A DNA stretch of 64,000 nucleotides from Rhodamnia argentea (lineage: Eukaryota > Streptophyta > Magnoliopsida > Myrtales > Myrtaceae): contig NC_063157.1 in assembly GCF_020921035.1 (NCBI RefSeq), positions 2,604,001 through 2,668,000 of the forward strand. The letters are read 5' to 3'. This document shows positions 1 to 64,000 of this stretch, in pieces. The notes beneath the pieces are model-generated. The model was given only the letters and a program-made list of their open reading frames with translations, was not told the DNA's origin and did not search any database. Within the stretch, counting starts at the first letter, position 1. Every line of letters begins with the position of its first letter. Made by a program: the position numbers and the translations under genes.

Positions 1-57
1 CAGGTTGAGAAATTTTACAAGCTGAAATCCCAACTTCAGGGTGTGGCTTTAAGAATT

Positions 58-93
<36 letters not shown>

Positions 94-1027
94 GTGTGTG
101 TGTGCATGTGCAGACAAAATTTCGTAATCATAATTATATGTAGTAATGGTTAAATTTTTTACATGCATAGTGACTGGACTGATCCTCAAAGGCAGGTACA
201 GCTGCACAGTATATGATTTTAGAACTTGTTATGCCATACAACTTATTTATCATTTGAAAGCAGATATAGGCTTGGATCAAACTTCTGCAATGGTTTATGT
301 GGGAGAAAAAATGATGTGGCAATCATATATCTGCTTACGAAAAACATCCAAACTTTAGCACAACAGCGAAGAAATGAGAGTAAAAACTAATTATGCTGTC
401 AGCAAATTTGCGAAATGCGGAGTTCTCTTCTGCCCGTTTTCGTATGCATACACATTTATACACCTTCCGGATGTTCTAAATTTTTCAATGTATCCTTTTA
501 GACACTGAAATCAACTCAAGCAATGGGTGAGGCCATGAAAGGTGTAACCAAGGCAATGGGGCAGATGAACAGACAGATGAACTTGCCATCGCTGCAGAGG
601 ATAATGCAGGAATTCGAGAGGCAGAATGAAAAGATGGAGTTGGTGAGCGAGGTCATGGGAGATGCTATAGACGATGCCATGGAAGGTGACGAAGAAGAGG
701 AGGAGACAGAAGAGCTAGTTAATCAGGTGCTCGATGAGATTGGTATTGATATGAACTCAGAGGTAATCCGAGGCCTTGTTTCTATTCTCCACCCGAGCTT
801 ATCATGATTAAGAAGATTACTTACCAATGACTACTTTAATCTAACACAGCTCCCTGGGAATGCTAATTCTTTTTCCCCTTAAATTGCAGCTTCTAAATGC
901 ACCCTCAGGCGCTGTCGCTGCTCCAGCTGCAACGAACAAGGTTGCACAAGCTGAATCTGCAGGGACTGGTGACAGCGGAATCGATGATGACTTACAGGCA
1001 AGGTTGGATAATCTACGAAAGATGTAA
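1..1027 (+). CDS. VPS2.1: VPS2/CHMP2-type ESCRT-III subunit, 3' part only
   Basis: This is the C-terminal part of a plant VPS2 homolog. ESCRT-III subunits polymerise on endosomal membranes, drive inward vesicle budding and are disassembled by the AAA ATPase VPS4/SKD1. Three exons are visible: 1-60 (KFYKLKSQLQGVALRIQ follows the first residues), 502-762 and 890-1027, with stop TAA at 1025-1027. All joints are in phase 0. Exon 2 encodes the conserved helix region (AMGEAMKGVTKAMGQMNRQM) and an acidic run EGDEEEEETEEL. Exon 3 ends in DLQARLDNLRKM, a typical MIM1-type helix that binds the VPS4 MIT domain. The upstream exons lie outside the window. The bases CAG at 1-3 may be a glutamine codon or the acceptor of the preceding intron. 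The intron 1 donor is the weak GTCTCT and runs straight into a CT microsatellite. Spacing and motif agreement with Arabidopsis VPS2.1 make the identity secure; the paralog number is less so. Confidence 0.93.
61..91 (+). repeat. (CT)n microsatellite at a 5' splice site
   Basis: A CT dinucleotide run begins inside the donor GTCTCT of VPS2 intron 1 and continues for about 30 bases, followed by a short GT run. Length variation would change the context of the splice donor. Confidence 0.85.
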
Positions 1028-1374
1028 ATAATTGTGGAGAGGTAAAGATAGACTAACATTTGGAAGTATGCTTGAATAACGAGATGAATTTGTTCTTACC
1101 CCCGCTGCTTCTTTGTAGAAATATATATGGGTACAAGGTGTTGCCAGTTTTAAGATTGTAACATGGGCAGGGAATGTAACGTACCCTTTCGATTACAAGC
1201 AGAAATGGTTAATCCTTGTGCACAATGGGAGAAAACATCTCCTTATCTATTTAAAATGTTAATGAAAAGGGAAGCAAAGATTTTATTTATTTATTTATTA
1301 GAAAAAAGCAATTCTTGAGAGTATGCTAATCAAGCAAAGGAAAGAGTGCCACGTCATTTTTTAGTTTTATCTAA

Positions 1375-2685
1375 GGGGTAAGTTCACTAGAAGTCTTAAA
1401 ACTTATCGCGAAAGTACAATTAAGTCGTTAAATTTTCAAAAAGTGTGATCAAGTCTTAAAACTTATTAAATTAGTGCAATCAAGTCTTTTCGTTAATACC
1501 GTTAATTTATCAAATGAAAAATGATGATGTGGTATTTTTAAAATTACTCTCTCTCCTAGGTGGTTTTTTTTTTTTTTTTTTCTTCTTTTAAGTTGTTATT
1601 AGATCAAATTTAAAAACTTTTTTAAAAAATCTAAAATATTATTAAAAAATCAAAACTGAAAAAAAAAAAAAAAAAGGGGAATGGTGAGGGGTAGTAGGTG
1701 TCGTCGCCGCCGCTCATAGCCAGAGGGGCCAGCAACCTTCGCCAACCCCGAGCGAGGGTGGCCCGCTCGCCAGCCCCGGCGGAGGCCTTGCCTCCCTCGC
1801 CTGGAGCCGGCGAGGCCTGCCTGGATCTAAATAGCCCGGATCTAGGCACCCGACCCAAACTTGGGTGACGCCGGCCCTTGTCGGGCCTCAACGACCTCAC
1901 CAGATGCGGGCTAGGGCCGGTGACTCGCTAGACTGGGGCAAGGCCTCGCCGCAGGTGGTGAAGATGCTCGTTGGATTGAAGGTTTCGCTGGAAAAGTAAG
2001 GGGGTGTTTGTCCACTGTTCATCATTCCCAGCCGAGCGGAGGCTATGTATGGTGGGACCGTGGATTGAGAAGACTTGTTTTAGAGACGGATTCTCCCGTT
2101 ATTCGAACACTTGATTTTTCTGGCCAAAAAATGGCTTGCACGAGTGCATATAATTAGCACCGGTGAGATATGCAACCTCTGTTAATCAACGGGGCCAAAG
2201 TCGAATCAAGGTCGCACATCCTCGTATTTGAGTCGCACGACCTCGGATCTGAATCTCATGGCCTCAAATGGGAGGTCGCCCACAGATCTGGGTTGGCGAT
2301 TCAGCTTTGGGCATGCCACGCGAGCTCCAGGCAACGATCGGCCAGGCCTCCGCCGGGGCTGCCGATGGAGGTCACTAGACCCTCCGGCAACGAGCCGTAG
2401 TGGCACCCACCAGGCCCCCTCTATTCTCTCTTTTTCTCCAATTTTGCTTTTTCAATGATATTTTAGCTTTTCTTAAAGTTTTTAAATTTGATCTAGTAAA
2501 AACTTAGAGAAGAAAATAATAAAAAAGCCACTTAGGAGAGAGAATAATTTTAAAAATGCCACGTCAGCATTTTCGATTAGACAAATTAACGGTGTTATCG
2601 AAAGGACTTGATTGCACTTTTTAAAACTTTTAGAATCCAATTGCATTTTCGCTACAAGTTTGAGGATTTCTAGCGAACTTATCCC
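1375..2685. mobile_element. Non-autonomous Mutator-like element with long TIRs and 9-bp TSD
   Basis: The left end (GGGGTAAGTTCACTAG) and the reverse complement of the right end (GGGATAAGTTCGCTAG) match for roughly 190 bases, through a shared block near 1500-1560 and 2520-2600. The element is flanked by identical 9-bp copies of TTTATCTAA at 1366-1374 and 2686-2694, the target duplication size typical of Mutator-like elements. The interior (about 1676-2420) is strongly GC-rich and unlike the TIRs, and has no convincing transposase or long conserved ORF. It is therefore non-autonomous. The GC-rich core could be captured host sequence, as in Pack-MULEs, but I do not recognise a source gene. Confidence 0.85.
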
Positions 2686-2694
2686 TTTATCTAA

Positions 2695-3746
2695 TTTGGT
2701 TTTATTAAAGATAAGACTTTTAGGCATAAAATCCAAAGACATTATTAATTCCAAATGGATAAATCTTACCTAAGTGGATGGAAAGATTTTCTTCAATCTC
2801 TATACTTTCATATTTTTTCTAAGCAAGGCTCTCTATTTTTAATTTGTTCAAATTAAATTCTTTCAAATTCACAAATTTTCTAATTAAATCCGTCCGATAG
2901 CGAATCCGGTCAAATCTATCTAATGTGGCAATTGGACAACATTATAGTGCATTGTGGGTAATTTTTTTTAACATTATTTTATATAAGCGATGCATTTCAA
3001 TATTCACGCCCATATCACTCTCCAAAATTGTCTATCATGATTAAATTATTTCACACACGTTCACATGGGTATTCGCATAGTTTGTCCCCGTCACACTATG
3101 GCGTAGTTCGTTGGCTTCGTTGGCGAAGTTTCTTTGACATGAAGTTGGATTTATTGATGTGAAAGTTCAGTTACCGATGGAATTATGACTCCTAATGTCA
3201 AGAAGACTATTTTTGCTCAAATAATTTCAGGTGAAAATGTATGTAGTTTTATTTATAAAGTAATGAATAGCTAAGTATGATTATCTCCCAAGTAATTTGT
3301 TTTGCAATAATCTTCTCTTCTATAGTTTATACCCTCTAAAATCTTTTCTTATTTTTTTCGTAATTAATCGAACAAGAAGCATTAATTCATAATCAGGAGA
3401 CAATTATGAGAAAATCAATATTTATTGCAAGCGAGAAACGTTCAAGAGGAATATGTTTTTTATCACGTGGGAGAAAAAGAAAAAGACGATCACATTATAT
3501 GTTTTGTTAGATGTGTTTTCTCCATAATAAAAGATTAAAAATTTGAGTAAGAGAGATTAGGATAAATACAATAATCTCTCTGCATTATTTTTGAAAAAAG
3601 AATTGTGTGTTTTTTTTTTAAATCTTTGGTACCCTTTTAAATTAACCTTTTCCACATTAATTCAAGCATTAAGTAAAGTACCTCCAGCATAAGCGAAACC
3701 GAAAGAGGCCGTCATCTTCTTAACGCTCTCCACCGGTTCGCCGTGC
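2695..3746. other. AT-rich spacer upstream of the PPR gene
   Basis: No coding sequence was recognised. It presumably contains the promoter of the PPR gene. A CACGTG G-box core lies near 3465. The last 80 bases before the ATG at 3747 become less AT-rich, as in a 5' leader. Confidence 0.5.
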
Positions 3747-5862
3747 ATGAGTCGTCGTCACCAAGACCAACCGGCCGTTGCTCTGCTAAAACGTTACCTC
3801 CAAATTAGCAAGACCGTCGATCAACTGAAACAATCTCACGCCCTCATTCTCAAAACCCTGACTGGACCAGACCCACTTCATTGCGAGAACAAACGTCTTC
3901 TGCCCTTTTTGCTCACCAAGCTCTTCCAGTTTCCCAGTGAAAACCTTCGTTATGCACGCCACCTGTTCGACGAAATACCCCACCCAAAGACCCAGTTCCT
4001 TTGGGCTTCTATCATCCTTGCCCACGTTGCCTATGGCCACTTCGCCCGATGTATCTCTTTGTACGCTCGAATGCACCGCGCGGGCGTGTCGCCGTCGGCG
4101 TTTATCTCCTCGTCGGTGCTCAACGCTTGTGCTCGAGTGCCGGTCCTCTTTGAAGGCAAACAAGTCCACACAAGAGTACTAAATCTTGGTTTCTTGGGGA
4201 ACAAGATTGTGGAAACCGCTCTCCTGGACATGTATGCCAAATCTGGGGCCGTATCTGATGCAAGGAATATCTTTGATGGTATGGGTGGGAAAGATGTTGT
4301 AACATGGACCGCAATGATACGTGGGTATGCCAAGTTGCGCATGATGGAGGATGCACGGCAGTTGTTTGACGCGATGGAGACCCGAAACGACATGTGTTGG
4401 ACAACCATGGTCGCAGGGTATGCAAATTGCGGTGACATGAACGCGGCTAGGGAGCTGTATGGTAAGATGACGGACAAGAATTGTGTTACTTGGGTTGCTA
4501 TGGTTGCGGGTTATGGGAAGATTGGTGATGTGACTAAAGCGAGGGGAGTGTTTGATGAGGCACAAGTGAAGGATGCAGCATGTTGGGCAGCGATGTTAAG
4601 TTGTTATGCACAGAATGGCTATGCAATGGATGCTTTGGAGATGTATAGGGAGATGAGGAAATTGCAAGTAAAAATCAATGACGTGGCCATGATAGGGGCT
4701 ATTTCTGCTTGTACACAACTTGCAGACATAAAAATGGCAAATGAACTGGCTGTGCATGTGGAGGAAACATGCTGTAGTGAGTTACTTTATGCCTTGACCA
4801 TTATGTTGATTTTCTGGTTTTGCTGCCATATCTCATAGCACAGGTGAAAAAGTCTGCCAATTAGTTTTCATATTTCAAGTGAGGGAATTTTCAATGCAGT
4901 TTGTAAACCTTAAGGACGTGACAACCATGCTAATAAGTAAGATTGGTAGATGGACTTCTCACAATATGAATAGGAACGGCAAGAAAATAAAATTTAGGGT
5001 ATCATCTTTATTAGCACGTTATGTGAGCCATTTTTTTGGCTGCAACTGAATGTTACTTCTGTTCTGGCAATGTTATAGACAGAAGTTATCTGGCTAACAT
5101 GATACGAAATTGTGAAGTTAAGATCTTGCATGCGCAACTACATAGATGCCAGAGCCTATATGAACGTTGATTTTAACTGGTTTAATAATCCACGTCAATT
5201 TATTTGCATGATTTGTGATTTCAGGAAGGACGAACTTGGTATCTGGTGCACTGATCAACATGCATTCAAGATGTGGAAATATTGATCAAGCACAGAACGA
5301 ATTTGAAAAAATGAAGAACAAGGATGTTATATCCTATAGTTCAATGATTAGAGCCCTCAGCGACCATGGGAAGGCTCTTGAAGCTCTGGAGCTGTTCCAG
5401 GAGATGCTAAAAGATGGTTTTAAACCGAACCAGATCACTTTCGTTTCTGTACTTAGTGCTTGTAGCCATGCTGGATTGGTGGAAGAAGGATTCATGTATT
5501 TCAGTCGGATGACAGAGACTTTCGGTATTGAGCCATTGATCGAACACTACTCAACCATAATTGACCTCCTTGGAAGGGTTGGCCAGCTCGAGAAGGCATA
5601 CAATATTGTGATGAACTCTCCGGGCATCTGTGATGCCGGTGTCTGGGGTGCTCTACTAGGAGCTTGCAGGGTCCATGGTAACGTGGAGTTGGGAGAGATG
5701 GTAGCGAGAAAGCTATTTGCGATTGAGCCTAACAATGCTGGAAATTATATGCTTTTAGCAAGTATTTATGCATCTGCAAATAGATGGGAGGAGGCAGAGA
5801 AAGTGAAAAGGCTGGTGAGTGAAAGAGGAATGAGAAAATTACCCGGAAGTAGCTGCATATGA
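3747..5862 (+). CDS. PLS-class pentatricopeptide repeat protein, short E region
   Basis: PPR proteins bind RNA one base per repeat, normally in mitochondria or plastids, for editing, splicing or stability. Two exons are inferred: 3747-4776 and 5225-5862. The donor is GTGAGT after a phase-1 base and the acceptor is TTTCAG, giving 555 aa. Tandem PPR units alternate long and short forms, e.g. DVVTWTAMIRGYAKLRMMED, NCVTWVAMVAGYGKIGD, and DVISYSSMIRALSDHGKALE. The C-terminal part has the usual YSTIIDLLGRVGQLEKAYN and GVWGALLGACRVHGNVELGE blocks, then YMLLASIYASANRWEEAEKV. The ORF ends at KLPGSSCI, right where the E/E+ region normally continues (PGSSWIEV). Most plant PPR genes lack introns; here one 448-base intron interrupts a repeat. 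An organellar signal at the N-terminus is not obvious. The family call is secure; the RNA target cannot be read from the sequence. Confidence 0.9.
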
Positions 5863-6846
5863 ATGTGAATATATCGGTTCGACTACATTTTCTGGGATAT
5901 CTCGTCAAAGAGGCATCCTTTTCTTCCCTTTATCGCCGCGGGAGGTCAAGAAGGGAGAATAATTTGTCGATTACTCTCGATGAATGCTTCCTCGACAGTG
6001 CAGGTGATTAGTTTAGTCATCATCGAGTGATAATGGGAACGGCCCTCAGACTGAAGAATTGAGAAGTTGGCGATTTGTCGAACGTCAATGCATTCGTGTA
6101 AAGTCGAACTAGGGCAATGAGTGGTAAGAAAGTTCTGACGTATTTATGACCCGAAGCCATAACCCACAATGATCGGTGTGATCCGCACTCAAAACGGTCA
6201 CGGTCGTGTTTCTATAAGCGAGATGGAGAGAGCTCTAGCTTCCAATCCGTTGAATACGGCATACTTGGTGCGGGACATACTTCCTGCAAGATGGAAGAGG
6301 GTGGTTTACTGCAGAGAACGTAACAATCTCTTCGTCTTTACTTGATTGCCAATGCTGCTAACTTCCTCCAGTTGGGATGCCCCTTATCGTTTAGGTTGAT
6401 CTTGTAAATTATGTTGCTGAATAGCGTCGTCATCTCTGATGCTTCATTAGACTCAGACTAGCACGTACTCCCTTTAATGATAACCATTTTACCAAACAAA
6501 ATTAAAAGCACTAAACAATGAGCTTATGTCTTCAAAGATCCATCTTAATCTTGTCCCCATCACGATACCGTACAAGAAGCCTGGACTATTTCACTAATTA
6601 AAGTAGAGTGAGGACATCACCAATGACTGAATATCGGAGAGAGTTCGTGCTTCCAAGTTATTCAATCAACTCAGAGAGATCACATCCTTCATCGATTCAT
6701 GATCCACCAATGTGGTTTCTCGCGAATATAAGCAGAACTATCGAGCACCACCTCAAGTTGCTACAGGAGTTCAATACGTGATCAAAATTGCCTGGTGACT
6801 GATAATTCCCACCTCAATATCCTGTTGGATCCCTTGCTTCGCAAAA
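5863..6846. other. Convergent 3' spacer between PPR and DRG genes
   Basis: This holds the 3' flanks of the PPR gene (plus strand) and the DRG gene (minus strand). No other gene was recognised. In the PPR frame, the first codons after the stop include a second stop, then a readable stretch with a weak resemblance to an E motif. Confidence 0.5.
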
Positions 6847-9800
6847 TTATGTCTTCAAAGGAGCTTTCTTCTCTCTATCAGATATTCGAGAAGGAGCATT
6901 TGAGTGCGACTTAAATCTTCCTCTTCCTCCATCTTCCCTTTCCTGTTCAACACAGATGGTGTTTAGCTCAAGTTTGGGCTTGTCTAGTTGCAACGATATT
7001 CCAAGGATTGTGAGCCCCGTCCATGGACATGGAATCAAGTGGCAGTTTAAGAGTGCAAGAAGGCAGAAAGAAGTAGAGGACGGTAGAGAATGTAGGAACT
7101 TCTTCCTGACCTTTTTCTTGACAATCTGAACAACATCCTCATCTTGGAGAACATGACCGAGACCACAGTGCTGTGGATAGTGTCTTGCACTAGTACCCCA
7201 TGCCAGAACATACTTCACATCCTTCACCAAACTCCTGTGAATGTGGTTGCAGAAGTCCTCAACCGAGCAGCCTCCTCTATCCTACATCCATGTAAAAGAA
7301 AGAAAGAATGGATGGGAATTAGAGAAAATTCACGCCAAACTATTGTCTACGGGTTTTCTAATGGCAGGATGTACATACTGTGGAAAGAACTACGGGATCA
7401 GTAAAATCTGGTTGTTGGCCTTGTGGCTTTGTGTAAATTCTAACGAGCCCCATCTCTTCCCAAATCTTTGAAAGTAGTCGGTCAAAGTTGAGCTGCTCGA
7501 GTGATCATGAAAGCAGAAGCTATTAATTTTCCAAAATAGGAAATGTCAGATCCGATGAGCTATTGGAAACAGATCTGACAGCGTGAACATTGTTAGAGCA
7601 ACATATATTATCATATGCCTCAAACTGTGAAATCAAATGCTCAAAAGATCCTACAGTCAGTCAGCATTTGGATTAACAACAACACTCTGAGCTCCCATTG
7701 TGCTCATTAACAGAAACCTCTTACAAGGAAAACACATCCTATAAAGCAATTTCTTTGGGACAACAACAAGAATTCTTTAGGCTCTGTTTGTTTCGCGGAA
7801 AATGAGTGATTTAGAAAATATTTTCCAAAAAATGATCGCTTATATCATCTACAAACATTAATAAATGAAAAATATTTTCATCTTTTGTTATGTAGACAAT
7901 CAAAATATTTATCATTGACTAAGTATTTCAGACGATATATGCGATTATTTTTAGGAAAATATTTTTCAAATACTCTATTTTCGGCGACACAAATAGAGCC
8001 TTAATGATGTACAAACTGCTTCACATACCAAACAATTTGGACAAGAACAAGATTATTAGCTCAAGTCGAGAAAATAGAGGATGCATCAGAGACACACGTA
8101 AAGATTGTCATGATATTTAGAAGAGGGCATCGGCAGCTCTACATGCCCCCACAAACACTCTCCAAAGATTCAATGTGAAGTTCCTAACCTAAAAGCAAGC
8201 TATAACTCCATCAGCGGAAACTGTAAGAAATCACAAACGGAACTTGCCTTCAGATTGCAGCTAATAACAACGGAATTTGGCTGCCGGGCCAACCTGTCCA
8301 CGTCATCAATACCAATCACGTCTATTTTGTTGTAAACATATATGCACTTCATGTATTTTCGGTTTCCTTCAATGACATCTATGAGATCATCCACAGTAGC
8401 ATCCTCACGAAAGAGCACCTGGAACCAGTTCGATTAACCTCATAATAAGGTTCTTTTTGAACTCCAGAACAATCATCAAAATATAACATGTCTACAATGC
8501 AAAACACCCAAAGCAACAGGAAATTTGTACGGATTGAGTTTATGGAAATCATCAATCCAAAAACCATGATCAAGAATTTAAGTTTTATCAATGAATCAAT
8601 GACCACCAAGCAGCAATCAACTTTTGTAACTTTCACAATTGCAAATATATATTCTCATTAACACACACACACAAAACGACAGAGATGTTCAACCTTTGAC
8701 TGCATTTCATATTATAAGGCCGTAGCATTACTTTGAATAACAAAAATCCACAAAAGTATAGGCAGGATAGACTGGTACCTCCGCGTTATGAATTTTGTAT
8801 TCATGTAGAATCTGATAACAGAGCTTCTCGTCCACATGAGTTAGAGGCATAGTGCTGTTGAATGAAATGCCGCCAGTTTTTTTCTTCTTAAAATAAATCT
8901 GCCAATGATATAAAAATTTTGATACAAACAAGTCCAAGAATCACAGAGACGTATTTCAAAGAAAGGACACTTTCACTAACTACTTGAAGGCTGTTCATCA
9001 AATGTTTAAATGCCTTCAGAAAAGCATAGTTCATCTTGACCATTAAATAACACAAAAGCTGGACAAGAATCACAAGATATCATTAGTGCAGACCTTGAGC
9101 ATGAATTTACTACTGTAATATATCAAGTGAACCCCTTCCGCTGCTAAGAGAAAATAAACCACAGGTCTTGGGTTGATACTAAACACATCCTCAAAGAACC
9201 ACCCTCAACTTGTTCTTGTTAGTTAAATCCAGTAGTAAGCTCCAAGCTTTACCAGCTGAGTACCATTTGATATGATTGAAAGGAAAAAAGCATATTCATC
9301 TGATCTTTAATCACGAACAATCATCAACTAACCCATAGATTGTTTTCATCCAAATGGATGCGTCAAGAACTTTGACTCCATATCAAAGCCTCATATTATT
9401 CGTAGCGTGTAAATCATCTTAAGAACGAAACAGCTACAACTGCTTCCTCTTTTTCCTAGTAACAATGTTTTAACTCGCCAATGGCTAGAGATCCACCTTT
9501 TCATCCTCGAGGTCAATTCCCAAGGCCCTCCCGTTACCTCACTTGTTATACGGGAACTGGAACATCAGCCTAGTTTGGGTGGCTTTACCAGACCCAAAAA
9601 CTTCTGAAATATGCTCTTAGTAATGTCCTCCATCCAAGGATTGATTTTCATGGGTTCTTCAAAAAGCCAAATCTTCAATCATGTTATCTTGTCAACACGC
9701 CAAAACAACTTTCTTTTTCTACACACAGACTATCAAGAGTTTCCTAACTATTAGGTTTTTTCTTCTTTGCTCAAGTTTATGACCTCACTAGAATGTCCAA

Positions 9801-12146
9801 GCTAATCATGATTGATGTCAAGTGTGCTTTTTTACTGTTCACGGCTGGTTGGCACATGCAGAAGTGTTGATGTCTGAGACTGGGCACTCTTCTTAGTTCT
9901 TGTTGACTCAAATCACTAAAAACGTGCTAAAGGTGAGGTTAGCTTGACTAAAGGCATTTCGAGTAGGATGCCAGTCTATCCCAGGCAACCAGAAAATCAG
10001 TTCACTCGAGGAGACTTAAAACTATCATGGAAGAGAAAGTGTAACTGGGCAAGGGGGAAAAAAGAAGAGGATGCTCCAAAGAAACTCACTTGAGGTGGCT
10101 TCTTGTTCAAACGCAAACCCACAGCCTCCAGCTCCTTCGTCAGTATTTGCCGATGGCCCTCACTCTGCCAAAGTTTCAAGAAAATATCAAACAAGTGCAA
10201 CAAGGCTATAGTAAACAAAGATCAAGGCAGGCTGCAAGTTAAAAATGTGAAGTGTAAATTGCGAATCACAGTCCAACCAACTGAAATTACTTGCGAGGTA
10301 GGACAACAAGCACAAGGTACAGCAGAGAACAAATTCTCACACCTTGATGTTAGTCCTCCATGCCAAAGGGGCAAGAGAATATAGTCGATGTATAATATAC
10401 AAAAACAGGAATGCATCCAATAAGATCAGGACAAAAAATTTCATCCAGAAAAGTTGCAATTAATTATTGATTGGTCTCTGCTATAATCAACACCCTAGGA
10501 TGCTCTTACCAGCACATGCAGTTTAGCTGACTACATCATGCTGATTAGAGGATCTGCTAGATGTTACATGATGAGCATCTGCTAGATGTCCCTGAGTACC
10601 ATTGCTTGTTAGCCATCTGAAATACATCCTTTATCCAATCTTGGTCTATGGGAGTTCATCGATATTAATATATAAAACCTCCACTTGAGCTTATGTTTTT
10701 CAGATTCAGCTCTTTGCTCAGATTGTTCCATGCAGTCATCGACACAGTGCAGGGATTTTTACCCACACAAAAAAACAAAAAAAACTTGCTGCTGCCTCTA
10801 AAACATATCACTTACTTTGGAGGCATCAAGAACCATCAATACGATGTCGGAAGACTTCGCAACAGCAATAACCTGAGAAATTTCCATAACCATTCGGCTG
10901 AGCCCACAAATATGGAAATTGCAATCATGTAGCAAAAAGGAGATCTAATCTAGCTTGGCAAATAACAATTGAACAGAGAGCATATGCTATCCTTCATGAG
11001 AATTTTACTGATATACCTGCCGACCACGTCCCTTGCCTTCAGAAGCACCTTCTATAATTCCAGGAAGGTCCAACAACTGAATTTTAGTATCGTTGTAATG
11101 TACGATTCCAGGAATGCAAGTAAGTGTTGTGAACTCATAAGATGCAGCTTCTGAATGTGTGCCAGTTAACATGGTTAAAAGTGTTGACTTCCCCACACTA
11201 CATATAAAACATCAGTAGCATGTTAGAAGGTTTGCTTCCTAAATCATGCAGAAAAAGACTAAATCTGCACCAAATAATATTGATGATAGCAAACCTTGGA
11301 AATCCTATTAGGGCCACACGCCCATGCCCATATTTCGTAACTTCAAAACCCTCTCCAGCTCCACTAGAACCCTGATAAAGCATTTTGAAAGACGATTAGC
11401 AAATCCCCGACTCTAACCAGCTACAGAACAAAGTAAATCTAGCAGAAAAGAAGAAAACAGGAAGTTAATCGTAAAAGTGAATTTACTTTTGCTACAACCA
11501 CTATATCGAACCCATAAACAGTATAAAGTAAACCTTGGGTTTTGTTAATCCTCTCTACATGGAAGTCTAGGCTAAATGAATCTTAACGATTCCGGATATA
11601 AGTAGGTGAAACTAAAGAAAGAAATCATCATACTTTTGGAGGCTCCAGTAACTGTGTCCTTAGCTTTGCTATCTTCGCCTTGAGCTGACCAAGATGATAC
11701 TCTGCACATTAAAATCACAAAATTAAATCGCACATTCCATAATGCATTCTATAAAAAAGGAAAAGGACAACAAACAATAAATAGGGCTACCAATGCAATG
11801 ACCAGCAGATTTCTGGTGCGCAAATGGACAATAATACAAACCGATAACACAAAAGATTTAAGCGAACAAAGTTAAGAGAGACGAGAAAACACGGAAAAAA
11901 AAAATCGCAAGGACATAACCCGACGACATACATCAACTTTGATTAGACAGAGCATGGACAAAATTACTTTCTTCTTAAGTCGGAAATCTTAAGTTCAAAT
12001 TATACATAATCCGAAATCCAAGCGTATCAACAAGGTTCAGTACATACGTAATGGAGCAGAAAATACAAACACGAACCTGTGGCCTTATTCTTCTGTGTCC
12101 GAGCCATCTCGGCTTCAATCTCTTTGATCTTCTCGATGATCCCCAT
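6847..12146 (-). CDS. DRG2: DRG2-type developmentally regulated GTP-binding protein
   Basis: This is an Obg-HflX superfamily GTPase associated with ribosomes and translation in eukaryotes. Eleven coding exons on the minus strand: 12077-12146, 11634-11701, 11295-11371, 11017-11197, 10816-10872, 10090-10164, 8779-8898, 8248-8418, 7379-7492, 7111-7281 and 6847-6942. They sum to 1200 nt, 399 aa, the normal plant length. Motifs in order: N-terminal helix [21 protein letters not shown]1 GFPSVGKS at 69-76, assembled across the exon 3/4 junction; G3 DLPG at 115-118; the DRG signature [16 protein letters not shown]4 NKID at 246-249; a C-terminal TGS domain from about 290; a basic tail ending EKKAPLKT. 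Intron 8 uses a GC donor (AAG|GCAAGT) and frame continuity requires it. An extra 5'UTR intron is likely at 12164-12406. The catalytic motifs are intact, so the gene is presumably functional. DRG1 is excluded by the N-terminus and tail. Confidence 0.95.
7780..8000. mobile_element. Tourist-like MITE in DRG intron 8
   Basis: A 221-base element with inverted ends (GGCTCTGTTTGTTTCGCG at left; reverse complement of the right end GGCTCTATTTGTGTCGCC), flanked by TTA at 7777-7779 and 8001-8003. The TTA duplication and GGC-type termini point to the PIF/Harbinger group. It lies wholly within the GC-AG intron of the DRG gene. It is related to the split MITE at 12775-15654. Confidence 0.75.
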
Positions 12147-12720
12147 TGCTCAAAGGCAACAATCTGCGGAATCGAGAGACAACAACATGCGCTCAGGAAA
12201 CGGAACGTCGCAATACCGACGAACAACCACGACTCTCGACGCCGGAATCAATCGTCAGAAGACATTCGGTAAACTAGAGGAGCTATCGAAGGGGAGGAAG
12301 AAGGAAGCAACCGTCGCGCGTGTATCGCCACGCACAGCGAAGCTCGTACAATCGTCAGTCAGCTAATCATCGGTAAAAATCAATTGCTCGAGGATATTCA
12401 GCGTACCTCGAGTCCTTTATAGACTTGGATTCTGCTCGCAAGTAGGTGGAGTCAGCTTTACAAAGCTCGGTGAAATTGAATCGCTAGGCGTCGTCAATGG
12501 AGTGAAACTCCGCGAAGCAGAGAGGAAGAGAGAGAGAGAGAGAGAGAGAGAAGTAGCTTTGGAAGGAGAATTGAGAGTGAAGAAGGAGGAGAAGGAGAAT
12601 GACAACAATCGACGAGCGAGCATTACGGGCCTGGCGGGCTCTGGCCTGTCTTGGTGGGTACGCGTTATGTGCTAGTTCGGGCCCAATTGGGCCCGTTGTC
12701 CAGGCCCATGTTTCCCCCAC
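12147..12720 (-). promoter_or_regulatory. DRG 5' leader and core promoter with site II-like boxes
   Basis: Upstream of the ATG at 12146 (minus strand), a leader intron is suggested by acceptor TTCCGCAG ending at 12164 and donor CGAG|GTACGC at 12407. A GA/CT microsatellite occupies about 12528-12551. Between 12681 and 12712 there are three clustered GGCCCA/TGGGCC boxes. Such site II elements bind TCP factors and are common in promoters of plant translation and ribosome genes, which fits a housekeeping GTPase. Confidence 0.55.
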
Positions 12721-12957
12721 CCGAAGCCGTGGGCTTTTTCGGGCGTCGTTTTTTTCATTTGGGTCGAATTTTTAGGACTTCGTTTATTTCGCGAAAAATG
12801 AATGATCTGAAAAATATTTTTCTAAAAATGATTACTTGTGTTACTTATAAAAATAAATTAAGAAAAAATATTTTCATAATCCATGAATATGTTTAGAAAC
12901 AAATTCCTATTGACCATAAAAACATTTTTCATTGACTAATGATTTTAGACGATCAAG

Positions 12958-15586
12958 TAGACATGGCCACGGGCCGTGAACCGCCGGTTCCGATTCATGA
13001 ACCGATGGTTCTGATTAGTGGCCATGCTTACATCAGAATCGAAATCGTTGGTTACGGGCCGATTCAAGTTCAGAATTTTAAAATTTAATTTAAAACAATA
13101 AATTATGAAATAAAAAAAATAAATTATCAATTATAAATGATAATCAAATTGTACATTGTAACCAATTTTGGGGAGAAAAAAAAGGAGAGGGAAGGGGCTT
13201 AAACTTAATGAATTATCATTAAGCGCTTGTATATCTTTTTGGGGATAGAAGAATCAAAACTCATGTAGTTCTTTTACCTTTGATAACACCAACTTACCTC
13301 ATCGTCAATCGTCGCTACCCGTTATGGTACCCGTGGCGGTAGTATCTCCACTATCATCATTGAAGAATTTGTTGTCTCGATCCAACTTTTGTGGTCGAAA
13401 TTTAGCCTTTGTTCAATCATCGACACAAACTTGAGCCTCCACAGCATCCGGATTTAATATTGAACGACGATCGTTCAAAATTAATCCTTTAGCGCTAAAT
13501 GTTTGTTAAACCGCAACTATTGAAAAAGGGGTTGCTAACATCTGTTTTGCGATAAGAGCGAGAACTGAGAATTGGGTTGAATGAGTCTTCCATCACTCCA
13601 GAATTTTGAAATCTGTGCTATGTTCGAAATACGGAACTCAAAAGCAATGGTTAAATAATTTTCTAATTCGAAAATATTACATGTTGCTCCCTTTTATCTT
13701 TTTTACTTACTAATGAGCAAATTGTACCCTCACTAACTCTACCACTCCCCTTCCTTTGTAAGGTACTAAGTTGAGAAGATCCACTATCACCTAAACCATA
13801 TATACTGTAAAATTAATTATATAATGCTATTATAGCGTCTTTAACATCTACTTGTATAGTTTTAATATTTCTTGTTTCATTCAAATGTAAACAATCATAA
13901 TAATAATCCTTGGGATAATCATACAAACCATATAATTTAGTACGTGGATCGAAAATAATAGCAACCAAATAAACAATAGGAATGCAGGCATAATAATGCA
14001 CCCATTTTGTTTTCATTGCTATAATAGTCGGAGCTAAATGGGCATCTTTTGCATATTCACAAAAAACACTAGCAATGTTAACACACTTTATTAAAAATAA
14101 ATGTGTAGTAGGATAATAAACACCAGATAAAGTATAAATTGCATCATCAAAAACTTTCAAAAAATTTAAAAAAATTTTGCAAAAAACCCAATCTTGCTGG
14201 AGCAAACTAATTTCGAAAATATTTTTTGAAATAAACGCACATAATAAATTTTTATAAGCAAAAGATTGAAGAAGCAACTCGTAGGTAAAATTCAAACGAG
14301 TCGGAACATCTTTTGAAAATCTTTTTTATTTTTGTCCATGTGATTTACAAAATTTGTCCCATTCTTTCATAACTCGGAGACGACTCCATAAAAATTTAAT
14401 TGCTCTTTTTATTGGGGTAAGAAAAGCCTTAAGAGTTCGTAAACCATCTTGTACACATAAAATTAAAATGTGGCAATCACATTTAATGTGAAAAAATTAT
14501 CCTCCAAAAGAGGGTTTATAAATATTTTCTAACTCGGGAATGGAAGCGGTATTTAACGCAACATTATCAAAATAAACTGAAAAAAATTTATTAATCAAAT
14601 TATATTCTTCTAAAACTTGCCTAATTATTCTATAAATATTATTGGCGGTATGTCTTTCATCAAACACTCGAAATGCAAGTACTCTTTTTTTAATGTTCCA
14701 ATCGTCATCTATTCAATGACATGTGATACCCATATAAAAATGAATTTGCCAAGGATCACTCCAAATGTCGCTACCTATATGCACACGTCCATTGAAATCC
14801 GTAAAAAAGTTTTGAAAAACCTTTTTTTTTTTTTTTATAAACCCTAAAAAGTTCGCGTTTAAAAGTAGTTCTTGGAACAGGTTTCGCTTGCGGAGTACAT
14901 GCAGTATTTATCAAAAAATTCAAACCAAAATTTTCACCAATAGTAAACGATAAATGTTCAATGCCAACATATTGAGCTAATGTTTCTTTATAAAGTTCAT
15001 CACTTAAACGAAATAAATGAAAAGTGTTAGGATTGATGTACTCGGAAATTTGTTGTTGCCTGATGTTGATTCCCGTTTGCGTTGTATGTCTTTGCGTCGG
15101 ATGTTGACAGTATGTTCCATAGCCGTCTCCTTTATTAAAATTGTATGATTTCGTACAATATTTACAGTTTATCTTGTACTTATCTCCTCCTATATGTAAC
15201 TTGTCGAAGTGTTGCCATAAGTTGGATGTACTCTCCCGAGCGAGAGAATTCAAAGAATTTGAGAGAATTGAAAATTGAGAGAATTTGAGAGAATTAAGAG
15301 AAATTGTGACAAAAAATGAAAAGGGGGAATGGTATTTATAAAAAATTTAAGAAAAAAAAAGGGGGAGGGGGTGTAATGGCCTTTGTAATGCAACGGTCAT
15401 TTTGACCGTTGAGGGGCTCTTTCCCCCCCTTTTTTTTGTGGTTCAGAACCTACCCGGAACCGCCGGTTCCGAAATTTTTTAAATCGTAACCGGCCCGTGA
15501 GGGGCCGAGCCGGTTCTTATCAACGGCCCGATTCCGGTTATTCCATGGGCCTATTCTAGGCCCAAACCAACCCGTGGCCATGTCTA
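12958..15586 (-). mobile_element. hAT transposon, 2.6 kb, decayed
   Basis: Terminal inverted repeats TAGACATGGCCACGGG are perfect at both ends. The right flank is GATACAAG (15587-15594) and the left flank is GATCAAG (12951-12957). This is an 8-bp hAT-type target duplication with one base lost on the left. Subterminal regions carry several copies of GAACCG/CGGTTC motifs, as hAT subterminal transposase-binding regions do. The internal coding region is a broken transposase. Confidence 0.88.
13380..15253 (-). pseudogene. hAT transposase remnant (RICESLEEPER-like)
   Basis: Read on the minus strand, the 5' part (15253 to about 14771) encodes a BED-type zinc finger region: W and F (NLWQHFDKL), then CKYC and a histidine pair. 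The segment 13813-14295 encodes the RNase-H-like catalytic fold characteristic of plant hAT transposases (AIIFDPRTKLYGL). The last 100-150 bases toward 13380 still resemble the C-terminal dimerisation block (FSAKG, NPDAVEAQVC in a disrupted frame). Several stops and frameshifts separate the pieces, so no functional transposase is made. Confidence 0.85.
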
Positions 15587-15657
15587 GATACAAGCGTTCA
15601 TTTTCTTAAAAAATATTTTTCAAATCATCTAATTCTTGCAAAACAAATGGAGCGTTA

Positions 15658-17180
15658 GTACTTGAATGGAGTTCGGAGAGAGCTAATCAGGTGCACTTAT
15701 TATATATGAGCCCAACTCATATGGACCCTTCAATCAGATGAAGCTTAAAACAGAACTAAACTCATCTATTGGTATCCATGAGTCAGCCTTATGTGTATTG
15801 AGCGCCAGGGGTGTGCAACAAAATCGAGATCCCTCCAAATTAGACCGTACCCAACCGGTTGGTTTGGCATGGTTCCCATCGAGTACCGGCCCGGTTCACT
15901 GTTCCAATTTGCTGAAACCAACGGGTACTAACTTGATTCCCGATTTCAAGTGAAAATCACCCAACTGGACCAACCAAACCGAACTTATTTACATAATATA
16001 GATATATTTTTTTTAATTGAAGCTTAGCAATCTATGTTGTGATTCTTCAAAATTATCTCACTTAAGGTTCTCTCTTGAGATATATCTCAACATCATTGTT
16101 AAGTTTTATTCAGCATATAAACGTATATATCAACTACAAAAATTCAGAACACACATCCTTACCAAAAAAAAAAAAAATTCAGAATACACACTGTCCCTGC
16201 AGCATACAAGCATTAAGAAGTCAACCAAAAGAACAAATGGTGGGTTAGTCTACAGAGGCCTAGGAAGTATGGCAACTCATCCTCCTTTCCAAAGGCATTA
16301 TGCAATGATGAAACAGAACATAAGTAATAATGGGTAGGAGCAGTTCCATGGATTCACCGAGAATCGAACTGGTAGTTTGACTCTCGGATGGATCCATGTA
16401 ACAAGAGGGTGATTTGCGATTTCCCATTTTGCAAAACCGATTCCTAATGATTGATTCTCGATTTTAGGGTGAGAATTCTCCATCCTAAAACTGATCACCC
16501 TTATGGAGTGCATGTGAATGTTCTTTTTCCGAGGGTAAAAATGCGTGAGTTTTCCAAAATATTCTTTGTCTCCTCTAGGACTGACTTTGGTTGGAAATAA
16601 TTTTGAGGGCATTTGATTTTTCTCTTATGAGATGCCTTTAGACCTGATTATTGTGCCTGAGGGGTAAATAGACGACGCTCGGATTCACACTCTGGTACTC
16701 AACGTGGACTAAGGTCAGAAATTAATCATCAAGAACGTTCCTGCAGAGCAGAACTAAGGTCTCCTTAAATTGGGTTTCCCAAGAGGAGAGAAATGATTAT
16801 AACAGTCAGAGCACATCTATATGGCATACTAAGCCACAACAAAATAGAAGGTAAAAGCCTAGGTCTTAAGTCTCTCAAGCTTAGCCTTAGTATTTTGGCT
16901 CCCATCTTCAGACAGAATACGGATTACATGCATATCTAGCTCCGCAGCTGAACCGTTCCTGTGATCATATGCATCGATACCGCATCAGATAACAGACTCG
17001 GCGTTTCGACCCACCAGGTGAATCAGGATTACCCATCTAAATCAGGAGAGATATCAACAGTTAGATACTTACATCTGGCGATCCATCCGATTGCACCGCT
17101 CAAAGTCTGAGAACTTTGCTACTTCAGGGGGGGTTTTATTCGAAGTTAGACAAACTAAATCTCTGTTTATTTTACAATGG
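15658..17180. other. Spacer and 3' flank of the TRF-like gene
   Basis: No gene was recognised. 15800-15960 is a GC-richer, repeat-like block with GGTACC/CCGGTT-type motifs. 16337-16490 is another moderately structured block. Both look like old transposon remnants but their termini could not be defined. The last part is the likely 3' UTR of the TRF-like gene. Confidence 0.4.
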
Positions 17181-20100
17181 CTACAAGTAACCTGATCTGG
17201 TCCCATTTACACTTCCACCACAACCCACTAACTTGCTCGTGCTCAGATTTGGTGATGCCTGAGCATGCAACTCGGCTAGTTCTCTGACCCGTAACAAGAT
17301 CGGAGCTGGGATCGGCATCGACACGTGTTTCCTTGGATTCATCTGGAGCATTCACACGCAAAAAAAATGAGCCATTTAATAGCTGAACTGTTTCTGGATG
17401 CAAGTAGACCAATAAATATGCCTATAGGCATGACTTGCTAGCGCTAAGCATAAAGAAAGCAGGTCATATGGTAAAACAACCTGAAAGTGGAAACATAGAA
17501 AGCGAACCCAAGTCCCCAATCTCACATCCATGTGAGATATTTGGTAAGACATGGAGAAAAAAAAGAAATTGCTTACCACTTTATCTGTAGGTGCTGGTGC
17601 AAAGCTAGCCTTCAGCAAGTTTCTCCATTTGTCCTGGAGAACACATTCTAGTCTTAAGGGAACAAAAAAGGAGTACGCTAATTTTTAAACCAGACAAAAG
17701 GGTAGTTAATGAAATACCTTAAGATCTACAGAGGTACGGTATGAATAGGATGCAAAGGCAAGCCTTTTGATCTCAGACCACCTCCCAGCTCCATACCTTG
17801 AAACGCCTTCTACTAGTCTCATCACTTCTGCAAGAGTCCAAGCTCGATGATGTTTCCTTCGTATTCCACCTTTTGCCGTTGGCACAGTAACTATATTGTC
17901 TTCTGATGCATCATCATCCAATGAATCTCCATGCTTCGCCTCAAGATTCTGCTCAGGCTCAACTTTATCAATGGCCAAGCATTGGTTATCTTTCTCCACC
18001 AACTCAATACCCTGAATCAGCCCAGTAAGAATCAAACTAGTGCATTTAACCAATTGGACCTATAATTCTTCAAAAATCAAAACCAAGATATGATCAGATA
18101 ATCTCAACAAACAAATGGCACGAAAAGACTAATGAAAGACTGCCAAAGTAAAAGATTTGCAACTCAAAAGGCCCTTCTCATTCACCTTATTGAACCAAGA
18201 GAAACAGAACCACAATTTACAGACTGAACATTAATCTTACTACAGATAGAAGAATCCAAAATTCTCCGAACTAGTTTCCTCAAGTGAATAAATCCTCTCA
18301 CAAAAAGTTTCTGAGTCCCCTGGCCATAAAAATTCCAAGGAAACAAGAACATGAAGAACACTGACGTGTTAAATCTCAGGAGATTGTCTACTGGTCACAC
18401 TTCCATTTTCCATTATTCTCTTACTATGCACCTCCAGCAATGTCAAATGTTTGTAACTATGACTTCTACCACCTTAATGTGAGGGTAACCACAGCCAAGA
18501 CAGACTAAGACTCTGCATCTCATTTAATGATGCTCGAGAATAACATGCGAAGTTCTATGTATAAACATACTCTTCGAGCAAAGCTATGACAAAGATTCAT
18601 GCATCTTTTTGGTATTATTAACCTCCTGATCTCCTCTTCTAGCTCGACCCTAGACCCATTTTCTGTGTTGATATTAAAAGTCCAGAAGTTGAAGATGGGG
18701 AAAAAAATTAAAGAATTGTATCAGCAGTGCCAGCTTCCTTCTCACATATTGAGTCAAGCTCCCGGGTTTTGCCACAGGAACTACTCCATTACTGTTCCAA
18801 ATTGAAACACGAACTCCACGCAGATGAGCGTGAAGTTAAATGTTCTCACACAGATGAGCAACAAATACATTGGAACATGAAGTTACACGATCTCATGCAG
18901 ATACAACATCTACAACCAAAATCCACATAGAAAGAATCACTCAGGGATTGAGTAACAAAAAATCTACTTCTCCAGATGAAATACTCGAAGTCCATATACA
19001 AGATTTCAATCCATAAAATGAAAACAAAAAGTCTAATCTTACTTGGTTTTGTATCTTTTTAGGATCAGAACTGGTTCCAAGAGTCTTGCTCACTGATTTC
19101 CCAGCCATGCCCCCACTACTATGATAAAATCCCTACCGAGTACAGGCAAAAGAAGCATCAATTAGAGTTATTTCACTCCCTGATAATTGCTCCATGCAAA
19201 TGATAAGACAAGATAGTAAAAGGTTTCCACTCGAAGATAATACACATCACTTCCTCTTGTAAGCGTTGACTTTTACTCTTATTTTTGTACATAGTCACAT
19301 GAAATGTAATTCTACAAAGAAATCACACACGAACAGATAAATTATTAAGTGTATGATCCCAAAGTATCAAGCTTTGACTGTAACTTAAAAGAATAAGAGT
19401 CCGCTAATTACCACAAGAGCCATAATATCTTTACGGGGACGGCTTCTTCTGACCCGAGAAACACATGGGACCCGTAGACCGGCTACAGAATCCAGCCTTG
19501 TGAAATAAGTTCTACTATCAGGAGAGACGTTTTTGGCAGGTCTAGCACAGGATTTTGGACAATCCCTTCCACAGCTTTTAGCTGGAGTTATTGACCTCCC
19601 AGTATGCTCATGATGTTCAACTTCAGAAAGTTCTTCGATATACCTTTTTGTAGGCTTCCGTAATCTCTTGACAGTTTTCTGCTCCTGATTTAGAACTTCT
19701 GGCAGAGAATCCTCAATATACTCACAGTTTAATCTTTTTCCAGAAATTATTTGACAATCTTCCGACTGCTTTTTCTGAGAAATGTCCGAGTCTGTCTGTT
19801 GGTCATCTATTGCCACAACATCCTGATCAGTTGCAACAGCACAATTAACATTGTTGGAGTTTTCTTCTTCACCAAGTTTCAGTATCTGGTTATCTTTAAT
19901 GACAAAACTTGTACTTGGAATATCACAACAGTTGGTCAATCCCATGGCAATTCTTCTTTTCAGCCACGTCTTGTCTTTGACAGTAGTCACTCGCCCAAAG
20001 GTAGCCCTAAAAGTTTCATGTAGTTCTCTGATAGATAGATGATCTAGGCAAATTTCTCCCTTTAATTTCGAAAAATCAGGCAGCAAGCTGGTAGCAGCAC

Positions 20101-23100
20101 ATGACAACTCACTTTCTCTCATTTGATCTGGAGATTTTGAGCATTCTGCAGCGTCTACAGATTGTTTCATCTGATCGATGTCCGAACTAGGAGCTACAGG
20201 AGCAGCAGTTTCCTGCATTCAAATACCAAATAGGAGCTTATAATCAATAGCAAGTAAATTATATCCTTACGAAAATATAGGGTGCCCAATTTCAGTTTTG
20301 TGGAAGAACATAGACTGTAGTCAAGTAACCACAAACACGAATCCAACTACACCTACTCGGAAAAACAGGGGTTGTTACACATTCAGAGAAATACGATTCA
20401 CAAGCAAACCCACAACTACTAGAGCCCACCCAATGACATACATTTATATGCTGTCGACAGAATAATTATCATTCTACTAGTACATAAACTGTATTTGCTC
20501 AACGAGCACAATGAGATTATATAAGAAGCTCAGTAGTAGCCTAAACTTGCAAACAATCACATTCAGTATCATACAGCTGTATTTAACACTACCATTCCGG
20601 CTGTCACATCAACCATTTGCTATGAAAAAGGCATCACACACTATGAAATGGAACTAGAGGTAACATCTGGAATATATGATGATCATTAGCCATCTCAAAT
20701 AACTAGTATCATACTTCGGGAGGATAGAAAAAATAACACTAACATATTAAAGTCACTTAGTAGTATTTCACTGCTCCCTCCAGTTTCTATTTGCGCAATC
20801 TGCAAATGAAGAAAAGGAAAAATTCAAATGAATCAGCACCTGAGTCGGTGCTTCCAAATTCTCTGCATCAGCATACACATCCTCAAACTTGGAAAAACCT
20901 GGGAAAACAACCAGTGAGGTGGAATAGAACCAACTGTATATGCCACAAACATTATTTTCTGATACTAGTATCCAATCATGTCTAACTAGAAATCTGACAA
21001 GGATGTTAACTGTCCAGTAAGTTGCAGAGCCCACATTAAGAAAAACAACTGCGCTTTAAGAGAGTTACATGCCATTCTAAACTTCAGGTTTAGAAAATAA
21101 GCAAAGAGCGAACTGATACTCCTCTGAACGAAAAAGAAAAAAATGAATGAAAAATGAAATTCTTTTATTTGCTGACATCACGAATGTCAAACCAAAAAGC
21201 AGAAGAAAAGCAAGAAGGTCGAATGAAGCTTCCATATTCAGTGAAATTGACTAATTCAATGCACAATGAGTACATGGGGAAGAAAAGGATGAAGGGAATT
21301 ACAAACAGATATTCAGGCACTAGACACACAATTTTTCCTTTTTAAATCATGAAGGGCATGATCATCTTTTAAAGTATTTTCATGAGCTGCAAAGAAGCAA
21401 TGGCAGTTTTGATGCCAGAAAGGTCTTCGACACTGTGTTGACTGTGCTGGTGGTGAAGACAGTATAAACAAACGGCTCCGAACCTGACAGCTCTGACAGA
21501 GATTTGCCAGAGGAAGAATCGTCAATGGAAATTCCCACGGCCTGCCCAGACTCTGCAACAATATGCATTTCACTGTTGTCGTCTTTGAGCAGATCCACAA
21601 CCTCCATGATTTCATCATCTGTTGCAGGCACTAGTCTCCCATCACCTTCCACCTAAGACCAAGTAAACTAGTGATAAGAATGAACTGAAAGAAAGGTTAA
21701 GTTGGCAATGCAATAGAGAAATGAAAATCTTTGCAAAAGATTTGGTGAGAGCTACACAACATGATACCCACACAAGGTAATCTTGTTCCACCTTCTGTCT
21801 TCCATCAAAAGGAATCGCATAGTGGACAAAGAAAGCCAAATATACTCCATAGAGGTCACCAGCGTGCCTACCATTGAAAATTTTGCCTACAAATTATGGT
21901 CGGGATTACTAAAATTATCCCAATTGAACAACTTCCCACAGTTTCTGATTAATCTCATGGATTATGCAATTTTAAGTTTGTGCAGAACCAGATTGATATG
22001 CTTCATTCAATTCCTAAAACGAAGTCCAATGAAACTTTTAAAAGGCCAGGTTAGGCATATCCTTGATTAGATACCTGACAACCATTAAAGATAATAAGGT
22101 GAAAGCAGAAGACGTTTTGCTGCGCAAGATAAACAATGGGAAGAAAAGTACAAATCTCCACATTTAATTTACCAGGCAGAAAATTCACTCTGTTAGTTCA
22201 CTGGATGATTTTGGTTTGAAAAGACGAAAAAGAATTCTTTTAATTCAATATTGAAATGCCCACGGATGACTCTGTATGGCATCTTTATTTCATGTCCGAA
22301 TCTGTAATTGACGATATGTGGATTACAGTTCACAAAGATAAGACAGAAAATTTACTTTGAAAGCAAATGAAAAGCGAAGCAACCAAAAACTACATTCTAG
22401 TCAGTTTTGATTGTTGGTTTCTTAACTTCTGTCTAATGTGGTTCTGGTTTGATAATTCCTCTAAACATAAATGGCTGGTCAGTGTTGGCAGATCAGAGAT
22501 ACTATTGGCAATTACCACCATTATAAACCAAATATGACGATGGTCTTATCCTCAGTATATCGGTCATGGATGGTAGCAACAAAATTTCATTGACCAAGCA
22601 TCCATTCAAATGTCTACTTCGAATGCATAGCCATTCGCTCCTCCAGTTTAGGAAAGAAAAACTAAATTTTCAGCATATAATTGCTACTTTTTCATGGAAT
22701 GTCAGTATTAGCCTTCTAAATCAACTATACCAACTTCCATTCACGAATACGATAAACTTTAACCTGAAAAGGGATGTCAAACATTAATCCAAGATAACAG
22801 CTGTAGATAACAATCTAAGCCAGAATATAAAAAAAGCCAATAAGAGGCCAGCTTTGCTACATTGAATTACATTTTATTTCTATGGATTACAAAAATTAAT
22901 CAAAGGTCATTGCTTTTGTGTCCCCAACTACTTCAGCAGACATGGAATGTCTACTAAGAGTTGACAAGTTCAGCTAGTTACTGCATTGTGATGGCATATA
23001 CTCCTAGCACAGCATGTCTATGACTCTACTTAGCATTTCCATCTAAGACATCCGAGAGAGTACCAGACAATGTAACATTACCGCAGGCATTGGCACAATC

Positions 23101-23335
23101 AAATCGGTCACATAATCAAACACAATACCCAAACACCAAGTGCAGCCACAAATATGATAACTTGTTGAAAAATTATAAATATGAGGATGGCAAGGAGATC
23201 AATTACCCGGACGAGCTTATAGACGACTGGGTCTGAAATCTGCTTTGTGGGTGAATTCGAGGGGGTCGTCTTCTCAACCCGGCCATCCTCGAACATGGCT
23301 TCATCAACCCCCTCAGCTCCGGCCACTGTTTCCAT
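17181..23335 (-). CDS. TRFL: TRF-like protein with C-terminal Myb/telobox domain
   Basis: Plant TRF-like proteins carry a single Myb domain with a telobox; several family members bind double-stranded TTTAGGG telomere repeats, others have unknown roles. Eight coding exons: 23207-23335, 21484-21652, 20840-20898, 19412-20212, 19043-19132, 17718-18011, 17577-17633 and 17181-17342. They total 1761 nt, 586 aa, and every junction keeps frame. The Myb/telobox region is about 469-530: HRAWTLAEVMRLVEGVSRYG, GRWSEIKRLAFASY, and VDLKDKW split by an intron between VDLK and DKW. The N-terminal 400 residues are acidic/polar with no recognised fold; VVYKLVR joins VEGDGRLVPATDDEI across the first coding intron. 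The second exon could extend or be followed by a small extra exon near 21340-21480, so that junction is less certain. A 5'UTR intron (about 23370-23780) is likely. Presumed nuclear. Confidence 0.9.
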
Positions 23336-23368
23336 GGAAAATCCACCACATGCAACTCAAATATACTA

Positions 23369-24060
23369 ACTGAAAGCTCAAAAATTACCAAAGAAGAAAA
23401 AGTAAGAACATTTCCCCTCAAAGTTCACAAATTCAAGACAGAAACTTAGCTATTAAAATCATCCTCCTCTGCCGAACACAGAAATCTCTCCCATGCATCA
23501 AACTCAATTAATTCCGCCCCTGATCATCAATTCAAGTAATCGCTAAAAACCCACGTCAAATTAACAGCACGAACAACCCATCATCAACGCCTTCAACAGA
23601 TAAGGAAAACATGCACGAGCCTCCTCACATACATTGCAAGATCGAATCCGCAACACAACCAAGTCAAATCCAGGTAAGCGAAAGCGAAACCCACGCGAAG
23701 CATCAATCGACACACGCCAGTTCAATTGGACTAAGAAATGACTGTCATTCAATTGTGGAGCCAGAGAACTCCGAACTCACCATAGGAGGCACCGGCGTCA
23801 CTGCGGGGGCTGACCGAGCTCGACTCAGCCACTGAAGACTGAGGGAAACCACCGAAAGAAACTGAGTTGGTGACTCGGGGGGCGCGTTCACGCGGAGAGG
23901 GGAGAGAGACAGAGAGAGAAAAGACTTGATTGACAAGGAAATGGAATTTGCCGGGAGATATATGGCGACCCTTTTTCCCTCTTCGCTGTTTCGGGCTTTC
24001 CCTTTCACTCCTTTCTTTCTTTCTTTCTTTTTTCACCTTCTTTTCTTGTTGTGTTTGGTT
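23369..24060 (-). promoter_or_regulatory. Leader of the TRF-like gene with possible 5'UTR intron
   Basis: A strong donor (CTATG|GTGAGT) at 23781 and an acceptor (CTTTCAG) next to 23369 suggest a leader intron of about 410 bases. If so spliced, an ATG at the end of the first exon opens a short uORF of 19 codons that overlaps the main start in another frame. CT/GA-rich tracts lie at 23900-24040. Confidence 0.4.
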
Positions 24061-24561
24061 CTTGCTTTTAGAGTACGCTGAGTCTATCGTCGCGCACGCT
24101 TCCGGACTCGAACCGTCTCTGAGCTGCAGTTTATTGTTTCGGTTGGAATCCGCATTAGTTGGGTGTGGCCTTGTTACGAACTGCGAAGTCAATCATCAGG
24201 TCTTCGTTCGCTTTCCCCATTTTGACAGTCTTTAACTAGTTTTTCAACCCAAAAAAAAAAATTGTTCAAATGATATGACCATCGCTCGGACTTGCCTCAG
24301 CGGCCATAACAGAGCAAGATTTCTCAACCAGCACCAACACAACGTGACTAGTAAATTAGAAATATGATAGAACAGGAAAGGAAAAAAAAAAAAAACCGAG
24401 TTCACATGAGGGTTTTGGATGAAACTGTTGTCCAAACTCGGCTCAAAATCGATCGAGCGAATGGGGGCATCGATGGCCCCCGCAAATTGCCGGCTAAGAT
24501 TATCCCAAATTGCCAACTAATAACACTGGTTTTAGTTTTACATAGACCGGATACATACACT

Positions 24562-24669
24562 ATCGAGCATTGACGCCGAGAGCGGATAACGCAACAATAG
24601 GGTTCGGGACACCATATCGAGCATTGACGCCGAGAGCGGATAACGCAACAATAGGGTTCGGGACACCAT
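24562..24669. repeat. Perfect 54-bp tandem duplication
   Basis: Bases 24562-24615 are repeated exactly at 24616-24669 (unit begins ATCGAGCATTGACGCCGAG). No difference was seen between the two copies, so the duplication is recent or an assembly artefact. Confidence 0.9.
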
Positions 24670-26176
24670 AAAAGTTTTCTCCTTGTCGGTACGAGGCTAA
24701 ACTAGGATGATCAGATCAAGCTAAGAGATGCAAGAAACAAGTTCAGGAGAACCAGGCAAAAGAAGAAAACAGGGACCGTGCATTGAAATTAGCTCTAGCA
24801 ATAGCCATCACTATGAGGTGTTCACAGACTCTTTTTTTTTTCGGTCAGATAGGTGTTCAGAGACTTTAGCCATCAGTTAAACTGCCGTTGTGAATGCAGC
24901 AGATCTCATACAACCCATTCTGCAATTAAAACCCAAAGCAGCCTCTCGCCAGCGATCATGCCAAACAAGTGCACCGGGCTCGAAGTTAAGATTTTCCCGT
25001 TGCGGGGAGGATGTCGCCTTTGCCGAGCCCACGGTCTCGCGGACTTGCTCCGCCCGTGACTCCATCTTCGAATATCACACACCCCCTTGGCCCGTGGACC
25101 CTCCGATTCTCTGCTCGCAGTAAGCTGCGGGAAGCAACAAACGTGGTTAATGTTCAGTGTCTTGTCTCTGCAGCAGAAAGCTGTACGCCTGGTTAACAAC
25201 ATATTAGTAAATGATGGCGGATGCAGAGTAAGACTGAGAAATTTCCGGCAAAATAACCACCAGAAAATTGCAACACGAAAAGAATTTAGAATGGCCATTG
25301 GGCAAATCATCAAAGTTCCAGCATCTCCGGATGATTCCTAGGCCTCAAGTTACTTCATTTGTGACCGATTATCAGCACAGAAAGATTATCTTGGACGGAA
25401 GTTGCAACCGGTTCTCAACTACCCTTAGAAAATTGAAGGGATCAAAGCCGTGCTACTCGAGCAAAATTCACAGAGGCGGTTGCTACGTCGCGATAAACAA
25501 CGAACAGAACTCATGAGTACGATGTGGGAGCTACCGAACTCCGAGAACTGAATGAGCCGTTCAGAGAGACTAACTAACTCCCATCGAATCAATGTGAGCA
25601 TTCTTGATATCCTCTCAACCATAGTCACTAGGGAAGAGAGGACTTAAATTATGAATGCTAAAGACTAGACTTCTCAGCGAAAACGCACCCACTTCAAATC
25701 ACCAAAAGAAGAAATCACGATGTTCATATTTAACTCCTTACTCTAAATAAAGGTCTCCAGTTTAGATCCATGCTAGACGGAAACTAGATCCTGACATAAT
25801 GCACGAATTCGCCTCGCTAAAGTTCATCTTCCACTTGGAAACTATGAGCTACACGCTCCTCATTCGTCTCTAGATCCATCTCTTTTCTCCATCGGGATCT
25901 CAGTCCGATCCGCGTTCAAACAAAAGTTCCGTCTTTTACAGTTGCAGGGGAGCAAAACCTCCAGCTACAGATCATCGATCCGTTCCTTACTCTCCTGATT
26001 CCACCGAATTTCCATCAGCCACGCGCGCAAGCAGTCGAAACATTTACGAGGTGGAAAAAGAAGAAGCATCATCGATCTCCAATTCCAATTCGGATCAAAC
26101 TAGACAAAAGCGAAGAGGGTCACCGAACTGCAACAAATGAAGGCAAAATGGTACGACGAACGGGACCATGACAACT
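24670..26176. other. Spacer without recognised gene
   Basis: Six short ORFs overlap on both strands but none resembles a known family. The base composition is unusually balanced (less AT-rich than other spacers). The minus strand has several splice-like acceptors, e.g. CTTCCCGCAG near 25125. It could be an untranslated or noncoding part of a transcript starting near 26450. Confidence 0.35.
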
Positions 26177-26286
26177 CAGAGATTCGAGCTGTACTCGCTC
26201 ATCGTGGCCACAAATCGGCCGACGAAGGCTCCGCCGGACTGCAAGAACAGAGAGGGCGTGGCGAGCAATTGCAGGCGCGAGGCCAT
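26177..26286 (-). CDS. Small ORF candidate, 36 aa, unknown
   Basis: On the minus strand an ATG at 26286 opens a short frame (MASRLQLLATPSLFLQSGG, ending MSEYSSNL, stop TGA). It follows a CT-rich, leader-like stretch of about 170 bases. The N-terminus lacks acidic residues and carries Arg, Leu and Ser, as mitochondrial presequences do. It may be the first exon of a spliced gene or a chance frame. I do not recognise the product. Confidence 0.25.
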
Positions 26287-26486
26287 GATTAGGAATCAGA
26301 GAGTGAAAGAAAGGGAAAAGCTCGAGAGTCGAGAGGATTGGGATGGAAGAGCGAGGGTTTGTGGTGGAAATTGGCAGGTGGGAGTCTGGGAGAATCAGAT
26401 GATGTCTAACGAGAATCCGAGGAGATTGGATTGGCCGGAGACTTCGGTTCGATTCGGTTCGACCCGTTTCTTTAGCCAAAAATAAA

Positions 26487-27520
26487 CCATTAGAAATTTT
26501 TTTTTTTAAAAGCGAGTATTCACATTGGTTGAAATAATTAATTAATAAAATTCAAGTCAAATTATTATCGCGGACTGTGATTTTTTTTTTCCGTTTATTC
26601 ATTTATGTAAAGCAAAATAAAAAATCAATTTTCTAAAAATTATTTTTTTAAATCATTCATTTTTCGCCAACAAAACGGAATATCGATTCATTATTTTTAG
26701 ACCTGTGGAGTCATTGATATATGTAAGATATTATTGATCGATCATCATTAATAGCATTGTACACAATAATTTATTGCTTATAAATAGGCCCACATACTTT
26801 TCACTATACACAAATTTCAATTTATGTTTTCCACTCCATTGCTCTCAATCATAGATTCAATCAATTTGGACTGTGGTTAACATAGATTTTGCGTGATTGA
26901 TTGGTTTTTTTTTATTATAGTTTTGAGTAATCCAATTTTCGCATCATGTGATAACTTCGAGATCAGTGAGAATACAAACTGATCGATCGAGGAAGACCAA
27001 ATATCACGAGGAGTGAGCAGCGGAATTGCACCGAATCGGTCGGGTCGTGAATGGACGCTAAGTTGGAATAAACAAGTCTTTCTCTTTAAGTAGGATATGT
27101 TTTGTGTCGCGATTATGTCGGATGACAGGTACGTGTGGAAAAAAAAAATGTAGCACTGTCGGCAGAAAGCCAGCGCTGCATGCGCGAAAAAAGGACAAAA
27201 GATTGTTCATTTGTTGACCATTTTATATGGTCCTCGGTAACAAAAAAGCGACTAGTAAATTTATCATCTAGTAAAATGTTGGGTAAGTTACCGGTTCTTG
27301 CATTATATTCTTGACGTTTTCTAAATTATTTATGAATTTCCAAGAATGTCATAGACTGTGGACTTCTTTTGCATAACTTCCCAAACGTTGATATTATCCA
27401 GCTTTTATATGAAATAACTGATCCTCATTATGACCCCAAAAAAAAAATATTGATCCTAATTCAGTGAGTTATAATTTGCCTTTAATTAAGTTAATTATAG
27501 ATAGCCGGAGATAAGGACAT
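26487..27520. other. AT-rich spacer with MITE relic
   Basis: 26590-26690 resembles one end of the Tourist-like family seen at 7780 (reverse complement GGCGAAAAATGAATGATTT). No gene was recognised. A TATAAATAG box-like sequence near 26780 has no obvious gene after it. Confidence 0.4.
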
Positions 27521-27524
27521 TATA

Positions 27525-27865
27525 AGTACCGCAATCGTGGTACGACGCTCACTTTTAATGCCGTAGCCGTTTCTTTTCCGATCACTTGAATGTTGTGGCT
27601 TCTAAAAAATGTTCATTTGATTGCTACAAGTTTCAATTAACCACTTAAGTGCCACATTTTTCAGAAAAAGGTTCACCCAAGTGTTGTAAATCCGGCGTGG
27701 CATGGTACTTGCGGTGAATATTTTTTAAAAATTAATATAACTTAAGTGATCGATTGAAGAGCTATGTGGCACTCAACCGATTGGAAAAAAAAGTCATGGC
27801 ATTGAAGTGAGTATCGTACGAAAGTCGTGGCACTCAAGTGATAAAAAAAAACTATGGTACTAAAG
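27525..27865. mobile_element. Small TIR element (MITE), family unclear
   Basis: The left arm (AGTACCGCAATCGTGGTACG, then CACTTGAATG) and the reverse complement of the right arm (AGTACCATAG, then ATCACTTGAGTGCC) are inverted copies over about 100 bases. The middle is short, and repeated AAGTGCCAC/GTGGCACT blocks occur. No clean target duplication was found. Confidence 0.5.
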
Positions 27866-30831
27866 AAAGGTCTCTGCACAGTCATTTGAAAGTTATAACA
27901 CTTGTGATGTCGTTATCCCTAGATAATTGTATTTTATTCCGAGTTACTTCTAATGTTTATTTGGTCAATTCTAAATTGGCCTCTTTTCCTAATGACGTGT
28001 CACGTGATCGGCTTTATTTGAGACACTCAGCAGCTATCATCTCTTATGAAAGTAATAACTAGTTTTACATCATCCGCTCTCGTTTGATCACTAATTAGCA
28101 TTGATTAGGTCGTCTCCAAGTAATCAACCTCTCTAAAAACTTACCAACTTTTATTGAATTCACCATCTCTTGCATGAAGTTACTAATTACATGTGAATTA
28201 CTTATCAAGTTCTTTTTAATAAATTTAGCAACGAGATTAACAATTCACATTTGCGCCACGTTTCATTTAATCGATTTCAAATTACCAACTTAAAAGAATG
28301 ATATGTGCCATGATGGTTGGGAAGGAATGGGAAACTTTTTGGTTACAAACAAATGCGGGGCATTTCGAGAGACCAATTCTCCGTCCTTACAAGTCGTACC
28401 ACCACGTTCTTACAATCCCTATACAAAGTGTCAAATCACCAGCACGATCACAAATAAAAAATTTCGAAATGACTATATAACATGATGTTTTTTCCAAAGA
28501 AATTGCAATAGAATAAACTCGAATATGACATGATGTCACATAAGGGTATCTCGAGGAGATATCTGTGGAAAAACCCGGATGCCTATCTTAGTACCCCTAG
28601 AGTTGTAAATGTGGAGCACTAGATTGGCAAGTTGCACCGAGGATTCGTAAGTTAGTGAGCATCCGAAAGCGGAGCGGAAGTAAAATTCCCTAAAGTCAAT
28701 CCATGAACAAAGAAGAACGAAAGAAAAAAAGTCTCCAACGCCGGTCACTTTCGACAAAGAAGCATCGAGTCCCGACTTTCCTTCCCGTCACTCTCTCCAC
28801 GCAATGCCTAGCTTCTTACATGTTACATGTGTTCCTGCTTTTCACACGTTCTTCCATGGATGAAGATTTCAGGTGGTCCAAACAAAGATCTCGGAAAGTC
28901 GTCGTCCCACAGATTCCATACACCCCATGAAGCAGGCAACACAGAGAAATAACTCCCACATTTTAAGTACGCTGAAACATGCGACATTGTAATAGTTCAT
29001 GCCCTGACCAGATTCAGGTAATTCGTGCTTTCCCTACAAGTTCTCCGGTTAAGAGGCAGGTAACGGTACGATTGAAAAAGGGACCATCCGTCGATACATC
29101 CCTGTGAAAGATTTTCCCGGATGGAAATGTTCCTTACAAGCTCCGGTTCCTCCGGACTTCTTGAACGCTTGTGCCAATCAATCACGTCAACAATTCAAAT
29201 CAAGCTGCCTAGATGAGAGCGCAGTTTGCGGCGTTGTTTGACAATACCAGAAGCTTCTGGTGCACAATAGACTGAGATATTTGAATTCACGTGGTGAAAT
29301 AATATTCTAATCTACCATCTTATGCCACCCGATTGCACAAAAGAACGTATATCCTGTGCTCACATGTTTCCAGTTCTTTGATTGAAAGTATTTGAAATCT
29401 CTTTGGCTTCCAACAACACCAGAAACATCGCATAATGTGACCGTGGCCAAGAATACGTTTAGTAAGCTTCCAACACAAAACTTTGCGTTGTCTGACCCAT
29501 CACATGATTGCACCGTAGAAACCAAAAGGTTTAACAGCATACAGCTTTTTCCCACCAATAAAAAGCAACTTAGCCTATCAAGGAATATGCGAGCATCAAA
29601 TCACACATCTGTAGAGATGCGATCAGACATGCATTCAGGCAGTCGGAGATCAATAGCACGAAGTCACAGATAGTCTTAACAGACAAATTCAGATGACTAT
29701 CTTCCACGAACTCAACAGCTTAACAAGTATGCCAACTTTGAAAAAGACACTACCCGTTATGACATTCATTATAATGGTCTTCCACCCACTTCTGCGTAAA
29801 TGCAAGTTAAATTGAATAGAGTAAATGAATTTCTGGTAAATTTCATCCCATGATCACCTGCAAGCTCTTCCTTACATGCTATCTAATCTGGAGGACAATT
29901 CAGCATACAAGAAACATTTTACCCCATCCCTACAGCTAACAAATAGGTCTACTACTCGAAGAAAACTGAGGAGCAGTTAAAAGAATATTGAAAATAGTCA
30001 AACTGAAATACAACTAAAGCAAATGCGCAAACAAGAAAACTGTGTCCCTGCTAAATGAGACAAAATTCAAGACAAAGGGTAACCACGGGCAAAATGAGAA
30101 TCTAACATACGGCACACAACTCAAGCTAAGCTTCTGTTTTTAAGCCAAAGCGTCTTCTTAAAGCATCTTCAACAAAGGGCTTAAGGAATTCCAAACCAAT
30201 ACGGGGAGTGCATGTTTAACACAAGCCAAGACATATACAGGGCTGAAGGGATCATGCACACACAAAGTGGAAAAGAAAGAAAGCCAGGCCTAGGTCAGAC
30301 GAACATCATAGACCAAAACCATTCCTGTAACCATCAATCAGCATATTCATGTCATGGGGATTTCATTTCACACGAGGAAAAGAAGGTTGACAATTCAGAT
30401 CCATCTCTCATAGCAACCAAACTAATAGAGAAGTGGTCAAGATCAGTCAAGTCTTCACAACCAGAGTAAAAAATCCTCCAGCACCACGCTTCATCTTTAA
30501 GCCCAAGCCCATGTGTAACCCACACCGAAGTCTCGGCCAATATGTGATCCAAGCCCGATATCTTACAATTAGGAAAATAACATAAAACTCAAGACTGGCC
30601 AGTCAAAATTGGAAGAATTGATATGAACCTCCATAAGATGAGTTTTACTGATTACAATTACAGATTTGCATGACTGTCATGTTTTTATTCAAGTAATGAC
30701 AGGTGAAGAAAGAGAAAGAGCCTACTGTACTAGTGGATAAAACAATCCAATATTTTGATGCATCCTTCCCTGTTCATCGCATGGTCTATTCTATGGTAAA
30801 GATTAAATGAGGGGAATCCTTCCTTCATTAG
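27866..30831. other. Spacer and 3' flank of the ELF4-like gene
   Basis: No complete gene was recognised in about 3 kb. The part adjacent to 30831 should include the 3' UTR of the ELF4-like gene. A short minus-strand frame ending at 30126 reads like a protein C-terminus (LEFLKPFVEDALRRRFGL) but has an in-frame stop upstream and no acceptor in between. Confidence 0.4.
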
Positions 30832-31164
30832 TTACCCAGATCTAATTCTCTTCGGAACGGATTTACCATCTGATCTAGATTCCCCCTCGGAGGAAGCTTC
30901 CACAGACCTAGTAAATGACCTGGAAAGATCAGCATAGAGATCTACCACTCTTCTGATATTGTTATTCAGCTCTCTAATCAGACCTACATTCCTGCTCAAG
31001 TTATCCGGGATCTTCGACTCGTGATTTAGGTTAATCTCATTGATCAGTAACCTATTCTGATCCAATATGCCCTGAACCTGCAGAAAGCTCTTTTGGAACA
31101 TCTGCAACGTCTTGGCATCGACTGCTGTTCCATTACTGATGCCCGAAAAAATGTCACCTTCCAT
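30832..31164 (-). CDS. EFL: ELF4-like circadian clock protein (DUF1313)
   Basis: ELF4 family proteins are small helical nuclear proteins; ELF4 itself binds ELF3 in the evening complex that represses clock genes at night. The ORF is one exon of 110 aa, ATG at 31164, stop TAA at 30832-30834. The start was chosen at MEGDIFSG because the family begins this way; the frame upstream has no ATG. The hallmark core lies at 24-85: FQKSFLQVQGILDQNRLLIN, then NHESKIPDNL, then RNVGLIRELNNNIRRVVDLY. The C-terminus SSEGES...KRIRSG matches the EFL2/3/4 branch rather than ELF4. The leader is spliced: acceptor at 31203/31204, donor at 32222/32221. Its 5' exon carries a uORF. In Arabidopsis (from recall) an EFL gene sits between the TFIIIC and TRFL genes, the same order as here. 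Confidence 0.95.
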   Translation of the reverse strand: MEGDIFSGISNGTAVDAKTLQMFQKSFLQVQGILDQNRLLINEINLNHESKIPDNLSRNVGLIRELNNNIRRVVDLYADLSRSFTRSVEASSEGESRSDGKSVPKRIRSG

Positions 31165-31202
31165 TTCAGTTGTTCTCAAACTGGATCAAATTTACAACAA
31201 GA

Positions 31203-32254
31203 CCTGAAACAAAGATGATATGAAGAGTAAGAGCACTAAAACGAAAAACCCTCGAAGCAAAGCAAAAGTCGCAGTCTCAAGCCCCAAATATGGATACAGA
31301 TGAAGTCCTCAACCATTATGTAGATGCTGAAAAAGTCGTAAATCCAAGAAATATATTAAATCTTCCCTATGCCAAACCACAATAAGAGAAGCTTTTATGG
31401 CTCTTTCCTACTTTTATAAGTCCTGCAATTCGGCTGCTATCTTAATTCCATCCATCCATTTGCCAGAAAATCAATGGTAAATAAGGGAAGGCAAGACAGA
31501 TGATCTAATGAACTCGAATGACTTCAACTTTTCTGCTTCCTTGCTGTACAGAAAATGACTCAAATAAAAGACAAATCCGACTTGATAAAAGCGGACACAA
31601 AAGCCTCTAAGCAATTGACACCAATGCCCAAGAAAGAAAATTAACAGCTTTAAAGTGAAAGATTGCATTTTTCTGCTCTCATGTCCCATTTTCCTTCAGA
31701 ATTAACATAAAGGGTAGAAAAAGAAAAGGTGTTACGAGGCAAAAAGAAAGGGGGAAAAAAACGAAAAGTCGAGGCCTGCGAAGCATAACCGCTTTATTTC
31801 TCCTTAGTTTATAGACATCGCCACCCAAAGGAACCTTCCAACTATTTTCTCTTAGAAACCATGCCAAGCCCTTTTCTCAGAGAGACGAATTTTCAGTAGC
31901 CATAGATCCCCCAGAAAAGGCAAGTCATCATCACGCTTGACGAACTCCTAAAGACACCGATACCCCTACGAAACTAGCGACGACCTGCAGTTCCGAAATT
32001 GGGTATTCACGAAGATCGCGACGACGTAGACCAAGATAATCAGCAGCCACGAGACATCACAAGACAAAACCGCGTAGCTTGCGAAACAGGGGAAAACAAA
32101 AGAAAGATCTTGTGCGGTCGAGCTCATCAGCCGAGAGAACACAGAGCAGCACCGCAGCAGTACGAGGCGAAGAGTAGCGACGAATGAGATTGGATTCCAC
32201 GACGCCAGTTTGCTTGCTTACCTCGATAACCGCGCCCTCGTAGCCCCGCGACAT
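31203..32254 (-). promoter_or_regulatory. Spliced leader of ELF4-like gene with uORF
   Basis: A 1018-base leader intron (31204-32221) has donor GAG|GTAAGC and acceptor TTTCAG. In the upstream exon an ATG at 32254 opens a frame that, after splicing, reads 14 codons (MSRGYEGAVIEVLL) and stops about 25 bases before the main ATG. This uORF could limit or time translation of the clock protein. The leader exon beyond it is rich in GA/CT. Confidence 0.6.
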
Positions 32255-32439
32255 TGTCGGTGGCGATTTGAGCAGAGGGGAAAATCGATGTATCGATAGG
32301 CCTTGCGGATTTTCCCGAGAAAGAGAAAGAGAAAGAGAAAGAGAAAGGAGAAGTGGGTGTGAAATCAAACGCAGGGTCAGAAATCCACGAAAGGAACGTG
32401 TAGAGAGAGAGAGAGAGAGAGGGGCAAGATTTCTTCGAC

Positions 32440-33520
32440 CCTCGCTCGTTTTGGTCGGAGAGCGAAATCCGCTGTTTTGGAGTACTTTGCTCTTTTTAGC
32501 CCATTTTGCACCGTCAGCAATATTAGGAGGATTTTACTTGTCCCCTTTGGTTTCTCGATAAAAACGAGACAGTTCTGAAAATTTTCTATCTTCTAAAGAA
32601 ATAGTATTGTTTTCGATATTTGATTGAAATTTGAAAATGAACCGAAAATCTCGTTTTTCTAAATAAACATTCGCTATTTTGAGTGCTAGTGATTTGGACA
32701 TGAGAAATCGGGAAATCAAGCATAGTCATCGAAGTCCCGGACCCAAATTCCTAACTCTCGAGCATGAGCATGGACACCAATCTTGGGTTCACATGAGACC
32801 AAAGAACTCCGAGCTTGCTCCTGACTTCTTATCACTCGGGTCCAGGACCTTGGCGCCCATGCTCGGAACCCCAATCTCGAACTCGAGTCTAGCGAGGTCG
32901 CTTATCGGGATCTCCGGCTCAACTTTGATTGGGATGAGCTCGGAATCCAAGTTCATGGTATAGAGCCCGACATTAATGGATTTGAGCGTGGGCGCACAAG
33001 GACCCATGCATGGGCACTGAGATCTCGAGCTTGAGCACTAAGGTCTAAAGTTTGGTCTAGATGGATTGGAGTGTGGGCACACGGGGTTGGGCACCGGGTA
33101 CCCAAGCACATATACTAGGGTCCTGAGCCTAGCTTTGATGAATATAACTTGCCCTTAGTGGACGCTGGTAGACTAGTCCCATTACTAAGGCTTTCGGTAT
33201 CCAAGCGCAAAGTTTCTGATTCAAGCCTCGTTGTCTAATTATATTTTTAAAATAATTTTTGATTTATTAAATGAGGAATAATTTTCCTGAATTTAATTAT
33301 GAGTAGGAAAATATTTTCCCTTGGCTCATTTTCTAAAGCGATCCAACATCGAAAAACGAGAAAAATATTTTTCGCTTTCTAAATATTAATCACTCGTATA
33401 AAAAAATACAGTCATCGTACATTTGTACTATATCCGATTACTTAACAAGTAACTCGAAAAACACTTATCAACAACCATCTCATGTTAGTAAAACACATTT
33501 ATTTTTCGAAACCGCACGAC
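32440..33520. other. Repeat-like spacer between divergent EFL and TFIIIC genes
   Basis: 32680-33180 is compositionally odd, with many short GGGCAC, CTCGAG and TTGAGC words and scattered palindromes. AT-rich arms flank it (ATTTTCT/AGAAAAT-type). It looks like a diverged transposon, but termini and target duplications could not be defined. No gene was recognised. Confidence 0.35.
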
Positions 33521-33739
33521 AAAATTTAGAGAAATTGTGGCTTGAAAGCGGCAACTATGAATCTGGCGAGGCCTTTTCTCAATTCATCTCGGTCGAGCGT
33601 TTTGAGCTTGACAAGTCGACCTCCTATAACAACCGGGCGGAGCCCGACCCATTCAGGCGGGCTGTCAATTCGGCCCGGTTTCGAACCCGGACCTGCACCT
33701 TTCCCCCCGCAACCGCCAACCCCGTGAATTTTCCCGGGA

Positions 33740-33842
33740 AAACGCTTTCTCTCTCATCGCCACGAAACGCCACGCAAACAAACACACTCTCTATCTCTCT
33801 CTCGCTCTCTCTCGCTCTCCTCATGCTCTCCATCTCCTCCTC
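33740..33842 (+). promoter_or_regulatory. CT-rich leader of TFIIIC gene with overlapping upstream ATG
   Basis: A CTCTCT/CGCTCTC tract runs up to the start codon. An upstream ATG at 33823 lies in a different frame from the main ATG at 33843, and its ORF extends to 34002, overlapping the first exon. If transcription starts upstream of 33823, ribosomes could be diverted. Confidence 0.45.
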
Positions 33843-36800
33843 ATGGACTCCATCACCTCCTCCGCGCTCGAGGAGATCTGCTCCACCGGCACCGCCGGCC
33901 TCTCCCTCCCCAGCCTCTGGTCCAAACTCGCCCCGACCGTCTCCTCCAGCGGCCTCGACCTCTCTCCGGGAGTCAAGAGCTCCATCTGGGGCGGTCTACT
34001 GAAAAACCCTAACCTCGAGTTCCGCGGTCGGGGCCGCGCGCTCGGCCCGGCCGACGGGACGATCCAGCGGTTTGAGGATGCGGAGAAGGTGGATTTGAAG
34101 GTCGTCGCCAACGAGAGCTTGCGAGACGTCTTCGTCGGGCTCTACGACGCTCAGTTCGCCACGGCGAACATCAAAAGCAATCAGCGCCGGGTTCTCGAGC
34201 GGTTGGCCCTCGGGAGGTGAGTCTCACTCCGAGTTATATGTTAGTTATTTTTTTTAGCTCCTCTTCCGCTGCTATATAGGCAGATTGGCTTATTCATATG
34301 GTAAGCAAATGCGTGTGCACATCACGAAGTTGTGGAAGTTATGGAAATGGTGCGTCTTTTTACTTTTATTTACATCAAGGATAAGGGTGTTAGACGTTCT
34401 ACAACTTATGGTCAAAGTGCTTTCAATTCTTAAAACACTGCGATGAAGTCCTAAAACTTGAAAAAGTTGTGTAAAAGTTTCTCCATTAGCGCTGCTTATT
34501 TTTTGTGAAAGAGAAATCCTCCATGTACAATGCGCTTTCTGATATATTTTGTTTGAACCACCACCGCGTCACTCAATTGGACAAGTACATTTGCTTGCCT
34601 ATTCATGTCGAAAGCACCCAATTGCTGTTTGCCCTACGGGCCTTCAAGCAAAGTAGACTACTCCTTATCCAACTGCAACTCCTTCTGAATCTTAGGACAC
34701 TTGAAGCAGGACTGACTTCAATAGATGGGGATTCATTAGCTGCCACCCGCTTCAAAGCCATACCACTAATTCCGAAAAATATAATTAGGTCACTTTGATC
34801 GCTTAAGCCCTTACTGCGATAGAGTAGGCTGCTTTAGTTGGCAGATTAGTTTAGCCTATTTGGCATGAAGCTGTTGCATTCGGGTGCATGAGTTGAGTTA
34901 AGGAAGGTGGTCTTAAGCCCCCATGGGGAAATACACAGGAAAGAGGGAATTGATGTCTATGAGAAAGAAATTCCATTTATAGAGTGAGATTCGTGTGTCT
35001 GATGAAATAGCCTCCTTCATTCGATTCCGCAGAATGGAAGTCCTCGCTCATGCGTATCCTTGTTGGGAATGATTTCACATATCTATAAAATGATATCAAT
35101 CATTTTGCTGAAACATCTGAAAGGCATTCTTATCTTATCCCTTAAGCGAGTAAAAAAGCTGTTTTCCGAAGGTACTATGCTACAGTTGGAGAAGAAGCTT
35201 CTACAGCTCTCGAGTCTAGCTATTTCTTACCGGAAATCATAGATCTTTTCATTGATGTATCTCTTCGCCATCATAGCTGGTAATTTTGAGGCAAATGCAA
35301 GCAAATTAGCCTTGAATTGACTTAAATAGAAGCTATGCCGCCTTATTTTTGTTATACTCAGCATCCCTCTTTTGGGTAAAAGAGAAGGTCAAAAGGCCGC
35401 ATATCATCTCAAAATAATATTACGGGGTGCAAAAACTCCTACCTAATCACCAAGTAGCATAGAATTAAATCTGTAGGTGGAAAATCTAAATAGTCATGTC
35501 GCATAGCAAAATTCAAAGTAAATTTTGCTAGCCAACCTGTGCAAGAATTTTCTTCTCTGTGCACATGAGAAAGCCTTACGTGATTGAAATGCAAAAGCGG
35601 ATCTTGGATACAAGGAATAAGGCTATCTGCGAAAGAGGTTTACTTAAGTTTCATGGTCTAATTTTGGGCGGAATTGAACCTCATGGAAGAGGGTCGTTTT
35701 GAACAATTAGTTTGAAAATGACATCGTTTTCATGGATATTACTCTCGGTGAAGAAGATGCTTTCCCTCAGTCAATCTGGAGTTTGCCTTTGTCAATCGTT
35801 TCTGAAAGCCACGCAGGAAAGAGAAATGATTAAAATAAGCCATCCAGTTTGGTAAAACAGATGGAGCTAATGAAAGAGATTTGATTGCACAATTTTCACA
35901 AGTTTTAGGACACGAATACATCATTGGAAACTTTTAGAACTTGGTTGCACTTGGGTGTAAGCATTAGGATTTTTGGTGCACTTATCCCATTTGTCATTAA
36001 CAGCTGATGATGTTTGCTAGTTGCAATGGCTGTGCTCAGGATGAAGGGAGTGACTCAGAGTCAACTTTCTAAGGAATTCGGCATGGGCGGGAAGTACATG
36101 TTCTATATACTAAAAAGTCTCGAGTCTCGAGGCTTAATTATGAAGCATTCGGCTCTCGTACGAACTAATGAACCTGGTGCTGAGGGAGAGTCTATAAACA
36201 GTTCAAGTGTGACGACTAATGTGTTGTACTTGTATAGATACGCAAAGCAATTAGGCCTGCAGCAGAAGTTTGAAATTACCAAGGATGAAGAGCAGACTTA
36301 CGAGGGTTTTGAGGATTCTAGTGAAACTTTCGTGAGTGAAGAATGTTTTCCTGGAGATTATGCTAAAGAAAATGTGGTTGTGAAGGATTATCAACCTATA
36401 ATGAAAGCTATATGTGACAAACTTGAAGCCACTGAAGACAAGGTATGTCATATGTGAAGTTTTGTCCCAGAAATTTACTTACCCAATTTCTTTTCATCTT
36501 ACATACTGTGGCACTAATTTCGATTTTATCGAACCTTTTTTTATATTCAAGGTTCTTGTCGTCTCAGATGTCAAGCAACATCTTGGTTATCATGGAGCAC
36601 CGTCGGCCCATAGGGCTTGGAGAAATGTAAATTTGCAACCACTTTCAGGCTTTATCATTGCTACTTTAATGAAGTTACTGGTGGTGATGGTGGTGGTAAA
36701 ATTCCTCTAATTTTCCTCAAGTTCTTGTTCCCAGATTTGTCGGCGACTGAAGGATGCCCATTTAGTGGAGGAATTTGAGGCAAAAGTGAATGGGAAGGTG

Positions 36801-39800
36801 ATAATGAAGCATCTAAGTTGGACTGCGCCTGCACTGACTATGTTTGCTCGAATTCAATATATAGAAATTTGACTTCACTTTCAATGTTTGCGTGAAGGCA
36901 AGATGTTAGCTTGGTTTGTTGCTGGAAATAAGTTGTTCCGCATGTTTTAGTTTTACTATTCTATTAGTAAAGATATCTGCATGTGTTTTTACAAGCTATC
37001 AATTGAATAATCTAAGTTGGATTTCTATTTCTTTTCATGCCCGTTCCTCTTCCAGCTTTTAGTTTGAGGTCGGCATTAAGGTCAACAGCGCAAAGCTCCC
37101 TCCCATTCTTTTGTTAATGCGAGTATCCATGCAATAGAGCTTGATGAAAAATTTCAAAATGTCTTTTCCAGGTTCAAAAATGCTTACGGTTGCTGAAAAA
37201 TTTCCCTCGAGAAAGTATTGAGCCTCAACCCCTTGGAAGTGGAAAGAGTGATCAGGGTGAAGAGTTTCTGAACTTTGGGAGGAGATCTCTTGTTACTGAG
37301 CAAACTGCTGAGCTTCCTATTGAGCATCAAGTTTTTGACATGATTGATGCTGAAGGACCTAATGGGCTAGCGATGAAGGAGGTCTCCGTACTTTCCTCTT
37401 TCTTTTGAGAAGCTTCTTACTATGTTTCCGCATTAATAATCTTATGATTGAGTACATCTCACATCTTGTTTTCCACAGGCATGCAAGAGGCTTGGTATTG
37501 GTAATAAACAGAACCACAGTCGGCTTCTTAACATGTTCTCTAGATTTGGGATACATCTCGAGGCTCAAAATAGTAAGAAAGGTTTTGTTTATCGAGCCTG
37601 GACCCCAGAGAACTTCAATAAGGTTTCAGCTGATGCATTTGCATTCAAGGAAAAAAGTGTTGATAGTGGCAGTGGAAATTCAAAGCTAGACCCGGTGGAC
37701 AAAGTAGCTCCATATTTACCAGAGAATTTTACCTCATCTTCTGAAGACCCCTTTGTTCAGCTGAATAGCACAGAAATTTTATCAGAGCTTTCTTGTGGAA
37801 ATAAAGGAGATATAGAGGCTGACAATGTGCTTGCCTCAGTGGTTGAGCCCAAAGGATTACTCCATCAGCCTGAAGTTTCTGGTCCAAATTCAGAAGTTGA
37901 CTTTGTGGCTTTGCCAAATGAAAAAAGCATCGTCCCTTCTGAGGCAAGTCCTCCTTCTTTGAGATCTTGTAAATCAGAGTCACATCAGAGGTATCCATGT
38001 TTATCCTTGACTGCCGATGGTGCTAGGAGGGAGCAGAGGATATTGGAAAAAGTGCAGGTCTTGTCCTCCATCTTTTCTGGTGGCTTATGTACAAATCTAT
38101 CTATATTTTCTCCTATGACAAATATATTATTGGAGTTGTTTCCTGTTGTCTTTTGCAGAGGGAAAAGTTTATCTTGAGAGGTGAACTTTATAGGTGGCTT
38201 GTGAGTTTCGAGAAGGACAAATGCACAACAATGGACAGGAAGACTATAGATCGCATAGTAAACAAGTTACAGAAGCAAGGGCAGTGCAAATGTGCTTATT
38301 TGAAGGTCCCAACTGTCACAAACTGTAGGCGTACCCGCAGCATTCAGGTGGTTCTTCATCCATCTATCCAAAATTTATCTCCTGAACTGATCAGTGAAAT
38401 TCATGACAGAATGAGGTCCTTTGAGATGCTAACTCGTGGCCATGGCTCATCCAATCAGAAGAACACTCAATCTGTTCCTGTGCTTGACAGTGTTGAAAGG
38501 ATTCAGAGTCGTATGTATCCTGATGCGACTGCTACCAAATCAGAAGCAATGCGTGCTAATGGATTTGTGTTGGCAAAGATGGTCCGCGCGAAGCTTTTGC
38601 ATTGCTTTCTTTGGGATTATTTGCACGCTGCTCCTGATTGTGGTCATGATTTTCTGCCTACGTCAACAAGTGATGCTAACAATCCTCATAGCAGCTGTAG
38701 ACTGTTTTCTTTAGAGGAGGCTATTAAAGCTATTCCACTGGAGTTATTCTTACAGGTTGCAGGTTCCACTCAGAAGTTTGATGACATGATTAACAAGTGT
38801 AAAAGAGGCTTTTGTCTCACAGATCTTCCTCCCGAGGAATACAGGGTCTTAATGGATACTCAGGCGACAGGGAGACTATCCGTGATCATCGATATTTTAC
38901 AGAGGTTGAAGGTATATTAACTTTTGGACCATGTTTTGCTGTTTCCTGCAACTAGTTCTTAGATTGGTGGGACAGAAACATGAATATTGCCCACAATTTA
39001 TATTTACTTATGCTTGCATGTGGGTGATTCCATATTGTGTTATCCAGCGGTTAAAATCACGGCAGAGGAAATTTTCTCCAATCAGAGATGGAGGAAGTAT
39101 AGCCCTTCATTTTCAACATTCATGTTCATATGGAGACCGATTGCTATCCTCTATGGCTATTGCCTGTTGGCTATGTTTTATCTTGTCGAGTAGCTTCACT
39201 ACTTCTACTTTGACGTTGAAAATAATGATGATATGAAACCCCTTTGTAAACACTTAAAAAATTGGAACTAAATTCTGGAGTGTTTGTGTCCAAAACTTTG
39301 CGTAAATGCCCCAGAGCTGATCTTGTGTTTCTACTTTCTCTGGTTTAGACTATTTGGACCTATGATCCTGCCGAAAATGATTATATATTTTATATTCAGA
39401 AGAGTATGATAATATGAATCTAGATCTATGACCTATAACATATACTACAATATTCTATGTGTTCATGTTGACACATAATATCATTCTGGATGCTAGAAGC
39501 TTGGATGAAGGAGACATAAGGTTGGTGGCTTGAGTGGAACAAGTGGGAATTTGCTGACGAAAACTATGGGTTTGTCAAAACTGGTTCCTGACTTCTAGCC
39601 CTTAATCAAGATCACAATTGATGGTGTGTGATATGACTTGCATGCTTGACTAATAGAGGGCCATCCAAATAGATGGTAGTCTACGTTGTTGGTCCTGATT
39701 GACTCTTAGTGAAGAGTATGACCTCACAGCAAACTAAGCTCTATCTCCTTTTATGGGTTTCATAAGCCTTTTTCACTTGACTGCTATCTTTTCTATTTGC

Positions 39801-41414
39801 CTCCTCCATGTCCTTTTAGGTCTTACCCTACCCTTTTTGTTCAAGTGTCCGTCTTCTAATTATATGTCAGCCTTGGTGTACTTGGAGGTCTTCATTGCAT
39901 GTGCCAGACCACCTCAAATGACTGTTTTCATTTTATCCTCAATTGGGGCCAAGCCACCTTTTCTCATATAAATTCATTTCCGATTGTCTTTTCTCTAGTG
40001 CTCATGCGTCCAACTAGACATTTTCATTCTTTTGTGCTAGCATTGACATTTGTTGGTCACATAGAGCACCGGATGCACTTTGATCCATTTTTCTTTAACT
40101 TAGCAAAGAAAATAGAAGATCGAAACCATTTTTTTGGGGGTTTGATTTGGGTTGGCTACCATAAACAACATTTAACTCCGAGTTCATTGACCTCAGATCT
40201 ATTTTCATACAGTTTATATTGTTTCTTGAAAATATTGTTCTTCTTCAAATATGGTGTCATGACTAGTTTAGCATCAGAACTTTCTTGTCTTTCCTTAGCA
40301 TAGTTTTTGTACTAAACTTATCATTTAAGTCCACCGGTGCTGCTTTTTTTTTGGTATTTGTTTTTTGGTCAGAGCTTTTTTGGTATCAGCTGCCTTTAAA
40401 ATCATACACTGTTGATTCATAACCTTATTTTCATAATATATATGATTTTGTTGCTCGAACTTTATTCTTCTCATTTCAGATGTTCATGTTTCAGTGATTC
40501 TGTTTCATCTTTAGTGTAGTTAATGTAGTTTTGTCTCAGATGTTTTTCATTGCCATTTATGTGTACGCTTAGGATTTTGCAGGACTTTCTACCTCTTCAA
40601 TTGTAGATATTTCTTCTTGTCCATCCTTCGCCTGTAGATCTTTGAATCACACGGTTGCTTCAAATAATCAAGTGAGAGAGAGGAGAGTTAGAGATATTTC
40701 TTGTGTAGTTGGTCAGACTGGTGAAACAACTCCTGACCTTCTCCACCGGAGTTTTTGGGTTCGTTATATTAATGGCATGAAGCTTAAATAAGTGCCTTAA
40801 GTGTAGATATTTCTTCCTGGCCATCCTATATTTGAATGCCATATAATATGAGCAAAGCTGCTTCTTCATATACTAAGTCCTGAGAAAGTTCTTTTCTATG
40901 ATACAAATTAAGTGCTTATAACTTTCTAGGACTCTTCACTGTTTAACTCCTCAGCCTTCTATAGCTAGATAAACATGGTTGCCTCAAATAATCAATGTGG
41001 ACCTGCATGATCCTTCTGAACCAAAATGCAAACTTTCACTTCAAAGTTTCCCTCCATTTGAAGTTAATATACATTCAAAAATTTTCTGACTGTAATACGG
41101 TCTTAACTGATAATTTTCTTGTGTAGTTGATCAGACTGGTGAATAATGGGCATAGGGAGGATGGAGTCAAGGTTCCACATGCAGTTTTAACACATGCGAT
41201 GGAACTTAAACCTTACATTGAGGAGCCACTGTCAAGTGTTGCAAAGTCAATGAGTCTTGTATCTCTTGATCTCCGCCCTCGAATAAGACATGATTTCTTT
41301 TTATCAAACAGGGGTGCTGTTGACGAGTACTGGCAAACTCTAGAATATTGTTATGCTGCTACAGATCCAAGGGCAGCTATTCACGCATTTCCTGGATCTT
41401 CTGTTCATGAAGTA

Positions 41415-41450
<36 letters not shown>

Positions 41451-44400
41451 CTCGATCTCGATCAGACTTAAGCTCTTGCAAAAGAAATGGAATGCAATGT
41501 TATTTTGGGTGTTTTCCCTTTTCAATGGTCCTTACTATAGACTAGCTTTTCATAGCAGCTTGTGTTTGTAAGCTACTGGATTCTAGGACATTAAGCATCT
41601 CTCAAATGTCAATACTATAGCATGGGAGAGTGATCTGGTATGGGATACTTAAATTTTGCAGGTCTTCTTTTTCCGTTCATGGGCCTCCGTTCGGGTTATG
41701 ACGGCTGAGCAACGTGCTGAACTTCGCAAGCGCATTATGACGGATGCCAATGAGAAACTTCCATACCATGAATGTGAGAAGATCGCAAAGGATCTCAATC
41801 TTACCTTAGAACAGGTGATTATCCCGTCTGTTTGAAGCTGATTGCCTGTATTAACCATCAACTTTATAGCTTGCGCCACTTATTTTATTTGCCTATTTGT
41901 ATGCACACTGGTCTATTTTTCTTTCCAATTTGTCCTGACACGCTTAACACATGAACATCTCTCCGTTTCAATTGAACCTCAATGGAAAAGTTTCTTTCAT
42001 ATAATCTGCATCATAGTTTGTCCCTCTCATCAGGTGCTTCGAGTTTATTATGATAGGCGCCAAAAGCGTCTTAATACATTTCATGGCGTTCAAAATGTTT
42101 CCCGCAAACGAAAGAGATCTTCGGAAGAGGTGCTGTCAGAGCATGATGGAATTGGTGTAGTGACCGAACTTGGCCATGGTAACAATGATCTACTATCCGA
42201 CAGTGCTGAGCAGTTTATTGAAGAGCAGGTTAAATTCTTACCTTCATTAGACAAGCCCGAATCTCAATGTCAAGATGCTGAACTCGATAATTGCTTGGAA
42301 GAGCCTGGACCAAACGAAGGAGACGAAGGGTGCTCGTCTAGAACTGGCCGGCATGAGCCTACAGGGACGAGAACAGCACGGCAAAGAAGGTCCTTGTGGT
42401 CAGATGAAGCAGATAGGTAAGTGGGTACAGAAGAAAGGCTAAGGATCGTTGGTAGGTTACCACCGCAATCTGTAGTTGACTGTGCGGAAAGCACTGGTTC
42501 TTTGTAGAATTGCTTGACTAATTTCCCTACCAGCTGTCAATTATTTTGTGGCAGCTTATGGGAGTGCCCCAGTGACTTTTATTTTCAGACAGTAGTATAT
42601 AAAATAACTCTTCAAACTGGTCCTATTGAAACTGGGTTTATAGAGACAGTAGTTGCGCCATTTGTTGCATACATCCAGAGGATAACTCAAGTCTGAGTGT
42701 TGAATTATTTATTTTGAGTACTTGAGGAAGTGGCTTGGCAAATATAGTAAGTAAAGTTTTGTCAAGTTCATATATGGACAATCTTGAACTTTGCCTTTTC
42801 CATAAGTTTTTATGGGTGGCATTAGGGATTGGCAGCCGTTAATCGAATTGGTAGCGTTGTAATGTTCTCTTCATATTCAATACTTGTTTTTTTTCTGTTA
42901 AATCCTGACAATGTTCTTCAATTTTTTCTTTTCACCATTTTGAATTCACTAGCGTATCTCTTCAGGCAATTGGTCATCCTATATGCAAGAAACCGAGCAT
43001 TTGTTGGGGCAAAGTTTCACAGGACGGATTGGGCTTCTCTTCCTGACCTTCCTGCACCGCCAAGTGCCTGTGGCAAAAGAATGGCATCTCTCAACAAAAG
43101 TGATGCTTTTAGGAAATCTTTAATGAGGCTTTGTAACTTGCTTGGTGAACGATATACCAAGGAGCTGCAGAAGAATCAAGAAAAGCAATTCAATTGTGGT
43201 GATGATGGACAACTTGTGCGAGGTACAGCTGAGCATGGTTGCAGTGCTGGTTTCTCTACCATATCTCAAATCACTGAGCATGATGCTTTTGAGGAAGATC
43301 GATGGGATGACTTTAGTGTTGAACCCATCAAGACAGTGCTTGAGGAGGTTCTCCAGTGCAAGAGGATGAATAAGTTGGAGGTCTCTAAAAGAGTTGGATC
43401 TAGCACTAAGGAATGGTCTAATCTAAATATTGGTGCCCAGCATGTAAGTTGTAGCTTCTTTGCTCATGTGTCGTATTTCTTCTCTTAGAGAAAGAAAAAT
43501 GGGTTGAGATTGTTTCCAGTTGCGTCGCAAACTTTGGGTAACATTTACCTGTGTGTTACACTTGTTCCATCATTCATAGATTCCTGTACTTGCTTCAGTT
43601 TAGTTTGCTTCTCTTATAGGATTTGGTCCTCCTCAGTAACGTCCTTTCTGGTGCATAAGCAATTGTTCCATGGTAGTTTTTGTGCTGTCAGGTGATTTGT
43701 TTGCTATACTTCGGGATGATTTGTTTTACTTGCAGGATTCCCAAGTTTTGGGATATGTTTCTTCTGCTAATACCCGCAAGGATATCCAGGAGAATACTGG
43801 TGGCCAGACTAAGGGTTCTCTCCGTAGATCTAAGTCCAGCTGCCGTCGTCTTCAACGGAAATTTATCAGGCTTTGGAATGATGGAGGGCATGTCAGTGGA
43901 CATATCTGTGAATCATTGGCTGTTTCGAATGCCGTAGAGCTGTTCAAGCTTGTCTTTTTGAACTCCTCAACAGCATCCGAAGTGCCAAGTCTCTTGGCAG
44001 AATCTCTACGGCGATATTCCCAACATGATCTTTTTTCAGCCTTTAGTTATCTCAGAGAGAAAAAAATTCTGGTAGATCATTCTTAATAATTCCTCATTAT
44101 AGGCGACATCATTTCATTAAGTTTACTTTTCATACGTTGATTTTCTTGACATGGTTCTAGTTGTTAAAATGTCACTAATAACATTGGATTACTTAGTTGC
44201 TCTCACTGAATATCTGCATGGTGCCATCTATGGACCCTTCACACATTGACTTGGTCTCGGAGATTATTCGTAAACTGTAAAAATTTGCATAGCATGGTTC
44301 TGCCTCATCTGGATATTACTTTTTCTGAATCTACAATGGATATGCTTTCCAGTTGTGTAATGAGATTGAAGGCATCGATCAGTCATGTGCCTCAATTTTG

Positions 44401-47400
44401 GCATAGGAATCTAGGAACTCAATTGTAGCTCCATTGGTCGAGTAACTTCACTTGTATCTGCTATTATGGGCTAGCTTCATTCCCAGCACTAGGCACTGAT
44501 CTGATGGAATCTTTCGGAATTTTGTTTATGTTGGCTATTCCAGACTATTTAATATCAGTTAACACATCAAATGAATTAAGAAACTGCAGCTGGATCACCA
44601 TGGTGCCCATGCTTAATTCTTTTAACTTGTCAAGCATCAATCAACCAAAATTCTGCTCTGACTTCTAGCACAGATTGCGCTTGAGGAGGCCATAAGCATT
44701 ATTTTGATGCTTCAAAGTTCTGGTGCAATAATCTTGAACCAAAAGTTTTATGCAGCACATTCATGTGAATTTGCATCCTCTTCTAAGCTTCTGGAGTAAC
44801 TAGATACTGTTGTAACACTCTCGCGGGTCATCAAATAGTCCCTTCCCTCTTTCTTCCTTCTACTGCATCCCATCTTAAAGAACTTATAATGATACCCAAA
44901 GTGCTTTCTGATGGAAATTGGGTCAACTATGTTATGGTTGCATCAAGGCCAGTTATAGATTAGAGATTCTCTTCATCTTTGGAAAGGAGCTTCTATGTTG
45001 GATGTTGCCACAGTGTTTATATTTTTGTCTAGTTAAGTATGATTTGTTGTCTTAGGGTATATCTGGATGACTATTCTATCACTTTTTTCCTTTCCCTTTC
45101 CTTGTAGCTTTTCAATTGGATTTCTATATGATGTGAATGCCTGAAACCTTGTAAAGCATAAAAATGTTGAGATAGAGTCTATTAGAATTGCGAATGCCCG
45201 AAACCTTGTAAAGCATAAAAATGTTGAGGTATAGAGTCTGTTAGAATTGTTAAAACTCAAGATTTGTTTGTCTACAAGTAAAGTTCAATTTATTTGTTTT
45301 CACATTTTCAGAACTCTGGAGGCAATGCAAAACGCAACTCTTTTAATGCCCTGAGAATAGACCCTTACCTTTTCCTTCTTTTGGCAGATTGGGGGTAGTG
45401 GAAGTCAACCATTCACACTTTCTCAGAATTTTTTGCATGACATTTCAAAGTCTATGTTTCCATCCAACACTGGAAAGAGGGTTGCTAAATTTTCAAAGTG
45501 GCTTGATGAAAGGGAAAACGATCTTGATAACGAAAAGGTTGTTCCTACGGATGTTTTGCAATGTGGGGATACTATCTACCTGTTTGCTTTAGTATCTTCA
45601 GGTGAATTTTCTCTCTTTCCCTCTATGCCAGAGGAAGGTGTTGGAGAAGCTGAAGAGTCGAGAAATTTGAAACGTAGAGCTGATGATAATGAATCTTATG
45701 GTGGAAGTAAATATAAGAAACTGAAGTCTACATCAGAATGTGAGGTTGTTTCCCGCAGGGAAAAAGGGTTTCCTGGTATTATTGTGTCTATACAACGCGC
45801 TACAATGTCAAAGGCTAGCTCTCTGGAGCTGTTCAAGGATGCAGAACTTCGTGCTGGGCACCTGAGTATCCAAAGTAATGATGCTCCATGCTCTATGTTG
45901 CTTCAGACAGAGAGCAATTCATCTGGTTCTGATTGTGCAAAGAAAATAGTCACTTCGGCCAACACTACCAGCATTTCAGGGCTTTCTAATGGATCAATCT
46001 GGGATTCTATGACAAGATATGCAAACGAAGTTAATTTTTCCCATACTGCTCTCGAGCAGGGAAGTGTCGTTAATCCTAATGTCTTCAGAGTTATGTATAG
46101 TGCAATTCAAAGAGCTGGTGATCAAGGACTGAGCATGCGAGAAATTTCAGATGTTGTAGACATGCCTGGTATGTTTGTTTTCTTGTTCTCGTTTTGATAA
46201 TTATCCTTAAAACACTATTTGGTGAAATATTCTGTAATCTCCTATTGTTTTACTTCATTTTCTGTTCCTCCTCAGGGCTAAATATGCCGGAACTTCTTGT
46301 TGAAGTGCTGCAGTTGTTTGGCTTGGCATTAAAGGTTTGTTTTACTGTTTTAAAGCAAATCTGGGACCGTGTATTTCCTTTCAAGAGTTTCTTTAGGCTG
46401 TCAATTTTTCAGCAGCAATGTGGCCGGAATTGGTGATCTTTCCTTTGTGTATCTCTTCCTTGGCATCTCCTTCTAATATCGTGTCTGATAATATTTGGCT
46501 GACAATGGTAGCAGAGTTGACCAGAGATGAATTTTGCTGATCTGCTGAGTTACATTTTGGCTGCACATGGGTATTCATTTCATAAGTGAACAATCACGTG
46601 GGATCTTATTGGGTTGGAAATAGTTAGTCGCAATTTACGCAATAAATGCTTTTTCTCTAGGAGACTGGAAGAACCTTGATTTAGAAATAAAAGCTGCAGC
46701 CTAAGAAATTGAAGCTGGCGTTCACCCTGTCACAATTGTTGAAATGGATTGCAAACTATGCACTTCTGATATTCTAATGCTTTTGAACAGGTCAATTCTT
46801 TTGACTCTGTCCGTGTTGTTAACTCTCTGTTTCGTTCCAAATATTTTTTGACGTCAATTGCTGGTTCCGGTCGAGACCTAAAAGAACTATCGTCAACGGA
46901 GTCATTGATGAAGATCGGAGAAGATCACCTCATTTGTCATCCCAGGAATGATGATCTGGGTGGTGCTAATTCCGAGAGAGAAACAATCACCAATGTTGAT
47001 CAAATGCATAAAGTTACCATCCTTAATCTTCCTGAAGAAATTGACGTATCTGCAGATGAGGTTCAACATAGTAATGCATTTGAAGGGCCTATGGAAGGAG
47101 AAGTCAATCTGTCAAGAGGCACTCTTGAGATTGAATGCTCCAACTTTTCGTCTGGCAGGTTATGTATGCCCATTTTGCCTTGGATTAATGGAGATGGAAC
47201 TGTCAACAGGCTTGTGTACAGGGCACTCATACGCCGCGTCCTTGGTATTGTGATGTTAAATCCTGGGATATTGGAGGTACAAGCTCTCTTGCCTTAGTTA
47301 CTGCATTTCTTTTTACTTCAGTCTGCCATTTATTGCGACGATCCATCTATTGTAACATCAGCACACTATTAGTGATGATTTAAGTATTAGCTGTTGCCAT

Positions 47401-48471
47401 GTAAGTCTATTTGCTGTCAAGAGTGAAGCGACCAACTTAATCATAGTACTATATCATTTTTTTTACCCTTGTAGTTCTAGTGACAAGTTTGTTTTTGGCT
47501 TGAAGTTTAGTTGGCAGCTTGTAAGGCAACCCTTATATGAAGTTTGTTCTTGAGACTTTTATCTTCTCTCTGCAGGATGAGATAATTGGCCGATTGGATG
47601 TTCTAAACCCTCAGGTATGCACTGATATACATTCAAATTAGCCCACAATAAATGCGGAGGTACCTTTTCTGTCTGATGAACCTGTATGGAAAAAGAATAT
47701 ATTGTGTGGTTTTTGAATGATAATTGGCCCCCTCCAAATTTTGAGAACAATAACTAAAGTTCAATTAAGAGTCGGTAAAAAGAGATTACAATTTCAACTA
47801 GTCTGTCAGTATTTTCATGGAATGAGATGTTCATATGACAAATTTGCGAACCATGTAATTAGGAATTGCTGCTTCAGCATTTGTGGGTTATTGCATGCAT
47901 GGATGCAATTTTGTGTGGTCAATGGTCTGTGAGACTATGGTTGACCTTCACTTGTAAATGACGTTGGGCTATTATTCTATGGTAATGTTATCATCTAGAA
48001 AACTGTAAGTGCATCTCCTTAGCAGACTCTTTCATGGACTGTAGTTGGGTTGCCTACAGTCAAAACTATTGATGCGATATGAGTTGAAGGTGAGTGATCA
48101 CATGCATGCTTCATTTCTTAATTGGAGAGATTTCCTGTAACTTATGTCCTTGGGAAGGCATCCGCCTGATTTAAGAAAAACATCTGGTGCACCTATTGCC
48201 ATGTTGAGATTTGCAACTGATGATGTTTTTGTAGCTATTATTGTTCTTGCTTGTACGAAAGTAATTCTTTGCAATCTTTCTGCAGAGCTGTAGAAAATTG
48301 TTAGAGCTGATGGTTCTGGATAAACACCTCAATGTCAGGAAGATGCATCAAACTCAAGGCTCTGAGCCTCCTCATGTAATGAAGTCTCTTCTTGGTGGCC
48401 ATTTCAGAGAATCGAAGTTCATCTGCCGTGAGCATTTCTTTGCTAATCCAATGAGCGCGTCACTATTATAA
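33843..48471 (+). CDS. B-block-binding subunit of TFIIIC (large subunit)
   Basis: This subunit recognises the B box of tRNA and other Pol III genes as part of TFIIIC and recruits TFIIIB. Seventeen exons: 33843-34216, 36040-36442, 36552-36626, 36735-36797, 37172-37381, 37479-38057, 38159-38911, 41127-41411, 41662-41814, 42034-42416, 42966-43443, 43736-44071, 45388-46168, 46276-46334, 46791-47276, 47576-47614, 48286-48471. They sum to 5643 nt, 1880 aa; all phases close. The B-block winged-helix region spans about 125-200 (MKGVTQSQLSKEFGMGGKYM). Later conserved blocks are CRLFSLEEAIKAIPLELFLQ, DLPPEEYRVLMDTQATGRLS (exon 7), AKFHRTDWASLPDLPAPPS (exon 11) and SSGRLCMPILPWINGDGT (exon 15). Basic nuclear-localisation-like clusters occur in exon 10 (SRKRKRSSEE) and exon 13. 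Intron 1 is mostly a TIR element. Intron 7 is 2.2 kb. Its 3' end was copied twice downstream. The Arabidopsis counterpart by recall is At1g17450. Confidence 0.93.
34379..35988. mobile_element. TIR element filling TFIIIC intron 1, probable MULE relative
   Basis: Left end GGATAAGGGTG and reverse complement of right end GGGATAAGTGCACC; both then carry an internal block GTCCTAAAACTTG. The ends resemble those of the element at 1375-2685 (GGGATAAGTTCGC). Flanks are similar but not identical (ATTTACATCAA versus ATTTGTCATTAA), so the target duplication is degenerate. No transposase was seen. It accounts for about 1.6 of the 1.8 kb intron. Confidence 0.5.
40600..41160 (+). repeat. Diverged duplication in TFIIIC intron 7 copying the exon 8 acceptor
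   Basis: 40692-40725 (TTCTTGTGTAG then TTGGTCAGACTGGTGAA) parallels the true intron end and exon 8 start at 41115-41145 (TTCTTGTGTAG then TTGATCAGACTGGTGAA). Flanking words GTTGC(T/C)TCAAATAATCAA and TAGATATTTCTTC also recur at 40601-40675, 40800 and 40975-41000. The upstream copy has no continuing ORF and appears unused. Confidence 0.65.
41416..41446 (+). repeat. (CT)n microsatellite next to TFIIIC exon 8 donor
   Basis: The donor GAA|GTACAC is followed within a few bases by about 30 bases of CT repeat and a (GATCTC) triplet of repeats. Confidence 0.85.
45135..45250 (+). repeat. Tandem ~58-bp duplication in TFIIIC intron 12
   Basis: 45135-45191 (GAATGCCTGAAACCTTGTAA at its start) recurs at 45192-45250 with a few substitutions and a two-base indel. 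It is intronic, with no coding effect. Confidence 0.85.
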
Positions 48472-49575
48472 TGATGTTGTACTCTGTTGTATCCATGTAG
48501 CTGCATCTGCTAAAGAGAAAAGGAACAAGATTTAACTGTGGACTCCATGCAAATGCCTTGCGAGTGTTTACCATCTTATTTCCTTCTCTTTTTGACTTAT
48601 GTAGATCTTGCACGTGTGTGTAGCAGTGTAGCTATGTATACTAACGTTCTCTATCTCCGGCAGAGAAACCTTAGTTTTGCTAAGCTGTCTATCGTGATGA
48701 TGGCTTTCAAGCATGTTATATCTATTTGTTAAGATTGATGTCGATGTTAGCATAGCAAGTACATATCCATCCTTGCCCTTTATTTGTTGCATGTTCTTAG
48801 TTGATCAGCAGCTATACAATTTCGCGTTAGACCGTGCGTATGCCAACAGAACTTGGATCAGTCCCCAAGCTAAGTGGTCTCTCAGCTTGAGCATGTTTTT
48901 TTTCCTGGTTCAACTTCAGAGTTGTAAGCTTCGGATGATTGGGCTTTGCTCACTATTAACAAATTGCGGCAACGGTCTCCCATTTATGTTCTTATGTCGA
49001 ATCTGATGGGTTGTATTCTAATCTGAGTTAGAACAATCACATAAATAATAGAAAAATATATGAAGTACGGTTTACTCGGGTTCACTTTAGAATAGAGTTT
49101 TGTTCTGCAAAGAGATTTTATTATGATTTAGATTTACAGCCGCATAACTCGTTATAATGATTTCTCATACGAGCACAATATATATGATCTAAAAATGGAT
49201 TCAAAACCTAAGCCTATTCAAATCCCTTTGATTTCATAATAAACGGGTCAATTTAAACACAAGTCTAAATTCGTTGTTGTTTCGAGGGCACTGTCCTCGA
49301 ATTCCCGCCCGCTCATCGGCAAACGGGATTCCAGCTCGTTGACCGAGCAGAGGGACCTCCATTTCGGGGGTGCTGTCTCCGAACCCCCGTATTTCATGCA
49401 CATAGGTTATATGCTGTCAGTTCATATTTCAGTTTTTCTCAAATCATGTGAGCGTGCCCGGTATGAGAAACAAAGATTTTTGAAGTATTCGCCAACTCTA
49501 AATGAATTGAGTATGCAGGTTGCTCTGGCTATGGGTTAACAAGGTAAGATAGGGGCATCAAGCTTGGCTATTTAA
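48472..49575. other. TFIIIC 3' flank and retroelement-like spacer
   Basis: 48472-49012 is 3' flank; parts of it recur in the duplicated fragments at 56.6-56.9 kb and 58.1-58.4 kb. 49030-49550 contains a GC-richer stretch (GGGGGTGCTGTCTCCGAACC) of a kind found in plant LTRs, but no paired LTR or coding domain was found. Confidence 0.4.
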
Positions 49576-50147
49576 GGCGCGCATGATAACACTTCAAAAG
49601 CAGAATTTCTGATCTCGAAGTGCTTCTGAAGCCGAAATCCGTTTGGTAAAGACACTTCAAAAGTGCTTCTGAAACCGAAATCCGTTTGATAAAAATATTG
49701 ACTTCTGGTAGGAATTTCTACTACTGGTTGGATTTTTGGCCAACTTTGAGAAGTAAAAAATTTTTACTTTTCACCTTCAGAAATCACTTCTTTGACACCG
49801 TCGACCAACGCCCGCTCGCGGGTCACCGACCAACGCCCGCCCGACGGCCGCCGGCCGCCACTTGCCGGCCCCTCGTCGCCGGCCGCCACTCGCCGGCCAC
49901 CGATCGCCGGCCTCCTCCACCGGTCGTCCCCTCCGCCGATCGCCGCCGCCGCCGCTTGCCGCCGCCGGTATTTGATTAAAAGTAGAAATTTCAGAAGTAG
50001 AAATTTTATCAAACGTCTTTTTTTTATCAGAAATCAACTTCTGAAACGGAAATAGAAAAATCAACTTCTGCTTTTGATGGAGAAGTTGAAAAATCAACTT
50101 TTGCTTCTGATGGTGTTTCAGAAGCAGAAGTGTTGCCATGCGTGCCC
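49576..50147. mobile_element. TIR element with TTAA flanks and GC-rich core
   Basis: The left end GGCGCGCATGATAACACTTC and reverse complement of the right end GGGCACGCATGGCAACACTT are inverted, and the arms continue with CAGAAG/CTTCTG words. Both flanks are TTAA (49572-49575 and 50148-50151), compatible with a TTAA or TAA/TTA target site. The centre (49800-49970) is a low-complexity CGCCGGC tract. There is no transposase. The long ORFs through the core are compositional. Confidence 0.65.
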
Positions 50148-50349
50148 TTAATAGATGGGTTGGGTCAGTTGTTGATGTGATAGTATGGGAAGCGATGGTA
50201 GGGCAAGGGAACTCTATTGTTCGGCTCTACTTTTTGCCCATGCTTCTCACATGTGATATTTAGCGATTTAAAGATTTTATGGAGCATGTGGATATGAACG
50301 TCCAAGAGGCATTTCCTTTACCAAAAAAAAAAACGTCCAAGAGGCATTT

Positions 50350-51217
50350 CGGTAGCCGTTGTAGATACTACAAAAAGACGCCTTCCGAGAAAGGCTTCGT
50401 TGTGGCAACTTGTCCTGCTGATCGGACCTCGGAGTAGTTAGTTAGAACTAAGATAGATCGATCGCGAGTGGAGGAGAAAGTATGAACACATTTGCACGGA
50501 CAAGGTATGTTCTGTACCTTAATATTGAAGGGTGTCTAATAAAAGTAAAACCATTGTTCCAAATCCAATAAATTTCTGGATTTGGAACAGAGTCCATGCC
50601 CTTTCTGGGCATCAACAAGTAAGACGGCAAAAGCAGTTCTTTCTTGATTCCCCTCTCGTTTTGGCGTTCGACCTCTGACGTCCCTTAGCCTCCATCAAAA
50701 ACCAAAAACCTGCAGCAAAGCAACCGAATACCTCTTTACTGTCTCCCTTTCTTGTCAAGCTTTCTGATTGATGTTGCCGTCCAACAGAATGGGTCTCAAG
50801 GAAAAGTTTTCACGATACTAAAGCATGTGTAATGAGAAAAATCAAGGGGGTGTCTTTGCAAGGCGTTAGATTCACAGCTTAACTCGGCTCCGCACTCAAA
50901 TTTGGAAGAAGATAAATCTGCACCAACCTTGCTTCTCGACGTCACTGTATGCGATTCACTCGACTCTAATTGTCACGTAGTAACAGGTTTTTGTCAACAA
51001 ACCTCCTCGTCGCCTGTCGGTCATACAAAAGTCGAAGGAAAACAAAGGAAAATAAATTAAAAAAAAACGTTCTTTGATAGTTAATACTGGTGGATTCTGA
51101 TGGGGTGAGGCTGTAGCTACAAGATATAATGACAAGTCGTTCCATCCATACCAACTCCGTTATGAACTGAAGGAAAATGCAATGAACAGAAAGGTAGTAG
51201 GAGTCAATTCTGAATGT

Positions 51218-51253
<36 letters not shown>

Positions 51254-51406
51254 CATGTTATTTGTCATATGCCTGCCCCGTCTATGGCCATTTAATGCGT
51301 CTGATTACAGTCATGACCAGCTTCTAAAATGCCAACTATTTAGAAGCGGCGTAACAAGCCAAGATTTTCTACACCAGTCTTGTAATCTTTTGAGGGACAA
51401 AATTTT

Positions 51407-51443
<37 letters not shown>

Positions 51444-51446
51444 AAA
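50350..51446 (+). promoter_or_regulatory. Upstream region of first MYB gene
   Basis: 50360-50540 is similar to 58765-58930 upstream of the second MYB gene (shared AAAGGCTTC, GGTGGAGAAAGTATGAAC-like words). 51220-51345 (CT microsatellite, then CATATG and ATGCCAACTATTTAGAA) is similar to 59040-59160. A GA microsatellite fills the leader at 51411-51437, immediately before the ATG at 51447; the second gene lacks it. Confidence 0.55.
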
Positions 51447-53021
51447 ATGGTGAGGAGACCATGTTGTGAAAAGGAAGGGATGAAAAAAGGGGCTTGGTCT
51501 GCTGAAGAAGATGAAATCCTCATCAACTATGTCCAGATTCATGGTGAAGGCAAGTGGAGAAGCGTTGCTCATAATGCTGGTACAGTACACAACCACACAC
51601 CCACCCCCTCTTTTTATATTTTCTCTTCTTTAATTTGATGGAATACACCGTATATAATTTGTATCAATGTATATCCTTTTTGTTTTTTCGGGTTTCTTCT
51701 TCCTTCAAAATATGAGTTTGCTTGAGAAAAGTTTTTATTTATTTCCTGATCTTTTGAATCTTGGGTTATTGCTTGGAAGGTTTGAAGAGATGCGCCAAGA
51801 GTTGCAGGCTTAGATGGTTGAACTACTTGAGACCCAACATCAAACGAGGCGACATCACCAAGGACGAAGAAGAACTCATCATCCGGCTCCACCGCCTTCT
51901 CGGCAACCGGTCTGTACACCTCGTATATTCTAAGGAAGACTCTACTCCACTGTTAATTATATGGTGCGGCGGACACGGTGAATCATAACATCTGGAGGTT
52001 CTTGTGAAGAAATTGAGTTGTTCATCCAAGCTCTAGAGATTCAGATTGAACTGCTCTGTGCAATGCTTCATTTGCCGACTCTATGGAGTTCGCATAACAT
52101 AGCTCTTCGCTGTTTGGCCGAACTCGGTGCTTCTAAACATCCCGCTCGATAATCCTTATTGCTAGAAATTTGTATTGATATGTGTCTAGGAGACACTTTC
52201 GCGATTTTGTGCGTGCTCCTTTCATGTGGTCCACTTGAATTAAACCGCTTAGTAGCTGGTGGAAAACTTGTCCTCCTCATTCATTATCGCCCTAGTCGCT
52301 GTCAAGAAGCCTCACCTATCTTCAACGCTCTTCCTTTATTACAGATACAATCAGAAGATTCGGTCATGATTCTTTTGTTTTCACGTAATTTTCATGCATA
52401 TGCAGGTGGGCCTTGATCGCGGGGAGGCTTCCAGGACGAACGGACAATCAGATAAAGAACTACTGGAACACCGTCCTCGCCAAGAAGTGTGGATCTTTGT
52501 CATCCCAGTCTTGTACGAGCAAACCGAGCCGCGAAGCGGAAACTTCGCACTTCCGAAGTCGCGGGTCGATGAATGGTTCCGATCAAGTTGATGCAGACCA
52601 GCCATCCCTGGCCAGCATGCGCGGAATTCCTATTCCGCCCCAAAACGAACAGCACTGTTTGGCGGACAAAAGCACGGGCTTGATGAATAGCAGCAGCAGC
52701 ATCGGCAGTCAAGGCTTGTTCTCTTCACTTCTGGCCGGAGATGACCGCGACGAGGATCATCTGAGCTTTCTGATGAACATCGATACCGACGAAGATTTCA
52801 GTTCAAGGTTATTTCCCGATAGTACAATAGTGAATGAAGACAACAGCTCTGACATATTTGGTGGGCTTGAAAAGAATAATGTCGTGTCCTCATCTCCTTC
52901 CGTTGACACTTCCCATGATCAAGTAGCCAGGGTTGATACTGAGGTGATGTATGATCAGCAACCGTCGCTACATGTGGAGCTGAAGAAGCTGGCTTTGTTT
53001 CTTGATTTGGAAGATGATTGA
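51447..53021 (+). CDS. R2R3-MYB transcription factor, bHLH-interacting (copy 1)
   Basis: A plant R2R3-MYB, nuclear, DNA-binding. Exons 51447-51579, 51780-51909 and 52406-53021 (introns at the standard R2R3 positions; phases 1 and 2) give 292 aa. R2: [15 protein letters not shown]...[10 protein letters not shown] joined to [19 protein letters not shown]3: [40 protein letters not shown]. The bHLH-binding signature [DE]Lx2[RK]x3Lx6Lx3R is complete in R3 (EL, R, L, L, R). The N-terminus [15 protein letters not shown] and the R3 place it near the TT2/MYBPA and MYB5 types that act with bHLH/WD40 partners in flavonoid or epidermal programmes; the exact subgroup is not settled. The C-terminus ends [16 protein letters not shown], shared with copy 2. 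Nothing is broken. Confidence 0.92.
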
Positions 53022-53659
53022 CAAAAATTAATGAAGGGAAGTAGTAGCAAAGCAATCAAGATTGACCCACAAATTGCTGGGTCACCCAACTTTCACATTC
53101 TGAGCATTTCATCAATATTTGTCGTTTGTCTCTCTTCCAATGAAACATAGAAATTTGGATCCAGATTTTGTTTCACGTAGGCATTTGCTGTACCCTTAAA
53201 TAAATAAATAAATAAAGGGTAACGGCATCCCAAGTGTCCTTGAATTTTTACGCTATATTCATGTTGTCATAAACTTATTCTTAGTTCGAATCGAGTTTGT
53301 CTTCTCTTTTGAAATCGCTCGACATGGTCTCTACATTGTTTTGATTAATGATAATAGTTGATATACATCTCACAAGAATATTGATTTTAATAAAGCTAGC
53401 GGCCCGCGTTTTTACATTAATTTATTATCGATTGACTTGACACCACAGTGTAAAAAAGAAAAAAAAAGAGAGTAAGATCTAATGCCAATATGTAGAAACG
53501 ATCAAACCTAACGGTTCTGAAAATTTACGGTACCCGATTGATTTGATTAGATAAAGTTTAGCAAACGATACCTCCCTATTTGGAAAAAGCTTGGAACTAG
53601 AGATATTTTTATCCGAACTTGCGAATTACTGCCACTATCCCGGATAGTTTGAGTTGAAA
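53022..53659 (+). other. 3' flank of MYB copy 1, part of the duplicated unit
   Basis: 53495-53660 aligns by eye with 61141-61310 downstream of MYB copy 2 (GATTAGA(T/C)AAAGTTTAG, ATTGCCACTATCCCG). No gene. Confidence 0.6.
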
Positions 53660-54300
53660 AGTAACGGGAGAATGATAAAAAAAAAAAAATCCTAAATCAA
53701 TTGAATTTGTGCCAATTTAGTTCTATACCTTTTGATTGTGCCAATTCGGTCATAAATCTTTTCACGTTTTGTCAATTGAGTCTATTCGGCTAATTTTGGC
53801 TAAAATTGCTAACGCAAATGTTGGCTGTCCTACATGGCATGGCCAACATTGGCATGAACAATTTTATAATTTTTTAAAGTATTTTTTGAATTTTTTGAAA
53901 TTTTATAACTTTTTTTTCTACATTTCTTTTTTTTTTCTTCCTCCGCCAGTCCTTGGGTCTCCTCAATGGCCGGCAACAACCAAGGGCTGACCTCGGGCGA
54001 GCCTTGCTCAGCGGGCGAGGTTAGCCCCTTTATTGGTGGCGGAAGAAATAAAAGAAAAAGAGAGGAAAAGAAAGAGAAAAAAAAGGGATATAAAAAATAT
54101 TTTAAAAACTAAAAAAGAATTTCATGCCAACGTTGGCCATGCCACGTAAGAATGCTTACATTCATATTGGCGATTTCGGCCAAAAATGGCTGAATGGACT
54201 TAATCGGCAAACGTGAAAATATTTAGGACTAAACTGGTAAAATTGAAAAGTTTATTATTGAATTGGCATAATTGAAAAGTTTATGATCGTGAGGAATTTA
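53660..54300. mobile_element. Mutator-like non-autonomous element with long TIRs
   Basis: Inverted arms of about 180 bases share blocks such as TTTTCACGTTT(T)G, TTGGC and ATGGCATGGCCAAC. The core has GGGCGAGG/GGCCGG motifs and a poly-purine stretch. Borders are approximate, with no clear target duplication. It belongs to the same style as the fragments at 57.2-58.1, 58.4-58.7 and 63.4-63.7 kb. Confidence 0.6.
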
Positions 54301-54329
54301 TATTATAATACTATAATGAATGAGTAGAA

Positions 54330-54940
54330 GTGTAGTCGTGGATGCTTTAGACGATAATAGGACATGCGGTCAAGGAGTGACCAACAGAAACTATCCTTGC
54401 CAAAAAATAGATATCAAAAAGGGGTGTGGAAATGGAAAGCGTTTCTCCAAGAGACACGTAAACAAAAGTGGAGCCACACATTAATTCATCGTGTCTATGT
54501 GTATATATGCTCGTGTGTCGTGTACCATATTTTATACTGATATTATCTATGTGGTTCCTAAAGAAAGTCTTAAAAAAAAAAAAAAGTTTGGTGCCATAAT
54601 CTGAACGAGAGGGTGTGGAAGATCCGACCCTCGCTTGTTGGCTGGGGGACGGTGGCGACACTCTCACTTGTGGCCGGCCGGCGAACTTGCCAGCCAAGAG
54701 TTAGAAAAACGAAAGAAAAAGAATAAGAAACTCAGAAAAACTTAAAGAAATTTAAAATTCGCTCTCGCCAACGTTCGCCAAGCCGCAATGTAGAACGGTC
54801 ACTGCTGATTAGATTGTCATGTTAGTGATTTTCGATCAAAATAAGTTCAGAGCTGAATTGCCAAATTGTCAAAAGGTTCGAGACCGAATTGACAAATAAT
54901 CGAATTCTGACAAAAAGAAAAAGAAAAAGGCTAAACTGAA
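54330..54940. other. Duplicated flank, then truncated Mutator-like fragment
   Basis: 54470-54570 (GGAGCCACA, ACCATATTTTAT, ATGTGGTTC) aligns with 62290-62535. From 54590 to about 54930 lies one end of a GC-rich MULE: GGCCGGCCGGCGAAC core and a right-end-like arm (GATTTTCGATCAAAAT, TTGCCAAATTG). Confidence 0.5.
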
Positions 54941-56180
54941 AGATTTATGGCTAGTTATCACAAATTCAATAGGTTGAGGATTTTTTTGGGTAGTTTCACC
55001 ATTACTAAGCTATTGATGGAAACTACATACACAAAATGGTCCTTCATTTTATTAACCAAGGTTATAGACACGTGATGCAATAGTGCAATACTATGCCTCT
55101 CCTCTGACCACATTATATTAACCGGGACTTGGTATTGCACACGTTGTATTAAATGGTACGGACTAATTCAAGCTGGTCATTGATGATTTGAAAAAGGTTT
55201 TTTTTTAAATAGCTTGTATTATGAAAAATGAAAAGCTTTCATTCTATTGTAAGCTGCTCAAATATACTCAAAACCTAGTTTTATTGTATGTATGCTCCAG
55301 ACCTAAGTTGGAATCATGGTTCTTGTACCTAAGTTTATATGTCACTAGCCCCTAAGAGTAGGCCGTGGAATCAGTCCAACCTTTCACACAAGTTTAATGT
55401 AGTCTTAATAACATGAAACATATTCGTACTTTAGCGATCATGCACGTCATTTTGGAAATGGATAATGACATGGGTGGTCCCTGAATTTAGCCTCTAAACT
55501 ATTTTTTTTTTCGAATATAATCTCAGAGCTTTCAAAATCTACCGAATATAATCCTATCGTTAAGTGTGTTGCCATGTCACATGCATTCTTTTGATATGAA
55601 ATGTCGCGTTAACATCTATCTGGCAAAAATAATGACTTGAATTGTCATATCATTTTCATCAATTAATAGATCTAATTTTTTTTTTCCGTTTCCTCTTCGC
55701 CCGAAATAACCAGAGAAAGAAAGATATTGCCCAAAAGCCACATGTGAATTCCAACATAAAACGCTAACGTTGAGTTAATAAAAATTACAGTTACATTAGG
55801 TAACTGCATTAGAATATTTAAGAAAAGGGCTACATTGAGTGGATTTCTAAAGTTCAAGAACTAGATTGAAATTAAAAAAAAAATTAATTAAAGACTAGCA
55901 TTGAACATTGAACAAAATTCAGGGACACGATCGCAAAACACTTTTTGTCCAATACCTACTGCAGCTAAGGTTGCTACATTTAACAGGCTCGGAATATGTT
56001 ACGATATATAGAAGGCCACTTTGATTGACTAACTCTTTATTTATTTTGCTTTTGGTAAGCAACTTATTTATACAACCAAAAGATCTATTTCACCTTTAAC
56101 CCAAGAGGGGAAGAAAAGTGATCCATCATTAGCATTGCCCTAACTTCTGGCTCATTCTTTTTTCGTCTCACCATGATCAA
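54941..56180. other. AT-rich spacer
   Basis: No gene was recognised. Some weakly repeat-like sequence is present (55470-55900 has TIR-style words such as GAATATAATC) without definable ends. Confidence 0.4.
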
Positions 56181-56189
56181 AACTTGGTT

Positions 56190-56910
56190 TTTATTATTGA
56201 AATGCTGAACAACTCCAGGGAGAAGCCAAATTTGCTGACAGGCCCTCTTGAGGTTGAATGCTTATGCTCCTACCTTTCATCTGGCAGGTTATGTATGTCC
56301 ATATTGCCTTGGATTAATGGTGAGACAGAACTGTTAACAAGCTTCCTTGAAGTTCTTTTCCTTCCTCCTTTATCAAGTCCTTACCTTTATATACTGCACT
56401 TCCTTTTCACTTCGGCCTGCCATTTTTATGGCTTCGACTCCTTTCCATCCTCTGTAACATCAGCACATTTTTAGTGATGCTTCCAATGTTAAGCCTTTGC
56501 CATACAAGTCTAATTTCGGTCGAGGGCAAAGTCACCAACTTGATTAGCTTGCTACGTCATTCTTTTGACCCTTGTAGTTCTCGGTTCTAACTTTGCTTAT
56601 GGACTGATTCAGATGATGGCCTTTCAAGCATGTTACATATTTGTTAAGACTGGTTTCGGTGCTAGCATAGCAGGTCCATATCAATCCTAACCCTTTATTC
56701 GTTGCTTATTGTTAGTCGACCAGCAGCTATGCAATTTTGTGTTTGACCGTGCCTTTGCCACCACACTTGGATCAGTCCATAAGTGGAGCGGTCTCTCGGC
56801 TTGAGCGCGTTTCTTTCCGGGTTCGACCTCAGAATTGTAGGTTTTAGGCGTTTGAGCTTTGTTCATATTGAGCAAATTGCAGCCAAGGACCCCCATTTAT
56901 ATTTCTACAA
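56190..56910 (+). pseudogene. Duplicated 3' fragment of the TFIIIC gene (middle unit)
   Basis: 56225-56345 copies part of TFIIIC exon 15 (LSSGRLCMSILPWING versus FSSGRLCMPILPWING), then breaks. 56460-56590 matches intron 15 sequence (TAGTGATG, CACCAACTT, ACCCTTGTAGTTCT). 56605-56905 matches the 3' flank at 48690-48990 (GCCTTTCAAGCATGTTA, GACCAGCAGCTATGCAATTT). Exons 16 and 17 are missing between them, so the copy is internally deleted and cannot encode the protein. Confidence 0.85.
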
Positions 56911-57036
56911 ATCGCTTGATCAATAACACATGCAGCATTGGCAATAGAGGCTTGCTCTCTTCACTTCTGGTCAGGGACGATGGCGATGATGCGGATCAGC
57001 TGAGCTTTTTGATGAACATCAACATCGATGAATGAT
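56911..57036 (+). pseudogene. MYB exon-3 fragment (middle unit)
   Basis: This stretch matches the C-terminal coding region of the MYB genes: TTGCTCTCTTCACTTCTGG, and in frame LLSSLLVRDDGDDADQLSF followed by MNINIDE and a stop. MYB copy 1 has [18 protein letters not shown] at the equivalent place. The upstream MYB exons and DNA-binding domain are absent. It is abutted directly to the TFIIIC-derived fragment. Confidence 0.85.
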
Positions 57037-57246
57037 AAAGTGATTCCAAATTACACACTCATTATCGGACACCATTGAATACTGCAGGATGATGCAAAGA
57101 CATATACCAAGAAAAAATATAAAAACTTAAAGTTCTACCTATCTAGAACCCGCAGCCTACCCGTCAGAACATATTCCCTAATTTTTGGAATCAGAAACCT
57201 ACCCTCTATATTCTGAAATCTCAAACCGATCGGTTTTCACCGATCC

Positions 57247-58090
57247 GGTTATCCAAATGTCATGTTCTACCCTGGAACCATGTTCATCCCCAGTCCTAAA
57301 TGATACGGCCGATGCCGACGTGAATAATTTTTAATAATTTTTAAATTATTTATTTATTATTTTCTTCTTTGTTTTTAAATTAGATTAAAAAATTGAAAAA
57401 AGAAAAGCTAAAATTGTTTTAAAAAGAACAAAACTAAAAAAAAGAATGGCTGGAGCGCTATTGTTACTGTCTCTAATGGCCGGCGGGGTCGGCGGAGGTT
57501 GCCCAGATCTAGGCGACACATGCACTTGCCCAGGCCTAGCGAGGGTCGCCGGTGAGATCTCGCTCAAGGCAAACGATGGTTGCTGGCGCCAAGGGAGGGT
57601 GGATATCACCCAGATCCAGGCGCCCTGGCTTGGGCTTGGCGAGGGTTGCTGTCCCTCACCTGGGGCTGGCGACGCCTCACCTTGGTGTAGGGAAGGCTGA
57701 TCACCCATACCTAGGGATGGCAACCTCCATTAGCCCCTCTAACAATAGATGGTGGTAGCGACAGCAGCAAAGCTCTAGCCATCTTGCCTACCATATTCTT
57801 TGTTTTTTTTTAGTTTTGTTTTTTTAAAATAGAATTTTAGCTTTGCTTTTTTTTTTAATCTAATTTTTAAAAATAAAGAAAAGAAAATGAAATACATAAA
57901 TTTTTTTTAAAAAAAATTAAAGTATTATTAAAATTGTCCATGTCAGCACTTTCACATTAGTGATTTTCAACCAAATTGATCGGATGGATTCAATTGGTAA
58001 AACGGAAAAATGTTTAGAACAAAATTGATATGTCTATGATTGAATTAGCCAAAGTACACAAGATTTAGAATTTTTTGGACAGTTTTTCCC
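57247..58090. mobile_element. Mutator-like element, left arm reduced
   Basis: The right arm (57935-58090) has CATGTCAGCACTTTCACATT and GATTGAATTAGCCAAAGT, like the other MULE arms. The core 57470-57740 is GC-rich with repeated GGCGAGGGTTGC-like words. The left arm is short. The ORFs through the core are compositional. Confidence 0.5.
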
Positions 58091-58094
58091 CCTT

Positions 58095-58400
58095 AGATTA
58101 GCTTGCTACGTCCTTCTTTTGACCCTTTTGGCTCTTGGTTCTAATTTGGCTTGTGGACTGATTCGGATGACGGCCTTTCAAGCATGTTTTACATTTTTAA
58201 GGATTGATTTGGGTGCTAGCGTAGCAGGTCCGTATCCATCCTTACCTTACCCGTCATTCGTTGCATGTCTGTTCTTAGCTGATCAGCAGCTGTGCAATTT
58301 TGACTTTGACCCTGCTTATGCCACAGCAGTTCTTGGAGTCTTAGATCAGTCCATAAGCGAAGCGATCTCCCGGCTTGAGCATGTTTCTTTTATGATAAGG
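58095..58400 (+). pseudogene. Second duplicated fragment of the TFIIIC 3' flank (third unit)
   Basis: It matches 47490-47520 and 48690-48900, and also 56545-56800 (TTAGCTTGCTACGTC, CGGCCTTTCAAGCATGTT, GATCAGCAGCTGTGCAATTT). Only noncoding flank is retained; no TFIIIC exon is present. Confidence 0.8.
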
Positions 58401-58419
58401 GGAAGTTTCTTATTCTGCT

Positions 58420-58700
58420 CCACTTTTTTTTTTTTTTTTTTTTTTTGTCAATCGAGTCCTAAAATTTTTATATTTGTATCAATTCAATCCATCCATCTAA
58501 TTTTGGCCGGAAATTACTAGCTTGGATATTTTTTAATACTAACTTAATACATTTTTTATTTTTTTACTTAGTTTTTATTTTTTAAAGAATTTTTTCCTGT
58601 CCTTTCCTTTTCTTTTTCTTAGGGCTGGCAAGAGGCCGCCGGCCACTAGACAAGGACCGCGAGAAGGAGTTGCCAACATACCCAAGAAGCTATTGCCCTA
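58420..58700. mobile_element. Truncated Mutator-like fragment
   Basis: A long T run, then GTCAATCGAGTCCTAAAA and a GGCCGCCGGCCAC core. Only one arm is present, and it stops before the MYB copy 2 promoter. Confidence 0.5.
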
Positions 58701-58759
58701 GAGACCGAGCTCGTGGACTTATAAATTATAATATGCAGTTTCGTCTCTTTTCTTGTCGC

Positions 58760-59034
58760 GAGGCAAAACGCGCTCCGAAAAAGGCTTCATTTTGTCACCA
58801 CGTACTGCAAATGGAAGCTCGGACTAGTGAGTTTGAACTGAAATAGATTGCGATTGAAGAGGAGGACTCGAAAAATGGTGGAGAAAGTATGAACCGGGTA
58901 CGTGTCTGCATGGACAAATACATGTTCTACACAGAATATATGTTTGCAAGTAAAATGATCGTTCAGAGACAATCAATTGCCGCATGCATAAAACCAAACT
59001 TACCATTCTCCCCGTATAAGACCCGACGAGACCA

Positions 59035-59065
<31 letters not shown>

Positions 59066-59270
59066 CACGTATTATTTCTCATATGTCTGCTCCGGCCATG
59101 ACCATTCAATGCATCTGATAAAAATCAAGCCCGGCTTCTAAAATGCCAACTATTTAGAACCGACGTACCCACCAAAGAGCTCCACACCAGATTTGCAAAC
59201 TTTTGAGGGACAAAAGAGAGTTTTGGGGACCTTACCAAAAAAAAAAAAAAGAGAGTTTTGGGGAGGAAAA
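58760..59270 (+). promoter_or_regulatory. Upstream region of second MYB gene
   Basis: Homologous to 50360-51446 in two blocks (58765-58930; 59040-59240), with a CT microsatellite at 59040-59065. An A-run and GAGAGTTTTGGGGA repeated twice (59215-59230 and 59251-59264) replace the GA-rich leader of copy 1. Confidence 0.55.
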
Positions 59271-60954
59271 ATGGTGAGGAGGCCATGTTGTGAAAAGGAA
59301 GGGATGAACAAAGGAGCTTGGTCTGCTGAAGAAGATGAAATCCTCATCAACTATGTCCAGATTCATGGTGAAGGCAAGTGGCGAAGTGTTGCTCATAATG
59401 CTGGTACCACCCCTTCTTCAATTTTCTGAATAAAAGGCATTGAACTCTTTAGAGGGCTTAGTTGGTGCGTATGCAGACTTGTATGGGTGTATTCCTTCTT
59501 CTTTTGGGTTCCTTCCTTTCTTCAAAATGTGAGTTCGTTTTAGTTAAGTTCATTCAATTCGCAATCTTTTTAAGATTTCGAGTCTTGGGATTTTGCTTGG
59601 AAGGTTTGAATAGGTGTGCCAAGAGTTGCCGGCTTCGATGGTTGAACTACTTGAGACCCGGCATCAAACGAGGCGGCATCACCAAGGATGAAGAAGATCT
59701 CATCATCCGGCTCCACCGCCTTCTCGGCAACCGGTGCGTCTACCTTGTGCTCCCCTATCAATCGTTCGATGCGGTAGACACAATGAATCATGACATCAGG
59801 GTTTATATTGTCGTTTCTGAAGTGAATAATATGGTGCTAGGTGCAGTGCAATGGACTATCATCTCGAGGTTCTTGTGAACAAACTGAATACTTCATCTAA
59901 GCTTAGAGATTCAGATTGAACTGCTTTCTGCAATGCTTCATTTGCTGACTCTCTCTATCATATCGAAATCCGCATATTTATAGCGCTCAGCCGCTTAACC
60001 ATCCTTGGTGGTTCTAGATGTCTGGATCGATCTCATGTTCATGTCAACCCTTCTGGCTCACCGAATTGTATGACGTGTGTAGGTTTACTTCCACGTTTTC
60101 GTGCATGCTCCGTTCATGTGGTCCACTTGAATTAAACCGCTTCATGGATGGGGGGAAAACTTGTCCTCCTCGTTCATTATTGCCCTGTTCCCTGTCAAGA
60201 AGTCTCAACTATCTTCTCAACTCTTCATAAATTGCTGATGTGACCAGAAGATTTAAGTCGTGATTATTTTGTTTCCACGTAACTTTAATGCACATGCAGG
60301 TGGGCCTTGATCGCGGGGAGGCTTCCAGGACGAACAGACAATGAAATAAAGAATTACTGGAAGACCATCCTCGCCAAAAAGTGCGAATCTTTCTCGCTGC
60401 AGTCTTGTGCGAGAAAATCGAACCGCGAAGAGGAAGTTCTGCACTGCCGAAATCATGGGTCGAAGAATAATTCTGATCAAGTCATTGCAGACCAGCCATC
60501 AGTGGCCGGTGTCTGCGGAATTCCAAATCTTATCCAAGAAGAAAAGCACTGTTTGGTGGAGAAAAGCATAGGCTTGATCAGTAACGGCTGCAGCATTGAC
60601 AATCATGGCATGTTTTCTTCTCCTCTGGGCCGAGATGAAGGCGATGAGGGTCATCTGAGCTTTTTGACGAGCATCGACGTCGATAAGGATTTCATAATGG
60701 AAGTTGCCGGGTCGGAGACACAGTTACTTCCCGGCAACGAAACCGCGCATGAAGATAATAGTTATGACATATTTGGTGGGTTCGACAATAAGACTGCCAT
60801 GTCTTCATCTCCTTCTGACATCACTTCTGATGATCAAGTAGTCGAGATTGAAACTGAAACTGAAACTGAAACTGAGGTGATGTGTGATCAGCAACCGTGG
60901 CTACATGTGGAGCTGAAGAAGCTGGCTTCGTTTCTTGATTTGGAAGATGAATGA
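59271..60954 (+). CDS. R2R3-MYB transcription factor, bHLH-interacting (copy 2)
   Basis: Tandem paralog of the gene at 51447. Exons 59271-59403, 59604-59733 and 60300-60954 give 305 aa; exon 1 and 2 lengths (133 and 130 nt) and intron 1 (200 nt) equal those of copy 1. R2 begins [18 protein letters not shown]3 is [40 protein letters not shown]. The bHLH signature is complete. The end reads [16 protein letters not shown]. Intron 2 is also alignable with copy 1 (TTCATGTGGTCCACTTGAAT). Differences concentrate in the C-terminal activation region. One is a hexanucleotide expansion near 60849-60875 giving ETETETETE, where copy 1 has only VDTE. Both genes look functional, so divergence is probably in expression or partner choice. 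Confidence 0.92.
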
Positions 60955-61630
60955 AGGGTACACAGATTTGACATAAAATTGACAAGTAGAAGTAGTTGCA
61001 GTAAAGATTGACCGACAAATTGTTGGGTCACCTAACTTCTACACAAGGATTGTTGTCGTCTCTCTCCCAATAAATTGTCGAAATTTGCGTCCTGCTTTTG
61101 ATCAAGTCATCTGCTTTTGTCGAAATTTGCGTAACATCTAACATAGAAACCATCGAAGCTAACAACTTTGAAAATTCAAGGTAACCCAACTGATTCGATT
61201 AGACAAAGTTTAGGATGATACCTACATAATTGGAATAGCTCGGAACCACAAATATTATTATCCTAATGTCTGAATTATTGCCACTATCCCGTATATTTTG
61301 AGGTGGAAAGTGATGCGTTTATACACAATCAAATAAAATGCAGCGTCGTATTGCAACATTTAACATCTTTCAGTAGGCCCTCTGGTAGATTGAAAGAAGG
61401 CTCGGGCTCAATTCGAGCCCTAGATCTCAAGCTTTGTCCCCTTCGCCTTCTCATTCTCAGCGACAAACAACTCCTTCTATTTTCTTGCATTAAATCTCCT
61501 TTTCTCGATCAATTATATACCACATGTGTTAAATATGTCTTGAATTTTATGTACTCAGTTTTGTTCATCACCTGACTCGATATATTTTTTTGTGTGGCCT
61601 AAAAGTGGAGAAAAAATTGAGATTTAGTTT
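60955..61630 (+). other. 3' flank of MYB copy 2, part of the duplicated unit
   Basis: It parallels 53022-53660. No additional gene was recognised. Confidence 0.5.
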
Positions 61631-61639
61631 GTGATGTGG

Positions 61640-61995
61640 AGAGTTGGCCCTATTGGTCCAACTCGGAGCAAGCGAACAAATTTCCATAGCGGTATGAATA
61701 GATCTCTATAGGGGTTTGGGGGCAACGCCCCCGAGAAATTTTTTTTTGGCTCTATTTACACTGTAGCTAGGGTTTTTTCGTTTATATTGAGGATTTTTCT
61801 TACATGAGAGACTAGTGAGCCGTGTGCTTTTGTTCGATCGATAAGGCCGACTTCTGTAATCTGTACTCTCTTTGATTATAGTGGAATCTTATTTTTGCTT
61901 CGCCCATGGACGTAGATCACCTTGATTGAACCACGTAAATCTTTGTGTTTTGTCTTTGCTTTTGCATTTGTTACAACAACATGTTATAATCGAGT
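61640..61995 (+). mobile_element. Copia-like LTR fragment
   Basis: It contains the typical plant LTR string GGGTTTGGGGGCAACGCCCC, then a TATA-like GTTTATATTGAGG, and the common 3' part GATTATAGTGGAATCTT and CGTAGATCACC, ending near ACCACGTAAATCTTTGTG. No second LTR, primer-binding site or gag-pol lies beside it, so it is a solo or truncated LTR. Borders are approximate. Confidence 0.6.
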
Positions 61996-61999
61996 CCTA

Positions 62000-63425
62000 A
62001 ACTTTTGATCACGACATTGATGAATTTTTCATATATCAATCTACTCGTTTCTCGTGCAACAAAATGATGTCCCTATGTACGTCTCAACATAGAAACACCT
62101 CACCGTTTCAAACAATTTTGTCCCTTCCGTACTAAAAAAAATAAAATAAAATGGCTCTCGAATGATTTCCTGTTAAAATTGACCAGATGGACTTAATTAG
62201 CTAAACGTAAAAAGGTTTAATACTTTTTGAACATTTTCCCCCTCAAAGCAGGCAGCTTTTCTTTGGGAGACAAGGACAACTACAGAGGTGGAGCCCTAGA
62301 ACACAGGGCCACATATTAACTCATCCAACGTCTTTATTTCAGGTGTGGGTATGTGCTCATGACTATAATGCAACTTGCATTGGAATAGATCGAGTATTGG
62401 CAAACAAAAGAAATGTTAGAGAAAGAGTGGCCAAAAACAAAAGAATAAAAGATTGTCACTTCTTGCATTCATAAGCATTTATGTCGGGTACCATATTTTA
62501 TCTTGTCACTTTTTTATGTGGTTCTTGAACAAAGCCATGTTTTTGGACCTGCGCATGTCCTTAAAAGGCTTAACAGAAAGCTGAACGCTTGCTTCCGTAA
62601 GACTTTCTGGTACTTTTCTCTTACCAGGGGAAGAAAAAATATTATGGTAGGAATTGTGGGGGGGTGGTGGGGGGCGCTCGGGGGTCGGCCTCGGACCGAC
62701 TTTAGATAACCAGTAATTTGGAAGAAGACGGGTAGGTAGCAACCATTGAAATTCGGTTGTCGACCAGGAGAGAACAAACGTTCTGTTTGATATTGATAAG
62801 AAGTACGTGGAGAATATTGCATGAAGCTAGCTAGGGTTTGCTACACAAACAGAAATAGAAAATATAGATATTCGTTGTCATGTTTTAAAGGTGACTTCTC
62901 TAGAGTCTTGTGCTCTTTTAGGCTGAGAGATCTTGGCATATAATCTAATAGCATGTTCATGAAGATAATTTATAGTATTATCAATTGCTTAATAGAATAA
63001 TGTACAATATCCGAATTGATGAAGTTCAATCTCTTTTTAATCTTTTTTATGGCAATGTTCCCATTTTCCTGGGAAATTACATGTGTAAAATGATCCTTTT
63101 TATGATTTACGTAGTCTAGATTTGCGCTCAAGTTGTACTTCCTTGTCAAATTGTTAATGAGGATAGAAAATCTACTTTTGAGTTAATAATGTAGCCCGAT
63201 TGATTAATTTGTAGTGGAATGACATGGTCATTTTGCATAGTCATATGATCCCACCCATAACCATTTTCTGTAAGATAAGATGTAATAATTCTATCACCAG
63301 CTAAGAAATCTACAACACTTAAAAAAAAATGAATAGAAAAATACTCGAAAATTCGCTATTTGCTAATTTCCGAATTTGTCTCAAACCCAATGTACACAAT
63401 TCATGCTTAAAAACTTTAACGGTAA
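62000..63425. other. Spacer, end of duplicated unit
   Basis: 62150-62260 resembles a Mutator-like right arm (GACCAGATGGACTTAATTAG). 62290-62540 matches 54460-54570 and appears to end the duplicated unit. A G-rich run is at 62660-62690. No gene was recognised in 62600-63425. Confidence 0.4.
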
Positions 63426-63429
63426 AATT

Positions 63430-63730
63430 ATCAAAAAAGACCTAAATCTATTGCGATTGTATCAACTCGATCCTAATTTTTTTTTTTTTCGAATTGAGTC
63501 CTAAATTTTTTGCAATTGTGCCAGTTCAATGCATTTGGGCGGCCGGCGTTGACGTGGACATTTCTAATAATATTTTATGCTTTTTAATTTTTTATTTATT
63601 GCTTTTATTTTTTCGTAACTTTTTTCTGTCTTGTTTCTTTACTTTTTTTTCTTTTGTTAGGGCCGGTAGGAGGTCGCCGGCCTTCAACAGCAGCACCTTC
63701 AAACTCTACCACATTTTATGAACCATTTCT
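63430..63730. mobile_element. Truncated Mutator-like fragment
   Basis: A left-type arm (TCAAAAAAGACCTAAATC, AATTGAGTCCTAAATT) and a GGCCGGCGTTGACGTGGAC boundary lead into AT-rich sequence and a GGTCGCCGGCC core. The right arm was not found before the end of the window. Confidence 0.45.
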
Positions 63731-64000
63731 TGAACTTTTATTTTGTTACCGTTCCTTCGAATTGTGCATCTTGTCAATCTTTTACCATTAATAAGATTTG
63801 AAACTTATTCCGCCAGTCCCCTCTATTCGACTCGATGGGATGGTTCCCCATAACCTTCTGGCATGATACTCAGTGTTTGCCAGGATTGGCCGGGTCGGGT
63901 CCAATTGGAGTTATTGGTCTCCAAATCTTTAAAAATTTCATTTTTGCTGCCGATTCAAAATAAATGAATTTGACCCGAGAAGGAACTTTTCCACCAACTT

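Follow-up and report, generated by a model that had tools for sequence, protein, structure and literature searches.

Layout of the locus

The window analysed here, i.e., the whole stretch of 64,000 nucleotides from Rhodamnia argentea, corresponds to C8:2,604,001-2,668,000 of a genome of 346.7 Mb in 74 contigs. It holds a complete-looking gene for the largest TFIIIC subunit, two open R2R3-MYB genes (MYB1, MYB2) and several pieces derived from both gene types. A related MYB pseudogene (MYB3) lies 2.6 kb beyond the window. All features are listed in Table 1.

Table 1. Features of the TFIIIC-MYB locus in window coordinates.
Position	Strand	Feature	Basis or remark
33843..48471	+	Gene for the largest TFIIIC subunit (GTF3C1 / B-block binding subunit), complete-looking; source of the fragments	Pfam, ORF blocks vs. 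C2
47095..56216	+	U1, duplicated segment at its original location, running from within a TFIIIC exon to the tail behind MYB1	Start: U2 match 47097/56219; end: match 55367-56215/64370-65141
47484..48695	+	TFIIIC stretch missing from U2 and U3 at one common junction	Right edge uncertain, 48,667-48,696
48696..48990	+	TFIIIC 3' flank, in all three units (up to 48903 in U3)	Pairwise matches
51447..53021	+	MYB1, open R2R3-MYB gene, 292 aa	Exons 51447-51579, 51780-51909, 52406-53021
53689..54287	.	Near-palindromic MITE-like repeat in U1 tail	Own reverse complement 68% over 613 columns; family members elsewhere
55367..56215	+	End of U1 tail, homologous to 64370-65141 between MYB2 and MYB3	BLAST
56216..56222	+	Tandem junction of U1 tail and TFIIIC exon sequence, GGAGAA in common	Position good to a few bases
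56219..56611	+	U2: TFIIIC exon piece and following intron; small indels and a 34-base gap disturb the frame	Alignments
56612..56903	+	U2: piece of TFIIIC 3' flank	Pairwise matches
56914..57036	+	U2: MYB exon 3 fragment, about residues 180-217	Pairwise matches
57037..58095	.	Spacer U2/U3 without match to the other units' genes, partly palindrome family	Pairwise matches
58096..58391	+	U3: TFIIIC intron end joined to 3' flank, junction same as in U2	Pairwise matches, alignments
58765..58866	+	U3: piece matching 50375-50475 upstream of MYB1	Pairwise match
59271..60954	+	MYB2, open R2R3-MYB gene, 305 aa	Exons 59271-59403, 59604-59733, 60300-60954
61144..61339	+	U3 tail: piece matching 53493-53690	Pairwise match
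62471..62534	+	U3 tail: piece matching 54505-54567	Pairwise match

Based on a self-BLAST of the window and a more sensitive pairwise comparison of its intervals, we distinguish three direct, collinear units, namely U1 (47.1-56.2 kb), U2 (56.2-57.04 kb) and U3 (58.1 to about 65.1 kb, its end at about 65,141 being beyond the window edge). In the sensitive comparison, + strand matches link U1 and U2 at 47097-47528/56219-56630, 48696-48990/56612-56903 and 52678-52793/56914-57032, and U2 and U3 at 56542-56816/58096-58390 and 56914-57036/60572-60690. For U1 and U3, such matches are found at 48696-48903/58166-58391, 50375-50475/58765-58866, 51226-53189/59040-61115, 53493-53690/61144-61339 and 54505-54567/62471-62534, the last being the weakest pair noted (64 columns, 75%, E about 1e-6). 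Most inter-unit matches are recovered in the window self-BLAST as well. DNA beyond the window adds the U1-U3 pairs 55212-55285/64139-64216 and 55367-56215/64370-65141. As a control, U1 was reversed (not complemented) and compared with the U3 region, which gave 0 matches vs. 17 for the real sequence at the same settings. A collinear chain is formed by 7 of these 17, and 8 of the other 10 begin in the palindromic repeat region at 53.66-54.28 kb. When the genome was searched with 47,097-49,005, five DNA matches were found among the best candidates, all of them at the three places of the locus or, for one exon-sized stretch, on C2. Rfam gives no match in the whole window at gathering thresholds.

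That is, the order of a TFIIIC 3' end followed by a MYB gene occurs three times, as an earlier note on this DNA had stated, and the intervals are connected by collinear diagonals in a dot-plot sense. The note had further assigned TFIIIC 'exon 15' to every unit. The U3 piece is indeed TFIIIC-derived, but it starts in the intron behind that exon (58,096 corresponds to about 47,440) and lacks the exon itself. Likewise, homology does continue past both MYB genes (53493-53690/61144-61339 and 54505-54567/62471-62534), yet it does not end at 54.6 and 62.5 kb: U1 extends to 56,216, and the counterpart behind U3 reaches about 65,141.

The TFIIIC donor gene and its paralogue

For three N-terminal ORFs of the donor gene, Pfam reports WH_GTF3C1_N, B-block_TFIIIC and eWH_GTF3C1, while no Pfam match was obtained for five middle and C-terminal TFIIIC ORFs. 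Within the ten ranges of the gene that were checked, the only stops are closing codons, in those ranges that contain one. Its upstream neighbours include ELF4-like, Myb-domain, PPR and Snf7-domain ORFs; for Arabidopsis, we take the order at At1g17450-At1g17460 to be TFIIIC-ELF4-TRF-like.

A second TFIIIC gene is located on C2 at 27.036-27.046 Mb, to which eight TFIIIC ORF blocks match with their order kept. About 182 kb away lies one of the nearest relatives of the window MYB genes (C2:27,227,320). We took the ORFs of at least 50 aa in 144 kb of C8 and searched for them in 90 kb of C2. Apart from the eight TFIIIC blocks, only three ORFs match (five rows), where two of the three share one C2 place and the third belongs to the palindrome family. 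Six neighbour pieces from the window (ELF4-like, two TRF-like, two PPR, one Snf7/VPS2-like) have no match in the 90 kb of C2. Gene-level synteny of the C8 locus with the C2 TFIIIC paralogue is thus not supported, as just three ORFs match beyond the TFIIIC blocks.

Tandem junction and breakpoints

At about 56,216, the U1 tail gives way to TFIIIC exon sequence, while the homologue of the tail behind U3 continues into other DNA and then reaches the third MYB. The two tail copies (55,367-56,215 vs. 64,370-65,141) are 61% identical over about 870-880 columns. At this joint, the end of one unit meets the beginning of the next, which is the signature of a tandem duplication. As such an event demands, the tail ends at the start of U2 and its homologue leads on to MYB3. 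The copies are adjacent, in direct orientation and have the same internal order. Such a junction of the 3' to the 5' end of the segment is present for the first duplication (56,216-56,222); for the second, junction and edges are lost. One breakpoint falls inside a coding exon of TFIIIC (near 47,095), and the second one is in the sequence that separates MYB genes. This supports the idea that the MYB gene was amplified by a segment broken inside the neighbouring TFIIIC gene.

All three sequences at the joint contain GGAGAA (TFIIIC ..AAGGAGAAGTC.., spacer ..TCGGAGAACTT.., joint ..AGGGAGAAGCC..). Otherwise, the breakpoints are unlike each other: when scored over 200 bases of the present-day sequence, their local score is 12.0 compared to a background mean of 10.9, and 33% of 500 random pairs score as high. 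A common run of at least 6 nt in a 14-nt window with a register of ±4 occurs in 1.6% of 5000 random pairs. The 6-nt word could be due to chance. We rejected a homology-mediated (NAHR) first duplication, given that no long similar sequence is found at the breakpoints and only 6 nt are common at the joint.

Shared deletion and distances between the units

By our reading, the stretch missing from U2 and U3 would comprise the last two coding exons of TFIIIC with the stop codon and the first part of the 3' flank. A single U2-U3 alignment (56542-56816/58096-58390, 295 columns) crosses the deletion joint in both units. The gap of about 1.2 kb is derived because the upstream TFIIIC gene retains the stretch. 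Therefore, U2 and U3 share a derived deletion and descend from a single intermediate that carried it, barring a later exchange of sequence between the two. Neither this common deletion nor the absence of the exon from U3 nor the MYB pseudogene just beyond the window had been part of the earlier note. Its statement that the middle unit collapsed agrees with the structure of U2, which lacks about 3.7 kb such that the TFIIIC 3' flank (48,990 in U1 terms) runs directly into the central part of MYB exon 3 (52,678). In the pairwise unit comparison, no match was found for U2 behind 57,036 or for U3 before 58,096.

We also counted for each aligned part how often two units share a base (U2=U3, U1=U2, U1=U3). 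The counts are 18, 7 and 0 for the 5' arm (n 71), part of which may be misaligned, 18, 20 and 16 for the 3' flank (n 205) and 12, 15 and 19 for the MYB fragment (n 134). Judged from these alignments, substitutions outside the 5' arm by themselves do not favour a grouping of U2 with U3. BLAST identities are 79.1% and 78.2% for U1-U2 and slightly lower for U2-U3 (77.6% and 76.4%). So either the duplications followed each other closely or the units exchanged sequence.

Jukes-Cantor distances over ungapped columns for the TFIIIC flank are 0.24 (U1-U2), 0.23 (U1-U3) and 0.19 (U2-U3, including part of the 5' arm); for the MYB fragment they are 0.23, 0.29 and 0.26, respectively. Other values are 0.46 and 0.32 for the MYB introns, 0.30 for the promoter, 0.29 for the 3' flank, 0.41 for the upstream piece and 0.44 for the tail. 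These distances indicate two duplications close in time. The base counts and identities above would fit a short interval between the events or a mosaic U2 produced by unequal crossing-over.

The MYB genes

Two adjacent MYB repeats (R2R3) are present, where the closest PDB entry, WER structure 6kks, is matched over residues 12-115 (1.9e-49). The best match of MYB1 elsewhere in the genome is MYB2 with 239 bits (best single match) vs. 134 bits for the next gene (134 of 435 candidates scored), i.e., the MYB copies resemble each other more than genes elsewhere, as the tandem reading of the earlier note implied. Queried with exon 2 of MYB2, MYB1 shows 91% and MYB3 89%; one gene on C2 and two on C4 follow at 86%, where 150 of 165 candidates were scored. 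By these similarities, MYB1 has its best match in MYB2 and vice versa. A tree of 31 DNA-binding domains, whose rows were aligned exon by exon to the MYB2 query (31/31 passed the length filter), joins MYB1 and MYB2 with support 92, followed by MYB3 (89) and the C2 genes L052 (89) and L053 (89); in this tree, residues at the exon 2/3 joint of L034, L035, L042, L043 and L052 partly look intron-derived, one gene appears twice (L006, L037), L005 (same gene as L003) is omitted and the C4 relatives close by exon 2 are absent.

For the MYB1-MYB2 pair, synonymous divergence (dS) amounts to 0.287 with NG86 (bootstrap 0.196-0.389, 292 codons); three other estimators give 0.20-0.22, and the value for four-fold sites is 0.15 (11/81). 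Plant rates are 2.5-6.5e-9 per site and year; combined with the dS of 0.287, they put the age of the pair very roughly at 20-60 million years. Over 125 codons, dS is 0.79 for MYB1-MYB3 and 0.83 for MYB2-MYB3, so MYB3 is an older copy. As we read its sequence, MYB3 appears to have lost both its start codon and the splice site of exon 1, and a stop interrupts exon 3 early on. The dS of MYB1/MYB2 from the C2 relative is saturated (1.6-2.0).

Selection differs along the pair, i.e., ω between MYB1 and MYB2 is 0.16 (0.06-0.40) for the first 115 codons and 0.74 (0.47-1.19) for the other 177. The DNA-binding part is constrained and the C-terminus nearly free. Both C-terminal frames are open, with indels of just 7 and 6 codons. 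Both tails end in ELKKLAxFLDLED, and the relative at C2:27,227,320 has a variant that fits ELKKLAxFLxLED. In an open-access literature search, we found no paper linking ELKKLA with R2R3-MYB.

Concerning known groups, MYB1 and MYB2 resemble the subgroup 5 R2R3-MYBs (TT2, MYB5 and MYBPA types) in the type of R2R3 domain and in the bHLH-contact signature [DE]Lx2[RK]x3Lx6Lx3R at residues 76-95 (motifs as given in PMC10484168), from which bHLH binding is predicted. Unlike subgroup 5, they have their own tail ELKKLAxFLxLED and, according to the motif scan, neither the C1 motif Lx2QG[IT]DPxTHK nor the C3 motif; the TT2 box [RP]xKAxRC is absent from MYB1, MYB2, the C2 relative and L053. We rejected a TT2 or MYB5 type because TT2 box, C1 and C3 are missing, where our tree holds no reference sequence of subgroup 5. 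Another group with the bHLH signature are the woody-plant WPS-I R2R3-MYBs (EgMYB88 group), which are close to subgroups 4, 5, 6 and 7; PMC5032791 describes a conserved miR828 site, positioned at the end of the R2R3 domain, in all but one of the Eucalyptus and poplar members and a miR858 site in none. MYB1 and MYB2 share the bHLH signature with this group but differ from it in their predicted microRNA sites, MYB2 having a good one for miR858. For miR828, where the result has limited weight, no similar site was found in the unspliced genes (best scores 13.5 for MYB1, 12.5 for MYB2, 12.0-13.5 overall), and an assignment to WPS-I was rejected for this lack in MYB1/MYB2.

Sites for miR858 (sequence as in PMC1790633) were scored in unspliced genes by 1 per mismatch and 0.5 per wobble, doubled at positions 2-13, where lower is better. 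The predicted sites score 3.0 in MYB2 at 60,326-60,346, 5.0 in MYB3, 7.0 in MYB1, 4.5 in L053 and 6.5 in L052. A score of 3.0 is reached by 3 of the 20 loci L032-L051, which include MYB1 and MYB2, namely by MYB2, L045 and L051. Thus, between MYB1 and MYB2, only the latter has a good predicted miR858 site by our own scoring, and MYB1 has probably lost it.

Proposed history and alternative explanations

Very probably, two tandem duplications, a shared deletion and the collapse of U2 explain the locus. The ancestral order would have been TFIIIC, MYB, spacer and MYB3. A first tandem duplication, without long breakpoint homology, copied a segment of about 9 kb from inside an exon of the essential TFIIIC gene through MYB into the spacer, leaving the complete TFIIIC gene upstream and a new copy with only its 3' piece, as junction and flanks show. 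The new unit then dropped the TFIIIC sequence of about 1.2 kb before a second duplication of the deleted unit gave U2 and U3, an order shown by the shared deletion. This second step may have been a simple re-duplication or an unequal crossing-over with U1. Finally, U2 collapsed via the 3.7-kb deletion, such that two open R2R3-MYB genes were left.

A variant compatible with the first steps, which we consider possible at clearly less than even chances, sees U2 as the middle product of an unequal crossing-over between U1 and the deleted unit, with its 5' part from the deleted unit and its MYB part from U1. It would account for the 5' arm grouping U2 with U3 (18:7:0) while flank and MYB fragment place U2 equally near or nearer to U1. 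However, the 5' arm has just 71 columns of partly uncertain alignment, by distance U2-U3 (0.19, flank aligned with part of this arm) is nearer than U1-U2 (0.24), and such base patterns may equally reflect rate differences.

The palindromic repeats of the U1 tail and of the U2/U3 spacer could hint at a transposon (Pack-MULE or Helitron) that picked up parts of TFIIIC and MYB and placed them close by. We regard this as very unlikely, since the units are adjacent, follow one direction and order and include intergenic DNA, with pieces of 47097-49005 found among the best candidates only at the locus and in one exon-sized C2 match. Furthermore, an inserted captured fragment would leave the tail unduplicated, but 55367-56215 is itself duplicated and continues to other DNA at 65.1 kb. 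The palindrome lies within the tail. Even less credible is a separate origin of the MYB pair, with the TFIIIC pieces left over from independent events of greater age. While TFIIIC exon and intron are only 66-79% identical between U1 and U2, the TFIIIC-derived distances (0.19-0.36) overlap those of MYB introns and flanks (0.29-0.46), and the order is retained in all units; the earlier note had proposed measuring both these TFIIIC distances and the MYB1-MYB2 dS, 0.29 (0.20-0.39) when rounded. That unmerged haplotypes were placed side by side is the least probable of all, although the locus is seen in one assembly only, given that divergence between aligned blocks is 17-34% (39% for the BLAST alignment of the tail) and that the copies have a nested, derived deletion in common.

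Relation to known systems and meaning

Tandem duplication that partly includes a neighbour gene and is followed by decay is common in plants. The type of gene birth is ordinary, and it is the completeness with which the scar reads that is uncommon. As in the tandem duplication of Eucalyptus R2R3-MYBs, MYB genes were duplicated locally and directly; here, in contrast, the breakpoint inside the neighbour gene is still readable and orders the events. Our open-access literature search yielded no paper that combines TFIIIC, R2R3-MYB and tandem duplication.

A wider reading, which we offer tentatively and think rather unlikely as a whole, is that the TFIIIC-MYB neighbourhood is ancient. The two TFIIIC genes with their sister MYB clusters would stem from one old genome duplication, and on C8 the tandem copies would have split a miR858-controlled MYB2 from a MYB1 that escaped miR858, both within a C-terminal group of MYB proteins not described before.

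How tandem duplicates arose is often no longer visible in their sequence. For the history proposed above, the piece of an unrelated neighbour gene serves as a marker: the TFIIIC sequence fixes both ends of the first duplication and tells which copy is the original, and the shared deletion orders the two duplications. Judged from their family, MYB1 and MYB2 most likely regulate phenylpropanoid or flavonoid genes, both as MYB-bHLH-WD40-type factors, and would have come to differ in the C-terminus and perhaps also in their control by microRNA. With DNA binding constrained while C-terminus and predicted microRNA site diverge, the pair makes a division of labour testable.

Genomic surroundings of the MYB cluster

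Upstream of the cluster, positions 17709-48471 of the window hold TFIIIC, ELF4-like and Myb-domain genes, the last of which we take to be TRF-like; this order presumably matches that of Arabidopsis At1g17450-At1g17460. The genome has a second TFIIIC gene on contig C2, ~182 kb from L052, which is one of the nearest MYB relatives outside the C8 cluster and has the same C-terminal tail as MYB1 and MYB2. Pieces of the MITE-like, near-palindromic family are found between the second and third units (U2, U3).

Features of the cluster and related loci (miR858 score: lower is better)
Feature	Position	Remark
Predicted miR858 site, MYB2	60326-60346	score 3.0, good
Predicted miR858 site, MYB1	52432-52452	score 7.0, degraded
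Near-palindromic MITE-like repeat	53689-54287	within U1 tail
Related repeat pieces	57.3-58.09, 58.43-58.65, 63.42-63.68 kb	
MYB3, same group as MYB1/MYB2	L014:2605-4101 = C8:2,670,605-2,672,101	window-equivalent 66,605-68,101
L052, MYB relative outside cluster	C2:27,226,501-27,229,500	
L017/L018, second TFIIIC gene	C2:27.03-27.05 Mb	

A third MYB (MYB3) sits a short way past the window end. Read from the sequence, its start codon and exon 1 donor are gone and its exon 3 carries an early stop; by our reading, it is a pseudogene. MYB3 predates the MYB1/MYB2 split.
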